Of a DNA stretch of 64,000 nucleotides, positions 1-64,000 are shown in pieces (within the stretch, counting starts at the first letter, position 1; every line of letters starts with the position of its first letter). The notes beneath the pieces are model-generated. The model made no database searches. It was not told the DNA's origin and was given only the letters and a program-made list of their open reading frames with translations. This stretch comes from Bolinopsis microptera (lineage: Eukaryota > Ctenophora > Tentaculata > Lobata > Bolinopsidae): contig NC_087077.1 in the NCBI RefSeq assembly GCF_026151205.1, positions 13,118,983 through 13,182,982 of the forward strand, read 5' to 3'. The translations under genes were made by a program, and so were the position numbers.

Positions 1-933
1 TAGTAGTGGTCGTGGCAGATCAACTGGATAAGGTAGTCAGAGGTTGTGGCGCATAAACCTGATAAATGGTAGTTTCAAGTGGAGTGGACGCATAACCTGA
101 TAAAATGTTAGTTCAGTGGTATGTCGCATAACCTGATAAAATGTTAGTTCAGTGGTAGTGCCGTCGTACCTGATAAATGTTAGTCTGTGGTAGTTGGCGC
201 ATAACCTGATAAATGTTTGTTCTAGTGGTAAGTGGCGGCATAAACTGGAATGTTAGTTCAGTGGTAGTTGGCGCGTAACCTGATACTTGTTAGTTCAGTG
301 GTAGTTGGCGCGTAACCATGATAAAATGTTTAGATTCAGTGGTGTGGCGCATACCTGACTAAATGTTTGTTCTGTGGTAGTGGGCATAACCTGATAAATG
401 TTAGTTCTGTTTGGTAGTGGTGCGTAACCTGATAAATGGTTAGTTCAGTTGGTGTGGCGCATAACCTGATAATAGGTTAGTTAAGTGGTAGGGCGCGTAA
501 TGATTAATGGTAGTTCAGTGGTATTGGCCGCGTAAACTGATAAATGTTAGTTCGTGGTAGTGCGATAACCTGATAATGTTAGTCTGTGGTAGTGGCGCTA
601 AACCTGATAAATGTTAGTTCAGAGTGGTAGAGGCGCATAACATGATAAATGTTAGTTCAGTGGTAGTGGCTGTGGCGCGTAATTGCATAAATGGTAGTTC
701 ATGTAGGTAGTGGCGCATAACCTGATATATGTTAGTTTCAGTGGTAGTGGGCATAACCTGATAAATGTTAGTCAGTGGTAGTGGCCGTTTGTACCTGATA
801 AATGGGTTAGTTCAGTGGTAGTGGCGTGTATGATAATGGTAGTTCCAGTGGTAGTGGGGCGCGTCGTAACTGATAAATGTTAGTTCAGTAGGTAGTGGCG
901 CATACCTGATAAATGTTAGTTCAGTTGCGTAGG
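1..933 (+). repeat. 36-bp minisatellite block 1 of the LINE array
   Basis: About 26 noisy copies of a 36-bp unit whose core reads TTAGTTCAGTGGTAGTGG followed by CGCATAACCTGATAAAT. The block starts at the window edge with the same TAG-rich leader that follows the RT stop in later units, so it is complete or nearly so. The period is a multiple of three, and one plus frame is free of stops in the consensus, encoding repeats of NLINVSSVVVAH. A variant unit with six extra bases (GGCTGTGGCGCG) sits near 670. Confidence 0.93.
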
Positions 934-2909
934 TAGGCTCTACTTCTCGCATTTTACTACCTGGAAAAGGAGAAAAAGAAAAGATGTAAAAATCTCAGGG
1001 ACTCCAAGTGTGAGATTGCCAGGCTGAAGCGAGGAATGTAGCTATAAAATACTCACTCAGAATGTACAGAAGGGAGACAACCGAATGGTGTTCACGAGGG
1101 CAAACAGAGCTAGGCGATGCTTAATCAAGACAGCAATGTGCACTCCTGCTGGAGGGGCATGGTCCGGGAACTGGAGGGAAGCAATGTTGGAGGGCTGACA
1201 TGCTTAAAAGAGTGGACCATTGATCAACAAGATCAAGGTAAAGCTCCATCATATTCTGCAAAATCAAGGTACTACTCACAACGGAAAGGGTTCAGAAATG
1301 GAAGACTATTTTGCATACTCTTCTGGCTCAAAACGACGGTAGAGAACGCGTGAAGAGGATATTGATCCAGTCCACGCACTCTGAATATCGGAAACAGAAC
1401 GTTTACGTTGGCATTGAGTACAGGAAAGCGTCAAAGTCGGCATTAAAGGAAGGGGAAAGCAATGGGTGACGACAAATAGCCCCGAAGTTCTTAAAACGAT
1501 GCGACCTTGATCAAATTGTCTTAGGACTTCTGTACAATGCTCTATTGAATTGTGAGAAAACCTGACCATTGGTCAACTTGCCTACATCTACCACTTCAAA
1601 GAAGGGCGACTTTAGCGGAACCAATGACCTATCGGGAATTAGCTTGTCATCAACTAGTTGCCAAGTCTCTAAAAAAGATGGTTCTAAAACGTTGAAGCCA
1701 GAAATCGAGACAATTCTGCGTAGAACGAATGGTTCAGACCAGGAGGTAACAATCAACAGATATTGGTACTGAGACGTCTTATAGAGAGGTGTCAAGAGTC
1801 GGGAAACTGCCAGCTGTTCCTGACTTCTATAGACTTTAAGAAGGCTTTCGACAGTGTTATACATCGTGGGAAAATGCTAAGATTCTAGAAGCTTTCGGCA
1901 TTCCAGTCAAATCGTTGCAGCTTTATACGGCTCATGTACGAGAGGACAATGGCAAAGTCCTAAACTCAGACGCGAGGTAAGGAAACTGAATTGTTCGAGA
2001 TACTTGCAGGTGTTTACAGGGTGATACTTAGCACCCTTACCTCTTGCAATTGTCATCGATAATGTATGAGGCAAGCATAGGCGATGATGCGGAGCGTCTT
2101 GGACTTCACCCTCGGATTAGTAGAAAACTGGCTGAAGAGTGGGCCATGCTCTTCACCGATGTGGGACTTTTGCGGAGTGAATAGTAACTTATTCTGATGG
2201 ACTTGACAAGGCTAACGAGTTACCTGCTCAGAGTGAATCGGCGGCAGCAAGCGTGACTACACATAACGAGGCAAGACCAAGGTTCTATGACACTGAATTT
2301 GGTGGATCGATTCTAGCGACCTACAAGTCGATCCGGGATGCCATAGAAAATGTAGATGATTTCATCTTCTTAGGCTCCTGGGATTGAGAGCACAGAATAG
2401 GGAGATAAGGGTTAGAATGGATAAAGCGAGGGGTGCCATAATAGACTGGAAGGTATCTGGAAATCCAAACTTCAAGAGCTAAAGATTAGATGTTCATAGC
2501 GGCTTGTGAATCGTATGCTTTCGGATCAGAAAACCGGACCACTGACAAAGGCTCAGAGGAGAAAGAAGTTGGACGGACATACACAAAAGATGTGGTTATG
2601 GTGCTGGGTATCTCATGGAGGACAAGGTCAGCAATATAACTTTGTATGGTAGCTCCCAAGGCTGGCTAAACAAGTTACGAAGAGGAGATTAAAACTGGCG
2701 GGACACTGCATCCGACATCCTGAGCTACTATGCCACGTGATTTAGTCTTAGGGAACCTCGCCACGGTTGAGCTCAGCAGGCCCGACCAAGACCAAAGATA
2801 CTTTGTCTATGTTATGATGAAGTTGGACAAACTCTAAAGAGGGAATTGCGAACCCTGATGGCGGGACAGGGATATATGGAGGGGGTTTTCTGGCGTAGAT
2901 CGGACTTAG
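934..2909 (+). mobile_element. LINE reverse transcriptase, array copy 1 (no endonuclease)
   Basis: RT part of an APE-type non-LTR retrotransposon, identified from the consensus of all copies. The order is a basic start (FYYLKRRKRK), a linker with a helical region, the RT fingers and palm (GFRPGRSTTQQI, FIDFKKAFDSVHRG, GVLQGDTLAPYLF), the catalytic box DFADDIALIS, a thumb region with LLYGSETWTLTK, and a C-terminal AGHCIRHPE motif. It ends at a TAG stop at 2907. The enzyme would copy its RNA into DNA at a nicked target. This copy has many one-base indels, and the FADD box near 2155-2185 is unreadable. No endonuclease lies upstream, only the minisatellite. RTE/CR1-like affinity is likely; the clade needs a tree. 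Confidence 0.9.
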
Positions 2910-3845
2910 CTCCGACATAGTAGTAGTAGTGGTCGTGGCAGATAACTGATAATGTAGTTCAGAAGGTAGTTGGCTGCATACTGATAAATGGTGTACAGTG
3001 GTAGTGACGCATAAATGATAAATGTTAGTCAGTGGTAGTGCGCATAACCTGATAAATGTTAGTTCAGTAGGTAGTGGCGCGTAAACTGATTAAATGTTAG
3101 TACAGTGTAGTGGCGCATACCTGATAAATGTTAGTTCAGTGGTAGGGGATAACCTGAGAAATGTTAGTTCAGTGGTAGTGGCGAGTATCTGATAAATGTT
3201 TGTTCAGTGGTTTAGTGGCGCGTAACCTGATTAAATGTTAGTTCTGTTGTAGTGGAGCATAAACCTGATAAATGTTAGTTCCCGTAGGGTAGTGGCCGCA
3301 TAAACCTGATAATGTTAGTCAGTGGTTAGTGGTAAGCGTAACTGATAAATGTTAGTTCAGGTGGTAGTGGCGCATAACCTGATAATGTTAGTTCAGTGGT
3401 AGTGGCGCGTAACCTGATTAATGTTAGTTCAGTGGTGTGGCGGCGTAACCTGATTAATTGTGAGTTCTCAGTGGTAGTGGCGCATAACCTGATAAATGTT
3501 AGTTCAGTGGGATTCGTGGCGCATAACTGTTAAATGTTAGTTCAGTGGTAGTGGCGCATAACTGATAAATGTTAGTTCAGTGGTAGTGGCTGTGGCGCGT
3601 AACCTGATAAATGGTAGATCAGTGTAGTGGCGCAATAACTGATAAATGTTAGTCTGTGGTAGTGGCGCATAACCTGAAAATGTTAGTTCAAGTGGTTGTG
3701 GCGTGTAACCTGATACAATGGTAGTTCAGTGGTAGTGGACGTGTTGTAACCTGAATATTGGTGTCAGTGGTAGTGGCGCGTAACTGATAAATGTTAGTTC
3801 AGTGTAGTGGGCGCAACCCTGATAAATGTATAGTTTCAGTGGTAG
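2910..3845 (+). repeat. 36-bp minisatellite block 2
   Basis: Begins with a short TAG run directly after the RT stop of copy 1, then about 26 units to the start of RT copy 2. The six-base-longer variant unit is near 3590, at the same offset as in block 1. Confidence 0.93.
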
Positions 3846-5426
3846 TAGGACAACTTCTCGAACGTTTTTACTACTGAAAATGGAGAAAAGAAAGAGGTAA
3901 ATCTCAGCGACTCCCAAGTGTTGAGATTGCCAGGCTGAAGCTGAGGGAATGTAGCATAAAATACCACTCAGGATGCTACAGAAGACAACGAAATAGCCGT
4001 CATGAGGGCAAACAGAAAGCTAGGGATGCTTTTCAAGCAGCCAAAAGAGCACCTGCTGGAGGGGCAGGTCCGGGACTGGAGGAAGCAAGTTGGCAGGGCA
4101 GACAATGTAAAAGGCTGGACCATGATCACAAGATACAGGTAAAGCTCCATCATATACTGGAAAATCCAGGGAAATCTACAAGGAAAGGGTTCAGAAATGG
4201 AAGGACTATTTTGCTACTCTTCTCGGCTCACCACCGACGGTAGGAACCGGAAGAGGATATTGATCCAGTCCACCACCTCATGAATATCGGAACAGAACGT
4301 TTTCGTTTTGGTAATGAGTCAAGAAAAGCAAAGTCCAGCATAAAGGAAGGGGAAAGCATGGGGGTGTCGACAACATAGCCCCCGAAGTCTTATACGATGC
4401 GACTTGATCCAAATTGTCTTAGACTTTCTGCTGTAAACAATGCTCTATAGAAAGGTGAGAAAACCAGACCAATGGTCAACTGCCAACATCCATACCAATT
4501 CAAAGAGGGTCGACTTAGCGAACCAATGAACTTCGGGGAATAAGCTTGTCATCCCTCTAGTTGCCAAGTCTCTAAACAAGGGCGTTCTAACCGGTTTGAA
4601 GCCAGAAATCGAGACAATTCTGGTAGAAACCAGAATCGATTCAGGTCAGGAAGGTCAAAAACTCAACAGATATTGTACTGAGACAGTCTTATGGAGGGTG
4701 TCATGAGTCGGATAACTCTGCAGTGTTCTGACATTTATAGACTTTAAGACGGCTTTTTCGACAGTGTACTCGGTGGGAAAATGGCTAAAGATTCTAGAAG
4801 CGTACGGCATTCCAGGTCAAAATCGTGCTAGCTTATTCGGCTCTGTAGAGTAGCAATGGCCAAAGTCCTAACTCCTGACGGAGAAATGTATTGTTCGAGA
4901 TACTTGCAGGTGTGTACAGGGTGATACCTTTGCACCTTACCTCTTTGCAATTAGTCTCGACTACTGTATGAGGCAAGCCATAGGCGATGATGCGTGAGCA
5001 GACTTGGACTCACCTCGAAGTAGAAAAGCTGAAGAGTGGGGCCAAAGATTCATCAACTCGATGGGACTTTGCAGATGATTTAGGCACTTTATCTGAGGAC
5101 TTGGTCAAGGTAACGAGTTCCTGCTCTGAGTAGAATCGCGCAGAAGCGCTCCCCCCCCCCCCTAAGGGACTACTCATAATCGAAGGCTAAGACAAGGTCA
5201 TGACACTGAATATGGAGGATCGATCTAGCGACCTAAAAAGTCGATCAAGGGGAAGCCATAAGAAAATGTTGATTGATTTATCTACTTAGGCTCCCTGGAA
5301 TTGAGAGCACAGATAGGGAGCTTGTAAGGATGTTAGTAAAGGAAATGGCGTGGGGTTTGCCCTCCTACTTAGACTGAAGGATATCTGGAAATCAAACTCT
5401 CAAAAGAGCCTTAAGATTAGCTTGTT

Positions 5427-5457
<31 letters not shown>

Positions 5458-5882
5458 GTTAGCGGCTTGTGAATCTGTCTGCTTACGGTTCAGAAACCTG
5501 GGGGACACCTGACAAAAGGCTTCTAGAGAATAAGTTTGGACGGGATTACACAAGATGTTGGTTTGGGTGATGGGTATCTCATGGAAGGACTAGGTCAGCA
5601 ATATATACCTTATGGTATGGTTGCCTCCAAAGGTGTCAGAAAAAGTACGAAAGCAGGAGATTATAAAAAATGGCGGACACTGCATCGACATCTGAAGCTT
5701 ACTTGCCAGTGATTTTAGTTTTTATGGGAACCTACGCACGGTAGAGCACGAGCAAGGCGACAAAGACAAGCTATTGTCTATGTTAACTGAGGAAGTTGGG
5801 AAACAAACTCCAAAGAGGAACTGCGAACCCGATGCGGGACGGGATATATGGAGGGGGTTTTCTGGCGTGATCGGGATTTGCT
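3846..5882 (+). mobile_element. LINE reverse transcriptase, array copy 2
   Basis: Same extent as copy 1, broken in every frame. Two homopolymers absent from other copies interrupt it: C12 at 5151-5162 after the FADD region, and T29 at 5429-5457 inside the thumb region between bases that are adjacent elsewhere (GTTCAT and AGCGGC). The terminal TAG is not readable (ATTTGC where others have CTTAGC). The long homopolymers look more like assembly artefacts than insertions, since there is no target-site duplication. Confidence 0.9.
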
Positions 5883-6829
5883 CCTACATAGTTGTAGTAG
5901 TGTTATGGCAGATATCCTGATAAATGGTCGTTCTGAGGTAGTGGCGCATATCCTGATAAATGGTAGTTCAGTGGTAGTAGTGGACGCATAACCTGATTAA
6001 TTGTTAGTTCAGTGGTTAGTGTCGCTTACCTGGAAAAATGGTTAGTTCAGTGGTTGTGGCGCGTAACCTGATTAAATGTTAGTTCAGTTGTAGTGGCGCA
6101 TAACCGGATAAATGTTAGATCAGTGGTAGTGGTGCATAAACTGATAAAAGTTAGTTTAGTGGTTGTGGCTGCGTAAACCTGATAAATGTTAGTTCAGTGG
6201 TAGTGGCGCGTAACCTGATAAATGTTAGTCTGTCGGTAGTGGCGCATAACATGATTAATTGTTATGATCAGTGGTCGTTAGTGGGCTTAACTTGATATGT
6301 TAGTTCAGTGGTAGTGTGTGGTAACCTGATAAATGTAAGATCGTGGTAGTGCGCATACCTGATTAAATGTTAGTAGTTCAGTGGTTAGTGGCGCGTACCT
6401 GATTAATGTTAGTTCAGTGGTAGTGGCGGTAACCTGATAAATGTTAGTTCTGTTGGTAGTGGCGATAACCTGATAAATGTTAGTTCATTGGTAGTGGTCG
6501 CATAACATGATAAATGTTAGTTCGATGGTAGTGGCGCAATAACGATAAATGTTAGTTCGTGGTAGTGGCTGTGGCCGCGAAACCTGAAAATTGGTAGTTC
6601 GTGGTAGTGCGCATAAACCTGATAAAGGTTAGTTCAGTGGTAGTGGCGCATAACCCTGATAAAATGTTAGTTGCAAGTGGTAGTGGCGTGTATCTGATAA
6701 ATGGTTAGTTCAGTGGTAGTGGCGTGTAACTGATTAAATGGTTAGTTCAGTGGTTAGTGGCGCGTAACCTGATAAATGTTAGTTCAGTGGTAGTGGCGCA
6801 TAACCTGATAAATGTTAGTTCAGTGGTAG
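5883..6829 (+). repeat. 36-bp minisatellite block 3
   Basis: About 26 units. The variant with the GGCTGTGG insertion is near 6567. The last two units (6757-6829) are clean and read NLINVSSVVV in frame into the next RT copy. Confidence 0.93.
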
Positions 6830-8828
6830 TAGGACAATCTTCTTCGAACTTTTACTACCTGAAAAAGGAGAAAAAAGAAAAGATGATTAAAATATCAGCG
6901 ACTCGCAAGTGTGAGATTGCCAGGTGTAATGTGAGGGAATTGTAGCATAAAATACCACTCAGATGCTACTGAAGACATAACCGAATAGCTGTTCAGAGTG
7001 GCAACAGAAGTAGGCGATGCTTATCAAGCAGCCAAAGAGCACCTGCTGGAGGGGCAGGTCGGGAACTGCGAGGGAAGCAAGTTGGCAGGGCAGACATGCT
7101 TAAATGTGGACCATGATCAACAAATCACAGGTAAAGCTCCATCATAATACTGGCAAATCAAAGGGAACTCACCACGGAAAGGGTCAGAAATGGAAGGGAT
7201 ATTTTGCTACTCTTCTCGGCTCACCACCGACGGTAGAGTACGCGGAAGAGGTTATGATCCAGTCCACCACCTCTGATTATCGGAACAGAACCGTTTACGT
7301 TGGATGAGTACAGGAAAGCAAGATGTCCAGCATAAGAGGGAAAGCATGGGGTGTCGACAAACATAGCCCCAGAAGTCTTAAACGATGCGACTTGGATCAA
7401 ATTGTCCTTAGACTTCTTGTTAACAATGTTTATTGAAAGGTGAGAACCAGATCAATGGTCAAATGCCAACTTCATACCAATTCCCAAAGAAGGGCGACTT
7501 AGCGAACCAGTGAAACTATCGGCGGTATAAGCTTGTCATCCCTAGTTGCCCAGTTCTAAACATGTGGTTCTAAACCGGTTGAAGCCAGAATTCGAGGACA
7601 ATTCTGGTAGTAGAAACCTCAGAATGGTTTCAGACCAGGAGGTAACAACTCAACAGATATAGGTACTGCGAGGTCTTATAGAGGATGTCACGAGTCGGAA
7701 ACTGCCAGCTGTTTGAATTTTATAGTCTTTAAGAAGGCTTTCGACAGTGTACAATCGTGGGGAAATGCTAAAGATTTCTAGAAGCTTACGGCATTCCAGT
7801 CAAAATTCGTGCAGGCTTATACGGCTCATGTACGAGATAGACAATGGCCATAGTCTAAACTCAGCGGAAGAAACTGAATTGTTCGAGTATACTGCAGGTG
7901 TTGGTGTTACAGGGGTGATTACCTTAGGCACCTTACCATCTTTGCAATAGTCATTCGACTTTTGTATGAGGAAAGCCATAGGCGATGATGCGGAGGACTT
8001 GGACTCTCCCTCGAAAGTAGAAAAAGAAAGAAGAGTGGGGCCCAAGATCATCACCGATTGTGGGACTTTTGCAGATGATATAGACTTATATCTGTAGGAC
8101 ATGGACAGCTAACGAGTTCCTGCTCAGAGTATAGAATCGCGGCAGCAAGGTGGGACTACACATAACGAAGGCAAGTCCAAGGTCATGACAACTGAATATG
8201 GAGGATCTGATCTAGCGACTACCAAAGTCGATCGGGGAAGCCATTCAGAAATGTAGATGATTTCATCCTACACTAGGCTCTGGTTTTGAGAGCACAGATA
8301 GGGAGTAGCTAGGGGTAGAAAGGGAAATGGGCGTGGGGTGCCCTACCATAGACTGAAGGTATTCTGGGAGATCCAAACTCTCAAAGAGCTACTAAGTTTA
8401 GATAGTTCATAGCGGCTTTGTGTTCAGTACTGCTCTACGGATCAGAACTCCTGGACACTGACAAAGGTCAAGAAGAAAAGTTTGGACGGACTTACACAAA
8501 GTTGTTGCGCGTATGGTGCTGGGTATCTCATGAAAGATGAATTGGTCAGCAATTTAACTTTGGATGGTAGCCTCCAGGTGTCAAACAAGTTTCCGAAGCA
8601 GTGAGATTAAAAATGGCGGGACACTTGCATCCGACTCCTGAGCTATTGCAGTGATTTATGTCTTATGGGACCCTACGCACGGTAGAGGCACAGCTAGGCC
8701 GACAGACTAAGCGGGGGAGGGTACTTGTCATGTGACTGTAGGAAGTTGGGACAAACTCTAAAGAGAATGCGAACCTTGATGCGGGACAGGGTTATATGGA
8801 GGGGGTTTTCTGCGTAGATCGGGATTAG
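6830..8828 (+). mobile_element. LINE reverse transcriptase, array copy 3
   Basis: The junction is well preserved: an uninterrupted frame at 6757-6945 begins in the minisatellite (NLINVSSVVVAH) and continues through FYYLKKEKKEK into the linker. The FADD codons (TTTGCAGATGAT) are at about 8068-8079 but out of frame with upstream palm sequence because of single-base indels. The TAG stop is at 8826-8828. Confidence 0.9.
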
Positions 8829-9765
8829 CTCCGACTTAGTAGTAGTTGTGGTAGTGGCCGATAACCTGATAAATGGTAGTTCAGAGTTGAGTGGTCGGCA
8901 TAACTGATTAATGGAGTTCAGTGGTAGTGAGCATAACCTGTTAAATGTTAGTTCAGTGGGTAGTGTCGCATACCTGATAAATGTTAGTTCAGTGTAGTGG
9001 CGCGTACCTGATAAATGTTAGTTCAGTGGTAGTGGCGCATAACCTGATTAATGTTTAGTCTCAGTTGGTAGTGGCGCATAACCTGATTAATGTTAGTTCT
9101 CAGTGGTTGTGGCGGTAACCTGATAATGTTAGTTCAGGGGTAGTGGCGCGTAACCTGATAAATGTTAGTTCAGTGGTAGTGGGCGCATAACCTGATAAAT
9201 GTTTGTTCAGTGGTTGTGGGCCGCATAACATGATAATTGTTAGTTCAGTGGTAGTGGTGCTTAACACTGATAATGTTTAGTTCTGTGGTAGTGGCGACTA
9301 ACCTGATTAATGTTAGTTCAGTTGGAAGTGGACGCGTACCTGATTAATGTTAGTTCATTGTAGTGGGCGCGTAACTGATAAATGTTAGTTCCTGTGTAGT
9401 GGCATAACCTGATAAATGTTAGTTCGTGGTAGTGGCGATAACTGATAATTGTTAGTTCAGTGGTCAGTGGCGCTAACTGATGAATGGTAGTTCAGTGGTA
9501 GTGGCTGTGGCGCAGTAACCTGATAAATGGTAGTTCAGTGGTAGTGGCGATAACCTGATAAATGTTAGTTCAGTGGTTTATATTGGCGCAATAACTGAAT
9601 AAATGATATAGTTCAAGTGGTAGTGGCGTTTGTAACTGATAAATGGTAGTCAGTGGTAGTGGGTGTACCTGATAAATGGTAGTTCAGTGGTAGTGGCGGT
9701 AACCTGATAAATGTTAGTCAGATGGTAGTGGCGCATAACTGCTAAATGTTAGGTTCAGTGGTAGT
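8829..9765 (+). repeat. 36-bp minisatellite block 4
   Basis: About 26 units between RT copies 3 and 4. The longer variant unit is near 9500, again about 670 bases into the block. Confidence 0.93.
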
Positions 9766-11731
9766 TAGGATCAACTTCTCGACTTTTACTACCTGAAAAG
9801 GAGAAAAGAAAAGATGTTAAAATATCTCAGCGAATCCAAGTGTTGAGATTGCCAGGCTGAAGCTCGAGGGATTGTAGCTTAAAATACCCCTCAGATGCTA
9901 CAGAAGACAACCGAATAGACTGTTCAAGAGGGCAAACAGAAGTTGGCGATGATTATCAAGCAGCCCAAAGAGCACCTGCTGGAAGGGTCAGGTCGGGACT
10001 GGAGGCGAGCATGTTGGCAGGGCAGACATGTAAAGCTGGACTTGCTCAACAGATCACAGGGAAAGCTTCATCATATACGGGCAAAATCAAGGGAAAACTC
10101 ACCAACGGAAGGGTTCAGAAATGGAAGGCTATTTTGTAATCTTCGGCTCCCATCGACGGTAGTGAACGCGGAAGAGGATATTGATCAGTACACACCCCAG
10201 CTCTGAATTATCGAAACGACCGTTTACGTTGGATGAGTACAGGGAAAGCAAAGTCCGCATAAAGGAGGGAAAGCATGGCGGTGACGACAACATAGCCCCA
10301 GAGTCTTAAACGATGCGATCTTGAGTCAAATTGTTCGGACTTCTGTAACAATGCTCTAGTTGAAGAAATGTGAGAAACCTGCCAGGGTGTCAACTGCCTA
10401 ACATCTATCCAATTCAAAGAAGGCGACCTTTAGCGAACCAAATGAACTATCGTGGGAATAGCTTGTCATCCTAGTTGCCTCAAGTCTCTAAACAAGATGG
10501 TTCTAACCGGTTTTGAAGCCAAGAAAGCGAGACGATTCTGCGTAGATCGAAAACAGAATGGATTCAGACGGAAGGTCAACAACTCAACAGATATAGGTAC
10601 TGGAGTCTTATAGAGGGTGTCAAGAGTCGGAGAAACTGCAGCTAGATTGACATGTTTATAGACTGTTAAGAAAGGCTTGCGACAGTGTAATCGTGGAAAT
10701 TGCTAAAGATTTCTAGAAGCTTACGGAATCCAGTCAATATCGTGCAGCTTATACGGCTCTTGTAATAGGAAGACAATGGCCAAAGTCTAACTCCGGACGG
10801 AGAAACTGAATTGTTCGAGATACTTGCAGGTGTGTTACAGGGTGATACTTAGCACCTTACCTTTTGAATAGTCATCGACTACTGTATGAGGAAGCCATAG
10901 GCGATGAGCGGGAGCGACTTGGACTCTCGAACGTAGAAATAGCAGATGAGTGGGGGCCCATGATCATCACGATGTGGACTTTGCAGATGATATAGCACTT
11001 ATATCTGAGGACATGGACAAGGCTAACGGGAGTCCTGCTCAGAGTAGGAATCGGCGGCTGCAAGCGTGGGACTACACATAAACGAGGCAAGACCAAGGTC
11101 ATGACACATGATATGGAGGATCGATCTAGCGTCCAACAAAGTCGATCCGGGGAAGCCATAGAAAATGTAGATGATTCATTCTACTTAGGCTCATGATTGG
11201 AGAGCACGATAGGGAGTTAAGGGGTTTAGAAATGCGGAAAAAGCGTGGGGGTGCCCTACATAGACTGAAGGTTATCTGGAGAATCCAAACTCTCAAAGAG
11301 CTAAAAGATTAGATTGTTCATTAAGCGGCTTAGTGAATCAGTACTGCTCTACGGTTCAGAACTGGACACTGACCAAAGCTCAAGAGAAAAGTTTGGACGG
11401 GGACATACACATAGATGTTCTTGCGTATGTTGGGGTATCTCAGGAAGGACTAGGTCAGATATAACTTTGTTTGGTAGCCTCCAAGGCTGTCAAACAAGTT
11501 ACGAAGCAGGAGATTAAAAATGGGGGGAACATGCATCCGCATCTGAGCTACTTGACCAGTGATTAGTTCTTATGGGAAACCTACGCACGTAGAGACAAGC
11601 AAAGGCGAACAAGACAGAGCTACTTGTCTATGTTACTGAAGAAGTTGGGGGACATACTCTAAAGAGAACTGCGAAACCCCGATGCGGGTCAGGGATTTAT
11701 GGAGGGGGGTTTTCTGGTAGATCGGACTTAG
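9766..11731 (+). mobile_element. LINE reverse transcriptase, array copy 4
   Basis: Full-length array-type RT copy without long homopolymer inserts. The FADD codons are intact at 10,980-10,991 and the TAG stop is at 11,729-11,731. Indels keep any frame below about 90 codons. Confidence 0.9.
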
Positions 11732-12672
11732 CTCCGACTCGTAGTAGTAGTGGTAGTGGCTGATAACTGATAAATGGTGTCAGAGGTAGTGGCGCATAAC
11801 CTGATAAAATGGTTAGTTCAGGTAGAGAAGCATAAACCTGATAGATGTTAGTTCAGTGGTAGTGTCGCATAACTGATAAAATGTTAGTTAGTGGTAGTGG
11901 CGCGTTAACCTGTATTTGTTAGTTTCGTGGAGTGGCGCAAAACCTGATAAATGTTTGTCAGTGTAGTGGCGAATAACCTGATAAATTGGGTTTAGTTCAG
12001 TGTAGTGGCTGCGTAACTTGATAAATGTTAGTTCAGTTGGTAGTGGCGCGTACCTGATAAATGTAGTTCAGTGGTGTGGCGCATAACTGATAAAGGTTGT
12101 TCAGTGGTAGTGGCGCAGAACCTGAGAAATGTTAGTTCAGTGGGAGTGGTGCGTAACCTAGATAAATGTTAGTTCAGTGGTAGTGCGCTTAACACTGTAA
12201 ATGTTAGTTCAGTGGTAGTGGCGCGTAACATGATTAATTTAGTTCATTGGTAGTGGCGCGTCGTTACCTGATTACATGTTGAGTCAGTGGTAGTGGCGCA
12301 TAACCTGTTAAATGTTAGTTCAGTGGTAGTGGCGCATCGCAAAACCTGATAAATGTTTGCTTTTCAGTGGTTGTGGCGCAAAAACTGATTAATGTTAGTC
12401 CAGTGCTAGTGGCTGTGGCGTAACCTGATATATGGTAGTTCAGTGGTAGTGGCGATAACCTGATAAATGTTAGTTCAGTGGTAGTGGCGCATAACCTGAT
12501 AAAATGTTAGTCAGTGGTTAGTGGAGTGTACATAGATATATGGTTTTTGTTCAGTGGTAGTGGCCGTTTTGTTTATCAGATAAATGGTGTTCAGTGGTAG
12601 TGGCGCGTAACCTGATAACATGTTAGTTCTCAGTGGTAGTGCGCAAAACTGATAATTGTTGTTCAGTGGTAG
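11732..12672 (+). repeat. 36-bp minisatellite block 5
   Basis: About 26 units. The longer variant unit is near 12,410. Confidence 0.93.
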
Positions 12673-14688
12673 TAGGACAACTTCTCGATTCGGTTTACTA
12701 CCTGAAAAGGAGGAAAAAGAAAAGATTGTAAAATCTCAGCGACCTACAAGTGTTGAGATTGCCAGGACTGAAGCTGAGGGAAGTAGCATTAACATACCAC
12801 TCAGATGCTACAGAAGACAGCCGAATAGCTGTTCAGAGGGCAATAAGAAGCTAGGCCGATGCTTATCAAGCGCCAAAGAGCACCAGCTGAGGGGCAGGTC
12901 CGGGACTGGAGGAAGCAAGTGCAGGAGACATGCTAAAAGCTGAGACAGTTCATCAAGATCACAGGTAAAGCTCCATCAATATACTGGCAAAATCAAGGGA
13001 AACTCACCAACGGAAAGGTTCAGAAATGGGAAGGACTATTTTGCTACTCCTTCTCGTCCACCACCGACGGTAGAGACGCGGTTAAGAGGATATTGGAATC
13101 CAGTCCACCCACCTCTGAATATCGGAACAGAACGTTTACGTTGGAGAGTACGGAAAGCAAAGACGGGGGGGGGCCTTTTTTGTTAAAAAAAAAAAAAAAA
13201 AGAAGGGTAAGCATGGGGGTGGACGTAACATAGCCCCAGAAGTCTTAAAACGATGCGACCTTGATCAAATTGTCTAGATTTGTAACAATGCTTATTGAAA
13301 AGGTGTGAAACCAGACCATTGGTCCAAACTGCCTACACTTACCATCTAAGAAGGGCGACTTGCGAACCAATGAATATCGGGGATTAGATCTTGTCTTCCC
13401 GCTTGTTGCCAAGTCTCTAAACAATAGATGGTTCTAAACCGGTTGAAGCCAGAAATCGAGACAATTTTGCGTAGAACCAGAATGGATTCAGACCAGGAAG
13501 TGTTCAACAATCGTGTCTATCAAAGTTATTGGTACTGAGGACGTCCTTATAGAGAGGTGTCATGAGTCGGAAACTGCCAGCTGTCTCTGACTTTTATAGA
13601 CTTTAGAAGGCTTTCGACAGTGTACTTGGGGGGAAAATGCTAAAGATTCTAGAAGCTTACGGCATTCCAGTCAAAATCTCGTGCAGCTTTAGGTCATTGT
13701 AGAAGAAGAACAATGGCCAAAGTCCTAACTCCAGAGGAGGAAATGAATGGTTCGAGATACTTGCAGGTGTGTTCAGGGTGATACCTTAGCACGTACCTCT
13801 TCTGCAATAGTCCATCGAACTACTGTATGAGGCATCCATAGGCGTTGATGCGGAGCGACTTGGACTCACCTCGAACGTTGAAAAAGCAGAAGAAGTGGGG
13901 CCCAGATCATCACCGATGTGGCTTTGCAGATGATATGCACTTATATTCTGAGGACATGGACCAAGGCAACGAGTTCCTGATCAGAGTTGAATCGGCGCTA
14001 GCAAGCGTCGGATGACATAAACGAAGGCAAGACCCGGTTCATGGACAGGAATATGGAGGATCGATCTAGCGACCTACAAAGTCGATCGGAAGCCATAGAA
14101 AATGTAGATGGATTTTATCTACTTAGGCTCCTGGATTGAGAGCACAGATAGGGAGATAAGGGTTAGAAAGGAAAAAAGGTGGGGTGCCCTACATAGACTG
14201 AAGGATATCTGGATACAAACTCTCAACAGAGCCTAAAAGTTAGATTGTTTTAGCGGCTTCTTGTGAATCAGTATGCTCTACGGATCAGAAAACTGGTCTT
14301 GAACAAAGGCTCTCAAGAGAAAAGGTGGACGGGTCATACACAAGATGTTGCGTATGGTGCTGGGTATTCAGGAAAGGACAAGGGTCAGCAATTATAACTT
14401 TGTATGGTAGGCCTTCCAAGGCTGTTTCAAACACGTTACGAAGGCAGGAGAGTAAATATGGAGGGACACCTGCATCCGAATCCTGAGTACTTGCCAGTGA
14501 TTTAGTTCTTATGGGGAACTACGCAGGTAGAGCACAGCAAGGCGACCAAGCAAGCTACTTGTCTATGTTACTGAGGTAAGTTGGGGACAAGCACTAAAGT
14601 AGGAACTAGCACGTATCTCCCTCTGTTAGCGATGGACAGGGATATATGGAGGGGGTGTTTCTGGTTACGTGATAGATTCGCGGGTTAG
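12673..14688 (+). mobile_element. LINE reverse transcriptase, array copy 5
   Basis: Array-type RT copy with a composite low-complexity insert at about 13,165-13,201 (a G run, a T run, then A18) in the linker just before the palm. Elsewhere this position reads directly through a GKAWG-type motif. The terminal TAG is at 14,686 in a scrambled context. Confidence 0.88.
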
Positions 14689-15657
14689 CTACAGCCATTA
14701 GGTAGTAGTTGTGTATGTGGCCGATACCTGATAAATGGTAGTCAGAGGAGTGGCGCATAAACCTGATAAATGGTAGTTCAGTGGTAGTGGACGCATAACA
14801 TGATAATATGTTAGTTAAAGTGGTTGTGTCGCATAAACCTGTAATGTTAGTTCAGTGGTGAGTGGCCCGTAACCTGATAAATGTTAGTTCGTGTAGGTGG
14901 CGCATATGAATAAGATGTTAGTTCTGTGGTGGGCGCTCATAACTGATAAATGTTAGTTCAGTGGTAGTGGCGCGTTAAACCTGATAAATGTTAGTTCAGT
15001 GGTAGTGGCGCTGTAATCCTGATAAATGTTAGTTCAGTGGTTGTGGGCATAACCTGATAGAATGTTAGTTCTGGTTGTAGTGGCGCATAAAACCTGATAA
15101 ATTAGTGAGTTCCGTGGTAGTGGTGCGTACGTAACTGATAATGGTAGTTCTCAGTGGTAGTGGCGCCATAACCTGATAAATGTTTGTTCAGTTGGAGTGG
15201 CTGCGTAACCTGATTAATGTTAGTTAGTGGGGTTTAGGGGCGAGTAACTGATATATGTTAGTTCAAGTGGTAGTGGCGCATAAACCTGAGATAAAGTTAG
15301 TTCAGTGTAGTGGCGCCATCGTAACCTGATAAATGTTAGTTCAGTGGTAGTGGCGCATAACCTGAATAAATGTTAGTTCTGTGGTAGTGGCCTGTGGTAG
15401 CGCGTAACTGATGAATGGTAGTTCAGTGGTAGTGGCGATAACCTGATAAATGTGTTAGTTCAGTGGTAGTGGCGCAATAAAACCTGATAAATGTTAGTTC
15501 TGTGGTCGTGGCGTGTAACCTGATAATTGGTAGTTCAGTGGTAGTGGGTGTAACTGGATAAAATGTGTTGTTCAGTGGTATAAAGTGGCGCGTAACCTGA
15601 TTAATGTTAGTTCAGTGGTTTAGTGGCGCATACTGATATAAGTTAGTTCAGTGGTAG
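14689..15657 (+). repeat. 36-bp minisatellite block 6
   Basis: The longest block (about 969 bp), roughly 27 units. The longer variant unit is near 15,390. Confidence 0.92.
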
Positions 15658-17699
15658 TAGGACAACTTCTTCGATTTTATACCTGAAAATGAGAAAAAGA
15701 AAAGATGTAAAATTCAGCGACCAAGTGTTGAGATTGCAGGCTGAAGTGAGGGAATGTAGATAAATACCACTCAGATGCTTAAGATGAACAACCGAAAATG
15801 TGTTAAGAGGGCAAACAGAAGTAGCGATGCTTAACATAGAGCCAAAGAGCCTGCTGGAGGGGAGGTCCGGGACTGAGGAAGCAAGGTGGCAGGGCAGACA
15901 TGCTAAATGCTGGGACCATGATCAACAGATCACAGGTAAAGACTCATCATATACTGGAAAATCAAGGAACTCACCAACGGAAAGGGTTCAGAAATGGAAG
16001 GACTAATTTTGCTACTCTTCTCGGTCACCACGGGACGGTTAGAGAACGCGGAAGAGGATATTGATCCAGGTCCACCCACCTCTGTATATCGGAACAGACC
16101 GTTTATCGTTGGCTTGTGTTTCAGGAAAGACAAAGTCAGCATTAAAGGAAGGGGAAAGAATGGGGTGAGAACAACATCGACCAGAAGTCTTTAAACGATG
16201 CGCCCTGATAAAATTGTCTTAGACTTCTGTTACCAATGCTCTATTGAAAGGTGAGGAACAGACCAATGGTCAAACTGCCAACATCATACCAATTCCAAAG
16301 AAGGGGCGACCTTAGCGAACCATGAACTATGGGGAATAAGCTTGTCTTCCCTAGTTGCCAAGTCTCTAAACAAGATGGTTCTAAACGGTTGAAGCCAGAA
16401 ATCGAGACAATTCTGCGTAGAAAACCAGATATGGATTCAGACCAGGAAGGTCAACAACTCAACAGGATATTGGTACTGAGACGTCTTAAGAAGGGTGTCA
16501 GGTCTGGAAACTGCACAGCTGGTACTGACATTTATAGACTTTAAGAAGCTTTCGACATTGTACATCGTGGGATATGCTAAAGATTCTAGAAGGCTTACGG
16601 CATTCCAGTCAAAATCGTGCTGCTTATACGGTCTTGTACGAGAAAGACTATGGCCAAAGTCACTAACTCAGACGGAGAAATGAATTGTTCGTAGATACTT
16701 GCAGGTGTGTTACAGGGTGATACATTAGCACTTACCTCTTGCAATAGTCATCGAACTACTGTATGAGGCAAGCCTAGGCGATGATGCGGAGCGACGATTG
16801 GACTCACCCTCGAAACGTAGAAAAAGCAGATGTGTGGGGCCAGATCATCACCGATGTGGACTTTGCAGATGATATAGCACTTTTATTGAGGACATGGAAC
16901 AAGGCTAACAGTTCCTGCCTCAGCGTAGAATCGGCGGAGCAAGCTCTGGGGGATCTAACACAGAAACGATAGCAAGACAAGGTCATGACACTGAATTTTG
17001 GATTGGCAGGATCGATCTAGGCGAGACTTTCACATACAAAGGGGGGGGGGGGGGGGGAGGGGGGGGGAGTGGCCTGTCAAATCGATCTGGCGGGATAAGC
17101 CATGATAGAAGGTAGGATGATTTCATTACTTGAGGTCTTAGATTGAAAGAGCACAGCTAGGGAGATAAAGGGTCTTAGAGTAAGGGTATAAGCGTGGGGT
17201 GCCCTACATAGATGAAGGATATCTGGGAAATCCGCAAAACTCTCGCAAAGTGCCTAAAGATTAGAATGTTCATTAGCGGCGTGTGAAATGCTTGTAGCTC
17301 TACGATCAAGAAAAACCTGGGCACTGTCAAGTCAAGAGAAAAGTTTGGACGGGAATACACAAAGATGTTGCGTATGGTGGTGGGTATCTCATGGAAGGAC
17401 AAGGTCCGAGCAATATAAGCTTGTATGTTAGCCTCCAAGGCTGTCAAACAGTTACGGAGCAGGAGATTTAAATGTCGGAGGGACACTGCATCCTGAGACA
17501 TCGCTGCCAGTCACTTGCCAGGGGTTTTCAGTTCTTATGGAACTACGCACGTGTAGTGGCAAGCAAGGCGACCAAGACTAAGCTACTTGTCTTTGTTACT
17601 GAAGGAAGGGTGGGACAAAACTCTATAAACGAGGAAATGCGAACCCAGATGCGGGACAGGGATATATGGTGGGGGTTTTCTGGCGTAGATCGGACTTAG
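15658..17699 (+). mobile_element. LINE reverse transcriptase, array copy 6
   Basis: The best-preserved catalytic region in the array: an open stretch at 16,781-16,972 includes TDVDFADDIALL, with the FADD codons at 16,862-16,873. A G-rich tract at 17,041-17,069 interrupts the region after the KTKVMTL motif. The TAG stop is at 17,697-17,699. Confidence 0.9.
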
Positions 17700-18646
17700 A
17701 TCGACTTAGTTAGTAGTAGTGGTTAGTGGCAGATACCTGATAATTGGTAGTTAAGAGGTTGTGGCGAATAACTGATAAATGGTAGTTCAGTGGTAGTGAT
17801 CGCCTATACCTGATATAATGTTAGTTAGTGGTTGTGTGCATGTAACTGATAAATGTTAGTTCAGTGAGTGGCGCGTAAACTGATAAATGTTAGTTCAGTG
17901 GTTGTGGCGCATTAACCTGATATAAATGTTAGTTCAGTGGTAGTGGCGCTAACTGATAAATGTTAGTTCAGTGGTAGTGGCTGCGTAAACCTGATAAATG
18001 ATAGTTCGTGGTCAGTGGCGGCGTAACCTGATAAATGTTATGTTCAGTGGTAGTGGCGCTTAACCTGATAAATGTTAGTTCAGTCGGTAGGTGGGATAAC
18101 GCCTGTTAAATGTTAAGTCAGTGGCTAGGGGTTGCGTAACCTGATAAAATGTTAGTTCAGTGGTAGTGGCGCTACCTGCTGAATGTTAGTTCAGTGGTCC
18201 AGTGGTAGTGGCGCGTAACTGATTAATGTTAGTTGTTGTGGTAGTGGCGCGTAAGACCTGAATAAATGTTAGTTCTGGTGGTAGGGCGCTAACTGATTAA
18301 TGTTAGTTCAGTGGTAGTGGCGCATAACATGATAAATGTTAGTTCGTGGTAGTGGCGCTTAACTGATAAATGTTAGTTCAGTGGTAGTGGCTGTGGGCGT
18401 AACTGATAAATGGTGAGTTCGTGGTAGTGGCGCATAACCTGTATAAATGTTAGTTCAGTGGTAGTGGCGATAACCTGATAATGTGTAGTTTCAGCTGTTG
18501 GTAAGGGGCGTGTACCTATATATTGGTAGGTCAGTGGTAGTGGGTGTAACCTGATAAAATGGTAGTTCATAGGGGTAGTGGCGCGTAACCTGATAAATGT
18601 TAGTTCAGTGTAGTGGCGCTAACCTGATACATGTTAGTTCAGTGGT
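17700..18646 (+). repeat. 36-bp minisatellite block 7
   Basis: About 26 units. The longer variant unit is near 18,388. The end reads in frame into RT copy 7 (VSSVVVGQLL from about 18,630). Confidence 0.93.
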
Positions 18647-20632
18647 AGTTGGACAACTTCTCGGACTTTTACTACCTGAAAAGGAGAAAAGAAAAGATGT
18701 AAAATCTCAGCGACTCCAAGTGTTGAGATTGCCAGCTGAAGTGCGGGAATGTAGCATAAATACCACTCAGGATGCTACAGAAGAACAACCGTTATAGCTG
18801 TTCAAAGAGGGGCAAACAGAAGCTAGGCGATGCTTATCAAGCAGCCAAAGTGCACTTGCTGGAGGGCAGGTCGGGAACTGGAGAAGGCCAAGGAAGCAAT
18901 GGTTGGCAGGCAAGACATGCTAAAAGCTGGACCTTGATCAACAAGATCACAGTAGAAGCCCATATTATTATGGCAAAATCAAGGGAAACTCACCAACGGA
19001 AGGTTTCAGAAATGGATGGACTATTTTGCTACCTCTTCTCGGCTCACCACGACGTTAGAGAACGCGTGAGAGGATATTGATCAGTACACCCACTCTGAAT
19101 GTCGGAACAGAACCGTTTACGTTGGATGAGTACAGGAAAAAAAATGCAAAGTCCAGCAAAAGGAAGGGAAAGCATGGGGTGAGCAAATAGCCACAGAAGT
19201 CTTTAAAACGATGCGACCTTGATCAAATTGTCTTAGACTTTGTAACTATGCTAGATTGAAAGGTGAGAAACCGACCAATGGTCAACTGACCAACATCATA
19301 CCAATTACATAGAAGGGCGACCTCGTAGCGAACCAAATGAAACTTTCGGTGAATAAGCTTGTTTCCCTAGTTAGCCAAGTCTCTAAACAAGATGGTTCTA
19401 AACCGTTTGAAGACAGGAATCGAAAAATTCTGCGAGAAACAGAATGGATTCAGACTGGATGGTCAACAACTCACAGTATTGGCTCTGAGACGTCTTATAG
19501 AGGGTGTCAAGAGTCGGAATCTGCCCTAGCGCGGTTCTGACATTTATAGACTTTAAGAGGCTTTCGACAGTGTACATCGTGGGAAATGCTAAAGATTCTA
19601 GAAGCTTACGGCATTCAGTCAAATCGTGCGCTTATCGGCTCATGTACGAGAGATGGGACAAGGCCATAGTCCTAACGCCAGGACGGAGAAACTGAATTGT
19701 TCGACGATACTTGCAGGTGGTGTTACCTGGAGATACCTTAGCATCCTTACCTCTTTGCAATTGTCTCGACTACTGTATGAGGCATAAGCCATAGGCGATG
19801 ATGGGAGCGACTTGGACTCACCCTCGAAAGTAGAAAAAGAGAAGAGTGGGGCCCTAGATCATCACCGATGTGGTCTTTGAAGATGATATAGCTACTTATT
19901 TGAAGGTCATGGAAAGGCTATACGAGTTCCAGCTCAGAGTAGAATCGGCGGCAGCAAGGTGGGACTACACATAAAACGAAGCCTAGACAAGGTCATGGAC
20001 ACTGAATATTGGTGATCGATTAGCGACCTACAAAGTCGTTCCGGGGAAGCCATAGAAAATGTTAGATGATTTCAGCTACTTAGGCTCCTGGATTGAGAGC
20101 ACAGATAGGGAGATAAGGGTTAGAAAGGGAAAAGCGTGGGTGCCTACATATAGACTGAACGGAATCTGGTAATCCCCTAACTCCAAAGGCCTAAAGATTA
20201 GTTTGTTCATAGCGGTTGTGAATAGTACTGCTTCACGATCAGAAAACTTGGACACTGACAAAGGCTCAAGAGAAAAGTTTGGAGGGCCATTACACAAAGA
20301 TGTTGGTATGGTGCTGGGTATCTCTGGGAAGGACAGGTCAGCAATATAACTTTGGTATGTATGGTTTGCCTCCAAGGCTGTCAAACAAGTTAGAAGCAGG
20401 AGATAATATGGTCGGGGGACACTGCATCCGAATCTCTGAGCATATCTTTGCAGTGATTTTAGTCTTATGGGAACTACGCACTCGGGTAGAAGCGCAGCAA
20501 GGGCCGACTGACCAAAGCTACTTGTCTAGTGTTACTGAAGGAAGTTGGGACAAGCTTAAGAGGAACTGCGAACCTCTGATGCGGGACAGGGATATATGGG
20601 AGTGGGGTTTTCTGGCGTAGATCGGACTCAGC
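18647..20632 (+). mobile_element. LINE reverse transcriptase, array copy 7
   Basis: Array-type RT copy with ordinary indel noise and no long homopolymer insert. The usual terminal stop reads CAG instead of TAG near 20,630. A mid-palm stretch containing LTFIDFK is open at 19,504-19,695. Confidence 0.9.
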
Positions 20633-21577
20633 TCTCTCGACATAGTAGTTGTAGGTGTAGTGGCAGATAACCTGATAAATGGATTTCAGAGTTAGTGGCG
20701 CATAACCTGTTAATGGTGTGCAGTGTAGTGACGCATAACCTGATAATGGTTAGTTCAAGTAGGTAGTGTCGCGCTATAACTGATAAATGTTAGTTCAGTG
20801 GTAGTGGGCGTAACCTGATAATGTTAGTTCAGTTGGTAGTGGGCATAACTCTGTTAAATTGTTAGTTCCAGTGGTAGTGGCGCATAATGATAATGTTAGT
20901 TCAGTGGTAGTGGCGCGTACCTGAATAATGTTAGTTCAGTGGTAGTGGCCGGTAACATGATAAATGTTAGTTCAGTGGGTAGTGGCGCATAACCTGATAA
21001 ATGTTTGTTCAGTGTGTAGTGGCGCATAACCTGATAAATGATAGTTCAGTGGTAGTGGTGCGTAACTGTAATTGTGAGTTCATGTGGATAGTGGCGCGCA
21101 ATAACGGCTGATGAATAGGTTTAGTTCAAGTGAGATAGAGTGCGCGTAAACCTGATTAAGTGTGTTAGTTCTGCAGTGGTAGTGGGCGTAACCTGATAAA
21201 TGTTAGTTCAGTTGGTGTGGCGCATAACTGATAAATGTTAGTTCAGTGGTGTGGAGCTACCTAATAAATGTTAGTTCAGTGGTAGTGGAGCATACCTGAT
21301 AAAATGTTAGTTCAGTGGTGTGGCCTGTGGCGCGTACCTGATAAATGGTAGTTCAGTGGTAGTGGCGCATTCCTGATAAATGATAGTTCAGTGGTAGTGC
21401 GCATACACTGATAAATGTTAAGTTCATTGGTTAGTGGCGTGTAACTGATATATCGGTAGTTCAGTGGTAGTGGCGTGTAACTGATAAAAAGGTAGTTCAG
21501 TGGTAGTGGCGGTAACCTGTTAATGTTAGGTAGTGGTAGTGGCGCCATAAACCTGATAAATGTTAGTTCAGTGGTAG
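20633..21577 (+). repeat. 36-bp minisatellite block 8
   Basis: About 26 units, the last block of the array. The longer variant unit is near 21,323. Confidence 0.93.
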
Positions 21578-22938
21578 TAGGGACAATTCTCGACTTTTAC
21601 TACTGAAAAGGAGGAGAAAAAGAAAGATGTTAAATTCAGCGACTCAAGTGTGAAGATTGCCAGGCTGAAGCTGAGGGAATGTAGCATAAATACCACTCAG
21701 ATGTACAGAAGACAACGAATAGTGTTCAAGAGGGCAAACAGAAGCTAGGCGTTGATTATCATAGCAGCAGAAGAGCACATGCTGGAGGGGCAGGTTCCGG
21801 GAACTGGAGGAAGCAAGTTGGCAGGGCAGAATGCTAAAAGCTGACCATGGGATCAACAAGATCACAGCGTAAAGATCTCATCATATACTGCAAAATCAAG
21901 GGAAATCACCAAACGGGAAAGGGTTTCAGAAATGGAAGGACAATTTTGTATCTTCTCGGGCTCACCACCTGACGGGAGAGAAACGCGGAAGAGGATGTTG
22001 TTCCAGTCCACCACTCTGGAATATCGGAACAGTAACCGTTTACGTTGGATGAAGTTACAGGGAAAAGCAAAGTCCAGCTATAAAAGGAAGGGGAAAGGCA
22101 ATGGGGTTGTCGACGACATAGCCCCAGTAGTCTAAAACGAGTGCGACCTTGATTCAAAAAAATATTTGTCTTTAGACTTTCTGTAACAATGCTCTATGTA
22201 AGGTGAGAAACAGACCAATGGTCATGCCAAACATCATACCAATTCCATGAAGGGCGACCTTAGCGAACCAATGAACTATCGGGGAATAAGCTTGTCATCC
22301 TAGTTGCCAAGTCTCTAAACAAGATGGTTCTAAACGGTTGACTGCCGGCAATCGAGACAATTCTGCGTAGAATCCAGAATGGATTCTGACCAAGGAAGGT
22401 CAAAACAAACCTCAACAGATATTGTACTGTGAGTCTTATTAGAGGGTGTCATGAGTCGGAAAACTGCCAGCAGTTTGACAATTATAGACTTTAGAAGCTG
22501 TCGCAGTGACATCGGGGAAATGGCTACAAGATTCTAGAAGCTTACGGCATTCAGTCAAAATCGTGCAGCTTTTACGGCTCTATGTACGAGAAGTACAATG
22601 GCCAAAAGTCCTAATCCAGGACGGAGAAACTGAATTGTTTCGATGATACTTGCTGGTGTTTTACTGGGTGATACCTTAGCCTCTTACTCTTGACAATAGT
22701 CATCGATTACTTGTATGAGGCAAGACTATAGGCGATGATGCGGAAGCGACTTGGACTCACCCTCGAACGTAGAAAAGCAGAAGAGTGGGGCTGATCATCA
22801 CGATGTGGACCTTTGCAGATGATATAGCACTTATTCTGTGGACAGGGACAAAGGTCTAACGACGTTCTGTAAGTGTAGAATCGGCTCGGCAGCAGCGTGG
22901 GGACTACACATAACGAACGGCAAGAACAAAGGTCATGA
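21578..22938 (+). mobile_element. LINE reverse transcriptase, array copy 8, 3'-truncated
   Basis: Starts like the other copies but homology stops at about 22,938, just after the codons for KTKVM that follow the FADD box. The thumb, the C-terminal motif and the TAG tail are missing. Next comes a G-rich stretch and then AT-rich DNA without similarity to the array. This is the right edge of the array. GGAGGAT, normally about 10 bases further on in the RT, appears right at the junction, so the exact breakpoint is uncertain by about 12 bases. Confidence 0.88.
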
Positions 22939-24423
22939 GGGGGGAGGATAAAAAATTTTTTTTGCTTTTATAAAAATTACCCCCAATATTTTGACATGCA
23001 CCCCCCTGGCTCATAATAACTTGAGTTTATGGTAATATGGTTTTAGACACAACTGGTACAAAATCTCATGCGAGGCAAATTCCTGAGTGAATTATTCTGA
23101 CCTGTTGAAAAGCCTCAGGTCCCCCCTCATTATCGAGAATTGACTTCCCCGTTTATTTGCCGGCAAATCTTCCATCTCTCTCAACCAATTCTTCCATTCC
23201 CTGTCAAAATATTTTATTAAGCTTTAAAAATATTCTGTGCAATTGTAACACTTTCCTTACTGAGTATTAAAATAGAAAAAGGGGATAAGGAATTAAGGAA
23301 AGTATATTCTATTATCAAAAAACTGATACCAGTTGAGAGTTTGGAATTATGGACATGATAAGTAGCATGTCATTGTTGCTTAATGAGTTAATCGAGGTGT
23401 TGACCTCGTTTTGTGAGATAACTCATTTAAAAAACAATCCTGGTAATTCTAACCTGTCAGCGAGACCGCCAGGTTTTATTTTCGAACGAAAAAACTCGGA
23501 CAGGGACCATCACTGTCAGTCCCACACACATCAAATCCTAGCGACTCTCCCCGGTGTCCTGTCCAGGCTTATCGTTTCTCTTTTTGATGCTGAAAATAGA
23601 TGGCGTTATTTAACTTGAGGTTTTTTTGATAAAGGAGCAATATGTTACGTCGTTGACTTCCATTTTTTATGCCGTAACATTTTGAAGGTTGAAATCTTTA
23701 TACAGTGGGCAAAACTCGATTTCTATCTCATCGACAAAATAAGCTGTAGTAGATAGATTGCATGTTGTTAAAAAAAATTGATTTGATAAAGGGAGGCAGA
23801 AGAGTTTTAGGGCGTTGATTTATCATCTTTTCCCACTATTGAATTTCGCTTACAGGAAGATAAAGTCAAACTTAGTTTTTTTTGTAGAAACGTAACTAAT
23901 GAATAATATTGTTATTGTAAGCAAACGAAAATTTATCTTTGATAAAGGGTGCGTTTTAGTTTTCGTTGTCAATTTCTCGCTCTTTGGACATGTGCCCGTT
24001 TAATGATACTGTTTTGCAAGAACTTGTTCCGCTTCAAATTCAAGGCATGATGTAGTAAAAGTTTTAAATCTAGTTTCTTTAAACGTTTTTGATTCGATTA
24101 AATTACCATAATATCGGGTATTTTATCTTAATTTCTAATCTAAAATGCCCCTGTTTATTAATAATAATAATTCGGATATTCCACGTTACGAATTACGTTC
24201 AGGGTGCATGATCACCAGTGAGTCATTTTTTTGATAAATAGATTTTTTTTCGACCGGTAAAAAGGCCCGCAACGAAAATGGGTTTTCCAGTGATTATAGC
24301 CCTGATTTTTAAGAAGTTGGGTCAATTCGTACGGGGGCGGACATATTCCTATGGTTTTCGAGGAATCTAAGCGCTGGTCTAAAGAAAAGCTCAAAAATCG
24401 CAAGTAAAGACAATTTCAATTTC
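22939..24423. other. AT-rich intergenic DNA flanking the array
   Basis: Unique-looking AT-rich sequence with short G and C runs near the array junction. Open frames such as 23,349-23,618 have no recognisable motif and no convincing splice context. I see no gene here. Confidence 0.5.
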
Positions 24424-26447
24424 ATGGCGGCTTTTTCAAATCCAAATATAACTTACGATCGAGGGGGGGAAAAAGCTGATGATGATTCAAAAACAGCACG
24501 TCCATCAATTATGCTGCACGACCTAATGGCCCAAGGTCAGAAAGCCAACTCATTCCATGTCCATCTAAAAGGGAAATTGGGAAAACAAATGTACTAACTG
24601 AAATTATGAATAAAACGTGTAGGCCTGACCTTACATTACAGAGCAAGTACTTTAAGGATCCTAATGTGCCAATTCCCAGCTTACTACGCCAAAAAGATCC
24701 GGAAGGGGCCATTTTGCTGGTACCACTGGTAGTGCTACTGCTGAGGGGGAAAAAACCCTCTAAAAAAAAAATGATTCAAGTCATGCGGCAAAGTTTCAAG
24801 CGGCCAAAATTTGCATGCGGCCAAAAAGTAATAGCATTTTCAGCCGAAAAAGCATGCGACCCGAACGTCATGCGGCCCAAATAGTATGGCTCCAAATAAA
24901 AAAATTCCGGATCGAACGGAATCATATCACAAAGAAAAAGTTTGGCAACAAAGATTATCATTTGCATCCGAGCAGATGATTCATTCGAAGCGCTAGTGGC
25001 ACAATGCAACGCGATGATAAAAAAAGAATCCCATGAAACCTCAAACTCGCGCCAAGTTAAAAAAATTGGCGGTGAAGTGGTTTCTCATTCACATTAAGAG
25101 ATAGCATAGCAGCTAGGATCGATCATTTGCACCAGTGCCCGTTGATTCATTTGAAGCGCTAGAGGCTCAGTGCAGAGCCGAACTTGAAACAAACAAATTC
25201 GATTAATAACTCATTAAATCGCAAACACACTCCTGAATTCAACTCCCAAAAGTGCTCCAATTCGCTACCAGTCCGGCCGTGACGATGATGGACAGTGGGT
25301 TGCTGAGTATCAAACCATCAGGTGACAGCCAGAACCCCTCTACCGTTACTCTCAGAATCATAACCCCATCAAACGTCCCCACTTCTCCTTGCTTGCAAGG
25401 AAGCACAAGGCAAACTTAACCACGTTGCTTGCAAATCAATGCTAAAAAGGTTGATCGCCTTTCGAAAGTCGTCCACAGGAAGGCACAAGAGTTCAAGTCT
25501 AAGCTCGGCAGAAAATATCAAGCTGGCACAAAACAAATATATAAACTACGGACTTATCTAACGCAGCAGCGACAAGTTGCATCACCAACAAACCCACACA
25601 AAACGAACTGGAAGCCAAGCACTTGAGCTCGTTTTTAAAAAGATCGAAGGTGTTCAACCAAAAACTAGACCAACTCGAAAAAAGAAGGCTTTAGGTTCGA
25701 TAGAAAAGCAACAGATGACTGGTTGATCGATTAATAGAAATTTACGGACAGAAGGTTCGAAGAATCGAAAAAACAGAATCCTGCAGATCCAATGAACTCA
25801 ACCGACATATAGAACTCATGGAACAGGATAACACACGATTTGTCTGCAAGATGACGGAAATGGGCTTAGAAGTAACTTTCACATAGCGGAGAAAATCTCA
25901 AAATGATCAATACTCCAGTCTATGGCAGACGAAAATTCGATCTTGGAGGAGCAAGTAGCCTTGTATCACGAGAGGTCTGTCAACTTAGAGAATTTCAATC
26001 AAAAGACTAGGCTCAAGGGTTAGAAACTTCCGCTCTTAGCGAAGGGCTTTTACGAGAACAGGGACCTTTCTATGGAAGTTATCTCAACTTGAAAAAAGTA
26101 GTATTAATGTGATCAGCCGTTGGAAACTACGAGATTGACGAAACAAGACTAGTGTAAGTAGTCATAACAAAAACTTGCTGACGGACAGTATGGAAAAGTA
26201 TGTGACTTCTGTGAGGGCGTCGCCGAGGAACTACAGGCTGTGGTAAATCAAAGATATGAGGATCCACGAACTGGAGACTTCATCACGAATGCTCCGTATA
26301 AAGCAAAAAGGGTATCTGTTTGAGTGGCCAAATTTGATTTCAGATGGACTAGCAGATGCAGCATTTTGCTTGAGTGATATAATTATTTTGGTAGCAAAAT
26401 TGATACTCGTTATTTTAGGCTTTTTATTAGTGCAATTTTTAATTTAA
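24424..26447 (+). pseudogene. Frame-broken gene for a coiled-coil protein with a C-terminal membrane anchor
   Basis: Not recognised as a known family. A possible start is ATG at 24,424 (MAAFSNPNITYDRG). A peptide motif occurs twice, DSFEALVAQCNA at 24,978-25,013 and DSFEALEAQCRA at 25,144-25,179, each preceded by SFA-like residues, which implies a coding origin. From 25,430 on, scattered frames give charged, helix-prone segments (KVVHRKAQEFKSKL, ELNRHIELMEQDN, NSILEEQVALYHERS). The last frame, open at 26,256-26,447, ends with a hydrophobic helix (IIILVAKLILVILGFLLVQ) two residues before its stop, a tail-anchor arrangement. Frames change many times and in-frame stops occur. It is either a decayed or intron-lacking retrocopy, or an intact gene spoiled by assembly indels. 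Confidence 0.5.
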
Positions 26448-26902
26448 TATAATGTAAAACGATGTAACAACTATACAACAATTTAACTTTAAATGATATA
26501 TTTTAGAATTTATGAACAATACCTGACTTTTCTCTTCAGTTATTACTAGATCCTGGTTGCCTTAAATATATATTATCAGAGTTTCGTCTCTCTGGAGAGG
26601 TAATGACTCTCGCCCGTCTCAAAGTGGTAGGAGGGAGAGTTTAACCAGGGTTGGGTCTCCTGCCAACATCCTCTCCTCATCACCTGCAAACATAACTACA
26701 ATGTCCAAAAATGTTGTTTTGTTTAGATTATATATTAAGAGGCGATAAGAGTTGGCGGACGTGCGGGGACACTATGTTATTTGATATTGGCACAAATAAC
26801 GCTTTCAAACTTTAGCTGTACTTCAGAGTGTTCTGAAAATGCCAAATCATTGTAACGAAATATGCACGAAAAATTTGGGCGGGCTTCCAGGAAATCTGAT
26901 CA
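26448..26902. other. Intergenic DNA
   Basis: AT-rich 3' flank of the coiled-coil gene with one GC-richer patch (26,580-26,690). Nothing recognised. Confidence 0.4.
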
Positions 26903-26989
26903 ATGGCAGCGAATCATGATGATTCCGATAACTATTCGGACGAAACATGTGGTTTGAAAGATGTCAAACTGATTAACAACTGTTTCCGG
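26903..26989 (+). CDS. Possible first coding exon, unknown protein
   Basis: An ATG with a purine-rich acidic start (MAANHDDSDNYSDETCGLK), 29 codons, then CGG followed by GTAGGT, a usable splice donor in phase 0. No downstream exon could be connected. The alternative is a chance frame that continues to 27,202. Confidence 0.22.
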
Positions 26990-29900
26990 GTAGGTAGATT
27001 GTTTTCCACTGATCAATTACCAAGCCAAACCTGTATTTATGTTTCTCAAGAAAAATTTTGCGCTAATTTTTTATTGTCCAAATGCCATCAAACTCGAAGT
27101 TTCGTTACCAAATTTTTCCACTGTAAGGAAAAGTCTATTCGGAGCACGGAAAGAATGCTAAAATATTTTTCACCAAACCAAGGTTGCAATTGGTCTGTGT
27201 GATGATGGGCATCCTCTATCTCCATGTCGGAGTTCTGATATTTCAGTTCTGAACGGTCTGACAAACTCTTCTATTATCCCGGCCCTGGGTCATTTAGTTT
27301 GTGATTTATTAATTTAAAGAAAAACTACTGTTGTATGTAGTAAGGCTAAACGTACAATTAATCTGATAAATCTGTACCTAAATCGTTAAAAAAAAAAACG
27401 AAATGAAATATGTTTTAAATTTTTCTGTAGACAATAAAATCATAATGAGCTAAAGCACTATCGACTGGAATCATAGAACTTCTGCAAGAGCAGGCAAGCT
27501 CAATCTCATACCGAATCAAGGTCAGCTCCGATATCTTCTGAAGGTCGTGATAGTCGAGATACTGATAGAAAAGCTGACTTTGAGCAATCCATGGTCTATC
27601 TAAACTCAAGTTGTAATATGTTCGGAAACCTGATGCAAACTAGTGACTCTATTATCCGTAAACACGCGATCCGCGTCTGAAAGTTAGTTACATTTTACTG
27701 TGACCTTACTTTGTGGACGTCATAAAATGGTTGACGTTGTGCTTTTTATTTTGTTTTGTGTAATTATGTAATTTATGTTACTAAGCAGTAATTATGTGGT
27801 AATCGTTTAATAAGGCTTAAAATAGAAGTACATCGCAGACATTGTGATTTGTGATATGAGAATCATATCAAGTTGATTATGGCAACAGGGTACTTCTTCA
27901 TTAAACGCCAAAATGTGGGTTTTTCACTAGATTGCACTGCAACTGTGGTCGTGGTAATATGTGAGAGGAAAAATTTAAAAGGTAACCAAACAAATCATAA
28001 CAAAAACCACCAATGCCGTTACATTCACTGGACATGTAATCATCCACCATTAGTCGTCTATTTACATTCCACCAAGGACAGAACCGAATTTCGTTGGCAA
28101 GGCAAACCTTCACCATACTGACATCCACAAAGCACATGATCGGCCGGAAACAAAGCACGAAACAGAGTCTTAGATAAAAAACAAAGCAGAAGAGAGTGTA
28201 AGTAGATTACCTGCTTGGTTGATGATGTTTGCCATATCCGTAACATCTCGTCAACAACTACATCGACTGGCTACATTGTCATACGTCATTTCTATAAAAT
28301 AGAATAACAATATTATTATGTTTAAGTATTATCAAGTACTATAGAAAGATTTCTTTAAATTTTTGAATGCAAATAATGAGATTTTTGTGTTGAGGGATCG
28401 GGAAAATGGACCTGTTTTTTTACTATATCTTTGTTTTTTAATCAATTCTATCCTTTCAATATTATCTGGTCATTTAATAGTAAATTATCACAATGTTCCA
28501 AAGTGAGAATATCAAAGTGAATAAATCAACGGAAATGATAATAAATTTAGTTAATCCTACCCCAATTGAGGCTGAAGCCGTCAATCAACACGAAAAATCA
28601 ACTAAAAGCATTCACAAATTTTTCTCAATATTTATACTGCAAAATTATATTCTTATAAATGAAGTAATTTGGGCAATTCACGGTAAGGTTCCACTTGGTG
28701 AAAATGAAAATGTTATGATAAGCACCTAATTTTGGTTTAATATAGTTCATTAGACTCTTAACCTTACAAGTCAAAAAAGTTTTTTGTTTTCATATTGCGT
28801 TAACTTTTGATTTTTCTCATTCAAGGAACACTACTCGGATGAATAAAATCGTTCAAATTTCAAAAGGGGCCATAGTTTGGGGATGCAGCATATTTCTCTA
28901 TGAAATTCCATACACTTAGGCATATGCCATAAGATGAGAGCATATTGCAAAGTTTCAATACGTTAATCAAAATACTTTTTCTAAAAAATTCCACAAAGAT
29001 GGTGTCACGTCTGTCACAAAAATTAAGCAAAAAAGTTTTCTTCAGAGCCACTTAGTGGCTATTTATATCAAAAACCACTGTTAACCATGTTCTTAGAGGT
29101 AAGGGAAGTACCGTAGAAATTATAGCTTGTATCTTATTAAGAAAAAAATTTTGTAAGGGGGGTCCCAACTTGTCCGTCCGTCAATTTTTTTGGAAAATGC
29201 TCCAAAAAAATCTTTAAACAGACTTTAAAGGCATTTTTCTTAAAGCTGAGGCGAGCGTCCTAACAAACGTATGGTCGTCAAATCAAAATTGGACAGGAAA
29301 AATGACCGTGTTATGATATAATTTTGTTATATGCCATATATGGGCATACGGCTTCACTTTAGCCCATTTTTTATCCATATTTTCCTATTATTTTGACTAA
29401 AAACCAAGACAAATAGAAGTCAAATAAGGTTGGATTGTTTTGACCATGTGACTAGACTATCAAATAACAATCATATGCAAGTCAATAATGTAATTTTATG
29501 ATTTTTTTTACCATTTTATTTGCGTACAACTTTTTCAGAGGTTTAAAGGACAAAAAAATGGACTTAACCCTATTTTCGCAATTTTGAAGGTAAAAATTCA
29601 AATCTTCCACATTTTAAAACACTAAGTAAACTGAAACTTTTAGGTGATGGGCTCATCAGTTTGATGCGTAGAAACAGTGATGAATTGTTTTTACCGAGTT
29701 ATAAATTTGTTTAAGTAGAGAAATAAATGATTATGTCCCTAGACTGATACCCTAGAGTATGTTTAATAATATTTTATACCCAAAATGGACGTTTTTGGCT
29801 GTTGCAGACCTCTTGGGGGTATTTGAGGCCTAAAATTGGAATGAATACAGAGTAGGATGTCACTGAACAAGGATAAAAGTGTCATGTGGAAGATTTAGAA

Positions 29901-30658
29901 AAATTGAAAAAAAAAGTGTGTGTCCGTAACAGTCACGTCTGTCACAATTTGAAAATGGCGCACGCATACAAAAAAATTGAGCACTCTAGAAATGGCCATT
30001 CAGAACTCCTAAACCTTCTTCTAATCCATGTTAATTCTCTCATCTGTTCGCAAATTAGATACATAGATACTTTTTGAGGATATATTTGAGGTACATCTGA
30101 GTAGACACCCAAAAAAAAGTGTGCATATTTACGTCACGTCCGTCACAGGGGTGGTATTCAGAAAGTAATAAGGTAGGGGTCTGAAAATTTTCACACAACC
30201 TGTAGATAGGTTAAATTTGGACTTATTAAACAGTTGAGCTGATAAAATATAAAACAAATCTCGAGTAACAACATTCGTTTGAACTTTAAAAAACAGCAAA
30301 ATCGTGGTGTCGTCACGGTGGAATTGCCCATATACAAATAATTATAAAAACTTTAACATTTATATTATATTAGGATAATACTGACACATTATTCTTTGCA
30401 GACCATGCAGATAAAAAGGAAGCATAAATTACAAATCAAGGTAAGTAGTGCTTCATCCTTCAATCAATCACAAACTTATAAAGTTTAAGTTTAAACTAGT
30501 AAAATACACAAATTCAATCGTGTCACGCCTAAAAATCCTAAATTTCATGTATAAAAGGCCTGTATTCGAGTGTTTTTCCATCTTCTGTGGTCACCGGGTG
30601 TCTAGCTCCACACAAAATAGGTGCACTGTCTCCCGAAAAGGGGAAAACTGAGGAGCTC
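26990..30658. other. AT-rich intergenic or intronic DNA
   Basis: No coding region I can support. Short frames (27,873-28,121; 28,493-28,729) lack motifs. A 14-base motif GTCACGTCTGTCAC recurs at 29,004, 29,932 and, with one change, at 30,133. Confidence 0.4.
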
Positions 30659-32589
30659 TTACTTATCCGCATCATCACCCTCCTCAACAAAGTCACACAT
30701 TAATTTTGCACACTCGGGCACTGCTTTATCCAGATAGTTTGTTACAGGAAACAACCGTCCACAAAACACACGTGACCTCCAGCAGCGGTGCTCCAGAGCA
30801 CAAGATTTGGGTTCTTCACGAAATCTGGTAGCTTATAGTGATCAAAAGGGGCCATGAAATCGTCACGTGAGTTTATCACTACCACTGGTTTCTTTACTTT
30901 GTGACACTTGTTTACTGGGGATACCCTTAAAGTTTCAATATTAAGTCAACTTCAAGGGATACATTTAGAGTTGCACTATCAAATTAAAGCTCAAAGTTGT
31001 AAAACTTTGATTTGATGAGGCCTTCATATTGCTAAGACTGTAATTTACGATTGAAAATAGTAGTGTGTTCGAAGAGAAATTGTTTAACTGAAACTTACTT
31101 TTGATAATATTCGTCTGCACCGGACACTCCTATCAGGGGTGCCACAAAACGCTCTTCGATATCCCATATACTTTTAGACTTCCTCAAATATTCCATGTCA
31201 ATGCCCTTCTCTTGATACCACTCTTCTTTTAATTCTCTCTAAAATTAAACTATTTATTGATGATTGGAACGCAGTTCAATTTCAATTAAATTTAATTATA
31301 GTGCAAACCCTTTATAATTTATTACCTTATTTACCAAACTTGGGTGACATTTGATTATCTGGGAATAATTTACTGTAGTTAGCAATGTGATATCAGATAG
31401 CCTACCTCTTCCTCAGTATATGATTTCTCAATTCGATGAAGTGTGTCTATAACCAGTCCTTTATTGAATAATTGATAATTGATGCCAGATGAACATTTCA
31501 TGGCATCAGCTTTAAGCTCCCAATTGCAGGAATGGAGCACAGCTCCCGCTGATGAAATAAGAATTAAAACTTAAGTTTTGTTTGCTATTCCAATATAGTA
31601 GAAAATAGTAGTATTATTATAGTAAAATTATAGTAGAAAATTAAGAAAATTGAGAAAATTAATGTCAAACTAATTATAGAAAGAAATTTTGAAAACTATG
31701 AACATGATACTGTAACAACAAACAAATTTTAAAAACATATCGATACCTATCGAAGGACGATTAGCTTCTTCAGTGCTGAGGTAATCGATTGTACTCATAG
31801 CGCCTAGGCAGGCACCCACAAGTATTATTTTCTTTCCAGGGAACCTTGATTCTAAGTTTTCAACACTTTCATTCAAATGATTTGCCATCTCCCCATGCAA
31901 AAGTCATCATTTTACTCGTCATTGGTATCTGCAAGATTAGCCATTACAACTTGAAAAGAAACACTTTAACATAACTTACAAACTATTTAAAGCTCACCTA
32001 ACTATAAAATCGACTGGAAACTCCCAACATTGCTGAATCAATTAAATGCAGTGCAGCTGGTGGTAACATCAAAAAAATGTTTTCATCCTCATCTGCCATT
32101 AAGACAGCACTTTTACATGACTTACCGAACAAGAGGCTCTGGAATTTAGAACAAAGACGTTAGGAAATCCATTTACCAACAAGGAATTTGCCAAAGTGAG
32201 TATTTTCACAGAATGGGTTGTTTCACGCAGACCAGGAGAAATAACAACAATGTAATCATCCTTATCTTTAGACCCTGGATGAAGTTTTAGATATAATAAA
32301 AACTGAGACAAAAAATTATTTACTGAAGATAATGCAATAATTCTATGAACTAAAGGATTGGCATTACATAAAAACTATCTTTATTCTAATGTTTTCTTTG
32401 CTTACAAGAAACTTACCTTTGCTGTTAGCGAAATGATCAAAAGCAACAATACCGCCATCAGACAATTTAAGTGTTTCTTTGACAATTTGAATAGGTGGAG
32501 GCTTCTCGTATTTTGTTCGGACGTAAAACTGCATGGCTGGATTCAAACAAATCAGGGGTGGGCAATACTTCTCTTGAACCAGCTTACTT
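30659..32589 (-). CDS. ABHD2-like alpha/beta hydrolase, multi-exon, nucleophile Ser replaced by Cys
   Basis: Membrane-associated lipase/acylglycerol hydrolase family. Exons on the minus strand: 32,589-32,417 (EKYCPPLICL, LSDGGIVAFDHF), 32,274-32,126 (YIVVISPGL oxyanion region, VFVLNSRA), about 32,092-31,998 (VSSRFYS), about 31,900-31,747 (nucleophile elbow VGACLGA), 31,548-31,406, 31,238-31,099 (LIGVSGADEYYQK) and 30,925-30,659 (acid VINSRDDF, His in AAGGHVCF, end at TAA 30,659). Most junctions are GT/AG and phases match. The family has GxSxG; here TGC (Cys) at 31,808-31,810. Likely one-base frameshifts lie near 30,763, in the third exon and at the start of the fourth, from decay or assembly error. 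The N-terminal exon was not found. Context gives no partner genes. Confidence 0.75.
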
Positions 32590-35290
32590 CTGCAAAGACT
32601 CATCTTAGAAATATAAAGTATAAACCCATACAATGGGCCATAATCACAAAGTTTATTCAGCAATGGTGGGTGGTCGTTTTGAGGAGTAGTGGATGTTTGT
32701 AGAGCAGGTTAGTGGTTCTTTATAACAAAGATTGATCATATTAATTATATTCAAAGATAATGTAGCTCAGTGGCAAGTGCAAGTGATTGACTTGATTAGG
32801 CAAAAAGATAATAAAAGTACTGTAATAGGCAACCTGACTCTCGAGAAAATGCCTAAAAGCACCTGATCCATACAATGTTGGTTTCGTCCATTTCCTAATC
32901 ATATTTATCAACCTGCCCATACAAACATTGATTAAATTAAAAGATATTAAACCGGAGCGTTGTTGGTTTGACAGCTTAAATTGCAACAATCATGAAGGTT
33001 TTTGCAAACATTGGTTGAGTTTAGGTTTTAATTAAGTACTCTGGGACAGTGTCTAAAGACCATATACATCCTTCTGACAGTTAACATTTACCTTAAGGTA
33101 ACTTTATTGTCTAATATAAATGATAAAAAGTATAATTAATAAATATGTTAAATAAAGTGTGTTTATAATTATGATTTATGATACAATGTTATTTTTATAT
33201 TATATTTTTAGGCTGTTGTAACCTTATTAGTTCAATGGAATAAACCCTAGCATGCCTTGGTTGCAGCATTATACTCACTTATAGAGCTTTTAGGGCCCGA
33301 TGTAATTGCTATGATCAGTTTAATGGTCAACTGGTGTTTCGGTGTCCCTTATTTTGTTTACACTCGGTCACTTATCAAGGCGTGTAAGTTCATTCGGCGA
33401 TATTTTCTTTGAAATAAAATGATGTATTTTAGTGTAACAATTGAAAGTTTATTGATTAAAAAAAAAATGTTACTTTAATAATAGAGCCCAGAAGCCCTTA
33501 AAAAATGTTTTGTGAAGCCCCGTAGTCGCAGAAGAGGACAGTTAGTCGAAATCTTCTTGTTTTCGGTTTGCCGAGGAGGAGCAGAAGAGTTTGAGGTAAG
33601 AATCGGCGTAAGGTTTTGAGGAAATAGGCAGAGAGAAAACCGAAGGTGGAAGTAGTGCGACTCGGAAGAAGAAAACTTCTACTGTACTCGCCCAGTGAAA
33701 GTTGCCTGACCAGCCTTGATCGTACATCAAGTCTTAGCAAACGCTCGGAAATTGGGACAACAAGCCAAGTTTACGACTGTGTTTTTGAGACCCTGACAGA
33801 TCAATGGAGCAGAGGGTCGGGAAGCCCGAAAGGAGCTGATTGCCGCATGAGAAGCCTAAAGCTTTAGCCGGAGCCGGACAAAAGTTACCATTAAGGGAGG
33901 GACAGATATTCAGCTTGTAGTCGCAATTGTGTGTATTTATCGTTCATGTGTGATAATGCTTGTTTTTCAGTGTTGTGTGAAAGTTTTGTTAGTGCTAAGC
34001 GGGTGCCTACTAGGCTTTTAAAACTTTCTATACAGGACTGGATAGTCTTCTGACTGTTTTAAAGCTTATATTTCGTGCAAGAGTTGGTAGCTAGGCATTG
34101 CATTTATCTAACAAAAAAGCAGCGCCGTTATTCAATACTTAAAGACATCTTATTAGCGGATTTAGGTATATAATTATTTTATTATTATTGTATGTATAAA
34201 ATTTCTTGGGTAAACTTAACAGTAAACCAAGCTGGTTCCAATCACTAATAATGTTTAATTCTCATTCACAAAGCACAAAATTCCTCTAACTATGGTCAAT
34301 TCAATTAAAACTGTGATAACAATCAATCCCAAAAGTAAAAGACATGTGCAGATTAAATACAAATATTATGATATTCTAAAGGTGTACAAAAAAATTTAGT
34401 AACCAACATTACAGAATGACGTACGATCCCAAAGATACAGCACTTGCTCCTGTAGTCCATCCCCTTCTGCCAAATGACATTTATTTCCCGATTTGAACTG
34501 TTACTGTTATATCAATTGAAGGATCTAACAAATTTTAGCAATATACATCTTGACTAGATCAAAACTACGATTCATGGGATACACTACGATAAATAATTGG
34601 TAATTTTAACAATCATCAATTTTAATACAAAAAAAAAGTGCAAAAATAGACATAAAAGATCAAAATCATATTGAGCAAAAGACGTGTAAATTTGGCCGCA
34701 GTGTCTTTTACTTTATCAACTAAATGTATGTTATTATCTGTATTGAGTAAGTTTTTATTTCTATTATTTTAATTGAAAACAATAAGTACAATGAAGCAAT
34801 TATATGGTACCTTAGTTATTATTTATATATATATATAACTCTAAAACTTGGTCACAAGAGCAACTGCCTAAACGTGCAGGAATTGAAAACAAATACATAA
34901 AATACTAGCAATCTTTAATTTCGCAATAAATAAGTTCGTTCAAAGTCTTATATAATTCTTAAAACCGCATATATATGTGACCGTTCAATAATTTAATTGG
35001 CCCCCCCCCAGCTTATAGATACTGTATAAAAATTCTCAATATAACTTTGTAACAATATAAATTAATAAAAAAACAACAACCTGTTATTATAGAAATACAA
35101 ATTTTATAGAAGGATGACCACAATTTGAAATTTTGATCTTTATTACAGACTTAACCATTGAAAGCCGCGCGTCGATTATGCTTATGTAAGATTAATTTTA
35201 ATTTTAACCGACAGAAGCTGAAGGGTGGAAGCCCAAAAGGCCAGTGCACCATCGACAGGTTCAAGGACTCGTTAAAGTAAAAGTTTAAAA
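32590..35290. other. Intergenic DNA, gene 5' flank
   Basis: AT-rich. It probably includes the missing N-terminal exon or promoter of the ABHD2-like gene but nothing specific is visible. A GC-richer patch at 33,480-33,900 has overlapping short frames on both strands; none shows a known motif. A C9 run lies at about 35,001. Confidence 0.4.
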
Positions 35291-35367
35291 CTTGTCCAGA
35301 TTCCACTATTGCAATTGCATTAACCTTGTTACTTACTGGGGATTATTATGACGGGATAAGTAGCGGG

Positions 35368-35442
35368 GTTTACGGTAATTTCGCCATATTTTTCCGCGAA
35401 CCACATTTTCACGGCATTAATAAACGCCGACTCAGGTTTCAG
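35368..35442 (+). repeat. Direct repeat, first copy
   Basis: Shares GTAATTTCGCCATATTTTT, a following CGAACCA, and TAAAC with 36,013-36,095, where the context is diverged. The two copies bracket the dispersed element at 35,634-36,046. Confidence 0.5.
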
Positions 35443-35633
35443 TGTTCCCAAGGGGTTTATGGTGTGCTCCATATTTTAATCGTTGTTCCTTATATTCACT
35501 AAAGAGCTATTGGGCATTGTTGTAGGTTTTTTTCGATTCATTTGGCTAAAATTGCAAAAATTCACCTTTGTGCCATCTTGTCATAGATCCTTATTGTCAA
35601 GTTGATTTAAATAGGCCAAAATTTTAATTTCTC

Positions 35634-36046
35634 AGGTATGGACTATCTCTACATAATGAAATAGGACTCAAGTTAAAAGTAACCGTTAAATTAAACTTGA
35701 ATTAATTAAAATGTCAATAATATAAATCAGTCTTCATGTCATTTATTCATTAATTATTAACAATGTGACGATGATTCTTTCGAGTATTTTCTACAAAATT
35801 GAGTCATAATGGTTATTTGATACACGTAAACATTTAATGCTAATTCAAAACAACGACTATTCTAGAGTGCTAGATACCAAAACGTTACTAGCAATGCGAA
35901 AATTCTAAGCTTGCTTATTTCTTAATAAGGGAAATTTACATCTGAGGACAAAAAATTTTTGAATCTAAAATTTGAAAAGGTTGGACACCGGTAAAATGGC
36001 GACCGAGGAAAATGTGGTGGGTTTTGCGCAATTTCGCCATATTTTT
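35634..36046 (+). repeat. Dispersed element, copy A (inverted relative to copy B near 63 kb)
   Basis: About 410 bp. Its reverse complement matches 62,829-63,278 along its length, with shared blocks such as ACTATCTCTACATAATGAAA, GTTATTTGATACACGTAAAC and GACACCGGTAAAATGGCGAC. No protein motif. It is probably a non-autonomous transposable element or segmental copy; no clear terminal repeats were found. Confidence 0.75.
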
Positions 36047-36118
36047 TCACCCGAACCATTTTTTAACCGGTCGTTATAAACCCCGTTCGTAATAATCCCG
36101 AGTACGGTAGGTTTTTAC

Positions 36119-36190
36119 CATACCAGATCCAGAAGCGGCCGATTGAACTCGTGGACGGTCTTGAATCAAATATTTTACGATTATCACCCG
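36119..36190 (+). repeat. Exon-like repeat, copy A
   Basis: Diverged copy of 42,452-42,540. In one plus frame the end reads NQIFYDYHP here and EQIFYEYHP in the other copy, with a preceding LVDG-like stretch. Coding origin is possible but both copies are frame-broken. Confidence 0.4.
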
Positions 36191-36494
36191 TAAAGAATAA
36201 ACACGATCCGCAGATAAGAAATCGAAAGCTCTATTTTTGTACGTGGGCGTTTAATTGTTCAAATTGATTCACAATGTCAATCCTTCGCATTTCGAGTCGA
36301 TCTGCATGTGGTTGTGAGAAAATGCGCGGCGCACAGCCAAGTAGTGCATCGCACTACAAATTGTTGAAGGTAATGATAACTGATGAACAAAAACAGAAAA
36401 CAAATGTGTTTTAATTTTTTTTTAAAAATTAAATGCAATGTGGTTAACTAACGGAAGAAAATGCAGCATAATACGAGTCCTTGTATTGGCATAT

Positions 36495-36585
36495 TGTCAT
36501 TACCTGGGGACCTCTAGGTATTATGTTCTTAAACATAAAGATTCGACGGATTGTCAGGGAGCTCGGCCAGTATTAAAACAATTGA
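36495..36585 (-). repeat. Exon-like repeat R1
   Basis: Similar to R2 (42,133-42,240) and R3 (42,280-42,375). Read on the minus strand each ends GGTCCCCAG or AGTCCCCAG followed by GTAA, like an exon followed by a splice donor. R1 has an in-frame stop. Confidence 0.45.
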
Positions 36586-36956
36586 AATCATGGTTCTAGC
36601 TTGTCAAGGATGATATTATCACTCTACTATCGACTGTCACGTGACGAAAACGCCGTGATTTATTGGTTAACCTGATAACGGGCGCAGATCTCTATACACT
36701 AACATTTAAATGTTTTCCAAATAAAAAATCGCGCGTGCAGTAACTCAAATCAAGTCCTAATTTGTTACCGAAATTTGGGCAACTAAAACATCATGGCACA
36801 AATAAGTCCGCATGTTCAGCTTTAAATTGCTAAGCAAAGGTAACGGCACTAATAATACAGTTACACTATTTTTTTTTCAGTGTATGAATTCATGAACGAA
36901 TTTATTAGGCAGATTGGTAGAAAACACGATCGTAAATGATTAATTTGTATTAACAG

Positions 36957-37690
36957 TGGGAAGTGTTCTTAAGGGAGGACTGTTGTGCAGCCATGGTCGG
37001 GGTTATAAAACACTGCCAAGACATTAAAAAAACATTTCCAACTACAAAACTGAACCACTAAACCAGCTCTGAGCACTATTTCTAGGTTATGAGACGGCTA
37101 AATGATGCGAATATAATCCTCAGATCTCCAGTATTACATTAAAAAACCCTTTCCAACTACAAACTTAACCACAAAACCAGCTTGAGCCTATTTTAGGTTA
37201 TGAGACGGCTAAATGATGCAATTATAAATCCTTAGAGCTCCCAGTACTCTACATTTATAAAAAACACTTACCAACTCAAAACTAACCACAAACCCAGCTC
37301 TGAGCACTATTTCTAGGTTATGAGACGGCTAAAATTGATGCGAAAAATAAATCCCTCAGATCTCCCAGTACTCTACTTTAAAAACCACTTTCCAACTACA
37401 AAACTTAACCACAAAACAGCTTTTCTGAGCACTATTTCTAGGTTATGAGACGGACTAAAGATGCGAATAATATATCATCAGAGCTCCCAGTACTCTACAT
37501 TAAAAAAACACTTTCCAACTACAAACCTTAAACCACAAAACAGTTTGCGCAGTATTTCTGGGTTCTGAAACGACTTAATGATGCAATTATAAATCTAAGA
37601 GCTCCCTCTACATTTAAAAACCTTTTCAACTCACAAACTTACCACAAAGCCAGCTTTGAGCACTATTCTAGTTCTAAAACGACAAAACGA
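36957..37690. repeat. Tandem repeat of about 120 bp, six noisy copies
   Basis: Recurring landmarks are GGTTATGAGACGGCTAAATG and CACTTTCCAACTACAAA, at 37,084, 37,196, 37,316, 37,439 and, diverged, 37,561 and about 37,672. Indel density resembles that of the left-hand array. No coding frame. Confidence 0.85.
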
Positions 37691-37717
37691 TGAGAAATAT
37701 TAAATCTCCACTGAGTA

Positions 37718-37741
37718 AGCCGGTAATAATTATTACCGGCT
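37718..37741. repeat. Perfect 24-bp palindrome at the end of the 120-bp array
   Basis: The left arm AGCCGGTAATAA is followed directly by its exact reverse complement, with no spacer. The A/T centre and GC arms could form a cruciform or bind a symmetric protein dimer. Confidence 0.8.
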
Positions 37742-39309
37742 AAAAAAGCTGAGACGGCTATTATGTATTATCGTAAAGACATGAATCACGGCCGTTTAAA
37801 TGGCTATTAGTTGACTGTTCATAACAGTGCTTATATTTGTGCGCTCTATCATAAGGTGTTTCAGACTGTTAACTCGGCTAATTATAACAAGCTTTTTATA
37901 TAGCCATTTAAGAAAGAAAAATACTTAGCACTTTACAACAACAATCACTCAGGTTTTAAACCTTATAGCGAGTCGGATATTACAATTTTACGAAGTCAAT
38001 TATTTTTACTTTTGAAAAGTATAAGAGTTAAGACTGCAGAATCTTTAGTTTATAAGTAATAAAAAGCAGAAAACCACGCCACATGAGGTCTCAAAAATAT
38101 AGTTATACAATAAGATTTTTAATCTGCCTGCAGTGAGTGGGGGGAATGTTTTTTTTTCTTCTTCTTTGCAGGAAAGTGGTAACATGTTCTATCCCTCTAG
38201 TTCTTTTTGTTGTTACGCCAATTGCTTGTTGTATTTCCTGCTCTCACTGGTTGTGTGTTCCTGGCCCTGTTAGGGGGTTCTTTGGACAGCCAGATGTTTT
38301 TTTTGCTCTGATAAGATATTTATGATAAGATATTTATGAAAAATAAAATGAAGGGGCAAGGAATTATTCAACGTTTCAATGTGACAACAACGTAATCAAC
38401 GTGGGATCAACAGAAATTTGACTCTCATAAATAATATTCAATTCGGATTTCAAATATAATAAGGAGATAAATAAAGTACGTGTTTGAACAAATTAATTGA
38501 TGAGTACACCCGTTTATTTATTCTATAGATGATTTATACAATATCAATATATACATTTATGCAGAATTTGATTGTATGAATCTGATCCCACCTAATTTGT
38601 GAACGGAAATTATTGCGGGAAGCGAAACTTTTTAAATATCAGTAAACCCCGTTTTACCGCGGAGATTGGGGGAAGGAAACATCGCGGTAAATCGGGGGAG
38701 GTTCGTGGTAATCGGGGTTTTGTTTGTTTACATTATACTAATTGTATCGATGTTAAATACGTTTGGTCAAAGATGAGTCAACCTAAAGTAACAATTACAT
38801 GGTAGTTCAGTACACTAATAATATGTTGAGGATATCACCTTAACGAGATCCCGGGAAATCATTCTCAGACAGCAGACTTCCTCAAGTCTCTTGGAATTAA
38901 AATCAAGTCAGAGAATAGAAAGCTTCCATATCTGTATGGTACGACAAAATGCACAAGGACCCTATTAAATTCGTTCATTACATCTGAGAAGAAATAGTTC
39001 TTGCAGCAAGTTGTCTGTAGCAGTTGGATTGTGTTTGAAAACGTGTCTGAAGGTTGCCTAAAAATTATTCTGGGATTAATCTTACTTCGGACTATGTATT
39101 TTAGCATGACGTGTCATTCTTTTTGTTAGTTCGTTTTCAATGTTTTGATCTTAATTTTAATTTTCAGTACGTTTTACCTAAAACAATATCATTTTTTAGC
39201 TAGCAGAATGGTTTTCAGAGGGCGCATTAATGAACTGTTCTCGGAGCTGGTCCCAAGTCCAGACGCCATTTTATTCTTGTTAATTTTTCAAATAACACTG
39301 TCTAGTCAT
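37742..39309. other. Intergenic DNA
   Basis: AT-rich. Contains a short GC-rich stretch at 38,640-38,730 with internal repeats of GCGGTAA and GGGGGA, and a hydrophobic chance frame at 38,137-38,325. Nothing recognised. Confidence 0.4.
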
Positions 39310-39437
39310 GACTATGAATATACATGGAAACATATGTGGTCAATAAGCTATCTTTATTTATACATTGCAACATCGTTTATAATGGTAATTAAAGCAAGTC
39401 ATTGATGTTTTTTGGCAACAGTTATAGTGTGCACATA
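39310..39437 (+). repeat. Flanking duplicate, left copy
   Basis: Matches 40,683-40,832 (ACATGGAAACAT..., AAGCTATCT, GGTAATTAAAGC, TTGGCAACAGTTAT, GTGTGCAC). The pair brackets the 177-bp array and the TCAGGG block. Confidence 0.65.
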
Positions 39438-40200
39438 AAAAAATTCGCCCAAACTTGCTCAGATTAATGTCTTATAGCCATGTAATATCTGGAACGTTTA
39501 AAGAACTTCTATCAGTTAGAATCTTGAGTAATCGACTTTCGTCAAATATTTCCCTTGTAAAACCAAAAACCGCCAATTTGAGATTATTTTAATGTTGTTT
39601 GAGTCATATCTCAAGTTTGGCTCATAAAAATTCGCACAAAACTTGATCAGATTATTAATCGTTTTATAAATGTAAATATCTGGAAAGTTTTAACAAATTC
39701 TTTCAGTTAGATCTCAAAATATATGCCCGCGGTTCCGCTAGAACGCACCAATTTGAGGATATTTCTTGTGTTTGAAGTTATATCTCAAATTTGGCATATA
39801 GAAAATTCGCTCAAACTTGCTCATATTGTCTGTCTTATAGCCAGTAACTATTTGGAAAAGTTTTTAAAAATTCTATCAGTAAGATCGTGAGATAATCCGA
39901 CTTTCGTAAATATGTACCAAAACTGCCAATTTGAGATATTTTTAATGTGTTTGAAGTCATATCTCAAGTTTGGCACATAATAAATTCGCCCAAACTGGCT
40001 CGATTAATCGTCTTATAGCCATGTAACTATCTGGGGGGGGGGGGGGGGGAGCCAAGTAGATATTTGTAGATTATTTGTGAATAATGTAGAAGGGCTATCA
40101 CGAAAAAAGTGGTTGACATTCTACTAATTTTACATTTATCTCCAAAAAATTAGTAGAATTTCTGGGAATATTTGAAAATATGGGCACTATCTGGAAACTT
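39420..40200. repeat. Tandem repeat of about 177 bp, three to four copies
   Basis: Landmarks CTCAAGTTTGGC, AAATTCGCCCAAACTTGCTC, CTTATAGCCA and ATCTGGAA recur near 39,440, 39,611, 39,786 and 39,963. The last copy is interrupted by a G17 run at about 40,034, and its continuation (CTATCTGGAAACTTTAAAG) is found at 40,187, after about 140 bp of other sequence. Confidence 0.8.
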
Positions 40201-40204
40201 TAAA

Positions 40205-40662
40205 GTCAGGGTCAGATCAGGATCTGGATCAGGATCAGGGTCAGGGTCAGGGTCAGGGTCCGGGTCAGGGTCAGGGTCAGGGTCAGGGTCAGGGTCAGGG
40301 TCTGGGTCAGGGTAACGGTCAGGGTCAGGGTCAGGGTCAGGGTCAGGTGTCAGGGTCAGGGTCAGTGTCAGGGTCAGGGTCAGGTCAGGGTCAGGGTCAG
40401 GGTCAGTGTCAGGGTCAGTGTCGGGGGTCAGGGTCAGGGTCAGGGGTCAGGGTCAGGGTCCGGGTCAGGGTCAGGGTCAGGGTCAGGGTCAGGGTCAGTC
40501 AGGGTCAGGGTCAGGGTCAGGGTCAGGTTCAGGGTCAGGGTCAGGTTCAGGGGTCAGGGTCAGGGTCCGGTGTCAGGGTCACGGTCCGGGCCAGGCGTCG
40601 GGTCAGGGTAGGGTTCGGGTCAGGGTCAGGGTCAGGGTCAGGGTCAGGGTCAGGGTCAGGGT
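40205..40662 (+). repeat. TCAGGG hexanucleotide block
   Basis: About 75 copies of TCAGGG with occasional GTCC and GTGT variants. It ends in GGGTTAATTG and then unique DNA. It differs by one base from the usual animal telomere repeat TTAGGG, but it is internal and flanked by ordinary sequence. Gly/Ser/Gln-Gly frames across it are repeat artefacts. Confidence 0.95.
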
Positions 40663-40682
40663 TAATTGTCGACCACCCCATT

Positions 40683-40832
40683 TTACCTGGAAACATGTAG
40701 TTATAAAGCTATCTAAATTTTATAGTATTATCTATTATAATATTATACATTGCACATAGTTTATTAATTGTAATTAAAGCTAACTCATTGAAATGTTTAT
40801 TGGCAACAGTTATTATACATAGTGTGCACTGG
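40683..40832 (+). repeat. Flanking duplicate, right copy
   Basis: Diverged copy of 39,310-39,437 on the far side of the TCAGGG block. Confidence 0.65.
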
Positions 40833-42132
40833 AGTAGGAATGTGAGTATGCATTTTTTGTACTTATTAAACGGTGAAATTTAAACGTGGGCTAATTTTAT
40901 TTGGTGATATCAATTATTTTCATAGCCAAACTGGGGATGGTTAAATAAAACAAGTTAGTAATTAAATTAAATTAGCTGATAGTAGAAACTTTTCGCTCAA
41001 ATAAACTGTGAACAGTGAACAGTGAACACATATAATTTGAGAGAGAATTGATTCGTTCACCGGACGCATATTATACTGTCCAGAGATATTATGGGGGTTC
41101 AAGCTTCTTTGGAAACTTTTGAAAGTAGCAAAAAATTGAGAAAACTTGATAATCTAGGAAGGGGATAGGGGAGTTGGTCAAAACATATAAAGTAATTAAT
41201 CATGTTTTTATTTTGCAGAAATTATACAATATGGATATGTTATCGTCTTCGACTATAAGGGATGATGGGGGCGATGACTCGTGATTATAATTATATAGGA
41301 TAAAGTTCCAGGTGGTGACTAATTGAAGGCGCTGTATGTGTGAGGTGAAGAATCAGCCTTGATGCATGAGTGGAAGGGTGAACGAGGTAAAAATATGTAC
41401 ATGGGACAATTTCATAGAAACTGAGAACAAAAATCCTTTACATCAGTACAGACGATATGCTTGCCTTTAATTACAAACCGTGCTTTAAAAATGTTATTGT
41501 TATCAAGTAAAAGCACTTCGAAGTTTTTTTAATAAACTATCGCATGCTATTGTATAATCAAGTCAAATTGCAAACTCTTAAGTTAATTGTTGTTTTATTG
41601 TATTACTGTGTCATAAATGAACACTTGTAGTCGTTTACCTATAGTGGGGTTGATACTGCACTTGTCCCATGCTGATTGAACCTGTAATTAAAAACAATTT
41701 TAACTTCTGAAGGGGCTCTGGTATCATTCTACATTCTGACAAACAGTCCTTCTCATGCGATGTCACAATTTTAAAACCTAATCATTCAACTAATCGGGAT
41801 TTCAAGGTATTACACAAGTGGCAATGATGAATCAGGTGATAATTGATTATTGACCGAAAAACTCGACAAAGCAAGTTTGAAACCAAGTAAGGAAATCGGG
41901 ATCAAAATATGATGACACGTAACGCGCGAGCGGTATAACATGTGCTTATCATGCGAAACTAAAAGTGGTTGAAAATGGAAAGAATCGACTGTAGAGTGAT
42001 TTTAGCGCGGCCGAGCTTGTCAGTGACCAAAACGGTTTTTTGCCCATAAAAACTCTCAGTGGAAGCTTTTTACCTACGTCATGTGGGGTGATTCGGAATC
42101 AGGCGTCCAAAAATACACTAATTTAGAATCAA
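40833..42132. other. Intergenic DNA
   Basis: AT-rich with a short run of GTGAACA repeats near 41,010. No gene recognised. Confidence 0.4.
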
Positions 42133-42240
42133 TGTCACACTTACCTGGGGACCTAGGCTATTATGTTCATAATTTAAACGATCAATAGAAGGAAGATTCG
42201 GCGGAATGACAGGCTGAGCGGCGGTAAGCGCGGCCCAGTA
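42133..42240 (-). repeat. Exon-like repeat R2
   Basis: On the minus strand it is open for about 32 codons (YWAALTAAQPVIPP ... NYEHNSLGPQ) and then has CAG followed by GTAAGT, a good donor. R1 and R3 are frame-shifted relatives. It could be one of several duplicated exons, or a repeat family that happens to contain a splice-like site. Confidence 0.4.
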
Positions 42241-42279
42241 ATTTTAAAATCCGATTGGCCTTCCTTTTCCAAGAAATTT

Positions 42280-42375
42280 TCTTACCTGGGGACTCAGGCA
42301 TATCATGTTCATTAAAACATTAGAGATTCGGCGGGAATAACAGGTAAAGGTTGAGGCGGCCCAGTAAAATGTTTC
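42280..42375 (-). repeat. Exon-like repeat R3
   Basis: Relative of R2, about 40 bp away in the same orientation. It ends CCCCAG then GTAAG on the minus strand, with a one-base frame difference from R2. Confidence 0.45.
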
Positions 42376-42451
42376 TTAAAATTTGGGGCGAGCGCTTTAG
42401 TTAGAGCGAAATTTATTTAGGTTTATTTTGATATTCAATTGTAGGTTTACA

Positions 42452-42540
42452 ACCTACCAGACGGCGCGCAGCGTTGGACTAGTCGACGGTCCAAATATTA
42501 TGGAACAGATTTTTTACGAGTATCACCCTGTTAAGATATT
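42452..42540 (+). repeat. Exon-like repeat, copy B
   Basis: Relative of 36,119-36,190. The open plus frame includes LVDGPNIMEQIFYEYHPVKIF. It is preceded by a possible acceptor (CAATTGTAG at 42,437-42,445). The strand of any real exon is undecided. Confidence 0.35.
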
Positions 42541-45530
42541 CAATGGAGTATTGACCTATTTAAGCATAAGCATTATCAAAACCAATAATTTGACGGTCTG
42601 GGGCCAGAGGGCACTGTATACTGGGACCATTACATCCTAATTTTTATATTAATAGATGGCACCAACCATTCAAAAACTTTTTAATGACCTAAGAACTGGC
42701 CATGGTAGGCATGATTAAAATTATCTTTATAATTACGTATCACTAAATCGACTTAATTCAATACATTAAAAATATTGGTTAATTTCCAGGTCTGATTGGA
42801 AGGTTCACCCAAATAATTCTTTCTAATTTGGAATCTTGAGCAATTTTTAGATTGATCTGTATTATGAAAGTTTTGATGTTCTTGCCGGATAGAATTATCA
42901 TTTGAATATAGTTTTTTAAGTAATTACACCACTCAATCTATTACATTTTTTTTGGACGATACTGAAAGTATTAATTTATTGTAGTTTGAGGGAGGTCTCA
43001 CTGGGGAGTTTCTCTGGTCGCTAATAATATGGGATCAATTGTATAACTTGAAATTACTGTAGGTTCACATTGCATCATATGGTATTAATAGTTTCAAAGC
43101 TATGAACAAGTAAAGTTGGTACTCCTAGCAGCAATGGACCACATTAATGGCTGATTGCTTTCATTCATTCTGTTCCCATATCCTTTTAAAAATCCAAAGA
43201 ACACTTTACCAAACCTAAGATCAGGTGTGGCTGTTTTTCCTCAAATAAAGAATTGTAGGTCAAAAAAGTTAGAGCTGTTTAAAGAAAAACCCAAAAAAAA
43301 AAAAAAATCCAGTTTTATAGTTAATACAGGTTAAAACCTCAAAATTTGGCGGCGTAATATCTCAACAATGAGGTCAGACTTTTGGATCCGTTATTTGTCT
43401 CCAGCAGCTCTATCACATGTGTGTAAACTAAAAAAATTTGTGAGACTGATAAGTGCCTATTCTTATTTTCAAGTGTATTAAGTCGCCAAACCTGTAGCAG
43501 ATAACTCAAATTGTTGCACGTATAAGAGCCTCTACTAATAGTTGATGTGTATTTACTTTCACCATAAACCATTAATCAACATTTGCTCTTCAAATTCTGT
43601 AAGTAAAGGTTCCTCAATGATCCTAACTTTTATATGTTGGTTCAACCCGAAATCCATGTAAATTTCTAAAAAACACTGCTATTATAGGCAAACATGCCGG
43701 AAGCAAACCCCAGATGAGACTCCAGTATGCTATTGCCATGTCAAAGTTTTTGGACAACAGTGGGTTTCTGGAACATTCAGCCCACGATCTGGTTTTCCAT
43801 TGAGGTTCTCAATTTTGGCAGTTATGTGGGAAAATACCCCATTAGTGCAGCTGGGTAAGTGGAAATATCTTGTGTCCACATTAGGAAATATATAGCACTG
43901 TTTGCAACATTGAACAACTGATATTATCTATGTAATTTCTTTGTTATTTTATTTGATGGCACTCATCACCTTAATAATACCAAGAATCGTGTGTGTGTGT
44001 GTGTGTGTTATGTATGAAATTCCGAACGGTTATACAAAATAAACGGTAAGTGTTATGGGACTGTTTTTTCGGTATAGTGCCGACATAACTCTGACGAAGC
44101 AAAAAGCAAATTTTAATAAAAATCGGCGGTGGGAAGTGGCCTTAATTGTGGTTTTTGTACTTTTAATGCAACATTATCCGAGTGAGCCCTAAAATGGGCA
44201 CACTTTTTCTTCCTATTCGCTCTCTTGTTTAGCGATGGTAGTAGGTTCGTCCGCATGTGAATATTAGGAGTGTACTTGGGCACTGTGATTGTGGTCTGTT
44301 TAATCTGTAGAGAGAGTTTCATACTTTTCATAACGACAATGTCTTATGCATATTATACTATAAGTTTAATATGGGGGGGGGGGGGGGGAGGCACTCTTAG
44401 CGGTCGGTGTTTGTTTAATTTCATAAGACAATGTTTATGCATGTTTTCAAATTTAAGGCGGGTGTGGTGCGGAGTTAATAAGGGTTTATTTCTAAACGAT
44501 TTAAACGGTTTTAGACGGGAGTAGTGTTGAGGTGTATAGTCGTGGTACAGATTATAATGGATACGTGAGGGATCCGAATAGGAATTGCTCACCTAATGCG
44601 GGTTTTGTCTCAGCGGGGTAATTACTCCTACCTTTTTTAACTGCGGCAGTGTATTCCGGCGAAGGCCGGGTTACACTAGTATTTCTATAATATCACTAGG
44701 TATGAACATTGGTAGGAAATTGTTTATATGAATTTTGATATTTTCAGAGTAAATGATAATTGGACAAGCAGACGATCTCATTAGAAACTAGTCACGGTTA
44801 TGTGCAAAGTTAAAACTGTTATCATTCCATTACAAACTCATTAAGTTGGTCACCAGCAGTGCTGTTAGTCACCTGATAATCACATGTACTTCACTCTAAA
44901 TAACTGTTCAAGTAGGTGGTGGTTCTATCACCTCCCTGGTTTTGCTGGTGTATTTCCGTCTCCACAGGTGCAGATCCGTGGAGGGTACTGTTTAAGTACA
45001 TCACGTTTACTCCCAATAAGGTATAATCGGTATCACGTGACGATCTCCGTTTCCTGGATGAGTGTCAAGCCCTTGATCCCTGGTGGTGTTAGCCAGCAAA
45101 CCATGAATTTACTAATACTGTCTGCTTCGCACCAACACTGTAACCTTGTCAAGGCTCTGACTGTTCGTGTTCCACTACTGGTGTAAGAGGTGTTGAGTAA
45201 TGGATAACAAATGATGTATAATCTCAGTGAAATGATAGCACCAATAACAACGGTATTTCATCACGTCATGTCAACTGGTAGTTGATACGAAACTTCTTGT
45301 TTGTGTCGCTGCTGATCAAAGAATTTAACAGCTTTATCAGCCATACTAATACACCAGATCTCCAGTAAAACCATACAACCATACAACCAGATCAATGGAG
45401 AGGAGCTGCTGAGTCGGATACTTCCCTGCTTAAACTGGGTTACATTGAGAATAACGAGAGATGGTAGAGAATATGTTGTTTGATCCGAATAATAACACCC
45501 AGCATTGAGTTCTCCTGATAACCACCTGAC
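42541..45530. other. Intergenic DNA with weak exon-like and simple repeats
   Basis: A (GT)n run lies at about 43,988-44,009 and a G17 run at about 44,371. A possible exon at 43,688-43,854 ends at a good donor (GG before GTAAGT) and has VGFWNIQPTIWFSIEV in one frame but a stop upstream. Nothing else is recognised. Confidence 0.35.
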
Positions 45531-45539
45531 TTGTATGTA

Positions 45540-45540
<1 letters not shown>

Positions 45541-45573
<33 letters not shown>

Positions 45574-45603
45574 GAGAGCGAGGGCGAGGAGAGAGAGAGA
45601 GAG
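45541..45603. repeat. GA-rich microsatellite
   Basis: Imperfect GAGAGA run. A minus-strand Ser/Leu-rich frame over it is an artefact. Confidence 0.9.
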
Positions 45604-46560
45604 GATGATGAGAGTACTAAACACTATTGGATTCCAGACTGGACTGGCATACAGCTCAAATAGTTCTCTTCTTTTCTGTTGATATTGCTACAATATAGTT
45701 ATAATATTCAGCTTCTCTCTACACAGTCACGTGGAGGGAGAAAGAAAAAGTTTAATTACTGGCCATGCATTGCTGAGTTATACTAACAGAATATGAGGAA
45801 TCTAATCAGGCAAATAGTTGTGTTTTAAAATCTTGACAGTTTGATGTTGTACTCTACGGACTAGGTAGGTGTGTAGAGTATTTTGTGCGTTTTCACATCA
45901 AATCTTTAACTCGTACCATATTTTGAGCTGCCTCTGTTCTTCTCAGGCTTTCACAGCTGTACGATGTAGCAGTTATATACAGAGTATATAAACAGTATAC
46001 TATCTTTTAAGTTTCTTCAGCAATCTCTTAAGGAGTTGTGACGCTGTTAATGTACAAGGAGATATGAAGATCACAATCAGTGTGGAGGTTGACGTTAATG
46101 CCTTGTCCGATGGATCATTCGAGTCACGTGATCATTCGAGTCACGTGAGCTTAACTATCCCTCTTTGTACATATCAAATCTTCTGGGTACAGGTTATACG
46201 GGGAAATATAAGTACTTTATATAATATTAAGGGCGAGACATATAGCAATCACACTGATGTCTGGGAGCAATTAAATCAAAACAGCTCCCAATAATGTTAG
46301 GAATATTAGCATCCTGGTATTTCAGTACAATATACTCTACAATATTTAATACTTCAATACCATTGTTTCTATTGTCTTTAGTGGTCTATTCTTAAACACA
46401 TGTTACTTTTGATACTCTCTACAACTCAGCCATAGGGTATGTTTAGGAGTATGGGTTAGAGTATGTTTACTTGGCCAGTTAGCCAGAGAAAGAGTGATAA
46501 ATCAGATGATTAAAGCTATTGTTTATTTCAGTTAGTATGAACTTGCATTCTTACCGTCTA
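45604..46560. other. Intergenic DNA with CACGTG sites
   Basis: Holds a duplicated 16-base stretch at 46,117-46,148 that places two TCACGTGA E-box palindromes 16 bp apart, plus another CACGTG near 45,728. No gene recognised. Confidence 0.4.
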
Positions 46561-46564
46561 CTGG

Positions 46565-46912
46565 CACTCTGTCCCTAGTTGGTGTCAGCCACTACCACTA
46601 CATATACCGGCCTACCATCCCACACATCCTCACTTCCACACTTGCATTCTACGTCCTACTGCATCCAGTCCTTGTTAGGTGTCAGCACTACACTACATAT
46701 TACCGGCATACCATCCCACTCCTACTTCCACACTTGCAATCTACGTCCTTCTGCCACTCAGTCTAGTTAGGTGTCAGCACTACACTACATATAACCGGCA
46801 TACCATACCACATCCCTCACTACCACACTTGCTTCTACCGTCCTACACACTCAGTCCTAGTTAGGTGTCAGCACTACCACTACATATACCGGCCTACATC
46901 CCACACATCCTC
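46565..46912. repeat. Tandem repeat of about 95 bp, nearly four copies
   Basis: Landmarks are TTAGGTGTCAGCACTAC, ACATATACCGGC and CATCCCACACATCCTCACT. Ser/Thr/His-rich frames over it are by-products. Confidence 0.9.
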
Positions 46913-47566
46913 GGCTTTTGATCAAATTAATTTGAGGCACAGTGTATAACACTACTAACTATAGTTGGCATTTCTGTTGGACAAGAAAACGTTTTGGCAA
47001 TATATTGGCAGTTGGGATTTGGGATTAGTGCTCAGCAACTCTAAACTATAAAGGTGCATTGGGAATGTTGGATTATGGTTTTGGTTGTCATATGTTTGTG
47101 TGGCTGTCCGCAACATATTATCAGTCGCCTTTGAAAATCAGACTACAGATTTTCTTTCTGTATAATCACTATACAGTTCCTCTTTAAAAAAGTGCATGTG
47201 ACAAGTAACGAGGACAAGGATGTCTCTAGGATCAGGAGCGAACAAATGATCAATTGTTCTAGACGTGAGGCTGTCTGCAGTAACGGCCCTAGCGACAGGG
47301 GATGGTTGTTCGCTTGATGTACTATGATGCGGGTTATACAAGTCTGGAAAAACAACGAGTCAATAGGACCTGCCTATTGGCCGGGCGCCGCCGTAGATCA
47401 ACCATGGTGTGTGGGGTATTTACCTCGGGCACACACCTTAATTCTCTACGAGAACCGGCGCGGCGACTCACCCACTAGGCTTCCCTGCTCCCATCGCCTT
47501 TTCCAACTGAGACGTACGCAACCCCCACACACAAGAGTATACCCTACTACTACTGTGGCCAGAAGG

Positions 47567-48195
47567 AAATTCTTGTAGGAACTCTTAATGTACGAAACAA
47601 TATGTGAAACAATACAAGAGGGGATGAGTGGGTGTATGCCCCCCCCCCACAACGCGGGTATAGTGGGTAAATTTGGGCATTCAGGAGCATTCGGGTAGTA
47701 GTACATAGCACTGAATCGAGTATCAAGTCTTGAAGCTCCTCACCTCATAACAACTTCGCATGGAGAACCAGCAATGGGGGGCCTGTGGTGGGGGTTGGTA
47801 TTGTCTTGGACATAAATACAGTATTAACTCATGAGTAGTTGTATACTACATGAAAGGAGGACGGGATGGTAGCCTAGCTTTGCAGGGACCCGGTCACAAC
47901 TGTTATTGTGAGTTATTGCCCGACGAGGGGGCGTCTGTCGACGAAGCAGAAAACTACTACGACAGCCTTGGTGGAGCCATCGACCAGATTACAGCCAACA
48001 ACTTAAACTATTCGGTTGTAGGAGACCTCAATGGCGCATGTATCATCATCAGGAAACTGGACTCCTGGTCTAACCTTAAAACTGATATCGCTCTTCAGAG
48101 AGGTACACAGTGGAAGTTAACAAACGCTTTTCCATACTTGAAAAGGATGATCCGGACTGGCAACAGGAAAAGGTACCAATGCTTTTTGTGCGAAT
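47567..48195 (+). pseudogene. LINE APE-type endonuclease region, frame-broken
   Basis: The domain that nicks target DNA. Visible in order: KEILVGTLNVR (domain start, Asn of the NVR motif) from about 47,562; WRTSNGG and VGVGIVLDI around 47,770-47,815; then an open frame 47,850-48,197 with a PDEGASVDEAENYYDSLGGA stretch and VVGDLNG, where the family has GDFN. After it, QRGTQWKLTN and, in another frame, FSILEKDDPDW look like the usual linker to the RT. The region is short: a C10 run near 47,641 lies where part of the domain is lost, and its C-terminal part after GDLNG is missing. Frameshifts and truncation make it non-functional. Confidence 0.75.
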
Positions 48196-50152
48196 AGGAC
48201 ACTTCTCGACCTTTACTACCTGAAAGGAGAAAAAGAAATGTGTAAATATCTCAGCGACTCCAAGGAAGTGTTTGAGATTGCCAGGTGAAGCTGAGGGAAT
48301 GTGTAGCATAAAATACCACTCAGATGACAGATGACAACCGAATAGAGTCAAGAGGGCAAACAGAGCTAGGCGATGCTTATCAAGCAGCCAAGTGCACTGC
48401 GGGAGGGGCAGGGTCCGGGACTGGGAGGAAAGCAAGTTGGCAGGGCAGACATGCTAAAAAAGCTGGACCATGATCAACAAGATCATCAGGTTAAAGCTCC
48501 TCATATATGGCAAAATCAAGGGAACTCACCAACGGAAAGGGTTTCAGAAATGGAAGGACTATTTTGGCTACTCTTCTCGGCTCACACCGACGGTAGAGAA
48601 GCGGAAGAGGATATGATTCCAGTCCACCCACTCTGAATATCGGACAGAACCGTTCACGTTGGATGAGTACAGGAAAGCAAAGTACAGTAAGGAAGAGAAA
48701 GCATGAGGTGACGACAACATAGCCCCAGAAGTCTTAAAACGATGCGACCTTGATCAAATTGTCTTAGACTTCTGTAACAATGCTCTATTGAAAGGTGAGA
48801 AAACCAGACCAATGGTCAACTGCCAACATCATACCAATTCCAAAGAAGGGCGACCTTAGCGAACCAATGAACTATCGGGGAATAAGCTTGTCATCCCTAG
48901 TTGCCAAGTCTCTAAACAAGATGGTTTCTAAACCGGTTGAAGCCAGAAATCGAGACAATTCTGCGTAGAAAACCAGAATGGATTCAGACCAGGAAGGTCA
49001 ACAACTCAACAGATATTGGTACTGAGGACGTCTTATAGAGGGTGTCAAGAGTCGGAAACTGCCAGCTGTTCTGACATTTATAGACTTTAAGAAGGCTTTC
49101 GACAGTGTACATCGTGGGAAAATGCTAAAGATTCTAGAAGCTTACGGCATTCCAGTCAAAATCGTGCAGCTTATACGGCTCATGTACGAGAAGACAATGG
49201 CCAAAGTCCTAACTCCAGACGGAGAACTGAATTGTTCGAGATACTTGCAGGTGTGTTACAGGGTGATACCTTAGCACCTTACCTCTTTGCAATAGTCATC
49301 GACTACTGTATGAGGCAAGCCATAGGCGATGATGCGGGAGCGACTGGACTCACCCTCGAACGTAGAAAAAGCAGAAGAGTGGGGCCCAAGATCATCACCG
49401 ATGTGGACTTTGCAGATGATATAGCACTTATATCTGAGGACATGGACAAGGCTAACGAGTTCCTGCTCAGAGTAGAATCGGCGGCAGCAAGCGTGGGACT
49501 ACACATAAACGAAGGCAAGACCAAGGTCATGACACTGAATATGGAGGATCGATCTAGCGACCTACAAAGTCGATCCGGGGAAGCATAGAAAATGTAGATG
49601 ATTTCATCTACTTAGGCTCCTGGATTGAGAGCACAGATAGGGAGATAAGGGTTAGAAAGGGAAAAGCGTGGGGGTGCCCTACATAGACTGAAGGATATCT
49701 GGAAATCCAAACTCTCAAAGAGCCTAAAGATTAGATTGTTCATAGCGGCTTGTGAATCAGTACTGCTCTACGGATCAGAAACCTGGACACTGACAAAGGC
49801 TCAAGAGAAAGTTTGGACGGGACATACACAAAGATGTTGCGTATGGTGCTGGGTATCTCATGGAAGGACAAGGTCAGCAATATAACTTTGTATGTAGCCT
49901 CCCAAGGCTGTCAAACAAGTTACGAAGCAGGAGATTAAAAATGCGGGACACTGCATCCGACATCCTGAGCTACTTGCCAGTGATTTAGTCTTATGGGAAC
50001 CTACGCACGGTAGAGCACAGCAAGGCCGACCAAGACAAAGCTACTTGTCTATGTTACTGAAGGAAGTTGGGACAAACTCTAAAGAGGAACTGCGAACCCT
50101 GATGCGGGACAGGGATATATGGAGGGGGTTTTCTGGCGTAGATCGGACTTAG
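48196..50152 (+). pseudogene. LINE reverse transcriptase, clean reference copy
   Basis: RT domain with nearly all motifs readable: GKAPxxxxKIKGN linker, IPIPKKGDL, FIDFKKAFDSVHRGKML, GVLQGDTLAPYLFAIVIDY at about 49,243, DVDFADDIALISEDMD with the FADD codons at 49,409-49,420, VGLHINEGKTKVM, FIYLGSWIEST, LLYGSETWTLTK and the GHCIRHPE C-terminal motif. The frame is open for 118 codons at 49,232-49,588. A handful of indels (for example near 49,223 and 49,583) break it. It aligns throughout with the array copies and was the main guide for reading them. Homology to the array starts exactly here (GACACTTCTCGAC). Confidence 0.88.
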
Positions 50153-50174
50153 CTCCGACATAGTAGTAGTAGTT

Positions 50175-51365
50175 GTATGCCGTGAGGTGTTATGATCACC
50201 AGTTTTACCATTGTCCCTTACATTCTCACTAGTCACACTAGACCCCAGGTCTTGAAGCGGAGTGTTACAAAGTTACTAGTTACTAGTTTCAGCCTCACGG
50301 GCCCTTTATTTCCATCATGGAAGTTTATTTTTAGTGTCAATTACATGTGCTGGAAAGCGTTCAAATCTGATAAGTGCTATAATAGTGCAGTACGAGATCC
50401 ATATTTAAGTATGATCCACACACAAGACATGGATTTGTTAATTCTCTGGAAGCTCTTGAGAACTAATATTAAATCGTCTCATGACGACCGCCTAATCATG
50501 GTAGAGAGACAAAGTAGGTACCTTTACTCAAGTTATTAGTCCAATTAGCCTAATTAATTCCGTATAAATAATATACATTAATAATGTATACACAGTATAA
50601 TACACACGTTACAATACACATGGGGGCTGCGTGCTATTCTCTCTCTCTCCCCTGGGTCCCACACTGGATTTCCACACGGAGTATGCGTGTAAAGGCTACA
50701 CACTCTCTGTAGTGTGCTAATAAGAGTATAGATTGGGTAGATTGGCAGGTGGTCAGGGTGTGTTATGTATAACACGTGTGTTCTGTGTTCACTGTTCTGT
50801 ACATCTTTATGTGTTTAGTGGAACTTTGCCAACAGAACTGTAGTCTTGCTCGCTTGCTTACGTTAGATATTGCACCCTTTTTCTGGACATGGAGAACTAG
50901 GACTTGAAACTTTGTTGCCGGCAAAAAGGCTGCCGGCAAGTAGAAAGTAACCAGGGCTGAAAGCCATCACCAGAACGTTTGAGCCAGCGGAAAGATTACT
51001 GAAAGTTATAATAATAAGGTCCTTAAATCGCCCATTTTGAGTAGCACCAAGCTCCTTTGTGTCCTAATAATGTTACAATTCAGTGAACAAGTTGTAATTA
51101 TCGACTACTACAAAAAGTACATGTTACGTCAAATTTATCTCTTCTTATTTTCCGGTCTCCTCTACAAAAGTACAAGAGTCTGAGGTCTTACACTTGTACG
51201 GTTACTGCGTTACACTAACTTTGGTCTTTTGTAAAGGTTTTAAGACGCCGCCTAAAATCTATCAGTCGTCAGGTGAGCAGGTGTATTGTTAAGTTACAGA
51301 TAAATGTGTGTCTAGAGAAACTCTACAGAGTCTGCGCTACTAAATAGCTTGCAGTAGTCTGCATT
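50175..51365. other. Intergenic DNA
   Basis: Ordinary AT-rich sequence. A 115-codon frame at 50,192-50,539 has no motif and no codon pattern that persuades me. A CT-rich patch lies at 50,636-50,652. Confidence 0.4.
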
Positions 51366-51748
51366 CTGCATCTCTCTTATCTCTTCTGCAGCTCTCTTAT
51401 CTCTTCTGCAGCTCTCTTATATCTTCTGCAGCTCTCTTATCTCTTCTACAACTCTCTCATCTCTTATCAAACTCTCTCATCTCTTCTGCAGCTCTCTTAT
51501 TTCTTCTGCAGCTCTCTTATCTGTTTTGCAGCTCTCTTATCTCTTATGCAGCTCTCTTATCTGTTCTGCAGCTCTCTTATCTCTTCTGCAGCTCTCTTAT
51601 CTGTTCTGCAGCTCTCTTATCTCTTCTGCAGCTCTCTTATCTGTTCTGCAGCTCTCTTATCTCTTCTGCAGCTCTCTTATTTCTTCTGCAGCTCTCTTAT
51701 CTCTTCTGCAGCTCTCTTATCTCTTCTGCAGCTCTCTTATCTGTTCTG
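51366..51748. repeat. 20-bp tandem repeat, about 19 copies
   Basis: The unit is CTCTTCTGCAGCTCTCTTAT with rare changes (CTGTTC, CTTATG). Overlapping Leu/Ser/Cys frames are artefacts of a repeat without stops in several frames. Confidence 0.97.
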
Positions 51749-53431
51749 AATAGTGAGGAATTTCCTTCCGACCACGTACTCTCTAGCTAGACCATAAGCT
51801 TCTCTTCCTCACTACTTTGGTGATAATTAAAGAAACGAGCCTCCATAAGTTGAAACGAAATGAAGTGAAATGATTAGTATATAATATATATACAGAGTTA
51901 TAACAGACTGTCGGACTAGAATTATAGTCACATAGACGATACATTTACCGTGATGTAACTTTCTATTGTGAGGATCCTCTCAATGACTGTGATGAGGTCG
52001 ACTAAGATGGGCTAGATTAAAATTACTTCTCACGCTCCTTTTCACATACATACACCGTACTCACACACTTGTAAAAACTCTACGGTTTCTGTACAGTAAT
52101 TTATTTATAAACTAATTCTTTTTCTGTGTACTGGTTTACCAATTACCAGGTGAAATGTGATAACATGTCGACTTGCTGATTTCTTCGTACCTGCAAAATA
52201 TAATGAAGAGCCTTATCTCGTTTGTTGACAGTGTAAACTTTTAAACTGTAGAACTGATAACAATATTTCTGCGACAAACCTTTAAATGTTGTTGTTTTCA
52301 GGCCAACCTTAACCATTTCTAAAAGTATAACTTTAATCTTTATATAATTTAAAGTTTCTTTTTAACATCTTCTTTTGGAAATATCACCCCAGAGCTTTCA
52401 AATTAATTCGCACCCGAAAACATGCAAACAAGGACAGATCCCTGTTTTCATATCCTCGTAATTTCACCCGCAAAAATAATGAATAGTTCACACTGGAACT
52501 AGTCAGAAAGTTATCATTATGAAACTACTCAACCCCACACGTGCACTGAGACCCCACAAGTGATCTCCACCACCAACACCGTCAATATACCCCACGTTTA
52601 GTGGAGTCTTACTGGGTTTAATAAGTGGCCGGTAATGTCAACAGTTACTGGGTTTAAAACAGTCTGCTTATCTTCTATCAATCATAATATCAGTTCTCTT
52701 TAACTGCTTCTCTCGGTTTAAGAATCATATCTCGTGTTATAGTAGCGAGTCTGTGTTATGTTACAGTGAGCTTCTGTTGGTAGACTCTGAACAGACTATT
52801 TCAAACTGCTTCCCTCACTGCCTCCCTTTATTACGGTTTACCAGCAGCAATACCAGCAGTAGTTTTAAACAGGATCTTTAGACTCAAAACAGGATGCTAG
52901 ACGCAGAACAGAGTATGTTAGACTTGTTCCGTGCTGATTCTCAAATGGGAAGCAGTATAGGTCATAAAATGTCCATTGAATAGTAATGATATGTCGTACT
53001 TGTAGAGTAACTTCATTTCACGAATAATGATGCTGATTCCTTTATTGCTTCCCTCCTACTCCCATAATGTTTCCTTCTAGGTTTAGTTCCCAGCAGAAGT
53101 TTAAACAGGGTCTTTTAGACCTTGTTTAGAGGGATTCTGAAAACGTACACATTCCTGTGATTATCTTCATTATCTTTAAAACATTCTTACTACTGCTTTG
53201 TAAAACTGAGCCCGTGTTAGAACTGAAATAGTCTAAAAGTGAAAATTTATAATTAAACAGTAATGATGTGTTCTAGATTTAGTCCAGTTCAAGAAAAAAT
53301 GATCATGATTGGGGGCTAATAACGTGCAGTAATAGTTGAGTTTACCTCTGAAAGCACTATATAACTAGTTATGTAACTAACAATATCACTAGAGTTACTA
53401 CGCGATATATCATTAGTCACTACAGTTAGTC
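51749..53431. other. Intergenic DNA
   Basis: AT-rich with no recognised gene or structured repeat. Confidence 0.4.
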
Positions 53432-53611
53432 ATATCTGTAAAACTGCATATTTAGAATTAGTAACCAGTTGCACGCTCTACCACTGATATCTGTAACACT
53501 GCATATTTAGAGTTAGTAACCAGTTGCACGCTTTACCACTGATATCTGTAACACTGCATATTTAGAGTTAGTAACCAGTTGCACGCTTTACCACTGATAT
53601 CTGTAACACTG
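53432..53611. repeat. 55-bp tandem repeat, about three copies
   Basis: Landmarks are GTAACCAGTTGCACGCT and GATATCTGTAACACTGCAT. Copies differ by one or two bases. Confidence 0.93.
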
Positions 53612-53922
53612 TTTAGTATTTGTATTATACTGTTCACAGTACAGACACTGCCTCACAATAACCACTGTCAGTTACACCTCTGCAAGCGTTCCTCCAGTGG
53701 TTTGTCATTACTCAAAACTAAGGCTCTGTCAGTTATACCTACTGTTTACAGTTCACTGATAACCATTAAAACAGTGTCATAACTCTTATAAATGCCTATC
53801 TATCATCACTTACACCTCTACAAGCATTGCTCTATAACATGCTGTATGCTCTAATAATGCAGCATCTATTTTGATTGCTGTTGATATGCTACATTCCTCC
53901 TCTTCATCGCCCTGGGAGGTGA

Positions 53923-54654
53923 TAGTTACGATAGTATTTAGTGGTCAGCATAACGTTACTATCATTACACCTACCTCTACTAATAGTTACGATAGTATTT
54001 AGTGGTCAGCATAACGTTACTATCATTACACCTACCTCTACTAATAGTTACGATAGTATTTAGTGGTCAGCATAACGTTACTATCATTACACTTACCTCT
54101 ACTAATAGTTACGATAGTATTTAGTGGTCAGCATAACGTTACTATCATTACACTTACCTCTACTAATAGTTACGATAGTATTTAGTGGTCAGCATAACGT
54201 TACTATCATTACACCTACCTCTACTAATAGTTACGATAGTATTTAGTGGTCAGCATAACGTTACTATCATTACACTTACCTCTACTAATAGTTACGATAG
54301 TATTTAGTGGTCAGCATAAAGTTACTATCATTACACTTACCTCTACTAATAGTTACGATAGTATTTAGTGGTCAGCATAAAGTTACTATCATTACACCTA
54401 CCTCTACTAATAGTTACGATAGTATTTAGTGGTCAGCATAACGTTACTATCATTACACTTACCTCTACTAATAGTTACGATAGTATTTAGTGGTCAGCAT
54501 AACGTTACTATCATTACACTTACCTCTACTAATAGTTACGATAGTATTTAGTGGTCAGCATAACGTTACTATCATTACACTTACCTCTACTAATAGTTAC
54601 GATAGTATTTAGTGGTCAGCATAACGTTACTATCATTACACCTACCTCTAATAA
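53923..54654. repeat. 61-bp tandem repeat, twelve copies
   Basis: The unit starts TAGTTACGATAGTATTTAG and includes GCATAACGTTACTATC. Copies are in exact 61-bp register and almost identical: a C/T variant (CACCTACC or CACTTACC) and an A/C variant (ATAAAG or ATAACG) recur among them, a sign of recent homogenisation. Confidence 0.97.
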
Positions 54655-55616
54655 TAGTACACTGTTAACTACACTCTGGTCACTACTACAATAGTCAGTT
54701 TAGTAATACCACAAGTCTGACACTGACGAAACTACCCTCACTGTCGCTGGACGCTGATTATTGTGGGGTACATTTCACGGAACAATGTCATGAATATGGA
54801 GCCCACATCCATGACATTACCCTGAGATATACATATAATACCTCATTGTGGAGGTTGTGACTTGTAGCGAGCTCTAACACATTACGTTCTGCAGTTTGCA
54901 CACCTCACTATATCCTGCAGTTTGCACACCTCACTGGATATTGGGGGTGCAGATCAGTGCAAGTTGACCGGGACCCCGCTCTACCCCTCCCAATGCTCAT
55001 ACATTATGTATTAGGAACTAGGGAATATGATCGGTATAGTATATAAGTATATTTCACGGACAAGTTTGTACACTAACATACATATTGGTAGTGATAGTGG
55101 TACATTGTGCCACAATCTCATATCCTGTTAAATTCCCCATTTACTATTTCCTTGTACAATAATATACAGAGTGCACAGTTGAGTTGAGTGCCTAATGTAC
55201 CGATCTGAACTCTAACCCAGTCAATCTGTGCAAGAGTGCATTTGATTCTACATCTATCCTGACAAATACTGTGAATAAAGGTACTGTGACCTTAAGACTA
55301 TTTGCTACTAGTTATTCCAGCTGGTCGGAGCAGTAGTCAACGCAGGGCTGCTGGGCATAGATGTGGTTACTGGTTCCTACCGCTGAAAATCAGATTAGAT
55401 GTATTTACTTTTAGAATTCCCGAATTACGACTTAGCTGCTGCTCAAGATAATAATTAAGTTATACACCAATAAAATTGCCGCTATATTCCACATAATTAG
55501 CGGGGTTATTGTACATGTAAACCCAGTGTGAAAGAAGAGCGTATGAAAGACAGTATAGCAGGCACGTGTATATGTAGTAAACAAGGCATTGTACTACTAT
55601 TGTGTTGTTCCAAATA
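54655..55616. other. Intergenic DNA with a small duplication
   Basis: A stretch containing CTGCAGTTTGCACACCTCAC is repeated at about 54,890 and 54,917. Nothing else seen. Confidence 0.4.
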
Positions 55617-55669
55617 TTATCTCCTCCTCTTCTTCTCTCCTCCTCTTCTAGCCTCCTTCTCCTCTCCTC

Positions 55670-56525
55670 TCTCTCTCTTTCTAGCCTACTTACTTTAGGT
55701 TACTTTAGCCTCCTTCTCCTCTCCTCTTTATCTCTTTCTAGCCTACTTACTTTAGGTTACTTTAGCCTCCTTCTCCTCTCCTCTTTATCTCTTTCTAGCC
55801 TACTTACTTTAGGTTACTTTATTCTCCTTCTCCTCTCCTCTTTATCTCTTTCTAGCCTACTTACTTTAGGTTACTTTAGCCTCCTTCTCCCCTCCTCTTT
55901 ATCTCTTTCTAGCCTACTTACTTTAGGTTACTTTAGCCTCCTTCTCCCCTCCTCTTTATCTCTTTCTAGCCTACTTACTTTAGGTTACTTTATTCTCCTT
56001 CTCCTCTCCTCTTTATCTCTTTCTAGCCTACTTACTTTAGGTTACTTTATTCTCCTTCTCCTCTCCTCTTTATCTCTTTCTAGCCTACTTACTTTAGGTT
56101 ACTTTAGCCTCCTTCTCCCCTCCTCTTTATCTCTTTCTAGCCTACTTACTTTAGGTTACTTTATTCTCCTTCTCCTCTCCTCTTTATCTCTTTCTAGCCT
56201 ACTTACTTTAGGTTACTTTAGCCTCCTTATCTCCCCTCCTCTTTATCTCTTTCTAGCCTACTTACTTTAGGTTACTTTATTCTCCTTCTCCTCTCCTCTT
56301 TATCTCTTTCTAGCCTACTTGCTTTAGGTTACTTTAGCCTCCTTATCTCCCCTCCTCTTTATCTCTTTCTAGCCTACTTACTTTAGGTTACTTTATTCTC
56401 CTTCTCCTCTCCTCTTTATCTCTTTCTAGCCTACTTACTTTAGGTTACTTTAGCCTCCTTATCTCCCCTCCTCTTTATCTCTTTCTAGCCTACTTACTTT
56501 AGGTTACTTTAGCCTCCTTCTCCTC
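55670..56525. repeat. 57-bp tandem repeat, about fifteen copies
   Basis: The unit contains CTAGCCTACTTACTTTAGG and a pyrimidine-rich half (CTCCTTCTCCTCTCCTC). Since 57 is a multiple of three, a stop-free frame of 222 codons appears (55,602-56,270). Later units with one extra base break that frame, which argues against coding. Confidence 0.96.
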
Positions 56526-57109
56526 TTCTCTTTGTTAACACTGTTTAGAGCTGGAGTTATAGTTATAATAACAGAGGAGACTACTAATAGCGGGTTACAC
56601 TAATAGCCTGATAATATGGGTATAGTTAGAGTTAGACACCCGATAATAAGTACACTAATTGTGGGGTCAGGATTTTAGCTCTAACAGGTTCTGAGCCGAT
56701 GTGATATTCACAGGCTGACAGGAAAACTCTTTGATAGGAAATACTGATGTGGTGATATTTGAGGTGTGTCATATAACTTGATATTAGTTTTAGAGTACTC
56801 GATACTTGTTTTAGAGCTAGTGGGATCCTGACAGTTTAACGATACAACACTGAGTCTATCCTATACCAGACACAGTCACGCGTCTATTTCTAACCAGCCA
56901 CGTGTTAATCAGATAACAGTCACGTGTTAATCAGATATCAGTCACTTGACACGCCCGATGTAGATCACATACCTCTTTTAGTACAATGTATAATATTATA
57001 GTATACTGACCTCCACAAAATGCTAATTACTTGGAGCTAGTCAATTAGTGTGTCATTAGTAAATCATTTACCGAGTACTGGGTAATTGCGCATTATTAAG
57101 CAGGATCTC

Positions 57110-57545
57110 TGCCTCTGATGAATGGCATTCAAGTATCTTCTTATCTGGACCACCAAGCAGTCCAAGCAGTGCTAAGTTTGAAGATCTAGTCTGGAAATTG
57201 GATTGAATATCCAAGTATTTTATTGGTATCTTGACTTAATGTGGTGTAATCTTACAGACTAAAAGAGCTGAAATTAATTGGGTTCGGGTTTGTGGAGAGG
57301 TACTCTTCTCCGTGACATTCCAGTATTTCCTTATCTTGCTTATTGAGACCACCAATCAGTGCTTAGTATAGAGCTTTAGTCTGGAGGTAATAACCATTAA
57401 GTTTAACAAAGTATTTTACTGGCGTCTTGGCTACAGTATATACCATGATATAATGTAATTTAACCCAAGAAAATATCAAGAGCTGTCTATGAAATTAATT
57501 GAGCTAGGGATTGTGTTGTGGAATCCACTCTACATCTTAGAATGC
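57110..57545. repeat. Diverged tandem duplication of about 210 bp
   Basis: Two arms, about 57,110-57,310 and 57,316-57,545, share CATTC, AGTAT, CTTATCT, GACCACCAA, AGTCTGGA, AAGTATTTTA, GGC/TATCTTG and AAATTAATTG in order. An old duplication. Confidence 0.6.
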
Positions 57546-57960
57546 ATTGGAATGAGTTAGATTAGCGATTTCGACTCCATTTTTGATTAAACACAGGTTT
57601 CTAAATCACTATTATATGACCTTTAATCGGGAGATTATGTTTTAACGGCAGCGTTAGTATCGAGTACCCGGGTTTAAATGCGCCAACATGTGATGTCCCG
57701 TATCAAATTAACAAATTAGTTGACAAACCTCACACTCATGACGTACATAAATTATGAAGTAATATTTTAAAATAACCCTGAAGTAATACTGTTATTAATC
57801 TTTGGTCATGTTAATTACATTCTTGTTATAACACTGTACAATCCACAGCTCGTAAACTTGTCCCTCACACCTGTTTATACTTTATACCGTATCATGTATG
57901 AGGAAGCAAACCTGCCCTATAATAACCAGGTCACAGTCCAATAACACTAATAATAGGTTG
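57546..57960. other. Intergenic DNA
   Basis: No recognised feature. Confidence 0.4.
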
Positions 57961-57961
57961 A

Positions 57962-58015
57962 ATAATGTGCGGTAATGTGCGGTAATGTGCGGTAATATGC
58001 GGTAATGTGCGGAGG
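57962..58015. repeat. 10-bp tandem repeat, about five copies
   Basis: Repeats of TAATGTGCGG, one with TAATATGCGG. Confidence 0.9.
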
Positions 58016-58440
58016 AAGTGTCACACTACCTGACCACAAGGATCACACGACCTTGTTATCAGGGAACTGACACTAGGGAGGCAGTGTACACTACACACTA
58101 CACGTACTGCTGATATCTGACTCTAATTATCGTTAATGTGACTACTGGTCGACACATCTACTCCTCCTTGACTCCCCTCTACACCTCCCCTGTGTACTGT
58201 GTACTGTGTACTGTGAGATAAAACTTAGAAGGGGAGAAAACTTTTGTTAAAATTTACCTCCTAAACATTCTTTAAATCATTCAACAAACCTTTAAGATTG
58301 ATTAAGACAGAAGATATGCTTTGTCCCAGTACATTGTACACTTTACACACTGTTTTGCAGGGTGCAAACACCTGGTACTTTAACAGTTTAAATTACTAGG
58401 TCGTCATGGTGTAGCTGTAGTCTAGACTTATTATATGGTG

Positions 58441-58613
58441 GTTACCATGGTGACTGAAGACAGGTTGATAGTTACCATAGTAACTGATCTATATAGGCAA
58501 TCACTATAGACGTCTCTGTAGATAGTTACCAGTACAGTAGCCATGGTTACAAGTCTAGTTGTCATGGTAACCAGTTTGGTTGTCGTGGTAACTAGAGTAG
58601 TCGTCATGGTAAC
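58441..58613. promoter_or_regulatory. Cluster of six X-box-like 14-bp palindromes, four spaced exactly 21 bp
   Basis: Sites at 58,441 (GTTACCATGGTGAC), 58,471 (GTTACCATAGTAAC), 58,537 (GTAGCCATGGTTAC), 58,558 (GTTGTCATGGTAAC), 58,579 (GTTGTCGTGGTAAC) and 58,600 (GTCGTCATGGTAAC). RFX proteins bind a palindromic X-box of the form GTNRCC-AT-RGYAAC; several sites fit or nearly fit. The last four start exactly 21 bp apart, about two helical turns. It could equally be a decaying 21-bp minisatellite. The nearest recognised exon is 1.75 kb downstream. Confidence 0.35.
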
Positions 58614-60359
58614 ATAGACACATTCCTACACACTTCAGCTAGTTCTCTAGAGGTAGTTCTGGTAACATTTCATGTACATATATTTTAGTGTGTAAGAAAG
58701 TTTAACAGTTCAAGAGTAAGTGTTCAATTATTCAATGTGGTCGAGTATTGAGACACAGTGGTACCTGACAACAACTCCTAGCTCATTATTTACTCACCAT
58801 CACATACTCGAACTGGCAGAACAATGTCCCCTCAATCTATTACCACCACAGATTGGTTAATGGCGATTGGAAATACATTAATACATTTTTAGTATGTACA
58901 TTATCCATAAATGTTTACTTAGTAGAAGCCTGTTTCTTCTATTAAGTACATGCTAAGTTTCTACATAACCACTTTGAGGATCAGCAGTAATACACAATAA
59001 ACAAGCACCAATAAAATCTGCTTTTGGTCCGAATGGTTACGTTAGAAATTATAAAAAGTAAGTGCTTTCAAACTCTACACTCTACAGCATCCTCTGTTAT
59101 TAGTACGTGCAACATCTCCCCCACTTTACAATTGGTGTGTCATGTTGGCAGACGAGGTGTTTATGCCAAACCCTGTGAGAAGCACGGCTGGGATAATGGC
59201 TTAATCAGTTAACACCTGTCGGGTGATTAACTCATTAAGTAATTAGCAGAGTAATTAAGTAACTAGCAGAGTACACACCAAGTCTCCGGGATCTCATGAG
59301 ATGTCTGGGAGTTCCCTGTGATGGTAAGAAAATGTTCAGATCTACCATTACATTGTACTTACTTGCGTAGATACAAGGAAACGCCAGCTTGGATAGTATC
59401 AAAATAGTTTTATTTAAGACGATAATTGAAGAATTGAGGATAAATCGATGACGGAGAAGTTTAACATCCTGCTTTACTTAGTTACTTGGTAGGCTATATT
59501 TTCTATTTAGGTTTTTAGTAGGCATGGTCGGGAGTTCGTTACTGAACAAAAATACACGCTTATCTCATCTACAACAAAGGACACTTAACTGCAGCAGTTA
59601 GATTATAATTAATCATTAACTATCTTCAATCTTCATGATACTCACAAGAAAAAGTTATAAATAACAAATCATATATTTTTGAATTTACAGAGTGGTTTCA
59701 TGGATCGCGTTATATCTTTAAGTCTTTGTATTGTACAATTTACTTGAGATGTAGCTGAGTTGGTTAGTAAACAATAGTAACTCACCTGTTTTGTCTTACT
59801 ATGCAGAGTAATTTAACATTTGTAATTAAAGTTAGCTTAACAATACAACTAATGATTACGGCAAACTGAAAGTTTCTCGTGATGATTATGACCATCGTTG
59901 CCAACCTTCAATAGTAACTCTTTACTTATCTTAGCTGCTCTGCCAGATCACAGAACTCTGCCAGTCTGCCACCATGTCTGAATCCTCATGAGAGGTGATG
60001 ACTGAAATTAGTCACCATGTACCCTAGATACTCTAGATGTGTGTCCACATATTTACCGTCCATCCAACCAAAAAGACCCGCGAACCAGTCATTAGAAACA
60101 ACTTGATGGAAGGCGCGGCTTGATGGTTAGATATAAAAGTTGAAGGAGCACATTACTCATTAATGTGCAACTACCACATGTTTGCGCGCGCAGGAAATAT
60201 CGCTTGCGATTTCATCATCGTAGACAAGATTAATTGCAGTCTAATTTTTGCATTTACCATCATAACAAAATGACTATCATAACAAAATTACAACAGATTA
60301 AACAGACATAGAACCAATCTGGTTTAAACCCAATAATCTTAAATCGATGTATCTTTCAG
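58614..60359. other. Intergenic DNA upstream of an exon pair
   Basis: AT-rich. It should contain the promoter and any 5' exon of the gene that starts at or before 60,360. A short frame at 59,024-59,212 has no motif. Confidence 0.35.
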
Positions 60360-61845
60360 GAATGCGACCTCTCGAATCAGTCCTGAAAGAGTTACAGTTA
60401 TACCCGTATGAGTATTGGGCTAAGCAAGTCCCTAAACTCACTACAGACCAGCAGGTAAATACAACAGTAACTTGTTAGAGATTCTGTTATCTATTGTACC
60501 CAGAGTTAGGACGATTTTGCTATCAGCTGGATGGGATTTATTAGGTTATCTTTTAGCTAAACAATTGAGGAAATACACGACGTTTTAGTGATAAGAATAA
60601 TGTTCATTAATACATTTGTAGATTTAACTGTGACAACGGCTTTATAGTTATTTAACAGAAAATATGTTAAAAATGCCCAGCAAGAAATTACGAGTAAAGA
60701 GAAGACTTTTTAAAAGTTTCAATGTCAGAGAATATTGTTTTTTGGAAATTTGTCGTATTTTTTTTTCTTCCGCGACTAATTTTCCAGGAAGAAGCATTCT
60801 GTAGAACTTATCACAGGAACCACGTGATCTTTGAGATGTCCGTGCAATTAAACCGTTCTGTGTTTTGGGCAGTCTCGACATCTAATGTAGAAGCACACTG
60901 TCTAGTGTCTGATCTTGACAGACAGTCTAGCTGCAAGAAATATGTATGGCAAGAAATGACACGAAATATGTGAAGATAACAGTAGCTGGTATAACAGTTT
61001 CTTGTCCGTTATCTAAGCAGATAGTTTGCCGCTGTCTATATTTACTCATTACTGAGTAGTTCTAGGGTTACAATAGTTTTAGGGTTACCGTTTTCACGGT
61101 CGGTTCCTACGCCCTTCAGTGGTTCACATACTGTCTAGGATTGCGGTATCCTTTGTTCTGAATTTATCTGTCGGAATTTTGTTTCTGTGCCCAATCTTAC
61201 GAATTGTCCAATTAAATGTCTCGTGAATTTTGCCAGACGAAAATAATTGTTGGTCCGTTTTTATTATTTATTTTACTGATAAAGTTGTTTTCGCAAATAA
61301 GTTAATTGATCAACATTATGCCTTCCTAATCCCTATTAAATGTCTTGGCTTTTTTCCAGTTAATCTAATAAACGTGCAAAGTAATTCAAATCATTTTCAC
61401 AACAATTAATTAAATACGTTTATTGAGTATTGAGTATTATGTGCAAATGGAATGGGAACGCTTAAAGTTTTAGCCAGGTTTAGATCTAGTCCACAGCCCA
61501 CACCCTCGCTCCATAATACGAATAATTTGTTTTACTTCTAGATGAAAAGCTGTAATACATAATGTTAGAATTAGGATTGAAAGTCTCACACTCATGTGAC
61601 TGAACAGTAGTTGTACAGCTGAACAGCTCGCAATGAGGGCCGCATTAATGCTGTCTACATCAACCACACTGCATAATATAACACTCTAACTGTAGAACTC
61701 TTCACTTTCACTGTATAACTCTTTCAGGTAGTTGCACATGCCTTGCAGCAGTGTATTGTTCTCACCCAGTATTACGTATTACTGTTTCATCCGATACAAC
61801 CGGGTGCTACTGAAGCTAAGAACTTGTTTATGCAATGGCAAGCTG
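60360..61845 (+). CDS. Two exons of an unrecognised conserved-looking gene
   Basis: Exon 60,360-60,454 follows a good acceptor (TATCTTTCAG) and precedes GTAAAT; it reads MRPLESVLKELQLYPYEYWA and goes on to TTDQQ. Exon 61,728-61,845 follows CTCTTTCAG and precedes GTGAGT; it reads VVAHALQQCIVLTQYY then LLFHPIQPGATEAKNLFMQW. Phases match (phase 0 across the 1.27-kb intron). Composition is protein-like, helical and Leu/Gln-rich, with no stop. ATG at 60,362 could be the start, but the acceptor right before it suggests a 5' exon, coding or untranslated. A possible next exon begins at 62,564 (after TTATTGCAG) and reads KAHEQPITDTEHVYG in the required phase. I do not recognise the family. Confidence 0.5.
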
Positions 61846-62828
61846 GTGAGTTTATGATTTCTTAGCGTTGAATTTCAATTTATAATAGTGATGATTTGAT
61901 TTTATACCAAAATAGGTTTTTAATTAACCGAAAATATTATTCAATCGGTTATCGGTCTATGATCGAATTTATTTCTTTACGTTCTGATTTTATCGACACT
62001 GTTACACAGCTCTTTTCTTAATTATGGTGTCTTATTTTCATGAGAACTGACTACAATTTATCTATGCTTATATTTCATTTATAAACTCGGTAGTTCGTTA
62101 ACGGAACCCTTAGCCTTGACAATTAAACTGGTTTGACATTAACACTGGTAACCAATAACCATAACAGACCCACTCTCAACCATGACAACTACATTGGTTA
62201 CCATGAAAACCATACTTTTCGCGCAATGCGATACCTCATAATTTCATATACGGAATTTTCCGCATGTTTTAAAATAATTCTTGTCGGTCGCATACTTTGG
62301 GAACGAAATCAAAAAGTCGGAAATGAGAGCTTTTTTGAGTATCTGAATTGGTTTTAACGCATATATTTAAAAATATTCGTGTAGGTACATTTGAGTCGAT
62401 GAGATGGAACATTTTTTGTCGATGAGTTGGCAATTGACATATTTTGAGTCGATGAGTTGGATATTTTCAGTCGTTAGTTGTGAGACCTACTCACCTAGCA
62501 GTTTCCGCGTTCTATACCACACTGGGTAGATGACCATTTCTTATTTAAAATTTCTTATTGCAGTCAAGGCTCATGAACAACCAATTACCGATACTGAACA
62601 TGTTTACGGTTGTTATATAGTTCGTTAACCACTTTACCACGTCATGAACTGTTAGTGTTCATTTTAAACGTCAGACTTCCCGTTCTTCTTCTAGTATTGA
62701 TAGTTTGCAACCTGATTTTGCGTCTTCTCGAGTTCATGACTCGAGAGTTTTCAATTTATGAGAGCAGTGGAAAGCTTTTCAGTAGAGTTTGTAACTTGAT
62801 TGTTATTCATGTTACAAAGTCTGCAAAG
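61846..62828 (+). other. Intron and downstream DNA with a possible third exon
   Basis: AT-rich. Near 62,144-62,207 are GGTAACC and GGTTACCATG sequences like those of the 58.4-kb cluster. A short direct repeat (GTCGATGAG) occurs three times at 62,395-62,456. The candidate exon starts at 62,564; its donor is unclear. Confidence 0.3.
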
Positions 62829-63278
62829 AAAATATGGCGAAATTGCTCAAAACCCACCACATTTTCCCGGTCGCCATTTTACCGGTGTCCAACCTTTCAA
62901 TTTTAGATTCAAAAATTTTGTCTCAGATGTAAATTTCCTTTTAGAGATAAGCAAGTTTAGAAATTTTCGCATTGCTAAAACTTGTGAAACAAGTCGAATG
63001 GTAGTCTGCTGGTAGTCTGCTGGTTAGTAACGTGTTGGTAGGTCTAGCACTCTAGCAAATTAGTTGTTTTGAATTAGCATTAAATGTTTACGTGTATCAA
63101 ATAACCCATTATGACTCAAAAAAGAATGCATCGTTCACATTTTTTAGAATTATGAATAAATGACTGATGAAACTGATTCATGTTATTGACAGTTTTAATT
63201 AATTCAAATTCAAGTTTTATTAACTGTTACTTTTACTTTGAGTCCTATTTCATTATGTAGAGATAGTCAATACCTAAG
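62829..63278 (-). repeat. Dispersed element, copy B (inverted)
   Basis: Reverse complement of 35,634-36,046, with an extra tandem GGTAGTCTGCT stretch near 63,000-63,025 that copy A lacks. Confidence 0.75.
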
Positions 63279-64000
63279 AACGAAGCGCCCAATGATAGTG
63301 CGTCTTACATAATAGCGAAAAGTAATATATCAATTAGACCTACACGTCTTCTCGTTTGTATGGTAGTTATTTCTTTATTTGAATCGGGCATACTACATAT
63401 GTTAGTATTTTAGCATTTCATCGGGAAATAAGACTATCACTAAACTTATATCACTATCTTATGAAGCCACGGTTTAGATCGGCTAAGATAATGTTGAATA
63501 TACCCCATTATTATTTGCAAGGAAATTAAATTTCCACCACATCGACAGTTTAAGCAACAATAAAGCTGCTGCATTCCGTCTTGCGAAGACGAGATCAGAT
63601 CCAACCTGACGTTGTATTGCTATTTGCTAACAGTAACATAATGCAATGAAAACATAGTTTGCAAAAATTGTCGCAACCGCTGTATAATTAAATTAAACTA
63701 AATGGAAAGTTGCATTCCCTTTAATTTCCTACAGTATTCAGATCCCTCAACTAAATGACTCCTTTGTCACTTTGTACTAATAAAAACTTTGTACTAATAA
63801 AAATAGGTATAATAAGGAATAAAAGGATACATCATTTCAGATGTGATTAATATGTAGGCTTAGAGGCAAACCTCCAAAAAGTCTCATAATAATATTATTT
63901 AATCGTTTCCTTTGATTTGTTGCTATTACAAGAGTCGCTTAAGCATGCCAGGACACATTATTTACTGCCAGCACGTACTGTATACAAACTGCAGCGACAC
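63279..64000. other. Intergenic or intronic DNA at the window edge
   Basis: AT-rich, with a short duplication of CTTTGTACTAATAAAAA near 63,770-63,800. No gene recognised. Confidence 0.4.

Follow-up and report, generated by a model that had tools for sequence, protein, structure and literature searches.

The array at the locus

The window, i.e. the whole 64,000-bp stretch of Bolinopsis microptera DNA analysed here, opens with a tandem array (positions 1-22938, contig C6) that contains eight reverse transcriptase (RT) stretches, all on the plus strand, seven of them full and one cut. All eight copies start at positions 1-8 of a 1,975-bp long interspersed element (LINE) sequence; seven extend to the 3' end of the element (LINE position 1965-1975 of 1975), and the eighth ends at window position 22938, which corresponds to LINE position 1340. 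Each RT copy is preceded by ~0.9 kb (about 0.94) of a 36-bp minisatellite tandem repeat. The original prediction of eight same-strand RT copies with one 5' truncation, each behind ~0.94 kb of this minisatellite, thus describes correctly what is present in the letters. The array extends ~49.7 kb further left of the window, and across three stretches of the block the RT start-to-start spacing is 2,885-3,253 bp, with a unit period of ~2.95 kb. The 3,253-bp spacing sits left of the window and is caused by a poly-A insertion of ~300 bp; hence, its reading as true length variation, an argument against a rolling-circle origin, was dropped. No reading frames of at least 150 aa occur within the array. 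The features of the window are as follows.

1-22938, plus strand: part of a noisy long-read block (whole block C6:~13069280-13141920); letters recur on contig C5 in the stretches compared
37-925, plus: minisatellite spacer 1 (36-bp tandem repeat; left part may start before 37)
942-2921, plus: LINE body 1, 5'-truncated, 88.9% to the clean copy L008
2928-3846, plus: minisatellite spacer 2, tandem repeat
3846-5892, plus: LINE body 2 (LINE match), broken by a 29-T run at 5429-5457
5912-6830, plus: minisatellite spacer 3, tandem repeat
6830-8840, plus: LINE body 3, LINE match
8848-9765, plus: minisatellite spacer 4, tandem repeat
9766-11738, plus: LINE body 4, LINE match
11749-12673, plus: minisatellite spacer 5, tandem repeat
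12673-14690, plus: LINE body 5, LINE match
14726-15658, plus: minisatellite spacer 6, tandem repeat
15658-17710, plus: LINE body 6, LINE match
17718-18649, plus: minisatellite spacer 7, tandem repeat
18651-20646, plus: LINE body 7, LINE match
20657-21578, plus: minisatellite spacer 8, tandem repeat
21581-22938, plus: LINE body 8 (LINE match, C5 comparison), breaks off at LINE position 1340 of 1975, beyond which the C5 copies continue
22939-64000, no strand: ordinary sequence; 22958-26233, 45977-52216 and 60977-61348 have counterparts on C6 left of the block, so that the same locus flanks both sides
47379-50176, plus: dispersed LINE copy (LINE match) with internal deletion, the putative right-side anchor of a pasted read

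Noise and recurrence of the letters

When 23 units (LINE matches of >1,700 bp in array orientation) were compared with a clean dispersed LINE copy, the differences proved to be mostly indels and mostly private to one unit, including 742 of 943 substitution alleles and 1,220 of 1,460 insertions. The transition to transversion count is 205:1,014 (ratio 0.20), where the 205 transitions include 21 cells of an A>G change that is the single fixed difference in 1,975 bp across the 23 units. Poly-A and poly-T bursts are found within the array, and minisatellite rows with periods of 35-38 bp carry 11-20% indels. Substitutions common to four or five of the 23 units are all A>T (9/9), and 15 of the 17 deletions common to at least seven units are of C. 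These shared A>T substitutions and C deletions are context-dependent errors (the test of neighbouring letters covered the first 16 of the 23 units). Judged from the letters, the unit differences look like raw long-read errors, and they lie inside clean sequence, as the LINE copies in the flanks are clean. Biological decay of the units is contradicted by this noise pattern.

The letters of the array, errors included, were found twice more on contig C5 (blocks C5a and C5b) in every stretch compared, with differing ends. A segment of 1,001 bp is letter-identical at the three places (40 of 273 candidates scored), and 400 bp located 45 kb left of the window are identical in all three blocks. In a separate candidate set, 40 of 123 were scored. 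Identity spans 16,301 bp between C6 and C5a, 16,101 bp between C6 and C5b, and 2,639 bp between the window and C5a; these stretches, on which the letter identity rests, are parts of the blocks. Hence, identical letters with identical errors stand at unrelated places, as in a gap-fill artefact. Each of the three blocks stops at another point of the shared sequence. By their edges, they amount to ~357 kb and ~121 apparent units, which apparently go back to one source sequence of ~62 units in ~182 kb of noisy letters. Taken as placed, they would give a misleading count of three LINE-derived satellite loci with decayed RT copies.

Flanks and cut points

Each of the three blocks is bordered left and right by near-copies of one locus, and all six flanks carry a LINE copy in array orientation. 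At the four testable edges, the cut point can be predicted when the read is aligned to a LINE copy 14-27 kb distant, with a misfit of only 5-34 bp against the 2.95-kb period, as expected for wrong anchors (predicted/found: 3644893/3644859, 3644880/3644859, 3762917/3762940 and 3786335/3786330; figures from the anchor matches listed, two of the four predictions resting on one and the same read unit). The C5b edges, accessible by extrapolation only, are 49 and ~138 bp off, the latter being a poor fit at the left edge over four units. Neither LINE nor minisatellite was found in the first 0.9-7.8 kb from the edges in the four flanks examined. Such an anchor-distance test, which uses a dispersed repeat many kb away to predict the cut point, can expose pasted sequence without recourse to reads. 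Three of six C6 pieces compared with the window have no match in it, namely L023, L021 and the first 860 bp of L038. By distance, L021 and the start of L038 are expected beyond the end of the window and L023 inside it. The absence of L023 from the window, the lack of both repeats near the edges and the poor left-edge fit at C5b speak against the pasted-read explanation.

Origin of the placement

Taken together, we favour a reading in two layers, to which we assign a probability of about 0.85: misplaced uncorrected long-read sequence at this locus and a real macrosatellite somewhere in the genome. The array is very probably foreign to the C6 locus, and its placement is not to be trusted: identical letters occur at three places, they show the noise described above, duplicated flanks surround the block, and the cut points fit LINE copies in those flanks. 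Window positions 1-22938 would thus represent uncorrected long-read sequence set between two near-copies of one locus. The source read may hold dozens of LINE units, while each neighbouring contig would hold one dispersed LINE copy. A gap closer could have used these dispersed copies as anchors, cut the read by distance and inserted the middle, with the identical event at the two C5 junctions; the anchoring at 14-27 kb from the edges is what we infer from the cut points. A single read of 182 kb would be very long, and the source may instead be an uncorrected contig.

The B. microptera assembly is described as closed with TGS-GapCloser (PMC10232365), and the TGS-GapCloser paper cautions that repeats may lead to the selection of wrong reads (PMC7476103). 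The procedure described there resembles the one proposed here in that the part of a read that spans two contigs is cut out and inserted. It differs in that 2-kb aligned flanks are used and candidates are corrected, whereas the letters here are uncorrected and the putative anchors lie 14-27 kb from the edges (PMC7476103). The original prediction had named assembler-made tandem order as what would overturn it: this appears to apply to the placement on C6 but not to the order inside the source sequence. Its location of the array at this locus is not supported, as two other scaffold positions carry these letters and the block has near-copies of one locus on either side.

The letters do stand here in the assembly, and their identity at three places could mean fresh duplication, i.e. 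a real macrosatellite at the C6 locus, decayed by mutation, in a region recently duplicated twice onto C5. The mostly private indels, the transition to transversion ratio of 0.20 and the poly-A/poly-T bursts make this highly improbable, as do the different end points of the three blocks in the shared sequence and the mutual similarity of the two flanks of each block. Another conceivable source is a rolling-circle product instead of a chromosomal array: one ~2.95-kb circle would have been copied into a concatemer, in the library or in the cell, and pasted likewise. Such a product would account for the undetectable between-unit variation, with one LINE sequence in 23 units and no whole-repeat change in 20 spacers, and for the failure to find a polished junction in the assembly. 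Yet, a fresh chromosomal array would give an identical picture. Moreover, missed SMRTbell adapters would lead to alternating strands, while large matches are unidirectional on each stretch examined (orientation taken from comparisons without strand filter) and inverted 14-mers are rare (23 in 26 kb). Also against this source, the methods in the portion of PMC10232365 consulted make no mention of amplification (zero occurrences of the word). We thus consider a rolling-circle source unlikely, albeit less so than a decayed array at C6.

Origin and amplification of the unit

The element itself qualifies, by its predicted domains, as an APE-type non-LTR retrotransposon (LINE): the clean copy L008 combines Exo_endo_phos (E 1e-8) and RVT_1 (E 3.2e-33) in one frame, and the best solved relatives are LINE-1 ORF2 proteins. 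In the 23 LINE bodies examined, the truncation point is always the same, and a single sequence underlies them all. All 20 spacers examined consist of one block of ~25 repeats with position-specific variants, and in none of them has a whole 36-bp repeat been added or removed. In register, 171 of 171 spacer pairs align better than when shifted by five repeats, the single shift used (19 of the 20 spacers, one of 1,246 bp being left out). Since the spacers have one variant pattern and the LINE bodies one truncation point, the unit was amplified as a whole. This bears out the earlier proposal of unit-level amplification instead of repeated retrotransposition, which is contradicted by the same two observations.

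One route offered by the original prediction is that each new LINE inserted into the tail of the copy before it, in the manner of telomere- or rDNA-targeted elements. This route is contradicted by the common spacer pattern and is the most remote of the readings considered. The LINE ends in (TAG)n, and TAG overlaps are present at both array junctions, which would suit tail insertion; but an identical 5' truncation would be needed each time, and a spacer of ~25 repeats with fixed position-specific variants would not be reproduced. As tail and target overlap in TAG, the array junction is neutral with regard to target-site duplications.

For the preferred two-layer reading, a single insertion of an APE-type LINE, of which only the last ~1,975 bp remain, may have occurred in a 36-bp minisatellite. 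The resulting composite of ~25 minisatellite repeats plus LINE (~2.95 kb) would then have undergone head-to-tail amplification as a unit, too recently for differences between units to be detectable under the noise. A homogeneous macrosatellite is probably real somewhere in this animal, most likely as neutral or selfish satellite DNA, as nothing indicates a function. Homogenised head-to-tail units with a transposable element (TE) part are found inside the noisy source only. More speculatively, and on balance doubtful, at least 60 LINE-minisatellite units with no detectable variation could reflect one very recent burst in a ctenophore, for instance if a single excised circle was copied by a rolling-circle mechanism, and new macrosatellites may repeatedly form there through insertion of a LINE and subsequent amplification of the unit, because a second, clean LINE-bearing tandem lies near the start of contig C8.

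Clean copies and related systems

A polished minisatellite-LINE junction was sought with one 35-bp pattern (at most one mismatch); all three matches lie in the noisy C5b block, which speaks against the macrosatellite. An exact 68-bp minisatellite pattern matches contig C9 only (three overlapping matches), where 8.6 copies of the minisatellite stand together and the 10 kb examined contain no LINE. A 44-bp pattern with up to three mismatches gave 137 matches; among the matches listed, all are in the three blocks or on C9. The tandem at C8:31471-41999, which counts in favour of the two-layer reading, consists of three or more units, 3.24-3.42 kb long and 97.6-99.9% identical, arranged head to tail. 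Like the array, it carries one truncated copy of the same LINE in each unit; unlike the array, it has a 479-bp LINE piece and another spacer, is largely clean, and is located ~31 kb from the contig start.

TE-derived satellites are a kind already known. Titles and abstract openings on LINE/minisatellite macrosatellites, the species and gap-filling errors yielded no account of such a case, which is no proof of absence. If confirmed, the macrosatellite would be a new example of how a LINE, by inserting into a minisatellite, can convert it into a satellite with a unit of several kilobases. Described LINE-derived satellites include the common cetacean satellite (L1 3' end), HinfI of Gallus (CR1) and PROsat of Phodopus (L1 ORF2) (PMC9659126). 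These resemble the present array in having a LINE piece within the tandem unit. In comparison with the satellites described there, the unit of the array, as known here from noisy sequence, adds ~25 repeats of an unrelated 36-bp minisatellite.

Unit structure and amplification

Positions 1-22938 of the window (+ strand) contain eight LINE reverse-transcriptase stretches, seven of them complete and the eighth cut at 22938, and each is preceded by ~0.9 kb of a 36-bp minisatellite, which bears out the original prediction of a head-to-tail array. Large matches to one unit have a single orientation in each stretch examined. The LINE, in its clean dispersed copy L008, has an endonuclease and a reverse transcriptase. 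Leftward, the array extends beyond the window in a ~72.6-kb block of the same contig, C6 (~13069280-13141920, only sampled in the parts between the fetched stretches).

The 20 spacers examined comprise 25 minisatellite repeats plus a partial one with position-specific variants, and no whole-repeat gain or loss was found among them; the largest insertion measures 18 bp (a poly-A run excepted) and the largest deletion 3 bp. All pairs formed by 19 of these spacers (171/171) align better in register than at a five-repeat shift. At both unit junctions there is a TAG overlap, TAG also being the tail of the LINE. This consistent composite unit, with its 25-repeat pattern and register, argues for a single LINE insertion followed by the unit-level amplification that had been proposed; repeated LINE insertion is contradicted by the spacer pattern.

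Uncorrected sequence at three places

The letters of the array are uncorrected long-read sequence, and the variation among units looks like the noise of single-molecule sequencing over many copies of a single sequence. Five fetched clean LINE copies are 99.2-99.97% identical to one another over pieces of 0.6-3.1 kb. Compared with L008, a clean dispersed copy, 23 array units display 1.7-3.2% substitutions, 2.7-4.7% deletions and 4.0-8.3% insertions, many of them private to a single unit (742 of 943 substitution alleles, 1,220 of 1,460 insertions and 421 of 838 deleted positions), with 205 transitions to 1,014 transversions. The sole fixed difference from L008 is position 78, in 21 of the 23 units. 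Variant sharing between adjacent units does not exceed chance (among 130 pairs in the first 16 units, 14 were neighbours against an expectation of 16.25), and a poly-A run of ~300 bp and a run of 29 T break into otherwise normal units. Mutation as the source of the unit differences is contradicted by this pattern of private indels, transversions and homopolymer runs.

Among 40 scored matches of a 1,001-bp array piece, three occur in the assembly at 100% identity and the remaining 37 at 88%; five of the latter, when fetched, were clean dispersed LINE copies. The array is held by three blocks, one on C6 and two (C5a, C5b) on contig C5:

Blocks holding the array, with unit numbers by length
C6: ~13069280-13141920, 72.6 kb, ~25 units
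C5a: 20037812-~20140150, 102 kb, ~35 units
C5b: 3630070-~3811860, 182 kb, ~62 units

Exact agreement, in comparisons covering these stretches rather than whole blocks, extends over 16,301 bp (C6 and C5a), 16,101 bp (C6 and C5b), 2,639 bp (window and C5a) and 2,120 bp (C5a and C5b); 400 bp located 45 kb left of the window are identical in all three. Many scattered matches among the blocks likewise keep a single constant offset. The end points of the three blocks within the shared sequence differ.

Block edges and duplicated flanks

All six flanks carry a copy of the array LINE in array orientation. If one read had been placed on these copies and then cut by distance, one of its LINE units would have to coincide with the flank LINE. 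As C5b retains a part of the read that is trimmed from C6 and C5a, four edges are testable:

3' marker on C5, predicted and found (interpolated) positions
C6 right edge: 3644893, 3644859
C5a left edge: 3644880, 3644859
C6 left edge: 3762917, 3762940
C5a right edge: 3786335, 3786330

A fit within 34 bp at a 2.95-kb period has a chance of ~2.3% per edge, the four edges being not fully independent as C6 right and C5a left use the same read unit. The C5b edges, by extrapolation only, are off by ~49 bp over one unit (right) and ~138 bp over four (left). The published description of a Bolinopsis microptera assembly names wtdbg, HiRise scaffolding, TGS-GapCloser, haplotig purging and pilon polishing, reports 97.23% in 13 scaffolds, and mentions CLR and HiFi libraries jointly for three species (PMC10232365); the assembler used suggests a CLR library for this one. 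TGS-GapCloser is described as using 2 kb of aligned sequence adjoining the gap (PMC7476103), and the distance of the flank LINE copies from the block edges (14-27 kb) counts against pasting by this program as described. No LINE or minisatellite was found closer to the edges in the flank pieces examined. The distance fit points to the flank LINE copies as paste anchors, and we infer the exact program behaviour.

Three window segments match the left flank of the C6 block at 88.8-96.4% identity:

window 22958-26233: C6:13024347-13027500
window 45977-52216: C6:13047000-13053000
window 60977-61348: C6:13062000-13062395

Judged from these matches, one locus is apparently present on both sides of the block, its LINE copy and internal deletion included. 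Three of the six C6 pieces tested have no match in the window. By distance, 13068000-13068399 and 13068400-13069259 are expected past its end and 13056000-13056399 near 55.2 kb, where minisatellites stand, so that the two locus copies differ there. The two C5a flanks share 99.3% identity across 1,812 bp; for C5b, flank identity is 94.6-98.2% across ~1.5 kb. Each of the three blocks is thus bordered by a pair of near-copies of one locus, which are most probably haplotypes. Window 22958-64000 and C6:13024347-~13069k are probably one locus, the second copy being a haplotype remaining in the assembly. Further repeats in this part of the window are:

40205-40662: GTCAGG hexamer x76, within a 174-aa open frame (40176-40700)
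47379-50176: a dispersed LINE copy that shares its internal deletion with the one in L009, another genome stretch
53922-54658: 61-bp tandem array, 12.1 copies, 98% matches
55649-56533: 57-bp tandem array, 15.4 copies, 94% matches

The first 0.7 kb of the LINE at 47379-50176 aligns to the clean LINE at only 82.6% identity and needs 41 gap openings, and the right-hand locus copy therefore looks partly unpolished.

Origin of the array and related repeats

The placement of the array in the window is not borne out, since the same letters stand at two places on C5 and the blocks lie between near-copies. We consider it probable (roughly 80%) that a real macrosatellite of these units exists somewhere in the genome. 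The main rival, a rolling-circle concatemer as source, would agree with the lack of variation found between units, and we regard it as unlikely. On contig C8, ~31 kb from the contig start, 31471-41999 holds a head-to-tail tandem of at least three units. These measure 3.24-3.42 kb, share 97.6-99.9% identity, and each includes 479 bp of the same LINE family; the sequence is largely clean, and tandem growth of LINE-bearing segments is thus also seen in such sequence. The 36-bp repeat itself forms a clean block of 8.6 copies without LINE on contig C9 (C9:2474664-2474971, L064:4665-4972). At L008:3356-3672, the TAG tail of a LINE copy adjoins a 43-bp minisatellite of 7.4 copies, so that a LINE stands beside a minisatellite in a second case, and L008:5436-6001 (contig C10) is an array of the octamer GTAACCAG (70.8 copies) running to the end of the stretch. 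Satellites derived from LINEs are a known kind, as described in a review (PMC9659126).
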